A stretch of DNA of 64,000 nt, from positions 3,067,875-3,131,874 of the forward strand of contig NC_133300.1 in the NCBI RefSeq assembly GCF_005239225.2. The letters run 5' to 3'. The notes below the pieces were generated by a model, which did no database searches, had not been told where the DNA came from, and saw only the letters and a list, made by a program, of their open reading frames with translations. The translations under genes were made by a program, and so were the position numbers. This document shows positions 1-64,000 of this stretch, in pieces (position 1 is the first letter of the stretch; every line of letters begins with the position of its first letter). This DNA is from Populus alba (lineage: Eukaryota > Streptophyta > Magnoliopsida > Malpighiales > Salicaceae).

Positions 1-559
1 TGAAGCTGTTACAATTAAAATCACACGATGTAATAATCATTTGCTGTTCGTTGATCTGGAACAGCTAAAATTTTGCCTCAACATGTATACGTTGACATTG
101 CAGTCAAGTTATGAGAAAGAACTAGCACGTTTGTTTTGTATCTTCCCATTTTCCTTACATTTTGATTTTCTAACCCCTGTGAAGCTGGAAATATTTATAT
201 ATGATAAAAGACTGCCAATATTGAAAACTCCATTTTCTTGCATTGTTGAGTTGTGCTGGTTTAGTACCCTTTCTTGTTCCCCATCAAGCGGAGATAAACC
301 TTTAAACACAACTTCACAAATTTGATGAAGAACCTTCACAGTTAAATCCAACATCCAAACCAAGTTTTCAGCACACCAATATTTGTTCTCGCTATTAAAT
401 TTAGATCAAATACAAATTGATTTTGCTAAGGTTACAAAGATTACATTTCATTTCACACTGGAAGTTCCATGCGCAGACCATGTCGCTGAGGATTACACCA
501 GAGATGTCTTTTCTATCAATAAAGAATATCAGATTCGCTCCATAAGAGATGTTATTTCC
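1..559. other. 3' flank and probable 3' UTR of PEX13
   Basis: This stretch lies directly downstream of the PEX13 stop codon on the minus strand. It should hold the 3' UTR of that gene. I see no convincing coding exon in it on either strand, and I could not fix a polyadenylation signal. Confidence 0.4.
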
Positions 560-3331
560 TCATTTGCCAGCATCATTCTCCCAAACATTGTCCCAAGAAC
601 CACTTGGAGCAGCCTTTGGTCCTTCAATGTAGCGAGAGTTCGCATTTGTACCTTCAGGTCCTGGAAGAGGAAGTCCATTGGGACCTTGTGGGTTAACCAT
701 TCTGGGCTTTGTTCTGATCCCCAGCAGCCTCAATACAAATCTAGCCAACTCTCCATACAACATGCCTGAGCGATCGAAAAGCTGACAAAAGAACAACAAT
801 TAACTAATTAAGGATTTGGACAGCAAAAGACAGATGTTCCTTGTGCTGCAGTTCAAAGAATTTTGAATTTCGAAAGATGGCCGTCTAGAAACTTCAACTC
901 AGAGAAAGTGATATACTATGAAACACAATAAAAGCCCTCCAGCCATTAATACTGCACTTAAATATGAAATGGGAATTAAATACAAGCACTCTCACAAACA
1001 GTGGAAGAAATTGCTTCCGAGTGTAATGCATACCATGAAGTGATCGTGATCACACTCAATTACAGAACTTACCACTAAGGTTAACACCTTTGCAGAAGGT
1101 AGCTTAAGTGAATGAGAACCAGTTAATACTATCAAGTTGGATAGCATAGGTTTGTTCATGCTCAATGGCAGTATCAGAAACAGAAAGAAGCTAAAGTGTA
1201 GAGAGCTAGAAAATGTAAGCAAACATTTGAGTGGCAATCACTTATCCAGTAAATAACAAAGTGCAAGGAAAAAGATAGGGAGAAAACCTGCAGAAGCGCA
1301 GTCATGAACATGTGAAAAGCCTGTGTATTCTGGTCTATGAGAATTGATAAGCGGCCAAAGAAGTTCACCACTCCTTGCAACTGCCATCATTGAGAAAATG
1401 GTGAAGGTCCAGAAAAGAATAAAATATATTTAACTAACTAGAAATGTTGGTGAACTAATTAATAACATTGTAGCAATTTGCAACCATGAAAAAAGAGTTC
1501 AAGAGTAAGCAGTAGACAATCTTAGTACAAGCAGCAAAACAATTTTATTGCCTCATGCAAAGCTGCAAATTTTTTTTATCGATGCAACCAAGTAAAACAC
1601 AGATAAAAATCCATTAGACTATTGATAATCTAATTTGAAGAAGTCTCAGGTCTTAACCAACTACGAGTTTGATAAACCTTTAGCTGGGCCAAGTCTATTA
1701 ATAAAATATATCTACACCTCCAACCATTTCTCGAAACAGGATATATAACTAGTCAAAAGAAAACCATGTCTTACGACTCGAAGAAATGAAATCCAGAACC
1801 CCGGTGGAGATGGAGGTTCACCAAATGGATTATTAGGGTCTTGAACTCCATAAGGACCACCCATGCCCATTCCATAACCACCCATTGCGCCTCCAAAACC
1901 ACTATTGTACATTCCACCACCATTCATCCCAGAACCATAAAGCCCACCATACCCGCCTCGATACATGCTGTTTCCATACATCCCTCCACCATATAATCCT
2001 CCAACCCCTCCATATGATCCTCCAACCCCACCATATGATCCTCCAACCCCACCATATGATGAGCCATAGGTCCCTGAACCATATCCGGAATTATAGTTCA
2101 GAGTGGAATTATAACCTGAGTCAGGTTAAGAGAAAAAAAAAAAAGTTAAAAAAGATTCAACCATCAGACCGTAGAGTAAAACTTTATATTGCTAATCATT
2201 ACTCACCTCCATAGTTGCCAGTGCTATAACTTTGCTCCCAAGGTCTTGCAGGAAGAGGCCTACCAACAGCATTTGTGTTATTTGTGGTATTACCTGAACT
2301 TTGAACAATTTCTCCAGGTCTTGCAGTTCCTGAAGCTTCAACAACATCACTTGTGCTGCCAGCTGATGGTGGTTTAAAAGGTGTAGCACCAGAAGAACCA
2401 CCAGATTGCTCCCATGGTTTTGGAGGAGGATTGTTAGCTGCAATATCTAACCACATGATTATCTCACAGAAAAAAAATCTTACAAAGTAAAGCAGAGGAA
2501 AATTAAAATACACCTAAAGAGTTAGCAAGGCCAAAAGATTGTATGCAGAGAAGATAAATGACATGATTTTTACAGAGCTAATAAAAAGCATCTTGGCAGT
2601 TAAGTTCAGCTCAAGGAAAATACATTTTCAGCATCATCAACATTTCACAAAATGAATCACAGAAAGTTGAGACATTCGAAAAAGATGAAAAAAGAGAAGG
2701 CAGTGATCAAAGTCAATGCAAGAGAGAAAAGGAAAGAATAAACTTTTACACAAAAAGCTAAAAATCATGTTTCCTAAGCATCTTCCAAAAACAACTCGAG
2801 CATAGCTTAGAATCAGAGCAAGTCTCCACATGATTACAGAACCTTTTGGATTTCACAACTTCATCTCATAGTCCTAACAAAAAATCTGAAGAAATTCTAT
2901 TCCATCATCAAAGACAAAATCCCATAAAAAAGTTCACAATTTTCTAACCTAAAACGACCTTCAGACTATTATTGTAACTGTCAACAACACCAAACCCAAT
3001 ATTCCTTTATCAAATAAAAAATACCCCATTTCTTCTTTTCTTTTCTTTCACATTTTTCTCACCTACCAAACAAAACCCAACTTCACAAACCCATAGTTAC
3101 AATCAAAAACCCATAAAGATCCCATCTTTAAAACCAAACAAAACCTCCCATCATCTCTTGATTACTAATATCCCAAACCCATAAATCAATCCTCTTTCAT
3201 TTCAACTACAAATATCATCTCAAAATAAAAAGGGTAAGCACATAAAGCTTGAATCATAATTTGAGAGAATCAGAAAGATGGGTTTTTGTTGTTTTTCAAG
3301 ACAAACCTGATGGCTGAGGATTAGATGCCAT
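560..3331 (-). CDS. PEX13: Peroxisomal membrane protein PEX13 (peroxin 13), 5 coding exons
   Basis: PEX13 is part of the peroxisomal docking/translocation complex that imports matrix proteins carried by PEX5 and PEX7. Exons on the minus strand are 3331-3307, 2437-2207, 2115-1775, 1380-1288 and 781-560. All junctions are GT-AG and in phase, giving 303 residues, close to the length of the Arabidopsis protein. The N terminus begins MASNPQPS. A Gly/Tyr/Met-rich region (about 86-185) is followed by the motif NPFGEPPSPPGFW. The conserved membrane region is split over exons 3-5 (DQNTQAFHMFM in exon 4, LYGELARFVLRLLG in exon 5). The C terminus contains GPNGLPLPGPEG and WDNVWEN. There is no C-terminal SH3 domain, as expected for plant PEX13. 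The start is the first ATG in exon 1, just before a tiny 25-nt coding exon. Identification is by recalled family similarity. Confidence 0.93.
1989..2061 (-). repeat. 21-bp tandem repeat inside PEX13 exon 3
   Basis: Three 21-bp units (1989-2009, 2010-2030, 2031-2051) plus a partial fourth encode repeated SYGGVGG in the Gly/Tyr-rich region. The first unit differs from the others by two bases. Such in-frame repeats tend to vary in copy number without breaking the frame. Confidence 0.85.
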
Positions 3332-3409
3332 GTGAGTTGAAGAGACAAGGCATCAGTTGTTGGTAAGACCAAGGCACCAGCTACTGCAAAAGCAAAACCA
3401 GGAAAAGAG

Positions 3410-5687
3410 TTGTCTTTATTTTATTTTTATTTTTCTTTCTTTTTAAAAAATTTTATTTCCTTTTTATTATTTCGTGATTGTTATTATTACACTCTCTTGC
3501 CTCTCCGTTACAAGGATCCAGTTGTGTTTACTGTAGCTTTTATGTAGCTGACATGGTCTTTTCCTTTCCTATTGCCAACAGACTTGTGGAAATCATATAG
3601 TTATAAAACTCAACTCATTCCATAATCAATCTCAAAATTCTTTGCCTGGTTCAAAGCCTAGGCCATGGATTAACCTAGTTAATCCAAATCAACATTTCAA
3701 GATTTTTGTTTGAAAAGCAAAAAACGTTGTGGTTTTGAAAACTCTTTTAAAAAAGTCGAATAGAATCTCAGCTAGGTATTGACTAAAGTATGAAATAATT
3801 TTGTAGGTTAATATATTTTAATTAGGCTAATTTTCAATATGAAATTAATAACATTAGTCAAGATATACGAGAATAATAATTAACTATATGATGAATATCT
3901 ATTTGAATTAATGAATTGATTTGAATAAATGAGTTTTTTTATAGTTATTATTTTGAATTGAAAATTACATAGTTTTATTACATTTATGAACTTAATATAT
4001 GTATATGTATTTGTGTTCTGTGATGAATATTTCCTAATTATTCCATTATGAATTATCATTAATCTATCTATTTATTTAATCAAAAAAAGTTAATAACCAT
4101 AAAACTATCAGAGCCAGAAAAGGTTTTATATGAGTGGTTTATTCCATATTAAAAATGTGTAAATATAATTAAAGAATTAATCATAAATAAGACAAAGAAG
4201 TTTTTGAAAAAGATAAACAATGTAGTATTCTAGAATTCTATTTTTTTTTTTTTCAAAGTTCTAGTGTTTGAAATCAAGATAGGGCATCAAGATGCATAAT
4301 CATTTTGGAGAAAGTGATTAATTGATACAAAGTTTTTGAAAAGCAATTTGCAATTCATGAAAAAAAATAATAGATTAATTTTTCTTACAAAATATTTTTA
4401 ATTTAAATGAAACAAAATTGTTTTATAGATTATAACGATGTCATTCTCTTACAACAAAGTAATTTGAAAGTAATAAAAAGATAAAGAAAAGACTTACAAT
4501 TATTAGTTGTAATAAGGATGTTATCAGAAAATTTCCTTATGGTTCATTGCCAAGTATGCTAAACCATGATTTTTCAAGAATGTGAACCTAAATAGTATGA
4601 TTTGTCAGTATTATGCCAACAAACAAGCATGACTTATTGTGATTTTATTCCAAGATTATGTTAAACAACATGGTAGAAAAATGGATGGAAGAAAAATCCT
4701 CTTACATGTTGAAAATTATATTTCTCATCCAAAAATTATTAAAGGTTCAAAAAATATTGAATTATTTTTCTTGCCACACAATATAATATCAAATAATTAG
4801 CCTCAAGGATTACACGAGCTTTCAAAATGTATTATCATTGTTGATTTTATCAAAATTCTTTAAAGGGTTATGAAATTGTAATCTCAAATTCAAGAAAGAT
4901 AAATGTTTTAGATATAACTTGTAATCTCAGCTTGGATAACAATTATTTAAGAAAGTATAGTTATAAATTGTTTTCAACATGGTAAAATTATGTCTATAAA
5001 TAATGTGGCTTCAGAGAATTTGAATCAACACTAAGATAATGGAGGCATTCAACAATTGCATGTTCTAATAAAATAATTGAAGTATAGTAATATAATAAAT
5101 ATTGAATATCTTTTGAGCTATCTCTAAGAAAACGAGCAACTTTAAAATTGTTAAGTGAAGTAAATTATCGAGAATAACATAAAAATAACAAAAAAGATAA
5201 AGTTGAAGATAATAATTTTGCATTGAAGCCTATCTCATGCAAGAAGCTTTGAAAGCAGTAGTTGCATTGCATAATTTTGTATTGCAATACAAAAACACTA
5301 TACAATAGTTCCATAATGAACTAAGAAAAGTTAGATGAGGTTCAATGAGACTTCAACTTTTTGAAAAAACAAGTAATATTAGAGTTATATTTTACAGGGG
5401 TCTTTTGATTTAGTCATATGTGTGTATAATTTTAATTTATAAAGAGATTATTAATTTATATTTCAAGTGAGATTTATGTGTCTCTTTTTATGTATTATCT
5501 TATAAGTTAGTGAATTATTAATTTACCATAGTAGTCTAAGTTGAGACCAATAAAAATTATTATTTAATCAAAACTAGTAACTTATCATTATTATAATGTA
5601 ACAGTAGTTTATATTATCTAGGAGAAGCATTTCAAAAGTTATCAAATTATACTTTACATAAGGATGAGCAAAAGTTTTAAAAAATCA
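3410..5687. other. AT-rich intergenic region upstream of PEX13
   Basis: About 2.3 kb of AT-rich sequence with no ORF of note. It should contain the PEX13 promoter, but its T-rich start gives no single convincing TATA box. The part from about 4480 to 5370 is less simple in sequence and may be a very decayed transposon, but I could not recover a recognisable protein from it. Confidence 0.5.
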
Positions 5688-6097
5688 ATTAAACTGAACC
5701 CTAAAAAAAACTTAATTAAATTGATTAGAATATTTAAAAAACCTGATCAGTTCTGTTTGGTTTTATAAACTTGAAACTGAAATATCAAATTGAACCGAAA
5801 TTAATAAAAAAATCAAACAAAAAAAACAGAGTCAAATCGAAAAACTGAACCAAACCGAAATCAAAGCCATTAAAAATTACAAAAAAAAACCCCCCAAAAA
5901 AATATAGTTTTTGGTTTTAAATATAAAATAACGTAATTAAACCGAAACTGAACCAAAACCGGTCAGTTGGGTTTTGGTTTTTGTTCTAGATAACCGAACC
6001 GAACCAAAACAGGTCGGTTTATACCGGTTTTAATTTTTAAAATAAAAAACTTGATTTGGTTATTTTTTTAGGTAAAAACCAAACCAAACAATAAATA

Positions 6098-6435
6098 GAG
6101 TGTGTTTGGCATTGCGGTAGCTGTTGCGGTTGTGGTTTGAAAAAAGTTGTTTTATAAAAAGTACTTTTAGTTGAGGTTGGTTTGAAAAAATAAGTGTTTG
6201 GTTAAAACTGTGGTTGAAATTAAGGTTGAATAAAAAGTAGTTTAATGTGTTTGGTTAAAAATGCTTTTAATGTATTTCAAGAAACCATCTATAATTCTAT
6301 TATCTACAAAATACATCCGACAAAAACTACAATTTTCATAATTTTTTAGCATATAATAAAATTAGATAAAGTATTATAATGTATAAAATTCATTCTGACT
6401 TTTTTTTTTAATTTACACTAAAAAAAAAAAAAAAA

Positions 6436-6467
<32 letters not shown>

Positions 6468-6786
6468 GTCTGCGTGCAAGTGAACAGTGCAAGAGAATTG
6501 CACTGTTCACTTAAAAATAGTGAACAGTGCAATTCCTTGCACTGTTCACATGAACAGTGCACCACAATGCACTGTTCACGTTAATTGCAATGAACAGTGC
6601 AATTAACGTAAACAGTAAACAAAAAGCGACGAATTCTTGCTTCTCAAATGCTGCGTTTCCAACGCAGAAAAAAGGTGGGTCCCAGTGAACAGCACGCCTC
6701 AATTTTAATTAACCAAACGGCTGCAACTGCGTTTTCAATAAAACGCAGCCGCAGCCGCAGCCGCAGCCGCAGAGCCAAACGGGCTC
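6098..6786. mobile_element. MITE with imperfect TIRs, hairpin cluster and GAA microsatellite
   Basis: The left end reads GAGTGTGTTTGGC. The right end, reverse-complemented, reads GAGCCCGTTTGGC, and both continue into a TGCGG-rich stretch. By eye 15 of the first 20 positions match. ATA flanks both sides (6095-6097 and 6787-6789), but the target duplication is not certain. The interior holds a GAA run (about 6438-6465), four hairpins (6479-6608) and a GCAGCC run near the right end. There is no transposase ORF, so it is non-autonomous. The neighbouring tandem copy supplies an approximate empty site. Confidence 0.7.
6479..6608. repeat. Four consecutive perfect hairpins sharing GTGAACAGTGC
   Basis: Hairpin 1 pairs 6479-6492 with 6498-6511 (14 bp). 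Hairpin 2 pairs 6520-6532 with 6537-6549 (13 bp). Hairpin 3 pairs 6551-6561 with the TGCACTGTTCA starting near 6568. Hairpin 4 pairs 6579-6589 with 6598-6608 (11 bp). Hairpins 1-3 are built from GTGAACAGTGC and its reverse complement. In hairpin 4 the core straddles loop and arm. Confidence 0.85.
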
Positions 6787-7311
6787 ATAATCACCTCTAC
6801 CTCCAAAGCAATGAAGATTCATGCCTTATTTGTTAACTCGATCCAACCCACTTTCCCAATTAAACTGCAAAAACCGAATTGTGAAAAAAAATTTGATTAA
6901 ATTGATTAGAATATTTAAAAAACCAACCGGTTCGGTTTGGTTTAATAAGCTTAAAACCAAACTGAACCAAAATTAATAAAAAAACCGAGCCAACCGAAAC
7001 CAAACCCATTAGAAATTATAAAAAAAAACCCAATATAGTTTTTGGTTTTTAATATAAAATAACTGAACTGAACCAAAACTGAATCAAAATCAAACCGAAT
7101 CTAAACCAGTTAGTTGGGTTTTAATTTTTGTTCTAAAATAACCGAACCAAATTGAAACTGATCGGTTTAAACCAGTTTCAGTTTTTTAAAAAAAATATTA
7201 GTTTGGTTATTTTTTAAAATAAAAATCAAACCAAATCAAAATTATCACTCTTATCTCCAAAACAATGAGGATTCATGCCTCATTTGTTAACTCGGTCCAA
7301 CCCGCTTTGCA

Positions 7312-8301
7312 AAGATATTAGAAAGCTTTGCTGCTTCAAATTTCTTTTCTTTGGGTTTGGTAATGTCGGTAGAATACTCTATACAATACTCTTTAATCAT
7401 AGAAAGAACCCTTTAATCTTTAAATTCTCTAGTATTTCAAGAATTACCAAATCATAAACCCTCCAGCCATAGGGTGGAGCTAACTAGATTCCAGATTAAA
7501 TATGATCATACATCAAATGCAGTTGCTTTGTGAAAATGTTTGTGCACAGTGAATGCTTTTGCTCAATGAGTTCCATTGATCTGGTCAATCATTTTAACGT
7601 TTATTGATTATCTAGTAGCTTATACACCTACAAAGAAGATTACAGGAGTGTGCATTTGTGCTTATCTGTGTAATGCTGTCATGTCATGCTCCTTCACAAT
7701 GCTGACAGACAAGGAAGCTTGACAGCTATAGTAGAAAAGGAACACCTTCAAACTTGAACATTGCCACTGTCTCTAATTGATATGTAATCCCTGTACAATC
7801 TAGATTTAAGGGCTCCCCGGTACATAACATCAGAATACAGTGCCCCGATTGTTTCTACAACTACAACCTCCTTTGCCACTACTAGCATATACAACACTAC
7901 ATATTAACATATAATATTTCATACAAAATCATATCTCCTTTACTTTTTCCTAGTTTTATCCCCTCTCTTTCTTTTCTGGAATTCTGACAACCAATCCTGG
8001 AAGATAAGTTTGTGCTGGGATTGTTCAGTTGTACTTTTTGGAAGTCGAGCGGCAATTCAACGCCAAAGAACAGCATGTCTTCCACTCTGTGGCTGATTTT
8101 TATAAACTTCAAAGAAAGAAATGCAGAGAATGTATAGCCAGTTCATATTCCCCATTCCAACTTCCATAGTTTTACTCACCTAGTATGATGCAGAACCTGC
8201 ATAATCATGAAATCTCTGGAAAAAGCAAGACACTAGCTAGAAGGTAGAAGAAAGACACTAGCAGAAGTCAGAGATGGCCCATGGAACGCATCACCCATGT
8301 G
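7312..8301. other. Intergenic region and probable 3' UTR of the NLP gene
   Basis: Sequence downstream of the NLP stop codon (minus strand). The part next to 8301 is probably 3' UTR. No exon, RNA gene or clear repeat was seen in the rest. Confidence 0.4.
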
Positions 8302-11300
8302 CTAGGAGCTTCCTACCAAAAAGCTATTGCTGCTGCCAGAGCTTCCCATTACAAAAGGCGCAACAGCATCACGAACAAGGAACTTCACATTACGAGTCCC
8401 AGCATATTCCATTATCTCCAGACACTCCTGCAAGTCAGAGTCACTCACCAACAGTACCCACTCATCTTCGTCATCTAGATACTTGAGTTGGAATGTTCCA
8501 GTTTGCAATTTGAACCTATTTGATACTTCTTTGTAGAGCTGCAAACATCCCGCTGATGGATCAAACTTGAAGCGGATTATATCTTCTTTGTAACTGGCTT
8601 TTACAGTAATTTTTAAATCACCATCACAAAAACTAGTTTGCACTTTTGAATGCTTCCTCTCCTCAAAGCTCGAAGAGCTTGATATACTGCCATGCATCAT
8701 GGAACCAGTGCCATTTGATGAGTCAGTCATGCTTGAAGAAGTAGGCTGGTTATGTTCTACATTTCCATCGTCACCCTCCATTTTGGTATCCATCTCCTTG
8801 GCGAAGGAGCTTGAGCTTTGAGACACAAAGTGAGAGTCGAAATTCTCTAGTATAATACCACCATTTTGCACGCCCCATTTGTTGCCTGCTTTTGCAAGAG
8901 AACCCGTGATGTCATTTTCAAGACAAGCCCAAGGTCCAGAGCCAAAGTTAGCCTGCTCACATAATCCAGCATCCATTGCAGCTGACTTGGCATCTTCACT
9001 ACAATCAATCACATGAACGCAAGACTCCTTTAATACTCCCCTGCTACCTATATGACATTCTTCATTTTCTACTTTAACAGTAGAATTATTGCCATCAGTA
9101 CAAGGAGCTGGACGTACAGAAACTACATCATGGTTAGCTGGATCAGAATTTCTATTGGACAGATTTTTCTCTTGAAATACAAAACCATTTCGAAGATCAA
9201 ATTCTTGCATCATGGCTCCCCCAGCAATGAAACCACCTGCGGTGGGATCAAATTTCAGCCCTCCTTCTACCCCCTGAACAGTGTCAAGCACAGTCTGTAT
9301 TTTTTTTAATGAGCGGTTCACCTTGTTTATCTTGCGGGATGGCCATCTGGATATTCCATGTTGTCTGCAAATTCTTTTCAGTGTTGTGGGGCAAACTACA
9401 CAAGAAAGAAATTTAAAGATTAACTACAAATTCTTCTAAAAGATGGCTAAAAGGCTATCCTATCCTAATAAGATCTTTTGATAAAGGACTTTGGGAAAAG
9501 AACTAACACAAGGTAACCACCAACACTTCATCATGAATTACTAGTTTCATCAATACCAGGAATAAAAGAACCTTGGTTAATGAAGCTAAATGATCTAAAA
9601 AAGAATTTCAATAGTGGAAAATGACAATTTCTTGACTCAAATGAAAAGTTTTTCCGAAAGTTTAGACATTCATTCAGAAAGTTTAGATACCAAGTCTGAT
9701 TTAATAATTATATACATGGCATGGAGCTCACCACCAATGCTTTTGGCAGCATCCTTGAGACTTCCAGAAAAGTATTGCTGAAGAACGCTCAGGCTCACAG
9801 TTTTCTCTGCTGTGCTTCTCTTTTTCTCCACCTGTCTTCTAGATCCACTCATTTTCTATGCAAAATATTCATAAAAAAAGAGTTAGAAATCAATACAATA
9901 AGCATGCTATTACTTCTTTTTCAGGAAAGTAACCAAAAGGGACAGAAATATGTCTTCAAGGAAGTTACCTGTTCATTAGAGCTATTTGATTCTGTTTGAT
10001 CATTTTTTGAACCAGACATATTAAAAAGCATCTTGGCAGCCGAATTCAAGCTTCCTTCTGATAATGCAGTTTGAGAGCTGCCCTTTGAAATGGACATTGG
10101 TCTGACGCTTGGAACTGCTTCTTTTGGCAAACCATCTTCAGAACATTCCTGCCTAACAAATTCTGTCTCTGAAACCGTTCTCAAACTCTTACAAATTCTC
10201 TGCATGGTACCTGAGAGATTGTTCAACAGGAGTTGTTGGTCTGAACTGCCGTCTATATTGACAGGGAGAAAGAACTCTAAAATATAGTCCTCATCACCAG
10301 TGTAGGTGCTTCTTAGCCTGATTGCAACTGCAGCATTCAGACCATACTTGCGTGCATGATGAACAAGTGGATACTCATTTATATCATATGCCTTCACATC
10401 AGAGAAGAAGAATGGATGATTTGATTGTAGTGCTTTTCCAGCTATACCTTGCCCTTCCTCGATATAATGTTCTGCACATGCATGCACAAAACCTTGCATT
10501 TTTCTGTCATTCACATAGCAAGCTGTATCTTCAATGCACAATACACATTTACCACTTGACCTTGAATTGGCTTCCCTGACACGCACTTTCATGATTTCAT
10601 CAAGAGCTTCCTCAGTATAATTGCAAGGAATCCACGTGAGAGCCAGTGGCAATCTATGTGCATGGCATACAGCTCGTAGAACATCAGCTATTTCAGACAA
10701 GGCAGCTTTTTTGTTGCTTGAGAGACACTGAAAAGTAATAATTTCCCTTAGATTAAGTGCTGAGTGAAAACAGAAGAGTTTAAAGCGAAAGCCATGTCAT
10801 CTTTTTCTCTTAGTTTATTTAACTATCAATTTGCAGGCATCTGGTTTCCCCCCTTTCTTTTGGGTGTGAATGCTAGAACTATCCAATAAAAAAAGAAAAA
10901 GGAAGTTGCTGATAAATACCTGAGGAAGAAGTCGAGGAGGTGCAGTACTCCGTAAGTTCACAGCCTGCAAACCATCAAGTCAACAATTAGGGTACCATCT
11001 GAAATATATTTGCACATAAAAGTTTGGATTCTGATTCATATGGTAGCCACATAAAACAACTGGCAAGCTTTAATCATTGGTGCATAAATTTCAAGATGCA
11101 AAAATTGTCCGAGTGATGAAAATAAAGAGCTTTAAGAAGTAAGATGCTTCAAGGAAACCAAAAGGCATAGACTTTTATACACTCAACTAACTCAGGAGAA
11201 TCCTTAGGTTGCATTTGGTTCAGAGTTGAAGGTTAGAGGTTAAGTGTTAAGGTATGAAGTGTTAATGGGGTAAGAAAATGGTTGAAGTGTGAAGTGTTAA

Positions 11301-13129
11301 AGGGGTAAGAAAAAGGTTGAAGTGTTAAGTGTTAAAGATGTTTGGTAAGTGTATCAAAATATAAGATGGCGGGGTTCAATAAATTTTTAAAATAAAAATT
11401 TATAGAAAATAATTAAAAATTAGGAAACGAAGTGTATTAGTAGGGCCTAATAGGGCCAAATAAGGAAAATGAAAGGAGAAATTGAGCGGTGAGGTGGAGG
11501 AAGGGAGAGAAATGCACAAAAATAAAAATAAAATTTTTTTTAACCCCTTTAACAAAGAAAGTTACCAAACAAGATTAATGGGGGTAAAAAATTAAGCCCC
11601 TTTTTGGTGGTTAAAAGTTTACCAAACAAGATTAAAAGGGGTTAAAAGTTAACCACTTTAACCCATTTTAATCTAAAATCAAAACCTTAGATGTATCAGT
11701 AGTTGTTTTAGAAGTATAAAAACAAAATCCAGGTAGTTAAAGATGTATTCCCATCATATGCAACAATTTTGCTTGCATCCTTAAATGATGCAGAATATTC
11801 AAGATAACAAAGTAATTCCCAGCAGAGAAATCTAACATTTTCTTCATAAAAATGCATCATATTATGGTTCTAAAACATAATATCGAGGGAAAGGAATTTA
11901 TCCGTCAACAAAATACCAAGAATCCGTGCATACACGCTGGACTTGAGTCCAAAGATATTGCAGAAGCAAGAACAAGAGGCTTCCAAAGGGAGAAACTTAT
12001 TTATGATCAACATTTTGTTCTCACTCCAGAACAAACAATTTCTGCCCTCTCTCTCTTTTATTAGATTTTTTAGTGGAAAACAGGTTGCTAGGCAAGTTAC
12101 TTAATTTATCAACTAAATTGAGGAACAGAGACAGATAAAGGAGAACAAAAGCTTCTGTACTAGAATATGTAGTAAAATGAAACTAACCTCAAGTGCATGG
12201 CAAACATTTTCCATCTCTGAATCAAAATCCGGTTTCTCCTTCTTAGTGACAAGTTCCAGAACAGCACAGCAGGACATCTCATCAGGATCAAAGATCGGTA
12301 ATGCAAAAGAACCCCGTACTTCATGATCAGCTGCCTGCTTTGCTCGTAAGTATTCACCCTTGTTATAATAAATTACATTTGACGTCCACTCTGGAACTTT
12401 GGAAGTAAATACACGACCAGGAAGCCCTAGAGTCAAACCAGGCTTCACTTCTGCAGGGAAGGTAAATGTTCTAGACACCTCTCGGAACCCTGCTAGCTTT
12501 TCGTCAAGCAAGTATGGTTGCTCTGTAGTGCTTAACATGTATTGATTCCCAATCCTTCTGGGAACCCACACTTGTGCCAAAAAACTCCCTCCAGATGAAA
12601 CCTTCAACAAGGATAATGCCCTTAGCATCCTCTCATCAAGTGATGGTGCAAGTGGCCGAGCAATAATATGATCTGTCAAGTTTGAGAAACCATTTTGTTG
12701 ACCAGCATCGTTACTGTGCTTTGCACCCAAATGATCAGTATCAATTGAATCTGAGGGATAACAAAAATGGGAATTTATTTGCTGAAGCGCCACTTTATCC
12801 CCACCACTGTAAGAAGTTCCAGCAGCATTTGTTGTATTTTGTACAGGAGCAGAATTTTGTGCTGCAAAACTTCCTGGATCAAAGGATGGATAGGATGTTG
12901 ATGGAAAGGATGGCATTCCAAATGGATCAAGCATTTGATCCATAGCTGATGGGTTGTTGCACAATTCAGCATAAATATCAAAATTCATAAGCTCCGAAAA
13001 ACTGTTGAATGGATCCTCAAGAAGTAAATTCCTCGGGGAACCATCTAAAGGTGTGACACCATCCATCTGAGCTCTTGGAGAAGCCCAGTAACCCGTCCCC
13101 TTTTCTTTTGACGAGAAGGGGTTCTCCAT
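8302..13129 (-). CDS. NIN-like protein of the NLP8/NLP9 type (RWP-RK transcription factor), 5 coding exons
   Basis: NLPs are nitrate-responsive nuclear transcription factors that bind nitrate-responsive promoter elements; Arabidopsis NLP8 drives nitrate-promoted seed germination. Coding exons are 13129-12188, 10964-10920, 10727-9969, 9855-9732 and 9395-8302, all GT-AG and in phase, giving 987 residues. The N terminus [11 protein letters not shown], and ELMNFD with CNNPSA, match NLP8/9 rather than NLP1-7. The GAF-like N-terminal region spans exons 1-3 ([21 protein letters not shown]; then [36 protein letters not shown]). The RWP-RK domain (about 590-650, with RWPSRK at 640-645) is split by intron 4. 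A PB1 domain (about 884-966) carries DDEDEW and SDSDL. The ATG at 13129 is chosen because the open frame upstream of it has only a TTG and because the family begins MENPF. Intron 1 (10965-12187) carries a MITE. Upstream 5' UTR exons are likely but not located. Confidence 0.93.
11207..11686. mobile_element. Tourist-like (PIF/Harbinger-type) MITE in NLP intron 1
   Basis: A 480-bp element flanked by TTA on both sides (11204-11206 and 11687-11689). Its ends are GGTTGCATTTGG on the left and, reverse-complemented, GGTTTTGATTTT on the right. Near both ends it carries short repeats based on GTTAAGTG and AAAGGGGT, and it has no ORF. TTA duplications and GG-starting ends fit PIF/Harbinger relatives; the class is inferred. 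It lies well away from the intron's splice sites. Confidence 0.7.
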
Positions 13130-13716
13130 TTTTATACAATCAAGCACTCTCCTAATAACCTCTCCCCTCTTTTCAATCAGAGTACCATCCAAAGGAACTT
13201 AATTGACCTGATTCTTCCTCTCATATTACTACACTTGAACTCAACCTTCAAATTCATTAAGGTTTCCCTCTTTCCTCTGATTTTGTCCACCCTCTAAACA
13301 AAACACCTCGATTTCATCTCTTTTAACCTTCTTTGTTTTTTATTTGAACAACTACAACCAACTCAGGTACTCTTAAAAAAGCAAGCCCTTTACCTCTTTC
13401 GCCCGCAATAACCCACAGAACTAAATCTCACCTCCTTCCAATCCTGCATAAATATAGCAGCACAAGACCATAAATCAAGATATATCAGCTTTCAGCTACC
13501 ACTAAAAACATGTCACTACATGCGCGGTCTAATTAATACATCACTCGGCAACAACAATCTAATAACATGACATCCAAAAATTTTGCAGTCTCCAAAGCTT
13601 CCGTGATTTAATGGAGCACTAGTCCAGACTCCACAATCAACAATAACTAACAAGACCCACCTCCAAGTTTGTCCCCCTCGCACAGATAAGAACATAAACA
13701 TAACTAAATATGAATA

Positions 13717-13935
13717 AAGATTGTGTCTTTGTTATGCATATGTGTATAAAGCTTGAGTTTTTTTTTTTTTATGTGGGTTTGCTCAGAAATGGTCAACAAA
13801 GACACTGAATGATTGAATTCAAAGTAAAAGATTGTGTCTTTGTTATGCATATGTGTATAAAGCTTGAGTTTTTTTTTTTATGTGGGTTTGCTCAGAAATG
13901 GTCAACAAAGGCACTGAATGATTGAATTCAATGTA
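13717..13935. repeat. 110-bp direct tandem duplication upstream of the NLP gene
   Basis: The block at 13717-13826 is repeated almost exactly at 13827-13935: both contain TTGTGTCTTTGTTATGC, a poly-T run of different length, and TGGTCAACAAAG followed by CACTGAATG. A weaker third echo (CAGAATGATTGAAATC) follows near 13960. The block lies about 590 bp 5' of the NLP start codon, in promoter or 5' UTR territory. Confidence 0.85.
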
Positions 13936-14499
13936 CAAGAACAAAAGTGAATCAAGACCACAGAATGATTGAAATCAATGTAAAAGAACTAAACTCCAAC
14001 AAGACCACATACATAACATCAAACTTAACCTTAAAAGAAACAAAATTGTCAAAAAAAACACAACCACTTACAAATCCCAATCTCCTCGAAACTTTGCGAT
14101 TTGTTTCAGTATGGAAGAAGACAAGGGAGAGAATCAAGTTTTGAAGGGAGAAAGAGGGAATGCCGTGTATGAGTAATTACTAAAAAGGGAAGCCCTGGTG
14201 AGCAGGTAAGTAGCAGGTTTGGATTTGGCGAGCTGATGCCGGTGCTAGATGTTTCTATGCAGAAGACCTCGCGTTTACTAAGAATAGAAATGTTGGTTAT
14301 CCTAGTAAATTCCAGGAGCAATAGTAGTAACCGTAATGGAATAGAGGAGTTAACCATGCGCAAAGACAAGCGAACTCAGAATATATTTTCTTTTAATTCA
14401 CTGTTTTATGTTAGAATTTTGAAAAAGGGTAGGGTAGTAAATCTGTTAAAAGTTAATATTCTCATACAGCTTCAAAGGACGGAAGAGGCTGTCTGGTAT

Positions 14500-14680
14500 T
14501 TCAAGTGTTTTTAAAATATTTTTTATTTTAAAAAATATTAAATTAATTATTTTTTTAATAGATATATATTTTTAAAAGTTTTAATGTTTTAATATTAAAA
14601 AATAAAAAAATTTTAATATATTTTTAAATAAAAATCACTTTTAAAAAAGTAGTAAATATCAAAATATCAAATATACGTTA
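14500..14680. repeat. Dispersed MITE-like repeat, one of at least nine copies
   Basis: This is one copy of an AT-rich repeat built from AAATATTTTTTA, TATTAAAATAAT and, in better copies, TTTTTGACATC plus CACATCAAAACGAT. Other copies lie near 16080-16215, 20925-21065, 21230-21400, 21780-21915, 23440-23640, 25520-25690, 27405-27560 and 59885-60105, in both orientations. Some copies have GTTTG-like and CCAAAC-like ends (for example 23440-23640). The copies are diverged and their boundaries are approximate. Confidence 0.55.
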
Positions 14681-15084
14681 AAAAGGGTGGTTTGACAATG
14701 ATTTCAATCTTATTAAAAATATCAAAATGATATTTTTTAAATATATTTAAAAGTATAATAATAATTATTTTTTAAAATAATAATTACTTTTTAAAATATT
14801 TTTTATTTAAAAATATATAATAATATTAAAAAAATAATGATACGTTGTTCATTAAATAAATAAATAATTTCAAAATGGTAAAATTCCTCAATCGTCCATA
14901 ATGAAAGAAACAAACTCATGATTCTTGATTTGTAAAGATATGTTGTTCGGTACTTTTTTTTATTTTTCTATTTAAATCGAATATAAACATATAGTCGAGA
15001 CATAGTTATCTTGATAAATAATATATATCTATTCAGTTATGAAAAATATATAACTTCTAGAAGATTAAAAAAAAAAAAGTCATG

Positions 15085-16015
15085 GGTTTTTTTTAATTGG
15101 AAAGTATTTTTTTTTAAAAGTATTTTTCTTGCAAAGTGCCTAAAAAATGATTTATTTTTTTATATTTATTGGTCTCATGAAAAAAAATTAGAAAAAAAAA
15201 AATTGATGTTTAATTATATCATGAACAATAAGTTGGAAAATGACTTATTAATATTTTAAATTTTTTTCAAGTTTATTAAAAAAACGATAACTAAATATTA
15301 TAGATAAAAAAAGTTGGAGGATGAAATTGAAAAGAAATCTAATTTCATAAACTACTTTAAATAAAAAAATAACAATTAAAATAATAAATAATAAATTTGA
15401 CAGAAAAAAAATATGAAAGATAATTAAATATATATATATATATAAAAATTATAAATTATTTCAAATAAAAATAAATAGCAATCAAAAGAACAAGGACTAA
15501 ATATGATAGATAAAAAAATAATTTAAAAAATAATAAAATAAAAGCAAATAATAATAAATAAATAAGGATCAAAGTTGACATAAAAATTAAATTAAATTAA
15601 ATTTTAAGGTCAAAACAAAATATATAACAATAAAAAAAAACAAGGACCAAATATGATAAAAAAAAATTAATTAAAAAATAATAAGAGAAAAACAAATAAT
15701 AATAAAAAATAAGGACCAAAGTTAATATAAAAATCAAATTAAATAAAATTTTAAGGGATGAAATTGAAGAAGAAAAAGATTCAAAACAAAACATATAACA
15801 ATCAAAAGATTGAGAATTAAACTTGATATAATCAATAAATAACAAAATATTTCAGAATTTTCCATAATTTATGAAAATTATTTCAAGTTAATTTTTTCTT
15901 TGACTGAAAAATATTTTTCATTAATCAATTTTTCTAATAATAAACAAATATAAAAAATTTTAGATAGCAATTTTCAAAAATATCATTTTTCATGAAAACA
16001 AATAGGGTTATACAA
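15085..16015. mobile_element. MITE relic, same family as the one at 49787-50588
   Basis: This block shares ordered segments with the element at 49787-50588: AAGTTGGAAAATGAC, a GATGAAATTGAAAAG block, tandem AAGGACCAAATATGAT and AAGGACCAAAGTTAAT blocks, and ends related to GGAAAGT and CATGAAAACAAATAG. It is more AT-rich and more decayed than that copy. Its ends were not resolved. Confidence 0.5.
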
Positions 16016-18332
16016 TTTATTTGTTTTTGTGGTAAACATTTTGTTTTCCAAAAAAAAAAATTAACTTCTTTTGTTTAAGATTATTTTTTAGTGTTTTTAG
16101 ATCGTTTTAATATGTTAATATCGAAAATAAATTTATAAAAAATAAAAAATATTATTTTAATATATTTTAAAATAAAATATGTTGTAAAATATAATTATTA
16201 CTATATTATCAAACTTACTAGTGCATGTGCTTTCTTCATAAATAGAGGAGTTTACAACAAAAATTCTTAAATATATATTCAACCTTTTGGATGTATAGAA
16301 CTCATTCATCTATCCTCTTTAATTTTGTTTGTGAAAAACAATATCATTGTTTATTTGGACAAACCAAGAATAACATAAAACAAGTAAAGAGCCTGAATTT
16401 ATGTGTGTTTAGTAATGTGGTGTAGACTAGTCATAAAAAAATCACATAAAAAAATTAATTTAATGTTTTTAAGATGAAAAATAATTTGAAAAATAAGCTA
16501 AACCACAAAAACAAATCCTTGCTTCCTTTGTTATGTTGAAGTTGAAGATAAAAAAGCATAGTAATGGAATTTGAGCTAATCTAAGTTTTAAGTTATAAGT
16601 TAAGTGGATTAATATAGATTAATCAAATGGATATGATTTTAATTTTTTTATATTAAAATGATGTTATTTTGGATTTTTTAAAAAAAATATTAAATTGGGT
16701 TTTAATAAGATTTTTATCAAGTTACATTGTTACATGTTGGTGCAACTGGTTTAATAATTATGACAAGAAGTGAAATAATAGCTTAATAATTTGTAAAAAA
16801 AGAATCAATAAAAGCTCATTATTATCCTACTCATCCTTCTCCCATCAGCATTGTCGATAGCCTCACCTTTTTGAAAAGAAAATTAATGGTGCGGTCCAAA
16901 TGATAAGTTTACATTTATTGTGAAATTTAATTTTCCATGGAAAAGTCCTTGCACGACTTGGAAAATCGTATAAGAAAAGGATACTTTTCACACACCATAG
17001 AAAGTAAAACTCCATTACAGACTCTCCTTTAGTAAAGAAGATGACTTCCAGCAAATTACCAATTGCTAGCTGGTAAAAATGACATAAATTTCAAAGATAG
17101 GTTGATGTTTTCTAGGGCATACTTCAATTTTACCCCTATTGTTCTCTAATGTTGCACATCCATCCCTAAAAGTTCATGTGCTCCTCCTAATTGTTTGGAT
17201 AGCTAGAAAAGGTCTTTTATTTTTCATTGTTTTTATCTACCACTCTTGTTCTACTCATATTTTATTTTGTACATGAGATACTTAGTATTAGAAAGCATTT
17301 GGTTATTGTTTTATGATAAAAGAGACGGAGATAATAAAGAAAAAACATGATTGATTAAATAAATAAATATATAAACATATAATAAATTTGTTATTGTTAT
17401 AATTGGAGAATGAATTTTTATACTTTTAAAATTAAAAAACAAAAACCAAAGAGACTTGTTCCTGGTCTTTATCTTTTTTATCTCAAAATAATAATCAATT
17501 GCTATATTAAATCCACTTAAAAATTAAAGAAACAAAAGTTCAAGTTGGGATTTTTATTGGCTAGTTCATTATAGTGATCAAAATAGAAACTTCTGAAAAC
17601 TCTAAGAATAATATTGAAAGATTTTAAATCACATGGATAAAGATAGGAAATTGTTGAACATGTAGGGGTATAAAATATAGTTTACACTAGGTCATTCCCC
17701 CGCACCTCACGCTGACTTGTGTGAATTTTCTTTAAACTTTAAAAAATAATGTTGCTAATGTGTTTTTATGGTAAAAAATTAAATTATATAATATTCACGA
17801 CTCGAGAATAAAATAATTTTCATAGAAAATAAATTATAAAATTTAATTCCTGATAAATTTAATATTAAATAATAAAATTAAATAAAAAAATAATAAAAAA
17901 AAAACAATGAATAATACTTTGTAAAGAGAGGGTTGAGTTCTCCTCCTCTTTTAGTTTATGGTAACTAGCTTTGGTGCCGACACTTTGCCACAGCGTTTAA
18001 CTATTTTTTTTTTTTATATAAAAAATAATATTTAAATGCTGAGATGAGGTGAAAAGGGACATAAAAAATCAATCATGATAAATCTATAACAATAGCAATT
18101 AAAGCTGAGCCAACTAAATATATCAAATCAAATCTATGATTTAAAATTTAAATTGAAATAACCTGATCAAAATATAAAAATAACTATAAAAATATTTTAA
18201 AAAAAACTATACTAAGTTGTCAAACTCACTCGAGTAATAACATATAAAACACCTATCTTACGCCAGACATAGAAAAGAGATCGGCAATGACATGATCCCA
18301 CTGGCATAAATTCTCGAGGAGAATTGGAAAAT

Positions 18333-18359
18333 AATAATAATAATAATAATAAAACAAAG

Positions 18360-18394
<35 letters not shown>

Positions 18395-18415
18395 TAGTGG
18401 GGGCGGGCGGGGGGG
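18333..18415. repeat. AAT and TA microsatellites next to a G-rich tract
   Basis: An AAT run (about 18333-18352) and a TA run (about 18361-18396) are followed at 18399-18415 by three G blocks separated by single C residues, the last block being seven G long. The G tract meets the usual G-quadruplex pattern. Open frames through this stretch are artefacts of the repeats. Confidence 0.8.
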
Positions 18416-19546
18416 CGATCGAGACGTGTGGTGGAAGCTCATAAATCAATAATTAAGAGAATCATGTACTGTTCATAGAATCTTGAGCCACGAGAAATGA
18501 AGAAATTGTTGAAGAAAGAAAAAGATTTTTTTTTGTCCCTTCCAGGCGATCAGAAAATAAAAAACAGTTAATATATTCAAGATAATTATAAATTCAAAAT
18601 ACCATTTCAATGCATTCTATTTTATTAGATCCGAAATGTAATATAATACTAAAAGATGAACGGGATATAAACAATTCCAATAAAAAAAATTTCTGGAATA
18701 AAAATTTATTAATTTTTTAATCTATTTCATGATCAAAATAAAAGAGGAGGGGATACACGTTACACCATAATTTTAAATAAAATAGAGATTTCAAGAAATT
18801 TTATATAGGAATTATCAACATATAAGATATTTTATTAGAGATATATGTGTAATAATTTATGTTATGGGGTTTACACATACTTATAATTGTTGTTATAACT
18901 AAAATGAAAAATGTTTTTTTTTATTGAAAATAATCAATACTGGATAGTTAAATATTTATTTTTATTTTCTTTTATCATTCGGGAAATACCATAGAATAAT
19001 GAAAAAAAGATGATGTTTTTTTTTTAATGTTTTTCCTTTCTAATATTGAAAATAGCACTGGTGAATTTTTTTTTTTTATATAAAAATAACATAGTTGTGA
19101 AAAACCATTGTTGACATACATGTGATATTTTACACACACAAAAAAAATCATTAAGAGGAAATAAAGTATTTTGAAAAGTAAAAATATTGTATTTAAAAAA
19201 CTTCTATCCATGTTTTTTAAAAAATCATAAATTTTTAAAAAATAAAAAAAAAAAAACACTTTAAAAAATAACATAAATATATTGCTTGCACTATTAGGAA
19301 CAACAAGATAATAAAACAACACAACCAATATAATTTTTTAAGGTTGCGTTGTTTTTAGTAGCGCAATTTTCATAATTTTTTTATTTTTATTTTTAAAATT
19401 TTGAAATATATTAATTTGCCAAAACCCTTTTTTTTATATAAATTGTTATTTAAGAAAAAAAAAATGAATAAGAGGTGTCATGTGGTTATGTGATAAGGCT
19501 CTAACATTCATTAAACATGGGAAGCACCTATCCATATGTTTAATTC

Positions 19547-20466
19547 GCATAGTTATTAAATTCGGTCTGGGAATTGACCCGGCTGAGGGGCTGGTTCTTG
19601 GGTTTTATGGGTCAACCCATATCAACCTAAAAATTCACTAATTTTTTTTTAATAAAAAAAGCTGTAGACAATAGCTTCAACACAAAAATAACATTCCCAC
19701 AACTTTATAATTTACCTTTCCTTGCCAAATGGCTCCAAAAAGCAAATGCTACGGGGAATGCCCCACACACAAAACCTAAACTTTTCCCTCTCTGTCAAAT
19801 AAAACAAGAAGCCACCGCTCCCCTAGCTTTTAGATTTTCTCTCCCAAAACCAGCCTCTCCCAAAACCAGCCAAAGCTTCCCTTTTTGCTTGGCCAAAACA
19901 ACTATCATGCCCAACTGACTATCAAAAATTAGAAGATAAAAGACATTCTCTTCCCTTCTTTCTTCACTCTCGTTCTAGAAGGCATTCCATCAAGCAGCAG
20001 GAGACTAGAGAGCCACGACTTCCGTCATCCCTCTCTCAGTCACCCCCCTGGTTTTTTGGCCAAAACTAGGGAGCCCCTCCTTCTTCCCCAGCCGCCTCCG
20101 TCTCTTGGCCAAACCAGAACCGCCGCCCACCGACACAGGAGACCAGCTCGACCAGCCTCTCCTTTGACCAGCCTCCAACGACAGCATCCCTCACTCTCCT
20201 TTCCTCTCTGCTGCTGCTAACAACAACTAATTGCAAAAAAGATGATGAAATAAGAAGGGAGGCCGAAGGACAGAAACCACATTTGAAAAGGGGGAAAAAA
20301 CCGGGTCTCGTCCGGGTTCGCCCGGGTCGTCCGGGTCATGGGTCGACTCACCAGGTTGACCGGGTTTTGCCGGGTTGTTGCATCAGCCGGTCTTTTAACA
20401 AACCCGAATTGGGTCGGCCGGGTCCCGGGTCAACCCACCGGACCAGTCCAGGTTTAATAACTGTGC
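19547..20466. mobile_element. 920-bp non-autonomous DNA transposon with GC-rich cargo
   Basis: The left end reads GCATAGTTATTAAA. The right end, reverse-complemented, reads GCACAGTTATTAAA. TAATTC flanks the element on both sides (19541-19546 and 20467-20472). Subterminal regions are rich in CCCGG and GGGTCAACCC. The interior (about 19730-20230) is a C-rich, leader-like sequence very different from the AT-rich surroundings and without a credible ORF. The superfamily is open: the TIRs and duplication could fit a MULE or hAT derivative. Confidence 0.65.
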
Positions 20467-20769
20467 TAATTCGTGGCTTGATGGTAATACGAGGTAACAG
20501 ACGACAAGACACGTGTCCTCAAAGGAAATTGATTGATAGCAAAATATATATCTTAAAAATGACAAGAGTAAATTCCTGAGATGAATTATCGCATGTATAG
20601 CTTTTGTTGTGATTACGATTGCTGTTTAATTCCTTGAATTGTTGGTGGAAAGCAATATTATTTTAAAAGTGACGAGCAGATTTCCAGGTCTTATTATTAT
20701 TATTATTTATTAATGTAGGTGTTTGGACAGTTTATGCACACCTTAATTAATCTTACGAGCTTTGAAGTT

Positions 20770-20885
20770 AACAGTCATGTAAGCCTTCAGTGACCATTAT
20801 ATTAGCAATCATAGAGCTCGAACTTGAGATCATAGGAAAAGCAAACCCCTTGGTCACAAGCTCTTACCACTGGACTACTTACTAA
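20770..20885 (-). mobile_element. tRNA-derived SINE
   Basis: On the minus strand the sequence contains an A-box-like TAGTCCAGTGGTAAGAGC (complement of about 20860-20877), followed after about 35 bases by a B-box-like AAGTTCGAGCTC (complement of 20814-20825). This spacing and order are those of a tRNA-derived polymerase III promoter. No cloverleaf could be drawn, so a functional tRNA gene is unlikely. Confidence 0.6.
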
Positions 20886-23800
20886 ATGGTTAGATTATCG
20901 TGTCTTTGTTTAGCATCATCAAGTTTCTAATATGTTTTTTTTTTATTAAGATTTTATTTAAAAAAAATTAATTTTTCAGTGTTTTTAAATTGCTATAACG
21001 TATTGATATAAAAAAATGTTAAAAATTAAAAATAAATTATTTTAATATATTTTTAAAAATAAATTCCTGAGATGAAATTGACTAAAGTGTATGTCATGAA
21101 TTACTATATGCATAGCTTTCGTTGTGATTGTGATTGCTGTTTAATTCCTTGGAGAATTGTTTGAAAGCAATTTTATAATAAAATTGATTAATAGATTCCT
21201 GAGTCTTTGTTTAGCATTATCGAGGTTGAATTTATTTTTTATTATGATTTAATTTTTTTTAAATTAATTTTTTCAGTAATTTTACATTGTTTTTCTAAGT
21301 TGATATAAAAAATAAATTTTAAAAAATAAAAAAATATTTTTTTAATATATTTTCAAATAAAATATATTTTAAAAATAATAATTACCACTTTCTCGAAAAC
21401 CTCCGGAAAAAAAAAACAGATGTCTCCAAAGTGCATGCATGCACGTAGATGCATGAATGGTTGCATTTATAGTTTTTGGTTGTGGTTCATGTTTCCTTAA
21501 AAGTTGAGGCAGTTCAGAGCTGCTAAAAACGTTTGAAAGTCTCGACTACATAAAGGTGGAAAGCATATTTATCTCCACAACTTTTCCGTGCGAGAAATAT
21601 AGTAAGTGTTTGCACTATAGGAGGTTCAGTGTACATGAGCACATTTCCACATACATTTGATCTCCTTTCGTGGAGCTCTCATTTGCCTATGGAACCCTTG
21701 GTGGAAAGCTGGAGATGCCATATTCACCTAGGGTGGCTGGATGGTCGGAAAGGTAGAGAAAACTATATTATATCTGGTGTGAATATTTTTTAAAATGTTT
21801 TTTGTTTGAAAATATATTAAAATAATTTTTTTTTGTAATTTGTTAAAAACTATTTTCTAACACTATCACATCAAAACAATATGAAAACACTAAGAAAAAA
21901 ATAATATGAAGTTAAGATAAAAAATTTAATTTTGTCCCTCAAGATAGAAGTAGATATGAGAACATGGATTTTGCATTGTGTTTGGCCGGTTTAATAAAAT
22001 GATAGATACAAAAAGAGATTGATTGAAATAATAGGAATAAAAATATATATTTGGAATAGTTTTAGAGCTATATTTTTAAAATATAAAGTATAAATAGACA
22101 TGTTTCATTTTCATCCACTATTCTTATCTTTTTTATTATGAGACAATAACAAAAAGAAAATTACTTAATAAATTTTATATTTTTTATCTTATGAGATTAA
22201 GTTGGTTAATATAACAACTAATAAATTTCAAGTCAAAAGTACGGACCATGTACTTTTCTTTTTGATAAGAGAAAGAAAAATAAATATACATCAAAGAAAA
22301 ATTAAATTATCATTATTGACGCAAATCAATCTACTAGAAAAAGAGTATGGTAATACTTTCAATGATAAAAAAAAATATGTTTCTGAACATGGAAAAATGT
22401 CATATGCATCGGGAAGTGTGCTTCAAGCACATCACCTTTTTGCTTTATTTTTTATATTTATTTAAATATTAAATTACCTCTAAGTTTAAGTAATAATAAT
22501 AAAAAAAAAACATTGAGATAAAAAAAACCCCTTAATTCTAGGTTTGAAATTCTCATTTAGGGGTATTTTTGTAAAAATACATGAAAAGATCTCAATTCAC
22601 TTGATTGTTAGTGTTTCAAATAGCTAATGTACTATTTTTTTTTTTTTTGATAAAAAGACAAAACTATCATTATATCATTCAAGCGAATTACATTGTTTTC
22701 CATAGTTCATTTTACTTCTTTTAATAATGAGGATATGATCCTAGTACTTGAAAAATTGATCAAAATATTAAATTTTAATTTTAATTTATATTGATCAAAA
22801 TATTAAATTTTCCAAGTTATAGTACTTGGAAAATTGAGACTTTTTAGTTGAGCTATGGAAAGTTCGATTCTCATATATATCAAGCCCATTATCATTTGAA
22901 ATCTCACTTTCTTAGCTCACTTTTTTCCTCTAATTCGGTAAACCAAAGTCACTTACGAAAAATGTTATTGTCACACATGAATGATAGAACCTTGTCCTCA
23001 TCTAATAAATGCATGCCTTTGTGTGCATTTGTATAAATAGTGGGTCTCTACAATACACAACTATACATGTCTCGATTAGATTCAATTGTAATGAAAAATA
23101 ATATTTATCCATTCAGCATTTAACCACAATTTTAAAATCTAATCCAATGTAAAGTCTAGATCACAAATTAAAACAATCCACTTCTAAACTATTAAAAAAA
23201 TAAAATCAAAACCAAGTCTTTCTAGCATGAAAAAAAACATTCACGAATTAATTACTAGATTTTGACTGGATTAGACCTAGATTATGAGACCAATTGAAAT
23301 ATCTTAAGTTTCTAACCAGATCAGCCATATGTTTTTTTTTGAAAACCAAGACCGATCTAGACCCTGAATCAACTTGCTGGGCAGTCCAGGATTTAAGAAT
23401 ATATATTAAACACCCAAATATAAAAATATTATTACTTAGATAACGTTTGTTTTTGCAATTAAATTGTGTTTTTGAAACTTGTATTTTATATTATTTTTTT
23501 AAAAATAACTTTTTAGGTGTTTTTTGATTAATTTGATATGCTGATATCAAAAATAAATTTTAAAAATTATATATATATAAATATTTTAATATATTTCTAA
23601 AAAAATATATTAAAAAAACAACTATTTTTACAATGCCAAACTCTACACTAGTACGATACTAGTGGTAATCAATTAAACCAATGTTTAGAAATGTAAGTGC
23701 CCATGTTAGAGCTTCCTATTACTTACATTTTGTGAATTAACAATCAAAATTAGGAACAATTTATAACTTTAATTAGCTTATCATTGTTTTGCTCCAGTCA

Positions 23801-25773
23801 ATGATCTTGTTAGTGCCAACTCGTAATGGATCAAACGAGTGGTATTTATTAATGACTCACCAACTTGATTATTTTCACCAATTAATTACATTAATTAGTA
23901 CAGCAAAACATTACATAGTAGATCTAAACAATTAATAGTCTCCACTGAAATTTCTGCAGAATCTATCCTCTAAATAATGCCTCCCACACATCTATATACC
24001 TTCCCACTTGTGCTTAAAAAGTAGATCAAGTCCCCTCTAGCTCTAGGTATTACAGCTAATTCTAACCCTAGATTATTGAAAAATAAATCATGCTTAGTTA
24101 CGAGCATGTATGTGCCTAGCACTTGTAGGCTTCGGTCTATTGAAAATTATGCTCGTTTTGAGCACCTTGTCCAGGTCGAGTTAGATTATGAGTTGAATTG
24201 CAAGATTGACTATATATATATATATATCAGCTTTAGATTAATATTTTTTAAAATCTAATCTAGATTGTGGGTTAGATCAACTCTCTAACTCGATAAATCA
24301 ACTTTAGTTTAAATTTAATAATTATAAATTTTAAGTTAAATATATCAAATTTCTCTCTCTCTCTCTCTTATCTTTTGAAGTTGTAAGTGTAATTATTTGG
24401 GAACATTTATAATATTATATAGACTAAATTTTAACAAAATTATAAATTCAACTTAATACATGACTAATTTAAAAATTCAAGTCATTAATTAAACGAATTA
24501 ATCCAAGTTAATTAGATTAATTAAAATAATCATTTTAATTTTTATATATAAAAATAAACTAGATTGAATTAAATTATGAGTTGACTTGCAAGGATAATCA
24601 GATCAATTTAGATCAGTTTTAAATTAATAATTTTTAAAACCCAACTTGGATAATGGGTTTAATCGATCACATTTAATAAAAACTAATTGTTTCCAATCCA
24701 ATAAACATAGAACAAATATTTTATTTTCCAAGGGAAACATCTCATTGAATGGTTAAAATTTGATTTTCTTTTTCCTAATTTGAAGGCTCTCAAAAAATTC
24801 GAATTTTAAAAGAGATGCGCATAGATTTATAACCGAAGATCGACTACCCTCCATTTTCCATGTAAAAATTGATTAACTTACAAACATCTATCAAACTCAA
24901 AGGTTATATTGATCCAAACCACTTCGAAATTATTATTATTATTATTATCTGACCCAGTTCAATTATACCTTCCAAGGTACACATAGACCCACCAAGTTTA
25001 TATTTTGTTGGAGTAGGTATACAATAAGTGTGATAGTCGCATTGGATTCTTCCTGAAGATTCAGATTCTCTTCCAAGATTTCTGGCTCATACAAATTAAT
25101 TTATTATTGACGATAAACATATCATTTGATCAATCGTGTCCCCTATATTCCTTCACCAAGGAAATTTGTTCCCAGGTAAATCAAACCTAGCTAGGGCAGC
25201 AATTATCAAGAACCTCTTAAAAAAATCAAGAAAAGAAGAGAAGAGTTAATTCCAAATATTTCTTAATAAGGCAAGCTCCATCTTTGAGATTTTTTTTAAA
25301 ATAATCGAAAAGAAGAAGAAAGTCTTTGAGAATCATCAGCTACACATACTTGTATGCAACGTACTCCATTCTTAACTCTATTAGCATGTTGAATTATTAT
25401 TTTAGTTCAATCATCTTCTTTGTTCATTCAACAACAAAACAAATCATGTTGTTAAAAATCATTTTTTCCCAAGATAATCTTAGTTCGGTATCTTTTATTT
25501 GACTTGACAATACCTTATATGATACTTTTAAAAAATATTTTTTAAATTAAAAATGTATTAAAATAATTTTTTTTATATTTTTATATTGTCACATTGAAAT
25601 TATTGAAAAAATCTAAAAAAGTATTAGTTTAATATCTTTTCAAGTAAAACAATAATTAAAAAAATAGGTTGTATCACGAAAACAAATATTTTTTAATCAA
25701 ATAAAATAATTAAACATATGAAATGATCTTTGTGGCACACAACTTTGACAAACAGAGAATTTATGTTATTAAC

Positions 25774-25952
25774 CTTGAGGGATGTAGCTTAACTAGTCAG
25801 ATTCTAGGTTTGCTTTTAAGATATCACCGGTTCAAGTTTCACAAATCTCAAGATCATTAGAGACTTACATAGTCGTTAACTTTAGACCCGGTGATATTAG
25901 TTGAGGTGCACATAAGCTAAACTGAATACCCATAATAATAATAATAATAATA
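25774..25952 (+). mobile_element. tRNA-derived SINE with TAA-repeat tail
   Basis: An A box (TAGCTTAACTAGTCAG, 25785-25800) is followed by a B box (GGTTCAAGTTT, from 25829) with tRNA-like spacing. A tRNA-unrelated body follows, and the element ends in an ATAATA run at about 25932-25952, as in plant SINEs. The head resembles that of the SINE near 52925-53035. Confidence 0.7.
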
Positions 25953-26278
25953 AAAATTCATGTAATTAATCCTTTTTTCAGTTCCCATCGTTGCCAGCAT
26001 AGACGTTGGAGACTGATCTTTATCATATTTATTGGATAATTAATGGCAGCGACTTTGTATCTATTATAAGCTTTGTTGAAAAGCAATATTATGGTTTTAG
26101 TAAAACAATAGTCTAATCCTTAATTATCTTCGTGATTGGAGACTGTTTAATTTCATAATGTATTGATAGATATTTTATTATTGTCATTATCTCTTACGTA
26201 GGCAAAAATGGCTGTCCAATTATTTTATTTTTCTCAAGTCTTCTCCTGCCATGTCCCTCACAACTTCTTTGTTAATGA

Positions 26279-26320
26279 CAAAAAAGAAAAAGAAAAAGAA
26301 AAAGAAAAAGAAAAAGAAGA
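26279..26320 (+). repeat. AAAAAG hexanucleotide microsatellite
   Basis: About six to seven units of AAAAAG. Overlapping lysine- and glutamate-rich open frames here come from the repeat and are not treated as genes. Confidence 0.9.
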
Positions 26321-28667
26321 GATTTGTGGCCTCAATGAGCTACATGTCGTTTTCGCCCTCGTTGTCAACTCACGGCATCAAATCACGGTTAAGAAACAAT
26401 TTGATTCCCATCAATAAAATCGAGAGAAGAAAAATGGTGCGTTTAATGGAAGATGACATAAAGATGAGTGTGAATATATGTATGCATTGACTGTTAATTT
26501 AAATAGCAAGATATTTTCATCCTAATTACATCATCTTGAAAACTAGTTGTTTCATTGTCTCTTGGTAATTGATTTGAAAACTTGTCTATGTCAATATTTT
26601 AACATGAGAATATCTAGTGGATTGATTTGTAACTAGATTAATTCGATTCATAAAAAGATTGATTGATTTTTAGTTAATTCCAAATCTTAAAAAAGTAAAT
26701 TTTGAGTTAACAGGTTAAGTTTTAACTTGGATAAATCTGTTGTTTTTTTTTATAACAAAAAACTTAGTTTTTAACTGAATTATTATTTGAATCCTGGATT
26801 TTATCAACAACAAATCTAAATTAATAATTAGATGAATACTAATATTCTATATTGATATTTATAGATTTACATAATCATTGTTATATAAACCTAGTTGACC
26901 ATTGTGGAAGTGGAAATCTAAATTAATATTGCAAATGGAGTACAATTTTGGTAATGTTTGCATAATCAGGAATGAAAATAACTAGCTAGTTGACTGTTAT
27001 GTACTTGATCCAAGACTATCATTAAGTAGGACAAGCAATCTTCCATGAATTATTAGATAAAATACACATTTTAAAATCATTATGATATTCGCAAGTGGGA
27101 TTCACTTGAAAATTGTAAGTAGTTGTTAATTCTTGGGGAAAATCTCATGTTAGTTGCTAATCATCTTTCAATTCTCGAATTGGATCCCCAATATGATTAT
27201 TTTCTCAATTAAACCCCTAATGTATTGAAGATTAATTTTTTGATCAAATCTTGGGTTTTATAATTTATATTTTATACCATAATGATGTTTTTTCATTTTA
27301 AATTTTTTTTGATATTTTCATTAAATAGTTGCCATCATTCAAAAGGAAGAACCCGATTGAAAGTGCTTGATATCAAGGGGATGGACTTGAAGGTTTCGTT
27401 TGAGATTGTAGTAGCAATAACAGTTTAAATTGTTTTTTTTAGAAATATATTAAAATCTTTTTTTTTATTTTTTAAAAATTATTTTTGACATCAACACATC
27501 ACAACGATATAAAAATATAATTTTTTTCATTATAAACAAAAAAAAAAGTTTCAAAATTTTCTGAAATTGACTTGAGAAAAATCAAGAAAACGCAATATAA
27601 TATGGGGAGAGAATGAGGTGTTCCTGTTTTTTATATACTTAATTAGAGCTCCATCTAAAGGCACATGTATATATTTTTAAAAAAACTATAGTATTTCTAT
27701 TAATCACTACTGAATATTCGAGGAGCTAGTCTAGTCTCTTCTTGGCATAAGAAAGCTGAATCTAGCCACCAGCACAAATTTGAGGTGCTTTTCTAGTCTC
27801 TTGCAAGCACATTGAATTCGTTGAATTCACATATATTTTGGTTTCAAAAGCTTGGCAGGGAATGTTCTTTGGACTTATGATAGGTTTAAATTTCTGGGTT
27901 TTTCTTGAGCCTTGCACTTCGAGTCCTGTGTATCAGCTGAGACTGTCCCATATACTTAATGAAACTATAGTTTATTTATTAATTTGGAAAAATCAAGCAC
28001 TAATTTCTACACCTAATATGTTTTAAAGCAATGTTAGAGATAATTCGCCGAGGTGAGTTCAATGGTAGAAACACATATGGCTTCAATCTAACTTCTGTTG
28101 CGAAAGTTGCAGCTTATGGCCGAATAGAAAGGATCACGTTTCAAGCAAGCTGGGCCTTAAGCCTATTCTTTCTGCTCACACCCCTTAATTTCTGTATCTG
28201 GGACCTTTTTATTTTTTATTTTCCAAATTAAATATAAATGGGAATTCTAGGATTTAACAAAGCAAGAACATGAATAAATAAATGGGAATTCTGTCCCTGT
28301 TTTGAAGTTTCCCACGTAGTTTATTGCAAGGCCGCTCTTTCGAAGAGGCCCGATTGAATATTATAATGATGTCCGATTCTTCATTGCCTTCCGTTGATTT
28401 TTATAATGAGAGGTCCGATTCTATAATGTTAATTTAATATCCTCGATCACATTACTAGATGCCCATCAAATCATATAATTAATGGATTAAGAACTAAATA
28501 TTAGATATTATAAAAGATTCATAATAAGAACTTATAGTGTATCTAAAACACCCATCAAGGTAATTTTATCATCTAAGATGTTAGAAATGGTTTACATTTA
28601 TTACTAGGAATACGGTTTAAAATTTTTTAATCTTTTTTATAAAAAAATAATTTTTTTATATGTTTAT

Positions 28668-29045
28668 TCATCCATCCACGATATCAAGCAAAAGACACCA
28701 CCGCCGGCCGTTAGCCATCAATGAAAAGTCAATAACTTGGACTCTTCTCTTTCCGGTTAATGCATCCACGATGGAGTTACGGGTTGTCAATTCTGAAAAC
28801 CAGAAGAAAGGAAAGAACTGGTAATCCATGTTGCGTCTCAAATCAGTGCAGGAAGGCACTAAAGGTCTGGGATTTCGAGGATACAGTTTATAGACTCGTC
28901 GAACTAGAGCTTCAGCAAAGTATTTGACAAGTTTGTCATCATTGTCTGTCAGGATATCCTTGATGAGTGAATCAGCAAGATGCAGGTCCCCAGCTTCAAT
29001 TGCCTTGGCACAATCCAACAATTTGTTGAAACCAGGAGTAGCCAT
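28668..29045 (-). pseudogene. Truncated GRAS (DELLA-like) gene fragment
   Basis: The frame starts at an ATG (MATPGFNKLLDCAKAIE) and runs through FAEALVRRVYKLYPRNP and a VHIID-like VQVIDF, then loses similarity after about residue 113 and stops at 125. It is homologous to the first third of the GRAS exon of the composite gene at 51242-52358 (MAPPLLEKLMECAQAIE, FAEALVRRLYKLYPRNP, VHIIDF). The region between the leucine heptad segment and VHIID is also altered, and the rest of the GRAS domain (PFYRE, RVER, SAW) is missing. It is probably a relic of another array unit. It might still be transcribed as a short protein. Confidence 0.75.
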
Positions 29046-29782
29046 TTTAACAGATAAGTGATCCCTTGATTTTTGTAGATGGCTTCAGTTCAAGCACCAA
29101 GGAGTTTCTGGTTTAAGTTCTCATGGAGAAACCAGCTCCTCTAGATGCTATCATTTGATCAATGTCCTCTCCTAGTTTACTTCCAGAAATCAACAGGAAA
29201 ATGTTAAGAGTTTGGATACAAACATCAACTGTTTCAATGAAAAACTCCACCCCTTTTTGTATTGTAATTAAAAAAAGGTAATTATTAAATCATTACAAAA
29301 CAAATCATACTAAGAGACAAGATAGGTTTTCCATGAAAGGACTCTTACGTTTGTCAGGAAAACAGACAATACGAAGTTACAAGGATCAAATGAAGGTGCC
29401 ATAATTTACAAAGGTAAATGACTCAAAACTGTTAGGATTCTTGCTAATGGACTGCACCATCCATTGACAAAGCAGCCTCTGAAGCCCATTTTCTAAAAAA
29501 GGATGGCTGCCAGCAGCTTGTGAGAAAGTCAAGGAGGGCTGCTGGTGCAGCAACCGAAAGACAAAGAATAGCCTCCATTGTTGACAAAAAAAGAGTAAAA
29601 AGAGCTGTTTGAAGTCTATAAATAAAAATATTATTTAAAAATTAAAAAAAAAAACAGAAAAAAATATAAATATGTGAAAAGAAAAAAAAAGAGAAGAGCT
29701 ATCGATAGTAGCAGCTACAAGTGCATCAATAAGATATGGTAGTTGAGTTGGGTGAATATGGTAGCTTGTTGATAATTGATCC

Positions 29783-29990
29783 GCAATTGCATTAACAAAG
29801 AACCTAGTATATCATGAAAGAAGCAAACACATCGATATACATCACTTTATGCAAGAGCATATGAAGAACAAAGAAATTGAACTGATATTGAGCAAAACAA
29901 ATGATGAAGTTACATATATCTTTACAAAGCTATTGAATGAAGATATATTTATCATATTGAAGTTCATGCTTTGCATGACATCCCTTAATT
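29783..29990 (+). pseudogene. Copia RNase H C-terminal fragment
   Basis: A short open stretch reads AIALTKNLVYHERSKHIDIH and continues to YIFTKLLNEDIF. It matches the end of copia RNase H, where the family has HERSKHID and a DIxTKxL motif. A purine-rich AAAAGGAGAAT near 29999 followed by TGTTATAG may mark a polypurine tract and the start of a 3' LTR near 30010. The rest of the element is gone. Confidence 0.7.
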
Positions 29991-30403
29991 GAGTATAAAA
30001 GGAGAATTTGTTATAGTAAACTCAATTCAAAAGGTGAAGGATGACAACTACTAACTATTGATCGGTAGCCACCAACTACCTTCATACTACAACCAACTGT
30101 TTTTATTCACACTTCAAATTTGATCTTTTTATATTTTCAATTTGTGTATAAATTTATGTTATTATGAATGGAAAATAAAAGAGAAAAATACTAGAGAAAA
30201 AAAAAGAGTGTTTTTAAGAGCTTAATAATATATGTAAGCTTCTTGTTTATGAAATAAAACAATGTGTTTTATCCCCTTAAGTGTTTCAAAACCACTGCAT
30301 ATCAATGATTTTTCTCACCAACGCACTTAATTATTGAAAAATTATTTAATATATATATTTTATTTTATTTATAATTTAATATATAATTTAAATAATTTTT
30401 TAA

Positions 30404-31190
30404 TAGAGATGTTATTTCTTGATTTAATTTTCTTATTGCATTATACTCCCACTCCCACCGTATGAGTTCTTCGCCCAATTCACACTTTGCTTGAAATTTC
30501 CTTTTTTTACGAAAATATTGTGTCCCTTCGAATATTTGACTTTTAAGAAATATTTCTCTACAAAGAAACCTTTAATGTCCTATCGAGAAACTTTTTTTTT
30601 TCTCTACCTACTTAGCTGTCTTCACATCCTGCTTTCCAAATTCTCTAAATAATAATAATATTATTTCTCAAGCTAGTCTTCGCATCCTATCCAGCCATTG
30701 CTTTCCAGGAAGTGGCGTAATGCACATGCCCCAAGAGGAAAAAGTACACAGACATAACGCTCTTCCTTAGCTTATACTGGAGAAGCATGCACATCCTTCC
30801 TTTTATTATTTTAATGGAGTGTTATTTTCAAGATTTGAATTAGACCACTTGAATATTATTGAAAAACTGTTTAACATAAAGATCAAGCTGTTATACTTGC
30901 AGGCAATATTGATGTCTTTGCGGTTTAATATATGGTTATGTGATTGGCTACTAACCCTTAATTATATTGGCGTGGCTGAAAGGGAAAACATTTGGCCCAA
31001 CAGTTCTAATGTAAATCTTTCATGAAAACCAGCAACGAGTTCCTATAGCAGAAAATATGCGTACATGTTCCTAGAAAGAATTATTGCAAGACATTAATCA
31101 GGAGAGGCAAGGCAAGTATGGACTGTTCTCTATAATCAATTTTAATCCCTAGAGACCAAACACACTATGTTTTTTACAACAATTGAAATT
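30404..31190. repeat. Downstream-flank repeat, copy A
   Basis: This block lies just beyond the 3' end of the broken protease copy (unit A). It matches the flank of the intact composite gene (45731-46322) over CTACCTACTTAGCTG, CAGCCATTGCTTTCC, GAATTAGACCACTTG and the rest up to the Copia1 insertion. Its left part (30404-30600) also matches 59690-59882. The 5-bp target duplication of Copia1 (AAATT) is its last five bases. Two short open frames, one repeated nearly identically in copy B, are not supported as genes. Confidence 0.85.
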
Positions 31191-31449
31191 TGTTAGAGTA
31201 TATTAAAGCATTGCTTAAGATCGTGACACTTGTCACGATCTCAATATAATAGATAGTTAGTTATATAACAATAGTTTGTTAAGTCTGTTATCAACAGATA
31301 TATAAACACTCAACTATCATGTTGTATTCGGTATTATGAAATAAGAACTCTTATGAACAATATACTCCTCTGCTCTTCTCTCTTCTCTCTGTTATTCTTT
31401 CTTTCTTCCTTTCTACAGAATTATATTAATCAATTGATACAGATTAACA
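31191..31449 (+). repeat. Copia1 5' LTR
   Basis: A 259-bp LTR with a TATA box TATATAAA at 31299-31306. A 22-bp inverted repeat (31219-31240, two 10-base arms around CT, arm GATCGTGACA) lies upstream of the TATA box. Confidence 0.95.
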
Positions 31450-31694
31450 TGGTATCAGAGCTAGTTATTGCTCACGCATGAAAATTTCTTGATCCTTTTG
31501 TTGCTTCCGCATTTTTCTGTTATTTTCTCTGCACTCACAGAGTGTTCTTCATATTTGGAGTACATATTGTTCTTGTACAACTCACAGAGTGTTTCAGTCA
31601 TATTGCTCTGCTGTGATCTTCATCTTTCTTTCTACAACTTGCACAGCAAGTGTTTGATATATTGTCTCATTCATGGATTAAACTTGAAATCCTA

Positions 31695-34600
31695 ATGGTG
31701 ACTGCTTCGCAACTCCAGTTGCTCCAATCTCCAATTACAGCTCTCATTACCTCCATTCCTACATCAGTCAATGTCAAACTGGATGAATCAAATTACCTTA
31801 ATTGGAACTTCCAGATGCAACTTTTACTTGAAAGTAATGGAATTATGGGGTATGTTGATGGTTTGCTCCCCTGTCCACCTCAACATTGTTCAATCTCGGC
31901 TGAATCTGGTATCACCTCTTCTTCCTCTCAAACTGATGAATATATAGTATGGAAAATGCATGATAGAGCAATTATGCAATTGATTACTGCAACCTTATCA
32001 CCGATTGCTATGTCCTGTGCAATTGGTAGCACTAGCTCTAAAGAATTGTGGATTAGATTAAAGGAACAATTTTCCACTGTATCTAGGACTAGTATTTTTC
32101 AGATGAAATCCAATTTGCAAACCATTAAAAAAGGTTCAGATTCAGTTGCACAATATCTTCATCGGATTAAAGAGGCTAGGGACTACTTGTCTGCTGCTGG
32201 GGTATATTTTGCAGATGAAGACATTGTGATTCTTGCCTTGAATGGCTTACCTGCTGAGTATAATACCTTTAGATGTGTTATAAGGGGAAGGGAAAGTGTG
32301 ATCTCGTTGAAAGACTTTCGCTCACAATTGCTTGCAGAGGAAATAATCATTGACACTTCAGTTAATTCACCGTTTCTGTCAGCTATGGTTGCTAGTACCG
32401 GTGATACATACACACAAGGGAGTTTCTCTCCAAATCATGGGCAATCTCAGGTGCACACTAGACAGTTTCAGTCATATAATGGAAACAGGAACAGGAGTAA
32501 AGGTCGATTTCCTCAGGGCTCTCGATTCTTTGGTCCTAAACCAGGTTTTTCCTCCATGGCACCTGTGCTTCCCAACTCAAATTCTGGAGTTCTTGGTCAA
32601 TCCCCTGCTCAGCCATTTCGACATCCTTCTGCACTCATGGTTCCAATTTGTCAGTTATGCAACTCTGAGGGACATACTGCTCCTTTCTGTAGGGCTTCTC
32701 CTCCTAAGAGAACCAGATGCAATATTTGTGGTAGAAGCAATCATACCTCCTGGTATTGCTTCTACAATGATAAGGGTCCAAACTACATGGCTTCATATTC
32801 CCCACAGTCATCTTTTTCTATGCAACCCCAACCTCTGCAGTATACTCCATATCAGGCTTCCCCTTCACAGAGCAGGGAAGTCCAACAATCCCCAATGCAA
32901 GCTATGCAGCAATATACTCCATATCAGGCTTCATCTTCACAGAACAGGGAAGTCCAGCAATCTCCAATGCAAGCTATGCACACAGTGATTCACTCTGCCT
33001 CTCCATCATCCTGTTCTTCAGGATCTTCTCAGGTGTGGCTCACCGATTCTGGTGCCACGAATCATATGACGGCTGATTTGGCTAATCTATCATTGGCCTC
33101 CCCATATCCATCCACTGAAATAATTCATACTGCTAATGGTGAAGGTTTGACCGTATCCCACATTGGTCATTCTACTCTTCATTCATCAATTTCTCCAATC
33201 AAATTGCATTCTGTACTTTGTGTTCCTCAAATTACTCAGAATCTGTTATCAGTACATCGTCTTTGTCTTGATAATAACTGTCGGCTCATCTTTGATGCTC
33301 TTTGTTTTTGGATTCAGGACAAAGCCACAGGGAGGATCCTGTACAAAGGGTTATGCAGTAATGGATTGTATCCTATCCACTCTTCCTCACCTTCAACCTC
33401 ACAACAACCCTATCAAGCTACGGCTTATCTTGGTCAACTTGTTCAGTCCATCTTGTGGCATCATAGGTTAGGTCATCCTACAAATCATATTGTTTCCTTG
33501 ATGTTAAATAAAGCTCACATGCCTGTTTCTAAAATACCTACACCCCTCATGTGTCATCCATGTCTTGAAGGGAAGTTTAGTAAACTACCTTTTCCACAGC
33601 ATGTCAATAAGTCTGTAACTCCATTTGACACTATTCATACTGATTTGTGGGGTCCTGCACCATCTATATCGGTTGATGGTTATAGATATTACACTATCTT
33701 TGTTGATGAATGTACCAGATATTGTTGGATTTTCCCTTTAGTCAATAAATCTGATTTGTTTTCTACCTTTGTTGTTTTTTATTCCTTTGTTTCTACTCAA
33801 TTTGCATCTACCATTAAGACTCTTCAAACTGATGGGGGGGGTGAGTATACCAGCAATCGATTGAAACTTTTTCTTCTTGACAAGGGCATTTCACATCGCC
33901 TCTCTTGTCCCTATACTCCTGAACAAAATGGGGTCGCCGAGAGGAAACATAGACACATCATTGAAACCACTATCACCTTATTACAATCCGCTCAATTGCC
34001 ATCCAAATTCTGGTCTTATGCCTGTCAAACAGCCACTTATCTCATCAATCGTATGCCTACTGTTGTTCTTCATAATAGTTCCCCATTTGAGATGTTATTT
34101 GGATCCTCCCCCACTATTACTCATCTTCGAATTTTTGGATGTGCTTGTTTTCCTCTTCTCAAGCCTTATACTAGCACCAAATTACAGGCCAAAACTGCAA
34201 AATGTGTATTTCTTGGATATGCCACAAAATATAAAGGCTATTTGTGTTATCATATACCAACATTGAGAATGTTTGTGTCTAGGCATGTTATCTTTGATGA
34301 GAACCAATTTCCATACTCAGATTTAGTGTCTACCCCTTCAAATACAATCCAATCCAGTCTGTTGTCTTCTTGTCCTGTGACTGTTGTCAATACAACAAAC
34401 TCCATTATCTCCACTAGTCCAGCGTCATCACCTCGCCCTTTTACCACTCATACACCTGCTTCCACACCTGCTCCATCTGCAGATTCTGTTAGTTCTCAAT
34501 CCGTTACTGCCCCATTGTCCACCACTCCCCTGCTCCCTGTGGCACCTGAGGTCAATTTACATTCTGATTTTTCTTCTCATGGCTTTATTCCTGATAACCT

Positions 34601-36279
34601 ACAAGTGGTGTTGTCCATTCCTCCACTTAATCTTCACCCAATGCAGACTCGAAGCAAGAATGGAATTATCAAAAAGAAGGCTCTCTTAGCCACTATACAG
34701 GTTTCTGCAGCCACTGATCTGCATTTGGTTGAACCAGCCACTTACAAGGCTGCCCTTAAAATTCCTGTGTGGCTCCAAGCCATGAAAGATGAAGTTCATG
34801 CATTACATACTCAAGGCACTTGGAGTTTAGTTTCCTTGCCAGCACACAGGAACCTCGTTGGCTGTAAGTGGATTTTTAAGGTCAAGAAACATTCTGATGG
34901 TTCTATTGCCAGGCACAAAGCAAGGTTAGTTGCTAAGGGTTTCAGTCAAGAACCTGGATTGGACTATGGGGAGACATTTAGTCCTGTCGTGAAACCTACC
35001 ACAGTCCGGTTAGTTTTGGCTCTTGCTGCACATTTCAATTGGTCTCTACGCCAGTTAGATGTCAAAAATGCATTTTTGCATGGCATTCTCCAAGAGGAAG
35101 TCTACATGTCTCAACCTCCTGGTTTTGAAGATCTCAATCATCCTCATCTAGTCTGTAAACTGCATAAATCTCTGTATGGCCTCAAACAGGCTCCTCGAGC
35201 TTGGAATGACAGGTTTACTCAGTTCCTTCTTTCTTTGGGTTTTGCAACCACGTACTCTGATTCTTCATTATTTGTCAAACATGCTGATCATGCAATTGTG
35301 GTGCTGCTTCTCTATGTGGATGATATCATTATCACAGGGAGTGTGTCTGCTGTGATTCAGCAAGTCATTAGTGCTCTTACTTCTGAATTTGATCTCACAG
35401 ATTTTAGGCTCCTTACATTATTTCTTGGGCATTCAAATTACTGGAACTGCTGCTGGTTTCTTTATGTCACAATCCAAATATGTTGAGGACTTATTAGTTA
35501 AATCTGAAATGAGTGAGGCTAAACCGTGTGATACTCCTTGTCTACCTTATCATCGACTCCTGAAAGACGATGGGGAGCCTTATCCAAATCCTCAACTATA
35601 CAGAAGTCTTGTAGGAGCTCTACAATACCTCACTTTCACTAGGCCGGATATTGCTTTCTCGGTACATCAGGTCTGCCAGTTTATGCAGAACCCTATGATG
35701 TCTCATTTTACTGCTGTTAAAAGAATCTTACGATACCTCAAAGGCACTCTGAAGTTTGGTCTCTCATATACTCGTGGCGATTTACAATTAAAGGCATTTA
35801 GTGATGCTGATTGGGCGGGGGATCCTAATGACAGGAGATCCACTACTGGTTTGGTGGTCTTCTTAGGTAACAATCCAATTTCGTGGTCCTCTAAGAAGCA
35901 ACAAACTGTTTCTCGATCTTCCACCGAAGCTGAGTATCGTGCCTTATCCTTCACCTCTGCTGAGTTGGATTGGATTAAACAATTACTAGCATTTCTGCAC
36001 ATTTCTTTGCCTGGTGTGCCTGTTCTATTTTGTGATAACCTGTCAGCTATTGCTTTGTCTTTCAATCCTGTTCAGCATCAAAAGACTAAGCATATCGAAG
36101 TTGATGTTCATTTTGTTCGCGAAAGGGTATCGCGTCAACAACTCTCAGTGCAGTTTGTGTCCTCCCAAGAGCAGTTTGCTGATATACTTACCAAGGGGCT
36201 GAGTGCTCCTCTGTTTCACACTCATTGTTGCAATCTCACGCTTGGTTCCTCACCGCGTGATCTTGCGGGGGGATGTTAG
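31695..36279 (+). CDS. Copia1 gag-pol polyprotein, one frameshift in RT
   Basis: The ATG at 31695 is the first credible start; the open frame before it begins only at a GTG. Visible domains: gag with LDESNYLNW; two CCHC knuckles (CQLCNSEGHTAPFC at about 319, CNICGRSNHTSWYC at about 342); aspartic protease LTDSGATNHM (about 450); GAG-pre-integrase LWHHRLGHP (about 587); integrase core (HTDLWGP, QTDGGGEY, YTPEQNGVAERKHR); RT with LYVDDIIITG (about 1208); RNase H with FSDADWAGD and STEAEYRAL; end at 36279. Near 35402-35405 a run of four T where three would keep the frame breaks the polyprotein; the downstream frame (35371-36279) is otherwise open. One lesion plus identical LTRs suggests a very young copy, a mis-call, or mobilisation by a helper copy. 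Confidence 0.9.
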
Positions 36280-36532
36280 AGTATATTAAAGCATTGCTTA
36301 AGATCGTGACACTTGTCACGATCTCAATATAATAGATAGTTAGTTATATAACAATAGTTTGTTAAGTCTGTTATCAACAGATATATAAACACTCAACTAT
36401 CATGTTGTATTCGGTATTATGAAATAAGAACTCTTATGAACAATATACTCCTCTGCTCTTCTCTCTTCTCTCTGTTATTCTTTCTTTCTTCCTTTCTACA
36501 GAATTATATTAATCAATTGATACAGATTAACA
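36274..36532 (+). repeat. Copia1 3' LTR
   Basis: Identical to the 5' LTR over all 259 bases by direct comparison. It is preceded by the polypurine tract and followed by the target duplication AAATT. Confidence 0.95.
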
Positions 36533-36901
36533 AAATTCACATTTGATTTAATGCTGGGTTTACGTCAGCATTGATTCCTTTCAGCATGCTATATTTGTTT
36601 GCTGTCTCCTCATCCATATTCTGGACATATATTCTCAAGGAGTCATTGGTTCCTGAACTTCTTAGAAAATATGCCTCAGCCTTAGCAGCCAATTCATTTC
36701 TGCATGAGTTGACATTACCATCAAGCAATCTCAACACCACATCCAATCTCTCCGTATCGCTGTCGAACTGCATGTCGGAGTCAAAAGATTAGAAAGAATG
36801 TGACAGTCGTGACAGTAAAGAGCTCATTAGAGTGAGAATCCTACAGCAAAACCAGGTTGAGTTGCTTCTTCTGGTGCTAGCATAAACTTGATAACATAAA
36901 C

Positions 36902-37140
36902 TAAAGAAAGCAAGAAAATTGACAGAGGAAGTTTGAAGAATAGCAGGGCAGACTTATTATTCAGTGTGTTTGCTACACTCCGTATACATAGTTTATATAG
37001 GAAAGTTCTTGTCTAAATAAGTAAACTGACAGACTAGCAACTAATATTTAGGACTTAATTACAACAATAACAATCAAACTAAATCTCTAAGATACTATTT
37101 ACAAATCAAGCTTTAATTGTTTTGATTCCGAATCTTAACA
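36902..37140 (-). repeat. Copia2 3' LTR
   Basis: A 239-bp LTR in minus orientation. It differs from its partner by one G/T and one A/G substitution. Confidence 0.93.
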
Positions 37141-37147
37141 CGCCCCC

Positions 37148-40100
37148 TCAAGCTGGAGCATGGATGTCCAAGGTTCCCAGCTTGCGCAGCAGATTATGAA
37201 ATAACGGGCTACCAAGAGGCTTTGTGAATATATCTGCTATCTGTTGTGTTGAAGGTACATAAATGGTCTTTATCAATCCTGATTGTATTTTCTCACGCAC
37301 AATATGATAATCAATCTCGATATGTTTTGTGCGTTCATGAAATACGGGGTTGGCTGTGATGTGTAATGCAGCTTGGTTGTCACAGTACAGGAGGGTTGGC
37401 TTCAAGTGTGGCACCTGCAAATCACATAGGAGTTGTTTAAGCCAAACCAACTCACAGGTAAGTGATGCCATTGATCTATATTCTGATTCTGCTAAAGAAC
37501 GTGATACCACCGACTGTTTCTTGCTCTTCCAAGATATGGGAGCTCCTCCAAGGAAAACGCAGAAGCCAGTAATAGATCGCCTGGTTGTTGGAAAACTTGC
37601 CCAATCAGCATCACAATACCCTTTCAACTGTAACTCTCCATGTGATGGAAATAAAATGCCTTGTCCTGGTGCCTGCTTCAAATATCGTAGGACATGGTGA
37701 GCTGCATCCAAGTGAGGTTTCCTTGGTTGCTGCATGAATTGGCTGAGAACGTGTACAGAGAAGGCAATGTCTGGCCTTGTGATGGTGAGATATAGAAGAC
37801 GGCCAACAAGGCATCGATATGGTGATGGATCATTGAGCAGTTCACCTTCTGAAGGGGTGAGTCGTTGGTTTTGTTCCATTGGAATTTTAGTTGGTCTTGA
37901 CCCAATCAAACCTGCATCTTTAAGTATATTAAGAGTGTATTTACGTTGGGAGATGGCAATACCTTGTTTGGAGTAGGCAACTTCAATTCCAAGGAAGTAC
38001 TTGAGATTGCCCAAATCCTTAATCCGAAAATGGTTGTGAAGAAACTTTTTCAGTTTTCCAACTATAGCAGTGTCATTTCCTGTGATGATCATATCATCAA
38101 CGTAGAGTAGTATTGCTGTAAAGGAAGCCCTTTGTACCTTAGTAAACAGAGAGTAATCTGCTTTGGATTGTTGAAATCCAAAGCTCTTGATGGCTGTGGA
38201 AAATTTTGAGAACCAATTACGTGATGCCTGCTTTAAACCGTATATGGACTTCTGAAGCCGACACACAATATTCGCCCCCTGACGAGGAAGGCCAGGAGGA
38301 GGCTGCATGTAAACCTCTTCATTCAAATCACCGTGAAGGAAGGCATTTTGAACGTCGAGTTGGTGTAAGGGCCAGTGACGAACAGCAGCAACAACAAGCA
38401 AGCATTTGAGAGTAACTAACTTGGCAACAGGGGAGAAGGTGTCTGTGTAGTCAAGTCCTTCCAATTGTGTGTAACCCTTGGCAACGAGGCGAGCTTTGAA
38501 CCGGTCGATAGTGCCATCAGAGTGATATTTAAGCTTATAAACCCATCTGCTCCCAATGGCACGTTTACCTGCTGGTAAGGGACATAATATCCAGGTATTG
38601 TTCAGTTCAAGAGCTGTTAATTCAGCTTGCATGGCATCCTGCCAGCGGGGATCAGAGGCAGCCTGCGCAAATGATGTAGGCTCACTGTGGGCAGAAAGGC
38701 TTGTAATGAAAGCACGGTGAGATGGAGATAAATGAGCATAAGAAACAAATTTAGATAAAGGATGGTGAGTACCTGAACGAGAACATGACGAGCCAGGGGG
38801 AAGCAAGGCGGCATGAAAGCAGTGATAATCTTGGAGGTGGGAGGGGCGGGTATGGGTTCGAGTACTTCGGCGTGGGAGAGTAGGCGATGTGGAAACAGGT
38901 GGTGATAAAGGTGGCTCAACAAGGCTAGGGATGTTGATAGGAGATGATGGTAGAGCATGGTTTGAGGGAGGAGAAAGCATAGGAGAGGAAAGTGTGTCAT
39001 CGTTGGAGGAGGGAATGGATAGTGTTTGAGGGGAAATAAGAGCTGATAAGGGTAAGCTGGAGGTGAAAGTGATTGGCTAATCGGGTAGTGTGCCTTGTAG
39101 TTGAGTAGAGAAGGGGAATATAGATTCATGGAAAGTGACATCTCGGCTAGAGAAGAATGTGTGAGTTGAGAGATCATAAAGGCGATATGCTTTTTGACCC
39201 AAAGGATAACCCACAAAAACACATTTACGTGCTCTAGAATCAAATTTGTGTGAAGGTGTAATAGTGGTGGCATAACAAAGACAACCAAAAACCTTCATGT
39301 GATGGTATGTAGGTATGGTATTGTGCAGCTTCTCATATGGTGAAGCTTTTGAAAGAATGGGTGTAGGTAAGCGATTGATGATATAGGCTGCAGTGAGTAT
39401 ACTTTTCCCCCCAAAATTGAAGTGGCAAACAAGCTTGGAAGCGTAGAGCGCGAGCAACGTTTAAAAGATGACGATGCTTGCGCTCTATGACACCATTTTG
39501 TTGTGGTGTGGCTGGACAGGAGTGTTGAAAGAGAATTCCTAAATCATTGAAAAAGGGTCGCATAGAAGTAAACTCACTCCCATTGTCTGCTCTCACACAT
39601 TTAACATTACATTGAAATTGTGTTTTGACAAACGCAATAAAGGACTTGAGTAAGGTTTGCGTTTCAGATTTAAGCTTCATAAGATGGATCCAAGTGTAAC
39701 GTGAGTAATCATCTACAATGGTTAAAAAATATCGAGCACCCGAGTGTGTATGTGTGCGATGAGGACCCCATATGTCATAATGGATAAGATCAAAAGATGC
39801 ATGTGAGGAAATAGAACTCATATTGAAAGGTAGTCTGGTTTGTTTTGCCATAGGGTAGATGCCACAATGCATAGGATGATGAATAGAAAAATTAGGAATC
39901 GTCTTAGATAAAAATTGTAATGGTGCAGTAGAGGGGTGTCCTAAGCGATAGTGCTATAAATCTGGGATGGTGGAAATGGTGTTGGCTTGAATTTTTGATG
40001 GTGGCTTGATAACAGTGTGCTCGGATAGATAGTATAAGCCATTATGCTCCTTCCCTAGGCCAATCATCTTCATCGTGTTTAGGTCCTGCAAGATACAGAA

Positions 40101-41402
40101 GTTAGGATGGAAAGTGATGATACAATTTAGGTCACGGGTGAGTTTACTGACAGAGAGAAGATTAACTTGAAAGGATGGTATGTGGAGAACATTCTTGACA
40201 CACAAATGTTGATTAACTTGTGCATTACCAACTGATAAGGTTTTTAAATGTGAGCCATCAGGTAAATGAACAATATCATGATGTGGTGTTTGGGATAGTA
40301 AATGAGAGGAAGATGATATATGATCGCTAGCACCGCTATCAATGATCCATGCTTTATGACATTTAGAAGTTTGTTTACCTGTCACATTTCCACAGAACTG
40401 ATTTTTACCAAGTAATGCCCTTATTTGATTGTATTCCTCTTCTGTAAACTGAAGAAAGGTCTGATGTCCGCTTGCTGCCGTGTTGGGTTTGACTGCGTTG
40501 CTGGCATTATTGACTGCAAGCCGTTTGTGTCGATTTGGTGGTTTGATTTCTCTGCCATGAAATTTATGTCCTGGTGGAAATCCAATGATATAATAGCAAC
40601 GATCAACTGTGTGTGTATCTCCCTCATAGTGTGAGCAAAATAAAGATTTGCCCTTGCTGTTTTGTAGCCGTGTGGATTGTCTATTCTCTGTGATCCTTGT
40701 GTTCCTTTTCACATTCATGGCATGAACGGGGCTGTTAGTGGCTTCAGTGAGTTGCCGTTGTTTTTCCTCTTGAAGCAGGAGTGAATATATCTTCCTGATG
40801 TTAGGGAGTGGCTGCATCAACAAGATCTGTCCACGGACAGCAGAATACGTATCATTCAGCCCCATGAGGAATTGGAAAATTCATTCATGTTCTTCTCTTT
40901 CAGCAATCTGTTTTAGTCCTGCACAGTTACATAAAGGTGGATCATTGTATGATCCTAATTCATCCCAAAAGGACTTGAGTGCTGAATAATAAGCTGTTAT
41001 GGTTTGTTGTTGTTGACGACGTTCAACGATCCCTCGTTTGAGCTCAAATATGCGTGAGAGATTTCCTTGTGAGAAACGCTCACTGAGATCTGCCCAGACA
41101 TCAGCAGCAGTATCAGAGAAGATTACAGTATTTGTCAAGGATGGACTGATGGAGTTGAGGATCCATGACTTTACGATCTGATTGCATCGTCTCCAAGCTC
41201 TATATTTAGGATCTGTCTCTGAAGGTGCTTTTAATGTGCCATCAATGAAACCAAGCTTATTCTTGGCCTCCAGAGACATCATCATGGCACGGCTCCATGT
41301 TGCATGATTATCACCTTCCAAAAGTTGGTTGACAATGGCGTGATTGATGTGATCTGAGGGATGGATGTAGTATGGATCATAAAAATCCATTGTTTCTGTC
41401 AT
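37148..41402 (-). pseudogene. Copia2 gag-pol, broken by three nonsense codons and one frameshift
   Basis: The start codon is the ATG at 41402 (MTETMDFYDPYY). Gag, protease (IDSGASDHIS), integrase (NGSEF, TPQQNGVIERKHRHLL), RT (LLYVDDMIITGND) and RNase H (GYCDADWASF) are readable in order. Breaks: an in-frame TGA at 40881-40883 in gag; a TAG at 39954-39956 where the family has Trp in the LWHxRLGHP motif; a one-base shift in a G/A run near 39400-39412 in integrase; and a TAG at 39077-39079 between integrase and RT. From 39076 to 37148 the RT-RNase H frame is open. Confidence 0.9.
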
Positions 41403-41465
41403 GGTGATGTTGGCGGAAGCAAAATAATGAGCAGTATTAGGTGTTGAACCACTGCTCTGATACCA

Positions 41466-41704
41466 TAAAGAAAGCAAGAAAATTGACAGAGGAAGTTTGA
41501 AGAATAGCAGGGCAGACTTATTATTCAGTGTGTTTGCTACACTCCGTATACATAGTTTATATATGAAAGTTCTTGTCTAAATAAGTAAACTGACAGACTA
41601 GCAACTAATATTTAGGACTTAATTACAGCAATAACAATCAAACTAAATCTCTAAGATACTATTTACAAATCAAGCTTTAATTGTTTTGATTCCGAATCTT
41701 AACA
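41466..41704 (-). repeat. Copia2 5' LTR
   Basis: A 239-bp LTR in minus orientation, next to the primer binding site on its left and the target duplication on its right. Confidence 0.93.
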
Positions 41705-42138
41705 TAAACCCCACAGTCATATCTGCATAGAGAGAAATCACATTTACAATGTGTTTATAGTGTAAATTTACTTAATGTTAGGCAATAAAATCAAAATGCT
41801 GTTAGCCAAAAATATGCTCTTACCTGTTGGTTTGTTGTGGGACATTCGGTGATCTGTCCATGGAAAAACTTGCAAATGACCAGCCATCAGGGTAGTTCTG
41901 TTGTATATCATCTACTGAATGGTGGGATTTCTCAAAAAAACCAAGGAAGAAATTTGCAGGAAAAGCCATGATGACCACGGCTGAAGTTCAGACTACTACT
42001 GTTGATAAACTACCTGCTGTTGATAACCTGCCGCCTACTGTTAATGTTGCTCACTCTAGCAGCACTGGTAAGGAAAATACATTCTCTACAATTACTAAAG
42101 ATAATAATTAGATAATTGATACAGGTGCATCAGATCAC

Positions 42139-45100
42139 ATGGTTAGAGACACTGGTCAGTTACAATTCCTCCACTCTTCCACACATTCTTTTATTTCTAC
42201 AGCTAACGGGAGTATCTCCCCTACTGTTGGGGAAGGCACTATCATTTTGACTCAAAAAATCATGTTGAACTCAGTTCTAGTTGTCCCATCCCTTGAACAT
42301 AATTTGTTTTCAGTTGGCCAAATTACTTCTGCTCTTAATTGTACAGTAACCTTCAGGCCGTTATTCTGTGTGTTTCAGGACATTCTGACCCGAAAGATTC
42401 TTGGTTATGGTGTTAAACGTGGCAAACTCTATTATTTAGAACTTACAGAAAATGGAGGACAGAGATTCGGCCAAGCATATCAAACTAGAAGTTCAGATAT
42501 AGATTGAGCCACAATATGGTTATGACACCAATGATTGGGACATCTTTCCTTTGGATATCTTAGAAAATTACAACCACATCTTTTTAACGTAGTTCATGAT
42601 TCTGAGTTTCATTGCAATATTTGTGAAATGGCTAAAAGCCATCGTATTACTTATCTACTGAGTTTGAATAAAGTTTAGAACCTTTTGCTGTTATACATTC
42701 TGATGTATGGGGTCCTGCAAAAATTTCTACCATATCAAAAGCCCGTTATTTTGTTACATTTATTGATGAATGTACTAGAATGACTTGGATATCTTTGCTA
42801 CATAAAAAAAGTGATGTATTTACAGCATTTTAGGAATTTCATCGTATGGTGGGTACTTAGTATCAGAAACAGATTCGTAGTTGGCAAACTGATAATGCTA
42901 TGGAATTCCTGGATACCTTTGTTCATAAGTATCTACATCACTATGGAATTTGGCATCAAACTTCATGTACTTATACTCCACAGCAGAACGGGTTGGCCGA
43001 ACAAAAAAATAGGCAAATTTTAGAAGTGGTCCATGCCTCTCTTTTTGGCATGCACATGCCTCGGTACTACTGGGGAGAAGCTGCAAAGTTTGCTGTGTAT
43101 CTGATCAATCAAACACCTTCTCGAGTGATAGATTTTCAAACACCTCAACAACGGATGCAATCTTTATTATCCACCCCACACCTTCCAAACCTTAAGCCTA
43201 GAGTGTTTGGGTGTACTGCTTATGTTCACATTCCAAAGGTGTTACGAACTAAACTTGATCCATGTGCCACTCGATGTGTTTTTGTTGGATATTCAGACTT
43301 ACAGAAAGGGTACAGATGCTATGATCCTCACATTCAAAAGTTACATGTCACATTGGATGTCTCCTTCCATGAGACTGAACCTTTTTATTCAAAAGAAGGT
43401 TCCATCATTTCCTCTCAGGGAGAGCAATCCAGCACCGAACATTTGCTACAAGAGAGTGACAGGAACGAATATGTTGAGGTGGAAAATATGATTGAACAGC
43501 TTGGGAATAATGGCACCGATGAGGAGTCACGGGGCAGGAGCATTGATGAGGAGTCACCACTAAATATAGAGTTGCCTTTGTTAACACCATCAACCAATGA
43601 ATCTTTTTAGAATGCTGAATCCCAGGTACTCCTACAACCTATATCTGATGAGTCAAATGTAATTTCTGATATCTCTTATGCCCAGGATGTTCACCTTACT
43701 CCTGCAGCCCCACGATGTTCCCAAAGATCAAACAAAGGTGTCCTAAAGAAACAGTATGAACCCGATCATAGAGTCAATATCCAATATCCAATCAACAATT
43801 ATGTCTCTAACCATAGGCTATCTGAATCATATGCACTCACTATTAATCAATTATCCAATATATCCATCCCTAGTAATGTGCAGGAAGCTTTGACAAATCT
43901 AGCTTGGGCCAAGGCAGTAAATGAAGAAATGCAAGCTTTGCATAGGAACTCTACTTGGGAAGTTGTCTCCCTACCCGAAGGAAAGAAAACAATTGGGTGT
44001 TGTTGGGTGTTCACTGTGAAACTTAAAACTGATGGCAGCATTGATAGGTATAAAGCTCGGTTGGTTGCAAAAGGGTATACGCAAAAATACAACATAGATT
44101 ATCAAGAGACTTTTGCACCAGTTGCCAAGCTTGACACAATCCATATTCTCATATCTATAGCAGCCAGTCGGGAATGGCCTTTGAAACAGTTTGATGTTAA
44201 AAATGCATTCCTTAATGGGGACTTAGATGAAGAAGTGTATATGGACTTGCCACCGAGTGTGCAGGGCAATTCTGCAACTATGAGCAAAGTCTGTTGTTTG
44301 AAGAAATCTTTATATGGGCTGAAACAATCCCCTAGAGCTTGGTTTGGGCGGTTCTCATCTGCTATGACAACATTCAATTATAAACAGAGTAATGCAGACC
44401 ATACTCTGTTTATAAAGCACCAAAACGGGAAGGTAACAACCCTCATTGTTTACGTGGATGGCATGGTGTTAACAGGTGATGATCTAGAGGAGATGAAGCT
44501 ATTACAAGAACATTTAGCTGTGGCATTCGAAATGAAAAGCCTTAGGCATTGAAGTCGCCAGATCAGCTCACGGGATTTCTATGTCACAACGTAAATATGT
44601 GCTTGATCTGCTAACAGAGACTGGCATGCTTGCTTGCAAACTAACATCAACCCCTATGGACATCAATCACAAGCTCGGTGTATTTCCTAATCAGGTTCCA
44701 ACAAACATGGGCCGCTATCAACGGTTGGTTGGTCGATTGATTTATTTATCCCATACAAGATCGGGCATCGCCTATACTGTTAGTGTCGTAAGTCAATTTA
44801 TGCATGCACCCAACGAAGAACATTTGCATGCTGTGAATAGAATTTTACGACGCTTAAAGGGTACCCCATGTAAAGGTTTATTATTCTCAAAACATGGAGT
44901 CTCCAGCATTGAGGGATATACCGATGCTGATTGGGCAGGGGATCAAACAACCAGAAAATCTACATCAGGTTACTTTACTTTTGTCAACGGAAATCTGGTT
45001 ACATGGCGTAGTAAGAAGCAAAAAGTGGTGGCCCGGTCAAGTGCGGAGGCAGAATTTCGAGGTATGGCTCATGGGGTATGTGAATTATTATGGATTCAGA

Positions 45101-45222
45101 TGGTCTTGACAGAATTAGGGATTCACTTTACAGATCCGGTGACTCTATACTGTGATAATAAGGCGGCCATTTCCATTGCGCATAATCCTGTTCAACATGA
45201 TCGCACAAACATGTTGAATTAG
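42139..45222 (+). pseudogene. Copia3 pol remnant
   Basis: Open pieces are 42139-42507 (protease to pre-integrase), 42900-43610 (integrase C part), 43878-44552 (RT) and 44581-45222 (RT end and RNase H). Stops and shifts separate them. The second catalytic Asp of RT is replaced by Gly at about 44460-44462, so even a continuous frame would not give an active enzyme. Confidence 0.85.
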
Positions 45223-45384
45223 ATCGTCACTTCATCAAAGATTAGAAACTCATACAATTTCCCTTCGTTCAGTCAACATATCAGTTAGCTGATATTCTTA
45301 CCAAGGCCGTTTTAGGACCGACATTTCAGAGAATAATTACCAAGTTGGGCATGACTGATATCTATGCTCCAACTCGAGGGGGAG

Positions 45385-45719
45385 TGTTGACATGATTAAT
45401 TACGATTATGTGATCTGATTAATTATAGGAACTAGATCAAATATTATTTTGTAATCTGATTATTGCCTATTCAGATCAAATCTTGTATAGGCAGTAATTA
45501 TGTAAATCTGATCAATTATAGAAGTCATATCAAATCTTGTACAAAATTACTATACTTTCTTATAATAGGATTGTTACCTATTCAGAGCTCTGCTTATTCA
45601 AAGCACTGTTTATTTAGGGCACTGTCTATTCAGAGTTCTGTCTATATATTTCCTCCTACAAGGAGAAGAATACAATTGAAAAATTAAGCTAGTATACATT
45701 ATTGTTCTCTACACTATTA
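45385..45719 (+). repeat. Copia3 3' LTR
   Basis: The LTR starts TGTTGACATG right after the polypurine tract and contains several TATTCAGAG-type repeats. Its right end is placed near CTACACTATTAA because sequence homologous to the unit A flank begins a few bases later. The end is approximate. Confidence 0.7.
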
Positions 45720-45730
45720 AGACAATTTTT

Positions 45731-46322
45731 TTTTTCTCTACCTACTTAGCTGTCTTTGCATCCTTCTTTCCAAATCCTCTAAATAATAATATTATTTCTC
45801 AAGATAGTCTTCGCATCCTATCCAGCCATTGCTTTCCAGGAAGTGGCGTAATGCACATGCCCCAAGAGGAAAAAGTACACAGACATAACGCTCTTCCTTT
45901 GAAGCTTATATTGGAGAAGCATGCACATGCCTCCTTTTATTATTTTAATGGAGTGTTATTTTCAAGATTTGAATTAGACCACTTGAATATTATTGAAAAA
46001 CTGTTTAACATAAAGATCAAGCTGTTATACTTGCAGGCAATATTGATGTCTTTGCGGTTTAATATATGGTTATGTGATTGGCTACTAACCCTTAATTATA
46101 TTGGCGTGGCTGAAAGGGAAAACATTTGGCCCAACAGTTCTAATGTAAATCTTTCATGAAAACCAGCAACGAGTTCCTATAGCAGAAAATATGCGTACAT
46201 GTTCCTAGAAAGAATTATTGCAAGACATTAATCAGGAGAGGCAAGGCAAGTATGGACTGTTCTCTGTAATCAATTTTAATCCCTAGAGACCAAACACACT
46301 ATGTTGTTACAGCAATTGAAAT
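45731..46322. repeat. Downstream-flank repeat, copy B
   Basis: This is the sequence between the Copia3 LTR and the stop codon of the composite gene. It is nearly identical to 30600-31190, and its left part also matches 60110-60300. It probably contains the 3' UTR of the composite gene. The empty Copia1 target site (TTGAAATTCAC) lies at its right end. Confidence 0.85.
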
Positions 46323-47736
46323 TCACATTTGATTTAATGCTGGGTTTACGTCAACATTGATTCCTCTCAGCATGCTATATTTGTTTGCTGTCTCCTCATC
46401 CATATTCTGGACATATATTCTCAAGGAGTCATTGGTTCCTGAACTTCTTAGAAAATATGCCCCAGCCTTAGCAGCCAATTCATTTCTGCATGAGTTGACA
46501 TTACCATCGAGCAATCTCAACACCACATCCAATCTCTCTGTATCGCTGTCGAACTGCATGTCGGAGTCAAAAGATTAGAAAGAATGTGACAGAGTCATCA
46601 CAGTAAAGAGCTCATTAGAGTGAGAATCTTACAACAAAATCAGGTTGTGTCGCTTGTTCTGGTGCTAGCATAAACTTGATAACATAAACCCCACAGTCAT
46701 ATCTGCATAGAGAGAAATCACATTTACAATGTGTTTAGAGTGTAAATTTACTTAATGTTAGGCAATAAAATCAAAATGCTGTCAGCCAGAAATATGCTCT
46801 TACCCGTTGGTTTGTTGTGCGACATTCGGTGATCTGTCCACTGAAAAACTTGCAAATGACCAGCCATCAGGGTAGTTCTGTTGTATATCATCTTCGAATA
46901 GGACATCCAGGATGGCCAACTATTTTTTTAAATATCATAACATGATTGGTGTTAAAGAATAATATAAAACTAATAATTGGATTTCACCTTAAAACCAAGT
47001 TGTCAGAAGTTTGAATGAAAGAAATAGTTTTTAGACAAGTGGAAGGAAGCATAAATAGAAGGAAAGATATAGTTAAATTAGCAGACAAGACAAGGTAGCT
47101 CGAAGGGTGCTAGCACTTACCATGTTAGGCAATCTCTTGTCGACGGAACTGCCACTAGATTTAGCTAATGAGTCCCAAATCTCAACAAATTGCTTCTTTA
47201 TATGCAGAACAAATAGATAGAAGTGTCTTCTTTCCTTGTCAAAGACAGGAACATACATCTGCAACCATATGTAGTTAACTGGTTGTCACCTTTCAAATGG
47301 GTCAACTAAGCATGGGAATGCATGAATTGGACTTGACGAAATTCAGACTTTACCTTCTCACAGCCGAACAGAGCAGACATATAATTCTCCCTGAACATGT
47401 GTTTCTTTGCAAAAGAGATACACTCGGATGTATCATATGCGTACTCCTGTTTTACGAATGCGTAAGTATTTCTAAGGAAATTATGTCTTGCAAGTAGGAC
47501 TACATGGTAAATTGAATCGAACCAATTATACTATATGGAATTAAGATAGAGGAAAAATTACCGAAAAACAAATTGGAAGGTACCAATTTATAGAACCTTT
47601 CTTCTTCCTTCTCTCAGCTACGGTTAGGGCATCAGACATGATAGAAATGACGTTATCATCAAGGCACGTCTGTGGTCTTAGTGTGCACAATTCACTCCGA
47701 GTCAAATAATTATGGTTGCAATGAACAACAATCTCA
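46323..47736 (-). other. Exons 5-10 of the composite gene: Ulp1/SENP C48 protease domain
   Basis: Six exons (175, 93, 138, 116, 70 and 231 nt). They begin with the Ulp1-type entry LTRSELCTLRP then DDNVIS, and continue with NWYLPICF, a catalytic-His strand RRHFYLFVLHI (His followed by Phe where most Ulp1 enzymes have Trp), EIWDSL for Asp, QQTNGYDCGVYVIKFM for Gln and Cys, and the C-terminal exon ending NPALNQM. The domain is complete by motif. Plant genomes also hold Ulp1 domains inside MULE-type transposons, but I saw no transposase or TIRs around this one. Confidence 0.85.
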
Positions 47737-50700
47737 CTGACAAAAGACAAGGTTCACAATACAAGAAGTTAATTTTTTTTTTTTTAAATACATATAGTAA
47801 CTTGGAAGAGGGGAGGAAATCTAACCTTTCATCCGAAGATGAGTTAAAAATGTAGTTGATTAACTTTAAATCCTCTGGACTCGTAGATTTGATCACCTTA
47901 AATGGACCTGCCTGGTGTCTAGGCATTTGATGTTCTGAATTTCCCTGTTGCTTTCTTGAACTAGACATTAAGCGATCTATAGTCTCGAAAAGTGAAGGTG
48001 AAAATATGTTGTCGATTAACTCAAAATGCTCTGGGCTGTCCGCTTCGATCACCATAAATGGAACAGGCTGATCTTTAGGTGTTCGCTGTTCTGCTTCTCT
48101 CTTTTTCTGACAATTTCTCAAGTGTTTAAGTAGATTGGTAGTTCCCCTAGTGCTTTCACCTCGATACCTCTTCTTACAATGTTTACAGATGGCCCATAAT
48201 GCACCATTGTCATCTTTCAACTTATAGAAGTCTTTCCACGCTTTGGATCTCGATTCTTTGGAACTTGGAGGTTTTATTGGACGAGGCCAACGGGGAGTTT
48301 TGGGCAATTTGGTGCCAGTAGTTTGTCCTTTGACTTCCTTATAAGAGATAGCCAAGTAATGTTAGATAATTTTGGGCATAATATACGCGTAGAATATGAT
48401 CAATAGAGCAATTCACCAAGTTATTATAGAGACCGAGATTGAGTTAAAAAAAGGTACCTGCTTACCATGCCCATCACTCAAACAGCTATCCAATGTAATG
48501 ATTATATCTTTTGTATTCAAACCGCCAATATCTGAAAACCCCTGTGAGCTGCCAGAAACAATAGATGCTGTTTCATCAGACTTCCCTGCCTTCTCAATCC
48601 CAGCTCTATTACCCCAAAGTCTCCATGAATTCCCACAGTTTTTGGTCAAGGTTGATATGATTTCCTTCATCAATACCAACTGTTCTGAAAGTTCTCTAGT
48701 TTCCAGAGGGAAAACAAGTTCTAATATATAATCAACATTACTCATGTAGGTGCTTGCAAGCTTAATTGCAAGAACAGCATGAAGGCCAAACTCCCATGCA
48801 ACATGAAGAAATGGATAATCGATTGCATCAAGGTCTGCAACGTCAGGGACAAATTGCATCTTTGATTGCAGTGCTTTCCCAGCTACCCCTTGCCCTTCCT
48901 CAAGAGGAGGTCCTTCAACACATGCCTCAACGAAACCTTTCATTCCTACATCATTAACAAAGCAAGCAGTATCCACGATGTGCAGCCTAAATCTCTCTCT
49001 TGAATTTGTATCTTCCTCTCTCCTGTCTGAAATCCATGTAAGAGCCATCGGCAGATCATGTACATGACATACATATTCTAATATGTCAAATATCTCAGCT
49101 GAAGCAGCGATCTGGTTAATTGAGAAGCACTGCAACAAGAATAATATGAACTTTTAATTGAGGTACAATAAAACACCGAAGTAAAGCACTTCTATAATAA
49201 CACCTATGAAATTTTATTTTGTTTATGCGGTGCAAACGGCTTCTTCTACCTCCATGGAGATTATCAAAATCTAAATCTAAAAATTCGCTAAAAAAGAATG
49301 TACATAGATATTAAAAATTCAATTAATGATTTTGTATTATTTATTAACACTCTCTCTCAAGTTAAAAGCTACTTGAATTATTTATTATTAAAACTATGAT
49401 ATCATGTTAATCACCCAAAATTTTGAGGAGGATGAACTCTAATAAATAATTTTATATTATTTAATAACTTTAGAAGACAATAGATTAAGTGAGGGTCCTT
49501 ATTTTACCAAATTGCCATTATATTTTTCTCAAAAGAATCATCTCATCGAAACGTTTAAACTTATTAGTTGAGATCTCAAGATATAATCCTCCTCAAGTGA
49601 GAACCCTTGAAGCTTGAGTTCAAGATATATAATTTATATTATTCTCTAGTATGCACTCCTTGAGTAAAAGCCATTGGACTTTGAACTCAAGATATGATTT
49701 ATTCTCTCAAGTGAATACTCTTAAACCTTGAAATTTATACAGACCAGTACTATATTATTCTTTATTTTTATCAAATAGAATTGAGACCCCGTTTATTTGC
49801 TGTAAAGTAGTTTCTTTTTGGAAAGTGAATTTAAGGAAAGTGAATTATTTTCCGATGTTTGGTGGTGTAATAGAAAATAAGTTGGAAAACACTTTCTAAT
49901 GTTTGGTTATATCATGGAAAATGAGCTGCAAAATAACTTATTAATGTTTTATTTTTCTCAAGTTTATTAAAATAATGAGGAATAAATCTTACAAATTAAA
50001 AAGTTGAATGAGAATGAAATTGAAAAAAAAATATAATTTCATAAATTATCTCAAATAAAATAAATAATAATCAAAATAATAGAGATTAAATCTAAAAAAT
50101 AAAAAAAAATGAAAGATGAAGAAATTATAATAATAATAATTAACATTTCTTAAATTATTTCATATAAAATAAGTAACAATCAAAAGAATGAGGACCAAAT
50201 TTGATAGATAAAAAAATTTCAATAAAAAAATGATAAGGAAAAAGCAAATAAACAATTATAAAAATGAGGACCAAAGTTAATATAAAAATTAAATTTTAAG
50301 AGATGAAATTAAAAAATAAATATTGAAAACAAAATATATATAGCAATCAAAAGTTTGAGGACCAAATTTGATAATTAGCAAATAATATAACATTTCTAAA
50401 ATTTTCACAATTTCCGGAAAGTGTTTTCCATCCAAATTTTCCAGGAAAACACTTTCCTGGAAACCAAGCCAAATTTTTCTTTAACTAGAAAGTGTTTTCC
50501 GTTGACCAACTTTTTTAATGGCAAATAAATACAGAAAAGTTTGAAAAATGGTTTTTCAGAAATCACTTTTCAGGAAACAAACATAGCCTGAGATGTTGAG
50601 ATTTGAATTTGTAAGTGTTTCATCATCAAGACTGATTTGACATCATGTCAAAGAACCATCTCACCTAAAATTTAAGCTGTTAGATGAGATACCAAGATAT

Positions 50701-52358
50701 AATTTATATTATTCTTCAACACATTTTATTCTAACTTAATCCTATTGATAGCTTTCTTTATAATTTTTTCATTAGAATGCAAATATGATTTAAAGCCATA
50801 TTGGCTCATTTAATGATGCAATCTAATGGAAACTATCAATCTGACGAAGGGGACAAATTTGACCAATACACAATAAAATAAAGTGGTTTTTCCATTATGA
50901 CAGAAATAGAGAAAACGATACCTCTGTCGACCGCATACTTCCTCTCATCATGATAGTAGCATCATCTGCGTCGTCTTCATGGGATACAGAATTGCTTGCT
51001 TTCCCGGACTCCCGACTGGCATCTTGTGCCATGTTAAAACTGCCCAGCATAGATCCTAGGTCTCCTATCTCCATGCTTATTGACTCTGCATAGTCAATAT
51101 TATTATTACCGCAGCCAAAAAACATGCATTTCAATAATTACTTCATGAAACCAAACTATATTTAGTACATTAAATAACTAGGTTTCTTAATCAGTAGAAA
51201 CTCTGATAGATGTAATTAATTGTAGGAAGCAGTGTGCTCACCATCGTGAGTTAGGTCAGGTTTCCAAGCCGAAGAGATAGCGAAAGGGTAATCGAGCCGG
51301 CAGAGCAGGGGACGCCGATTCTTTTCTTCTATTCTGTATTCATTAGTCTTGTTATTAAAAAACATAGTTTCACGGAACAATATGCGAGCAGGATGAAAAC
51401 CAGCTCGAAACAGTCTGTCTCGCCACTGAGCCCATGTCTCATGTCGCTCAACATGGCCGATGCCCTCTTCAGCCACCACTTTGCTGATCTGGCGCCTAAA
51501 ATTCCTCTCCCATAGAACTCTATAATCTTCAAGCTTTTCAAATTTATCCTCCTCGAGGGAGTCAAACATAACAGAGTAATACTTGAATGATTTGCCGAGG
51601 CGGTCCATCAAATCGGGACTGTTATGATCCGCTTCCTGTTCGACAATTACCATGACCTCTGGTTTGAGGTCCTTCAATTTTGACATCACCAGATTGAATA
51701 TTGCACTGGGTACTGCAAGCAATTTGTGTAGTTCAAATTCCCATTCCACCACCACCGCCTCTCCCTTGCTTCTTCTGCCGAGTTGGAGAGTAGCTCCAAC
51801 TATCTCACCCGCACTATTAGCAAGATATTCTCCATACTCGAAATCAATTTGATGGTTTTCAGCCGTTTTAGTGAGGATCAAACTAATTAACTTGAGGTAC
51901 CCAAGATGTTTTGATAATTTTGGCCCGACGAAAGTTATCCGGTATGACAACCGGCTACCAAGCTCGCTTGCAAGCACTTTCATCAGAGTAGCATGCTGCC
52001 AGATATCCACCGCAACGGAAAAGTCAATAATGTGAACTTGTTTTTTTCCACGCAGTGCATCGTAGAAGGGAGGCATGATGGTGTAGCTAGCAAACGAGAG
52101 GAAAGGTTCGAATTTGCAACCGAGGATGTCCATATCTTCTCTGAAACGTACCAACGGCATAGGATTTCGAGGATACAGTTTATACAGTCGCCGAACAAGA
52201 GCTTCAGCGAAGTATTTGACAACTTTTCTTGTGGCTAAATTGGCTTCGGTGGAACTTTGGAGTCCGATTTCCTTGAAGAGTGAATCTGCATGTTTCAGAT
52301 CACCATCTTCAATTGCCTGAGCGCATTCCATCAATTTTTCAAGAAGGGGAGGGGCCAT
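46323..52358 (-). CDS. Composite gene: GRAS, NLP-type GAF-like exon, BED zinc finger, Ulp1/SENP protease (10 exons)
   Basis: Exons: 52358-51242, 51085-50922, 49129-48458, 48337-47826, 47736-47562, 47446-47354, 47258-47121, 46919-46804, 46702-46633, 46553-46323. Every intron is GT-AG and every junction keeps phase, giving 3288 nt and about 1095 residues. Domain order: GRAS 1-372 (VHIID at 108-112, SAW at 363-365); linker 373-427; NLP second GAF-like region 428-651; BED zinc finger about 685-727 (Cys702, Cys705, His723, Cys727); C48 protease about 823-1095, with His923, Asp940, Gln992 or Gln993, and Cys999 in YDCGVYV. Known family roles: GRAS proteins are transcriptional regulators, NLP N-terminal regions sense nitrate, BED fingers bind DNA, and Ulp1 enzymes cleave SUMO. 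The joint function is unknown. The ATG at 52358 is used because the earlier in-frame start is only a TTG. Main alternative: two or three neighbouring genes or pseudogenes that happen to be in phase. Confidence 0.62.
47826..48337 (-). other. Exon 4 of the composite gene: BED zinc finger plus internal repeat
   Basis: A 512-nt exon. WKDFYKLKDD is followed by CKHC, a GTTNLLKH segment and C after HLRN, the C2HC arrangement of BED fingers of hAT transposases and their domesticated relatives. After the finger, a 23-residue motif starting PFMVIEADSPE (744-766) recurs as PFKVIKSTSPE (796-818), each ending in LI and IF. Start and end phases (0 and 2) match the neighbours. Confidence 0.82.
48458..49129 (-). 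other. Exon 3 of the composite gene: NLP-derived GAF-like region
   Basis: A 672-nt exon homologous to exon 3 of the NLP gene at 10727-9969. Both start with a Cys codon at phase 0 and share VCHxHxLPxALTWI, DTACxVND, GFVxAC, EEGQGxAGKALQS, FGLHAVLAIKLASTY ([18 protein letters not shown]) and YILE. The first GAF-like half (exons 1-2 of NLP), the RWP-RK domain and the PB1 domain are absent. The donor is set at 48458/48457 (CAG|GTACC); GTAAGC a few bases upstream is a second possible donor but would break the phase. Confidence 0.85.
49787..50588. mobile_element. 802-bp MITE in intron 2 of the composite gene
   Basis: Ends related as CCGTTTATTTGCTG (left) and, reverse-complemented, ATGTTTGTTTCCTG (right), flanked by TGAGA at 49782-49786 and 50589-50593. 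Subterminal segments carry GGAAAGTG/CACTTTCC motifs. The body has alternating AGGACCAAA blocks. It has no ORF. It is better preserved than its relative at 15085-16015. Confidence 0.68.
50922..51085 (-). other. Exon 2 of the composite gene: linker of unknown origin
   Basis: A 164-nt exon that joins the GRAS exon in phase 1 and the NLP-derived exon in phase 0. It encodes an acidic, Ser-rich stretch (SISMEIGDLGSML, then SVSHEDDADDATIMMRG). I recognise no family in it. It may be a mutated copy of another NLP or GRAS exon, or intronic sequence that became an exon. Confidence 0.6.
51242..52358 (-). other. Exon 1 of the composite gene: complete GRAS domain, DELLA type without DELLA motif
   Basis: A 1117-nt exon. 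Motifs in order: LMECAQAIEDGDLKHAD and VKYFAEALVRRLYKLYP (first leucine-rich region), VHIIDFS (108-114), FEYGEYLANSAGEI, VEWEFELHKLLAVPSAI, VEQEADHNSPDLMDR, YYSVMFDSLEED (PFYRE area), RNFRRQISKVVAEEG and RHETWAQWRDRLFRAGF, ending in ISSAWKPDL. The sequence is closest to the GAI/RGA branch, but the N-terminal DELLA/TVHYNP region for gibberellin-receptor binding is missing. Without splicing the frame would stop a few codons after 51242, so a short separate GRAS protein is the main alternative. Confidence 0.88.
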
Positions 52359-52432
52359 TTTTAGCAATAAATGAAGCTGTGAATTTATCTATCGTTTTCT
52401 GGTACATGGTTTTATGCAGGTAACTATTTGCC

Positions 52433-52439
52433 TTTATAG
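52433..52439 (-). promoter_or_regulatory. Likely TATA box of the composite gene
   Basis: CTATAAAG on the minus strand, about 75 bases upstream of the ATG at 52358. That would put transcription start near 52405 and leave a short 5' UTR. Found by pattern only. Confidence 0.45.
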
Positions 52440-53617
52440 ATGGTCACAAGTCATCTCCTATAATTCTGTACTATTATTATTTCTTAAAGTTGACTTCCCA
52501 TCCCAGCATAGAAGTGATCATCATTGACATTTTGATTACATCGAAAAGCCAACAGAGACAAAGTGCAAAAAAAATTCTGACAAGAAACTACTAAGAACAT
52601 GATAAATTGTTTCATTTTTATTGGTACGTGAGTTTCAAGATTGGATGGAATTAGACCACTTGATAATTGAAAATCAGTTAATCAAGATGTTATAGCTAGA
52701 GTCAAGATGCAAACAAGATAAACAAATTTAATCAATATATTACTCTAACTAAAGAGGGCAATGGACAAGACAGACAAGCTACGCCTACTTAGGCCTTCAA
52801 AAACAAGTGCCACTGAACGGGGAAGGACAGCCCTGCACACCTGCCTTAATATATATTTTATTACTCTAAGTATTCGGACTAACTTTCGTGTACTTTAACT
52901 AATTCTATAAGTTTTGAAAATAACAACCATATAAGATTTTAATGGCCCTGAAATTTATGAGGCTTGAATGGGCGACCTCTAGAAAATAAACTCAAGATCT
53001 AATCAGTTAAACTACATTCCTCGAGATTACTTGTCCTAAAATATCATACAATAATCAACATGCCGCTTGCTTGGATAGACCATGTGTTATCTTCTAGTAC
53101 AATTTCCAACAACCTTCTTTTGCTTGGAAATTAGAGGCTTACAGTTTGGATCTAAAATATCAAACTTCAACCTCTTTCACTATAAACATCTAAAATATAC
53201 TCTAACAATCTTCATAAACTTATTTCCATCCCAAGACACATTTTAATTAACCTAAAACTTTGCAAATCAAATCAAATCAAATTAAAAAAAAAAAAAGCTC
53301 AAGGCTTTTAGCCAACACCAACTTTCCTCACCAACCTGAATACAAGGAAGCTAAGATCAATGATTTCTGTGACTAAAAATATCAAATCAAGATTTTCTTT
53401 CTTCACCTCTCTATCTCTCCCCTCAAATTTATCCTCGGAACAAAATAAAACATTAAATGGAATTAATCATCCACAAGCAATTGTTATAAAAAAAAAGAAC
53501 AAGGATTGAGTTGTAAGAACAAACTCAATAGAGAAGAAGAAACCATATCTATATATATACCCTTTGCTTTTTTCCCACTAATAAATATTCTCCCATTGAT
53601 GATAGAGTTCATCAATA
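52440..53617. other. Upstream region of the composite gene
   Basis: No gene seen. Around 52625-52700 the sequence (TTTCAAGATTGG, GGAATTAGACCACTTG, ATCAAGATGTTATA) resembles the downstream-flank repeat of units A and B, which suggests a relic of the next array unit. A SINE lies at 52925-53035. Confidence 0.5.
52925..53035 (-). mobile_element. tRNA-derived SINE
   Basis: On the minus strand, an A-box-like TGTAGTTTAACTGATTAGA is followed by a B-box-like CCATTCAAGCC. The head (GAGGAATGTAGTTTAACTG) resembles that of the SINE at 25774 (GAGGGATGTAGCTTAACTA), so both probably belong to one family. Confidence 0.55.
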
Positions 53618-53693
53618 GTGTTTGGAACCACCCATAACCCCACCATACCATGAATCTGTGAAGCTAGCTAGCACCATCACCAATTAGTGCTAC

Positions 53694-54137
53694 TGATGTA
53701 GAACCAGTTGCAGCTTGAAGAATAGATTGCAAAAGGGAAGTCTAACTGCAGCAGAATCAGCAACAACAACTCATGGCAGAGGCAATGCTGAAGAGACAAA
53801 TCAGGAGTTGCAGCTGGCTTTTCCATTCTATTTTAGGACTTTCAATTTACGTTTTAAATATCAGAATTTAATTACCGTCAGGACTCTATTATATTTTTCC
53901 TATTTCAGTATTTCTTTCCTAAACAGTTTAATCCTAGTTGAACTAGGATGTGCAACTTATATAAAGACTGCTTATTTTCATTGTAAGGCACCTTTTAATT
54001 TTGATAATAAACCTTCTCTTTGAGAATTCTATTCTCTAGCTCGTGGAATCGGGCAGTTCTTGTGTTTGTGGATTCGAACAATTAGTGTCTTTCAAAGCAG
54101 ACGGTGATCTGTTTTCTTCAAAGCTTCCACTACGTCA
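53694..54137 (+). repeat. Gypsy element 5' LTR
   Basis: A 444-bp LTR with a TATA box TATATAAA at 53958-53965 and the polyadenylation-like AATAAA near 54005. Confidence 0.92.
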
Positions 54138-54169
54138 GTTCGTATCAGAGTAGGCTTAATCCTGATCAG

Positions 54170-57100
54170 ATGGCGAATGCATGAAATGAAAGAGAAATCC
54201 TTGGCGGCGATGAAAGTGAGGATAATTTGGTTACAGGAGTAGAATTCAGGAATTTCCAACATGTAACACAACAAACATTACGAGAGATCCAGGCAGCTCT
54301 TGCTAGGCTAATAGCAGGAAATCATCAAAGAGGTAATGATCCTCCCGATCGTCACCCCTACAGAAACAGAACTGACGTTATGTTTGAACGTTATCCAAGG
54401 ATACCACAAAGGCAAACAAACTATGAAGATACATTGAGCGAGGATGAAGATGAAGCTGAAACCATGCTTCAGGGTAATCGCAGGGGAAACCAAAAAGAGC
54501 CAGACCGACAAACATTTCGCATGAAGATGGATTTACCCAGTTTTAATGGCCAACTTCAAATTGAAGGATTCCTTGACTGGCTGGTATTAGTTGAATGATT
54601 TTTCGATTATATGGACACCTCTGAAGACAAAAAGGTCAAACTAGTTGCATACAAGCTCCTAGAAGGAGCCTTTGCATGGTGGGAGCAACTACAAACCATA
54701 CGATTGCGACAAGGAAAGGGGATGGTTCAGACATGGGCTAAAATGAAACGACTACTGTGATCTCGATATCTACCCCCAGATTATGAACAAACTCTGTTTA
54801 AACAATATCAAGATTGCAGGCAGGGAAGTAGAACTGTCGAGACTTTCCTAGAAGAGTTCCACCGGTTATCATCTCGAAATAACCTGCTGGAAAAAGAGGC
54901 ACAACAAGTGGCTAGGTTTGTTGGGGGACTACGTTGGACTATACAGGATCGAGTGGCAATGCAAACAATATATACCTTAACTGAAGTAGTAGCACTAGCT
55001 ATTAAGGTGGAAACCTAACTAGACAGATCAAGGATTGCAACCGGAGCAAGAAGTTTGGTGGACAATAATTGGACTACAATAAACAAAGGAAAAGCTCTCA
55101 TAGCACAACCATCCTTCTCTAACACTGTGAATAACAATGGAGCGCCCACAAAACCAGTCCCTATTGCACCACCAGAAATAGCACCCCGCAATCCTTATGC
55201 TCGTTCGGGAGCTGATAAATGCTATAGGTGTGGACAACCGGGACACCGTTCCAACCAATGTCTAAGGAGGGGCACTGTAAACTTAGTGGAACCAGAAGAA
55301 GACTGCAGACGCGAGGCAGACAAAAATGAAGCATTCTATGCATATGAAGAGGAAGAGATAATAGGCAGTGATGAAGGAGAACTTTTATCACATTCTCTAG
55401 TGGTCCAACGACTGTTGTTGATGCCAAAACGAGAAAAGCCATCCCAACGACACAAGATATTCAGAACCAGATGCACTGTAAACAAAAGGGTTTGTGATAT
55501 TATTATCGGCAGTGGTAGTAGCGAGAACATAGTATCAAAGGTCATGGTTACCAAACTAGGGTTACAAACTAGAAAGCACCCTGCCCCGTATAAAATTGGA
55601 TGGATCAAACGAGGAAGTGAAGTGAAGATAACTGAAACCTGTCACATTAAATTCTCAATTAGGAAGAGCTACATAGATGAGGTTATATGTGACATAGTAG
55701 AAATGGATGCCTGCCACATAATTTTAGGACGCCCTTGGCAGTATGATGTGGATGCTCCTTACAGGGGTCGTGATAACGTGTATGTCTTCATGAAGGGTGA
55801 CCTAAAAGTCATACTAGGACCCATAAAAGAAGGGCTCACCAGCAGCGAGACGAAGATAGAAAAATCTAGTACTGTTAATGGACGACGAAAAATTCATGGA
55901 AGAAGCTAAGGAAGCCTAAGAGATTTTTGCGATAGTAGTGGGAGGAGAAGTCGGCAGGGAATCCAATGACATTCCACGAACACTAATGTCTTTACTGGAA
56001 GAATTTCAGGAAATTATACCCATGGAATTGCCTAATGGGTTACCTCTCGTACTGGACATACAACACCAGATTGATTTTATGCCAGGAGCCAGTTTACCTA
56101 ATCGTCCACATTACCGGATGAACCCCAAAGAAAGTTAAAGCCAGGTTGAAGAACTGATAAAAAAGGGTTTGGTACAAGAGAGCATGAGTCCTTATGCGGT
56201 TCCAACATTGTTAGTTCTGAAGGAGGATGGCAGTTGGTGCATGTGCATTGACAGTCGGGCAATCAATAAAATCACTATCAAATATAGATTCCCCATCCCT
56301 CGGTTAGAAGACATGTTGTCTGGATCCAAAGTCTTCTTGAAAATTGACTTGTGCAGCGAGTACCATCAAATTCGAATCAGACCAGGCGATGAGTGGAAGA
56401 CTACTTTTAAAACGAAGGAGGGATTATACGAATGGTTAGTAATACCATTTAGACTAACCAATGCACCCAGTACCTTCATGCGTTTCATGAACCAAGTATT
56501 AAAACCTTTTACAGGAAAATTTGTTGTGGTATACTTTGATGATATATTAATATATAGTCAAACCCAATCTGACCATGTTGCGCACCTGAGAGAAGTACTT
56601 CAAATCCTACAGCAAAATAAGTTGTATGTTAATCTGAAGAAGTGTAGCTTTATGACCAGCAGCTTATTATTTTTGGGATTCATAGTAAGTGCAGATGGAA
56701 TCAAGGTGGATGAAGAAAAAATTCGTGCCATTAGAGAGTGGCCAACTCCACAAACGGTAAGTGAGGTCCGTAGTTTTAATGGCCTGGCAAAATTTTACAG
56801 GTAATTCGTGAGGGACTTTAGTCAAATTATTGCACCCATTACTGAATGCATGAAAAAAGGGGAAATTCCATTAGGGAGAAGAAGCATAATAGAGTTTTAT
56901 GCTGATTAAAGATAAACTATCCTCCGCCCCAATCTTAGCACTACCAGATTTTGACAAACTGTTCCAGGTAGAGTGCGAAGCTTCTATTGTCGGCATTAGT
57001 GCTGTGCTATCCCAAGACGGCAGACCAATCACATTTTATTGTGAAAAACTCAATGAAGCTCGCCGGAAATGGTCTACCTATGAGCTGGAACTATATGCTG

Positions 57101-58612
57101 TTTTTCGTGCCTTGAAAGTCTGGGAGCACTATCTAGTGCAACGAGAACTTGTATTATTCAGCAACCATCAAGCATTAAAATTTCTCAACAGCTAGAACAA
57201 TATCAATCGGATGCATGCTCGCTGGATCTCTTTCATACAGCGCTTCAACTTCTCCTTGAAACACAAAGCAAGTTGTTTGAATCGGGCAACTGATGCCTTA
57301 AGCCGGCAAGCACTACTGTTGGTCACCCTACAAACTGAGTTCACAAGATTTGACTACCTTAAAGAATTATATGCAACCGATGAAGACTTTCAGGATGTTT
57401 GGGAAAAGTGTGAAGAAGGGACCTCATTAGGCGGGTTACATATCCAGGAGGGATATCTCTTTCGTGGCAACCAATTATGCATCCCCAGGAGCTCACTACG
57501 AGCTCAGATAATCCATGAATTACACAGTGGAGGCTTGGGCGGACACTTGGGACGAGATAAAACCATAGCTTTGGCTGAAGAGAGGTATTATTGGCCGCAA
57601 TTGAAACATGATATTGGAAATCATGTTAAGAGATGCCCCATCTGTCAAGCTACCAAAGGCCAGTCCCAAAATACTGGTTTATACATGCCTCCAACCATTC
57701 CAACAGCACCATGGGAGGATCTCTCCATGGACTTTGTCTTAGGCCTCCCACGCACCCAACGCGGATTTGATTCTGTATTCGTAGTAGTCGACATGTATTC
57801 TAAAATGACCTACTTTATTGCTTGCAAAAAGACCGTGGATGCAATTCATGTCGCAAATCTATTTTTTAAAGAGATTGTTCATCTACATGGGGTTCCCAAA
57901 TCCATCACTTTCGACAGAGACACCGAATTCTTAAGCCATTTTTAGAGAACTTTATGGCGGCGATTTGACACATCCCTGAACTTCAGCAACACCAGCCATC
58001 CCCAGTCCGATGGCCAAACAGAAGTAATGAACCACACTCTTGGGAACCTCATCCGTTGTCTTTTTGGCATAAAGCCAAATAGTGGGATGTTACTCTTGCT
58101 CAAGTTGAATTTGCCTATAACAATATGCTCAACCGGTCTACAGGGAAGACACCATTCCAGATTGTTTACTGTTGTCTACCACACCATGCCTTAGACTTGG
58201 TTCCTCTGCCTAAACTACCTGGTTTAAGTATTTCAGCTGACAATATGGCCGAACAGATAACAACTATTCAAGACCAAGTGAGGCACAATCTAGAGACATC
58301 CAACGCCAAATATAAAGCAGCAGTTGATAAGAAGAGAAGAGCTCAAGTATTTCAAGCAGGCAACCTCGTAATGGTTTACTTGCGCAAAGGACGATTGTCT
58401 GTCAGTACCTACAATAAATTGAAAGACAAAAAATATGGACCTTTCTAGGTTCTACACAAAATCAATGACAATGCCTATATCATCGACCTTCCAGCCGACA
58501 TGGACATTTCTCCTACTTTCATTGTCGCAGATTTGTATGCATATCATCCCCCTGACAAGGCGTCTTCACACATAACTCACTCGAGGTCGAGTTCTTCTCA
58601 GGCAAGGGAGAT
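54170..58612 (+). pseudogene. Gypsy gag-pol, many nonsense codons
   Basis: The gag start ATG at 54170 is followed by TGA at codon 5 (54182-54184). Gag continues past further stops after 54598, near 54760 and near 55018, then shows a CCHC knuckle CYRCGQPGHRSNQC (about 55220). A retroviral-type protease follows with DIIIGSGSSENIVS, where the usual DTG/DSG is altered to GSG. RT (56169-56804) has [11 protein letters not shown]. RNase H is at 56899-57195. Integrase has a zinc finger ([26 protein letters not shown]) and a core [10 protein letters not shown]. Two frameshifts lie near 56850-56870 and 58060-58090. No chromodomain was seen. Many stops are explained by C-to-T or G-to-A change of Arg, Gln or Trp codons. 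Confidence 0.9.
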
Positions 58613-59056
58613 TGATGTAGAACCAGTTGCAGCTTGAAGAATAGATTGCAAAAGGGAAGTCTAACTGCAACAGAATCAATAACAATAGCTCATGGCAGAG
58701 ACAATGCCGAAGAGACAAATCAGGAGTTGCAGTTGGCTTTTCCATTCTATTTTAGGACTTTCCATTTACGTTTTAAATATTAGAATTTAATTACCGTCAA
58801 GACTTTATTATGTTTTTCCTATTTCAGTATTTCTTTCCTAAACAGTTTAATCCTAGTTGAACTAGGATGTGCAGCTTATATAAAGACTGCTTATTTTCAT
58901 TGTAAGGCACCTTTTAATTTTGATAATAAACCTTCTCTTTGAGAATTCTATTCTCTAGCTCGTGGAATCGGGCAGCTCTTGTGTTTGTGGATTCGAACAA
59001 TTAGTGTCTTTCAAAGCAGACGGTGATCTGTTTTCTTCAAAGCTTCCGCTACGTCA
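58613..59056 (+). repeat. Gypsy element 3' LTR
   Basis: A 444-bp partner of the 5' LTR. About 16 differences, mostly A/G and C/T. Confidence 0.92.
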
Positions 59057-59689
59057 GCTACCTACTAGCACCAATTGGTGCTGCCTAAGTCAACAAAGTG
59101 AGCACAAATTCGGTGCCACTTGCAACACCAATTGGTGCTCTTGTCTTTTGCATGACAAAGGCAAGGAAGCTTGCCTATAAATAGGCAGTGCATCCTTGCC
59201 TTATATACTTCATAAGAGAAAAACAAGAGAGAAGAAGAGGAGAGTGAGAGAGGGAAAGTAATCCCACAAAGTTGTGAGGTATTTGTGAGAGAGTAAGTGA
59301 GGTGTTTTCTCCTAGTAATAGAGAGATTCTTAGTTGTTCTCCTATTAGTTGAGAGAGGTTGTAATTCCCACATTACTTAGTAAAATCCTTATATACTTGC
59401 CCGTGGACGTAGCCAAATTGGATGAACCACGTAAATTCTTGTGTGTCTAATTTCTTATTTTATCTTATCCCTTACCTTTTATTTTGTCAGGTTTGCATGC
59501 TAGTATCCTAATAGAATCGGTTCTACAATAACCAAATCATTTGAGATTACAAAAGAAGACTAAATTGTCAAAGAACTCGAATTCATGATTGCTTAATTAC
59601 TAAGGTTTTGATATCATGTTAAAGAATTATCTTAGTTTAATAGCTTAAACTATTAAGTAAAATTCAGGATGTAATTTATATAATTATGT

Positions 59690-60330
59690 AATAGAGATGT
59701 TTCTTGATTTAATTTTTTATGGCATAATACTCCCGCTAGCCCCCCTCTTGATTAAGTTAACACCCATCATATATGAGTTCTTCGCCCAATTCACACTTTA
59801 CTTGAAATTTCCTTTTTTTTTTAAAAAAATATTGTGTCCCTTCAAATATTTGACTTTTAAGAAATATTTCTCTACAAAGAAAGTGAGGTATTTGAAAGTA
59901 TAGTTGCGGCTGCTTTTCAAAATATTTTTCACTTGAAAATACATCAAAATAATATATTTTTTAATTTTTTTAAAATTATTTTTGACATCGGCACATCAAA
60001 ATAATATGAAAAAATAAAAAATATTAATTAGAAGCACATAAAAAAATACAAAATTTTCAAAACATTTTTGAAATGCAAAAACAAATAGGACTATATGCTA
60101 TCAAGACATTTTTTTCCTCTCTCTCTACCTACTTAGCTGTCTTCGCATCCTGCTTTCCAAATCCGATAAAGAATATTATTATTTCCCAAATTAACATTCG
60201 CATCCTATCCAGCCATTGCTTTCCAGGAAGTGGCGTAAGCCGTAATGCACATGCCTCAAGAGGAAAAAGTAAACAGACAACGCTCTTCCATTGATGCCTC
60301 CTTTTTATTAATGGCAAGTCTTCTCTAACA
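59690..60330. repeat. Downstream-flank repeat, copy C
   Basis: The parts at 59690-59882 and 60108-60330 match the unit A flank at 30404-30590 and 30600-30810 (TGAGTTCTTCGCCCAATTCAC, CTACCTACTTAGCTG, CAGCCATTGCTTTCC). They are separated by an inserted copy of the dispersed MITE-like repeat (about 59885-60105). A composite unit would be expected to its right, but nothing of it was found before the Tat LTR. Confidence 0.75.
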
Positions 60331-60724
60331 CCCCAATCTATACAGCTGGTTATCATTAGAAAATGGGTGTTTTAGAACGACTAAAAGAAAGGAAGTGGAG
60401 AAGTTGCTTGACGGCCCAGAATTTTGATGGCCATCTAACCTGTATTCCTCACCGGGGTCAATCCATCATGTGCTAACCTCTAGATGAGAAGGTTAGCAGC
60501 ATCCCTACTTACCTTTATTACGCTGACGACTCGATCAAACTACCCAAGAGCTCCAAGCAAACCCACTAGGTGGCTAGGGGTTGCAGACCCCAAAATCTCT
60601 GTTATGTGTTAACAGACCAGGCAGAATTTAGGAGATTAAAGGAAAGTACTCTGTAGACCTTGTTTATGTAGACTGAACAGGAGCGAGTTTGCTGGTTCTA
60701 TCTTATATTTTCTCAAATTAGGAT
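60331..60724. other. Unassigned spacer
   Basis: Moderately GC-rich sequence with no open frame of note. It contains a short GGTTGCAGACCCC-type stretch. I could not assign it to a gene or element; it may be internal sequence of a Tat-type element. Confidence 0.3.
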
Positions 60725-62640
60725 TGTTGTAACCCATTTTTGGGTCCCCACAAAAAATAAAATAAATAGCCAAAAGAAGTTAGAAAAATAACAGGAGGCA
60801 TGAAGCGCCTAGAAAATGGTCAGAAAAATTAGTCAAGGAGGTTAAAAATACAGAGATGAATTTTTTGAATGATGAGAGCCCTGGTGGATAAGAAAATTTG
60901 ATTTTTTGAGGAGAAAAGTCCAAATTTGGAGATTTATGGACTTAATTGGATTTTTAATTGAATTTATAGAGGATTTGATTGCAAGAAAAATTGATTTTTA
61001 AGTCAATTTGGGTTTTAATTAGAAGAAATTTAAGTTTTGGGGCCAAAATATATTTTTTAGGAATTTATTAGGTCAAATCAGGGGCTTAATTGCATAAATA
61101 TTGAAGTTTAATGGCCAATTAGGGGCTTAATTGTGAAAATCCGAAACCAGGGACCAATTTGGAAAAGGCGCGAAGATAGAGGGGGCTGTATTGAATTGAT
61201 TCAGGGGCCTAATTGAAGAAATTGGAAGTTTATTGATCAATTGAGGGTCAAATTGCATAAATCAAAGGACAAGGATCAAAGTGGAAAAGGCGGCCAAATA
61301 TGAGGGCGGCAATTGAATTTTCGAAGGATGCAGTTGAAATGAACAAAAGAAAATTGAGGGCTGATTTGAAAATAGACACGTTCTAGCGCCACATTTAAAT
61401 GAAACGGCACGTTTTGTCCAAAACGACGCCGTTTTATGTAAAAAAAAAAAAAAAGAGGACAAAACGGTGTCGTTTTGAACGACACTGTTCCCCTTTCTTC
61501 TTCCCCTGGACGTGCAGCAGGGGAAGAGGAAGCGTTTTTTTTTCTTTCTTCCTCTTTCTTCATTACTCCCTGCGATCCGCGTGCCCTGCAGAAGACTCGA
61601 AACCCCAAGCGCCGTGATGATAAGAAGTCAGGGGCGCTGCGCCTTGCCAGCCGCGCCCACCAACCAAACCGATGCTGCCCTGCTCCCCATGCGCAGTAAT
61701 GAAGAGGCCCCGCTCCCTTACCCCCTATAAATGGAGATTGAACAGGCCATACGGGAGAGGAGGAAAAGAAAAGGGGAGAACACGAAGAGAGAGAGGGAAG
61801 AGAGAGAATGAACGAGAGAGAGGGAAGAGAAGGAACAAAACCGAAAACAACAAAAGAAAAAAAGAAAACCGAGAACAAAGAGAAAGGAAGGAACAGAGAG
61901 AACCACTGAAAACAAAAAAGAAAGAGGAGAGAGGAAGAGGAAGAAACCTCTCTCCCTCCGCCGTTTGAACAGCAGCACCGCTGCTTGGAGCCGCTGTCCG
62001 TGAGCCACGACACCGCCACCGGCCTCCACCGCAGCACCACCAGCGACCGCCTCCTCCACGCCAGGTACAGTCTTCTTCTCCCCTGCATTTTTGCTGCATG
62101 CGTTTTCCTCCTGCATGCAGAATCATTCTGCATGCAGGAGGAGGGGAGGGGAAAATTAATTCCCCCCTCGTTGGGTTTCCTCTCGCTGGGCCAGGCTGCT
62201 TCTGGCCCAGCTTTGATGTATTTCTGGGCCAGACCGATTCTGGCCCAGCCTTGCATGTCTAGGCCGGGTCTGGCCCAGATTAAAGAGGAGGATTTTTCTT
62301 GAACCATGGACCGACCAACAACTAGAAACACAATAACACCTTAGTTTTTATCAGACAATCAAACAATGCAGCTTACCTTAGGTAAGGCGTATTTGGGGTG
62401 CTAATACCTTCCCTTTACGCAACCAGTCCCCGTACCCGATCTCTGAGACCAGTTAGGGTTCCTAGTGACCAAAATACTAGGTGGCGACTCCCATTCCATT
62501 TTCTACCAATAAACGACAAGAATTCCTTGTCTCCCTATACTTGCCACATAGATATAGATTTACATTCCTAGATTTAAAATGGAAAATACAACAATTATAT
62601 TTTTCGCCGCGACGCCGCACACGTGCGACAAGGATAAAGA
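60725..62640 (+). mobile_element. Tat/Ogre-type gypsy LTR and adjoining 5' end, truncated
   Basis: It begins TGTTGTAACCCATTTTTGGG. It has a TATA box, then a long purine-rich GAGAGAGGGAAG leader and a C-rich stretch. Near the 3' side it shows GGGGTGCTAATACC and CTTCCCTTTACG, then GGTGGCGACTCC, all typical of Tat/Ogre LTR ends and the sequence just inside them. A GC-rich CGCCGCGACGCCGC follows near 62605, after which similarity stops. No coding domains remain. Long minus-strand open frames here are by-products of the biased composition. Confidence 0.6.
61726..61732 (+). promoter_or_regulatory. TATA box of the Tat/Ogre-type LTR
   Basis: TATAAAT in the context CCCCCTATAAATGG, followed within about 60 bases by the purine-rich leader. 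The position fits the U3/R boundary of an LTR. Confidence 0.55.
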
Positions 62641-62979
62641 GTTTTGAAGAATTTACAAAAAAACATGCCAATCAAAAATATTTTTTTCACTCATCTATAT
62701 ATTTTTTTATTCTATGTTAAATAATTTTCATTAGAGAATACTTACTAATAAAATTCAAACAGTCAAACTTTTTTTTAAAAAAACATTAGTTTCAAATATA
62801 CCTATTAATCTATTTTTAAAACAAATTTCTAACACATTCTTGAATATTAATGTTAGAGAATAATATAAATCATATATTGAAACATCACCTAACAGCTTAA
62901 GCTATTGAGTTGAAATAGTTTTTAACATGGTATCAAAGTCTTGATGACTAGTCTCATAACCCAATTATGGGTTATCTCC

Positions 62980-64000
62980 CACTACAATATTTCATAGTTT
63001 TATCGACGAATATAATCAGTCGGTGTAAGATTCAAACTCCGTCGTTAAATTTTTTACCGACAAAAAGTATCCGTCGGCATCCCTTTCATCGGTAATACCA
63101 CATTTCATCGCTACATTTGTCGGTAAAAAAAAATATTGCCGATGGTTTTACAGACGGAAAATGCTCACAAAAAAAAATTCCCGTTAAAAAAAAAAACCAA
63201 TGGATTAAACATCAAAAAATAAAAAAATAAAGTTAAATAATATTCATTACAAATTGAATATGTTTCCAAAAAAAATTATATTAGCACAATGACGGAGCTG
63301 GAAGAGGAGGAGGAGGAGGAGGTTGGTTGTTCCCAGAATCGTACGGCCAAAAAAGAGGTGCACATGTATCACCACTTTGTGATGTCAAGTTCATGTCCAA
63401 TTGGTGAAGTTGTTCATAATTCATCGAGAGTTGCTTGTGTTTCTCGGTGAGATGATGAGCTGTGTGAGCCATGTTTTACTCATAATTTGTTAATAGTTGC
63501 TCGTATTTTTTGGTGAGATGAGCCGTGTGTTGTTGCAAGGCCAAGAACTCCTTATATTAGGTGCTCGATACTGATTGAAAGCTCCCAACGGTTGAAAAAA
63601 TACGGGCCACCCACAAGTTCTCGGCCGTAGTATTGGAGAGCCCGTACACCTGATTTTTATCGGGTCCACCGAATGATCCTACCTCCATCCACAAATCCAG
63701 ATCGAAATCTGAATGGGTCGAAGGATTGTCCCCATATTTCTCTCTCAACCGACTATTATAAATCTCATGAAAATAAAAAAAGAAATCATTATATTCAATT
63801 CAATAAAAATAATAACTTATGAAATAAAATGGTTGAACGAACATACCACAAAGTATTGAGCGCGATTGTCAACGAACTGTTGCATTCTTTTTTAACGGTC
63901 TTGACTCCGCATATGTGTCTTTACGAACAGCTCCACTGGGCTCGGCTCACATCCAAGAGACATAGCTTATAAGAAAAAAAATTAATTAAGTAACAACAAA
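62980..64000 (-). mobile_element. CACTA (En/Spm) element, 3' end, running off the window
   Basis: The terminal CACTACAATATTTC starts at 62980. It is followed by subterminal repeats based on CCGTCGG and ACCGACA (about 63010-63160), as in CACTA elements. The coding remnant that follows is on the minus strand, so 62980 is the 3' end of the element. The other end lies beyond 64000. Confidence 0.8.
63281..63965 (-). pseudogene. Plant transposase (Ptta/En/Spm, Transposase_24-like) remnant
   Basis: Reading leftwards from 63965: CEPSPVELFVKTHMRSQDR, then a premature TAA (63892-63894), then FVDNRAQYFV ending at a GTATGT donor. After a short intron come NSRLREKYGDNPSTHSDFD, WMEVGS and VYGLSNTTAENLW. 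The last part (LALQQHTAHLTKKYEQL, a coiled-coil-like region) is interrupted by in-frame TAA at 63557-63559 and 63476-63478. The final stop is at 63281-63283. Three nonsense codons make it a pseudogene. Confidence 0.8.

Follow-up and report, generated by a model that had tools for sequence, protein, structure and literature searches.

We found that the minus strand of the analysed window (a stretch of 64,000 nucleotides) carries, from 52358 to 46323, a gene whose frame joins four domains in the Pfam order GRAS, NLP-type GAF, BED and Ulp1 (C48). On strong sequence evidence, this composite is very likely one protein-coding gene, and probably a derived member of a GRAS-linker-GAF-BED-hAT family, with an Ulp1 tail and a proposed role as a regulator. 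Its ten exons splice into 3,288 nt (1,095 residues and a stop codon) without internal stops, and all nine introns have GT-AG borders and keep phase throughout, as the preliminary description had it. The ATG sits in AAAAATGGCC, and the likely TATA box that had been placed about 75 bases upstream is indeed present, as TATAAAG at 52438-52432. The gene model is as follows:

52432..52438, minus strand: TATAAAG, 74-80 bases before the ATG (by eye)
51242..52358, minus strand: exon 1, coding for residues 1-372 with the DELLA-like GRAS domain and ending on a phase-1 donor (splice model, Pfam, structure-relative search)
50922..51085, minus strand: exon 2, an acidic linker entered in phase 1 and left in phase 0 (splice model, comparison with other loci)
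49130..50921, minus strand: intron 2, 1,792 bases (sequence)
48458..49129, minus strand: exon 3, NLP-type GAF domain, starting on a Cys codon (splice model, Pfam)
47826..48337, minus strand: exon 4, which codes for the BED zinc finger at 48247-48113 and, past a fusion point at about 47965, for the lead-in to the Ulp1 tail (Pfam, DNA alignment)
46633..47736, minus strand: exons 5-9 (47736-47562, 47446-47354, 47258-47121, 46919-46804 and 46702-46633), Ulp1-like (C48) domain with H923, D940, Q993 and C999 (splice model, Pfam)
46323..46553, minus strand: exon 10, C-terminal tail and stop (splice model)

The GRAS match (residues 6-366, E 1.9e-63) scored 215.1 bits against a cut-off of 27 and spans profile positions 2-374 of 374, and the GAF_NLP match covers residues 428-594 (E 2.2e-47). 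The zf-BED match (residues 682-726, E 4.5e-6; 27 bits, cut-off 20.6) includes the zinc ligands CKHC...H...C. Peptidase_C48 was matched at residues 900-1009 (E 1.5e-13; 51.5 bits, cut-off 20.7), over profile positions 73-181 of 217 only. The earlier statement that each of the four domains is complete holds for GRAS and GAF and, because of this partial span, is weaker for C48; the His, Asp, Gln and Cys that the protease was said to keep are all in place.

Searching the same genome, we found 10 loci where a GRAS match has an NLP-GAF match on the same strand no more than 2.2 kb behind it, against 0.02 expected by chance; the spacing is 461-773 bases at eight of them, and where these were modelled the linker exon falls inside it. 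The GRAS/linker/GAF exon pattern was seen again at seven other modelled loci, and an assembly artefact or a chance join of unrelated exons was therefore rejected. The models of the relatives are exons placed by hand at chosen matches rather than full gene predictions; they do not include the other C13 pair (10095116), the linker of C7c or the GAF match of C7 at 878354. Two members are damaged, C16b1 by one stop and C7c by an insertion in the GAF exon. Three relatives (C13 at C13:10086375-10091250, C16a and C16b2, one C16 locus lying at C16:1950790-1956170) have open GRAS-GAF-BED-hAT frames (lengths in ascending order 1,216, 1,277 and 1,297 residues), in which the BED finger runs into a hAT transposase body; the junctions of these putative host-transposase frames are conserved. 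The domain evidence for this form comes from Pfam, run on all of C16b2 and, for C13, on its BED-hAT exon, and from 90% identity for C16a. The C13 and C16b2 relatives, and a C17 unit at 3.157 Mb as well, have the hAT RNase-H body and dimerisation region, neither of which the Pfam search found in the window gene. That BED leads into a hAT body in three open relatives points to a GRAS-NLP-hAT host-transposase fusion (GRAS-linker-GAF-BED-hAT) as the base family, and, since this base form carries a BED-hAT transposase, the BED finger of the window gene would most simply be the transposase's own. Among the papers listed by the literature searches, no title or abstract describes the family or such fusions, and a scan of bacterial genomes gave no relative, as expected of a plant gene.

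The full order including Ulp1 was found open in only two copies, the window gene and a second ten-exon composite 57 kb away (the sister, 1,097 residues, C17:3171928-3177405). The sister's stop lies 24 residues ahead of the window copy's end, and its intron 2 is 1,035 bases long versus 1,792, aligning with a 795-base gap. In both copies the hAT body is missing and the BED exon continues in frame into Ulp1 exons resembling those of the neighbouring array. This 0.5-Mb array contains all 90 Ulp1 exon matches, and the tail of the window gene aligns with one of its units:

46307..47965, minus strand: two abutting blocks with 94% DNA identity to the Ulp1 section of array unit L031 (C17:3586300-3591900) (DNA alignment)

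The Ulp1 tail matches array units and looks like a later local replacement. The four-domain frame of the preliminary description stands; the multi-locus hAT-fusion family and the apparent array origin of the tail had been missed there. As for the array itself, an active hAT element as its source was rejected, since 17 of 18 hAT matches of at least 50% identity have a GAF match no more than 4 kb upstream; among the other 58 hAT matches, none of the four checked had a GAF match within 4 kb upstream.

The window also holds an NLP gene on the same strand as the composite:

8302..13198, minus strand: NLP coding segments (RWP-RK, PB1; GAF_NLP exon at 258 bits) (Pfam, sequence comparison)

Its GAF exon (10730-9933) shares 37% identity with residues 427-668 of the composite, and the two GAF exons share their start, a Cys codon behind AG, and the same kind of end border. 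The relation to nitrate-signalling proteins suggested earlier thus holds at the level of sequence. Recent capture of the GAF exon from this NLP gene was rejected, because GAF dS between the two is 1.18. The GAF exons of the C7 and C17 NLP genes differ by a dS of only 0.144, versus 0.7-1.1 between the C7 and C17 composites, and on these values the GRAS-GAF join looks older than the C7/C17 NLP duplication, given equal rates.

The suggested relation to gibberellin signalling was borne out in the same way. The closest solved GRAS relatives of exon 1 are the DELLA proteins RGA and DELLA 1, and the score was 203 bits with RGA versus 73 with SCARECROW. Exon 1 is 35-39% identical to four proteins of the same genome with the DELLA motif at their printed start (L003, L006, L007 and L008); VHYNP is found in L006, L007 and L008, and the printed sequence of L003 stops ahead of its position. 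A further GRAS fragment lies in the window:

28677..29045, minus strand: fragment of a GRAS N-terminus, sharing 46% identity with exon 1 (sequence comparison)

In the Ulp1-like domain, some residues differ between copies. Residue 846 is Cys in the window gene and L031 and Trp in the sister and the 3.157-Mb array unit. Residue 991, near the catalytic Gln, is Ala in the window gene and Pro in the sister, L031, the 3.157-Mb unit and a decayed copy, and the residue after the catalytic His is Phe, versus Trp in SENP1 and SENP2. The changed Trp positions (W to C, HW to HF) lie at the substrate tunnel. Catalytic activity of the domain is conceivable, and we lean against it.

The altered Trp and Pro near the active site are also what would be expected if the composite were a relaxed, partly dead relic, perhaps transcribed, with a functionless Ulp1 fusion that will decay like a neighbouring copy. 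That copy, at 30.6-41.9 kb, is split by two young LTR elements:

41700..41913, minus strand: decayed copy, comprising a piece of exon 8, all of intron 8 and the first bases of exon 9, at 97% identity (sequence comparison)
36902..41704, minus strand: LTR element, judged by eye to be of Copia type, with 239-base repeats 99% alike; its insertion point in the decayed copy directly follows the catalytic Cys codon
36533..36901, minus strand: decayed copy, continuing with the remainder of exon 9, then intron 9 and exon 10, at 96% identity (sequence comparison)
31191..36532, plus strand: LTR element, judged by eye to be of Copia type, with 259-base repeats 100% alike; it is inserted into the decayed copy at its stop-codon end
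30580..31190, minus strand: 3' flank belonging to the decayed copy, sharing 96% identity with 45714-46323 (sequence comparison)

The damage in C16b1 and C7c fits decay as well, as does weak constraint in parts of the composite: between window gene and sister, dN/dS was 0.91 in exon 4, 0.80 in exon 10 and 1.35 in the linker (six changes). Some close family pairs are likewise near neutral in GRAS (0.98 for C13-C16a, 1.35 for C16a-C16b1). Against a relic stand the two open copies, a dN/dS of 0.42 across exons 5-9 (one-sided p 0.03) and the complete lack of frameshifts between the copies in 2.2 kb of exons 2-10, where the intron rate of 7 indels per 950 aligned bases predicts about 14. Under simulated neutral change, residues 374-1068 stayed free of stops in 1.9% of 5,000 runs. 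The comparison with the decayed copy was left out of the dN/dS estimates, as it has no outgroup and about 130 codons only. In codon models with kappa fixed at 2, omega, which is family-wide and not specific to the window branch, was 0.58 for GRAS, 0.44 for GAF, 0.43 for hAT and 0.56 for the linker, with 2dlnL against omega 1 of 96, 95, 119 and 4.3, respectively. C7c, with its insertion, entered the GRAS set only, which also includes C4, C15 and C17z; the GAF alignment excludes C16b1 for its stop and adds one array unit and the NLP gene of the window, and one array unit is also in the hAT set. Across the family, these values show purifying selection on the GRAS, GAF and hAT parts; the composite tail shows it only weakly. 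The preliminary description had proposed looking for an order missing from all relatives together with neutral dN/dS; GRAS-GAF-BED recurs and family dN/dS is below 1, and the composite therefore survives this check. For the full order with Ulp1 the outcome is less firm, with two open copies and a weak dN/dS of 0.65 in exons 2-10 (one-sided p 0.04). We regard a relic as somewhat unlikely.

Two adjacent genes, a single-exon GRAS gene ending at an in-frame stop after exon 1 and a GAF-BED-Ulp1 gene starting at an ATG in exon 2, appear quite improbable. Unspliced read-through of exon 1 does stop 15 residues past the SAW motif, an ordinary GRAS end; exon 2 has an in-frame ATG (MEIGDLG, also in the sister), the linkers of other loci have in-frame ATGs at different places, and intron 2 of the window gene measures 1.8 kb. 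However, six of the eight modelled GRAS-GAF loci have no more than 465-773 bases between the two matches, a stretch that also contains the linker exon, and linker phases are identical at all nine modelled loci (the eight and one GRAS-Ulp1 gene), the exon having six different lengths there, every one 2 mod 3. The composite is rather likely to be expressed as one protein.

Most likely, the composite is a regulator of DELLA-like type, BED-tethered and deSUMOylase-like, or a relaxed form of such a regulator. The BED finger would hold the protein on DNA or chromatin. Its GRAS and GAF parts would contact regulatory partners in the manner of DELLA and NLP proteins, and SUMO on these partners might be removed or bound by the Ulp1-like domain. 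GRAS/DELLA-type complexes would be the likeliest substrates, because DELLAs are deSUMOylated in trans by the protease OTS1 (PMC6759571). It is highly improbable that the family instead gathers integrated-decoy domains (GRAS, BED, Ulp1) as mimics of pathogen targets, without enzymatic use: its BED and C48 domains do belong to NLR-integrated kinds (zf-BED, also in P. trichocarpa, and Peptidase_C48) and GRAS-domain proteins to effector targets (PMC4759884), but no NLR domain was found among the proteins run through Pfam, and array expansion is by itself weak evidence.

A gene on another contig, C4 (L023, C4:6826600-6829500, open frame of 718 residues), resembles the window gene in its GRAS exon, a linker exon with the same phases and a following Ulp1 domain, and differs in that its model has no GAF or BED; its Ulp1 domain is SENP1-like and aligns with that of the window gene only around the catalytic motif. 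A Rosetta-stone case, in which a DELLA-like GRAS scaffold was fused twice independently to unrelated Ulp1-type proteases (the C17 composite and the C4 gene), so that a GRAS protein and its deSUMOylase, which as DELLA and OTS1 act in trans, would form a single self- or partner-deSUMOylating regulator, BED-tethered to DNA in the C17 form, seems unlikely. Two independent GRAS-Ulp1 joins, if true, would suggest that selection has tied GRAS regulators to the removal of SUMO. If expressed, the composite would represent a plant GRAS lineage rebuilt by exon shuffling and transposase capture; the tail types (hAT, BED alone and Ulp1) still stand side by side in one genome, which makes each step testable. 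Family surveys that count GRAS matches alone would file such genes under ordinary GRAS members. A P. deltoides gene named PdeGRAS83, of 1,096 residues and 125.53 kDa (PMC13297757), is a candidate for carrying these domains.

Compared with known systems, the composite shares the GRAS domain with DELLA proteins (RGA, GAI; GRAS family), but has neither the N-terminal DELLA nor the VHYNP segment, its protein opening directly with the GRAS domain, and adds the GAF, BED and Ulp1 parts. It resembles NIN-like proteins (NLP) in a GAF_NLP exon beginning on the same Cys codon; unlike them it has no RWP-RK or PB1, Pfam finding only GAF_NLP of the three. With the Ulp1/SENP/OTS/ESD4 SUMO proteases it shares the C48 domain and the His-Asp-Gln-Cys set, and departs from them in partial profile coverage, the two Trp changes and a position behind regulatory domains. 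Hosts also possess hAT-derived genes and host-transposase fusions, of which DAYSLEEPER is the type; the window gene has the BED finger in common with these and its relatives the hAT body, whereas the window gene itself lacks that body and has GRAS plus NLP-GAF as its host part.

The preliminary description had given the outer borders of the composite gene correctly as 46323-52358, and its observation of a four-domain, ten-exon frame is confirmed and widened here. Splice reading and translation joined ten minus-strand exons in agreeing phase into 1095 residues, all nine introns have GT-AG borders, and Pfam found GRAS, GAF_NLP, zf-BED and Peptidase_C48 in that order, each above cut-off. Among solved structures, the GRAS part is closest to DELLA proteins and the protease part to SENP2, SENP1 and Ulp1. 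To our knowledge, this architecture has no described counterpart. Two smaller features concern exons 3 and 4, the latter placed in this analysis.

48337-47826, minus strand: exon 4 of the composite gene

Exon 4 repeats a motif (PFMVIEADSPEHFELIDNIFSPS at residue 744 and PFKVIKSTSPEDLKLINYIFNSS at residue 796), whose hydrophobic-acidic core resembles a SUMO-interacting motif. In exon 3 (49129-48458), LTW is preceded by an H-x-L in the form HDL, reminiscent of the NLP7 stretch that contacts nitrate.

In the 416-Mb assembly, the window corresponds to C17:3067875-3131874. Relatives were found by fetching stretches around GRAS matches of the same low-scoring group, among them a second complete copy (the sister).

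C17:3177405-3171928: sister composite, all ten exons, open frame of 1097 residues

Among the 114 GRAS rows, 86 share a contig with a GAF row; matched against the full set of 64 GAF_NLP rows, ten of these 86 have a same-strand GAF row within the next 2.2 kb (0.02 expected by chance), and two further GRAS rows lay 2.9 and 3.1 kb from an already counted GAF. Models of the GRAS, linker and GAF exons were built for eight of these ten loci (window copy, sister, C13, C16a, C16b1, C16b2, C7a and C7b), and in all eight the GRAS-linker junction is in phase 1 and the linker-GAF junction in phase 0. Linker lengths (164, 164, 128, 128, 128, 122, 143 and 98 bases, and 221 in a GRAS-Ulp1 gene on C4) are all 2 mod 3. 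At C13, C16a and C16b2 the frame continues via BED into a hAT transposase body, giving 1216, 1277 and 1297 stop-free residues; Pfam covered C16b2 in full as well as the C13 and C16b2 BED-hAT exons, and the C16a BED-hAT region is 90% identical to C13. C16b1 has one stop in frame, the C7c GAF exon holds an inserted element, and the C7b BED frame, read by sequence, ends in a stop right after the finger. The architecture is conserved enough in parts to be that of a real gene family.

Codon-model omegas, which are family averages and say nothing on the window branch, were 0.58 for GRAS (12 sequences), 0.44 for GAF (9), 0.43 for hAT (5) and 0.56 for the linker (8). The corresponding 2ΔlnL values against omega 1 were 96, 95, 119 and 4.3; kappa was set to 2 whenever omega was 1, which keeps the comparison from being strictly one of a single parameter. 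Some close pairs were near neutral (GRAS C13-C16a 0.98, C16a-C16b1 1.35). Between the window copy and the sister, exon 1 hardly differs (dS 0.017, versus 0.070 for exons 2-10), a sign that this exon may have undergone gene conversion. The dN/dS of this pair was 0.65 over exons 2-10 (one-sided p 0.04), 0.42 over exons 5-9 (one-sided p 0.03), 0.91 in exon 4, 0.80 in exon 10 and 1.35 in the linker (six changes). Their introns, intron 2 excepted, carry seven indels over 950 aligned positions, and six of the seven have lengths other than a multiple of 3; exons 2-10 carry no frame-breaking indel against about 14 expected, and the probability of zero is still 0.003 at a lower rate of 3 in 950. Of 5000 neutral-substitution simulations, 1.9% left residues 374-1068 with no premature stop; the early stop of the sister falls past this stretch, 24 residues short of the window copy's end. 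The Ulp1 form of the family looks young and weakly constrained.

A genome search with the hAT part of this family gave 76 rows, 18 of them at 50% identity or more; for 17 of these a GAF row lies on the same strand no more than 4 kb upstream, and the eighteenth is a fragment at C13:10094217. An array on C17 (3.15-3.60 Mb) contains NLP-type units with GAF, BED and hAT in a single frame, as read in two units.

C17:3155986-3158382: NLP-type GAF-BED-hAT array unit, with similar units up to 3.60 Mb

Five GAF rows of the array have open frames of 794-849 residues, and others have 734 and 603. Pfam found neither RWP-RK nor PB1 in the array unit submitted to it. Ulp1 exons stand behind the GAF-BED-hAT frame in both units read, and a search with the window Ulp1 part returned 90 exon-level rows, all in C17 3.10-3.60 Mb. 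In one of these two units (L031, within C17:3586300-3591900) the hAT frame terminates at a stop and, about 340 bases further, 94% identity begins to window 47965-46307, that is, from mid exon 4 through the 3' end. Given this match and the array Ulp1 rows, the window gene appears to be a GRAS-GAF-BED head that lost its hAT body and had its BED exon joined to an array Ulp1 part, in that inferred order.

GRAS and Ulp1 also meet at two other loci.

C4:6822000-6831999, minus strand: hand-placed eight-exon model with GT-AG borders, open over 718 residues
C17:21008000-21017999: GRAS, a linker-like stretch, then a C-terminal Ulp1 remnant

The C4 gene reads GRAS, linker and C48 (positions 3-211 of 217; SENP1 closest), and its Ulp1 part aligns with that of the window only around the catalytic motif.

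The neighbourhood of the composite holds related pieces and elements.

8302-13198, same strand as the composite: coding segments of an NLP gene with RWP-RK, PB1 and a GAF_NLP exon
28677-29045: N-terminal GRAS fragment
30580-31190, 36533-36901, 41700-41913: decayed 3' composite copy, in pieces
53694-59057, just upstream of the composite: LTR element, Gypsy type by eye, 445-base repeats 96% alike

Two LTR elements, judged by eye to be of Copia type (repeats 100% and 99% alike), interrupt the decayed copy, one of them directly past the catalytic Cys codon; the copy borders element sequence from about 41914. Within 59658-60297, stretches match the 3' flanks of the composite copies at 78-84% identity, and no corresponding gene body was found next to them; they are perhaps the remnant of one more unit.

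The window copy retains H923, D940, Q993 and C999. At residue 846 the window copy and L031 have Cys, and the sister and the array unit at 3.157 Mb have Trp; at residue 991 the window copy has Ala, and the sister, the decayed copy and both array units have Pro; the residue after the His is Phe in the window copy and Trp in SENP1 and SENP2. Both Trp positions line the substrate tunnel. On these grounds we lean against true SUMO cleavage by the window copy.

Titles and abstracts searched held nothing on a GRAS-NLP GAF-BED-hAT/Ulp1 family. The longest GRAS protein of a P. deltoides survey, PdeGRAS83 (1096 aa, 125.53 kDa; PMC13297757), is similar in length and mass, compared by size alone, to the window model (1095 aa, 124.92 kDa) and the sister (1097 aa, 125.99 kDa); the words BED, hAT, GAF and peptidase are absent throughout the main text of that survey. 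Domains integrated into NLRs include BED and C48 (PMC4759884), and the words GRAS, hAT and BED are absent from the text of PMC12062965.

The DELLA segment, the part read by GID1, is present in DELLA proteins but absent from the window GRAS part, so hormone-triggered degradation of the window protein would not be expected. OTS1 is an Ulp1-type protease. SUMOylated DELLAs have their SUMO removed by the SUMO protease OTS1, after which GID1 can bind and DELLA can be degraded (PMC6759571). The placing of a DELLA-like GRAS beside Ulp1 twice, with different proteases, would fit a DELLA-OTS1-like link made in cis.
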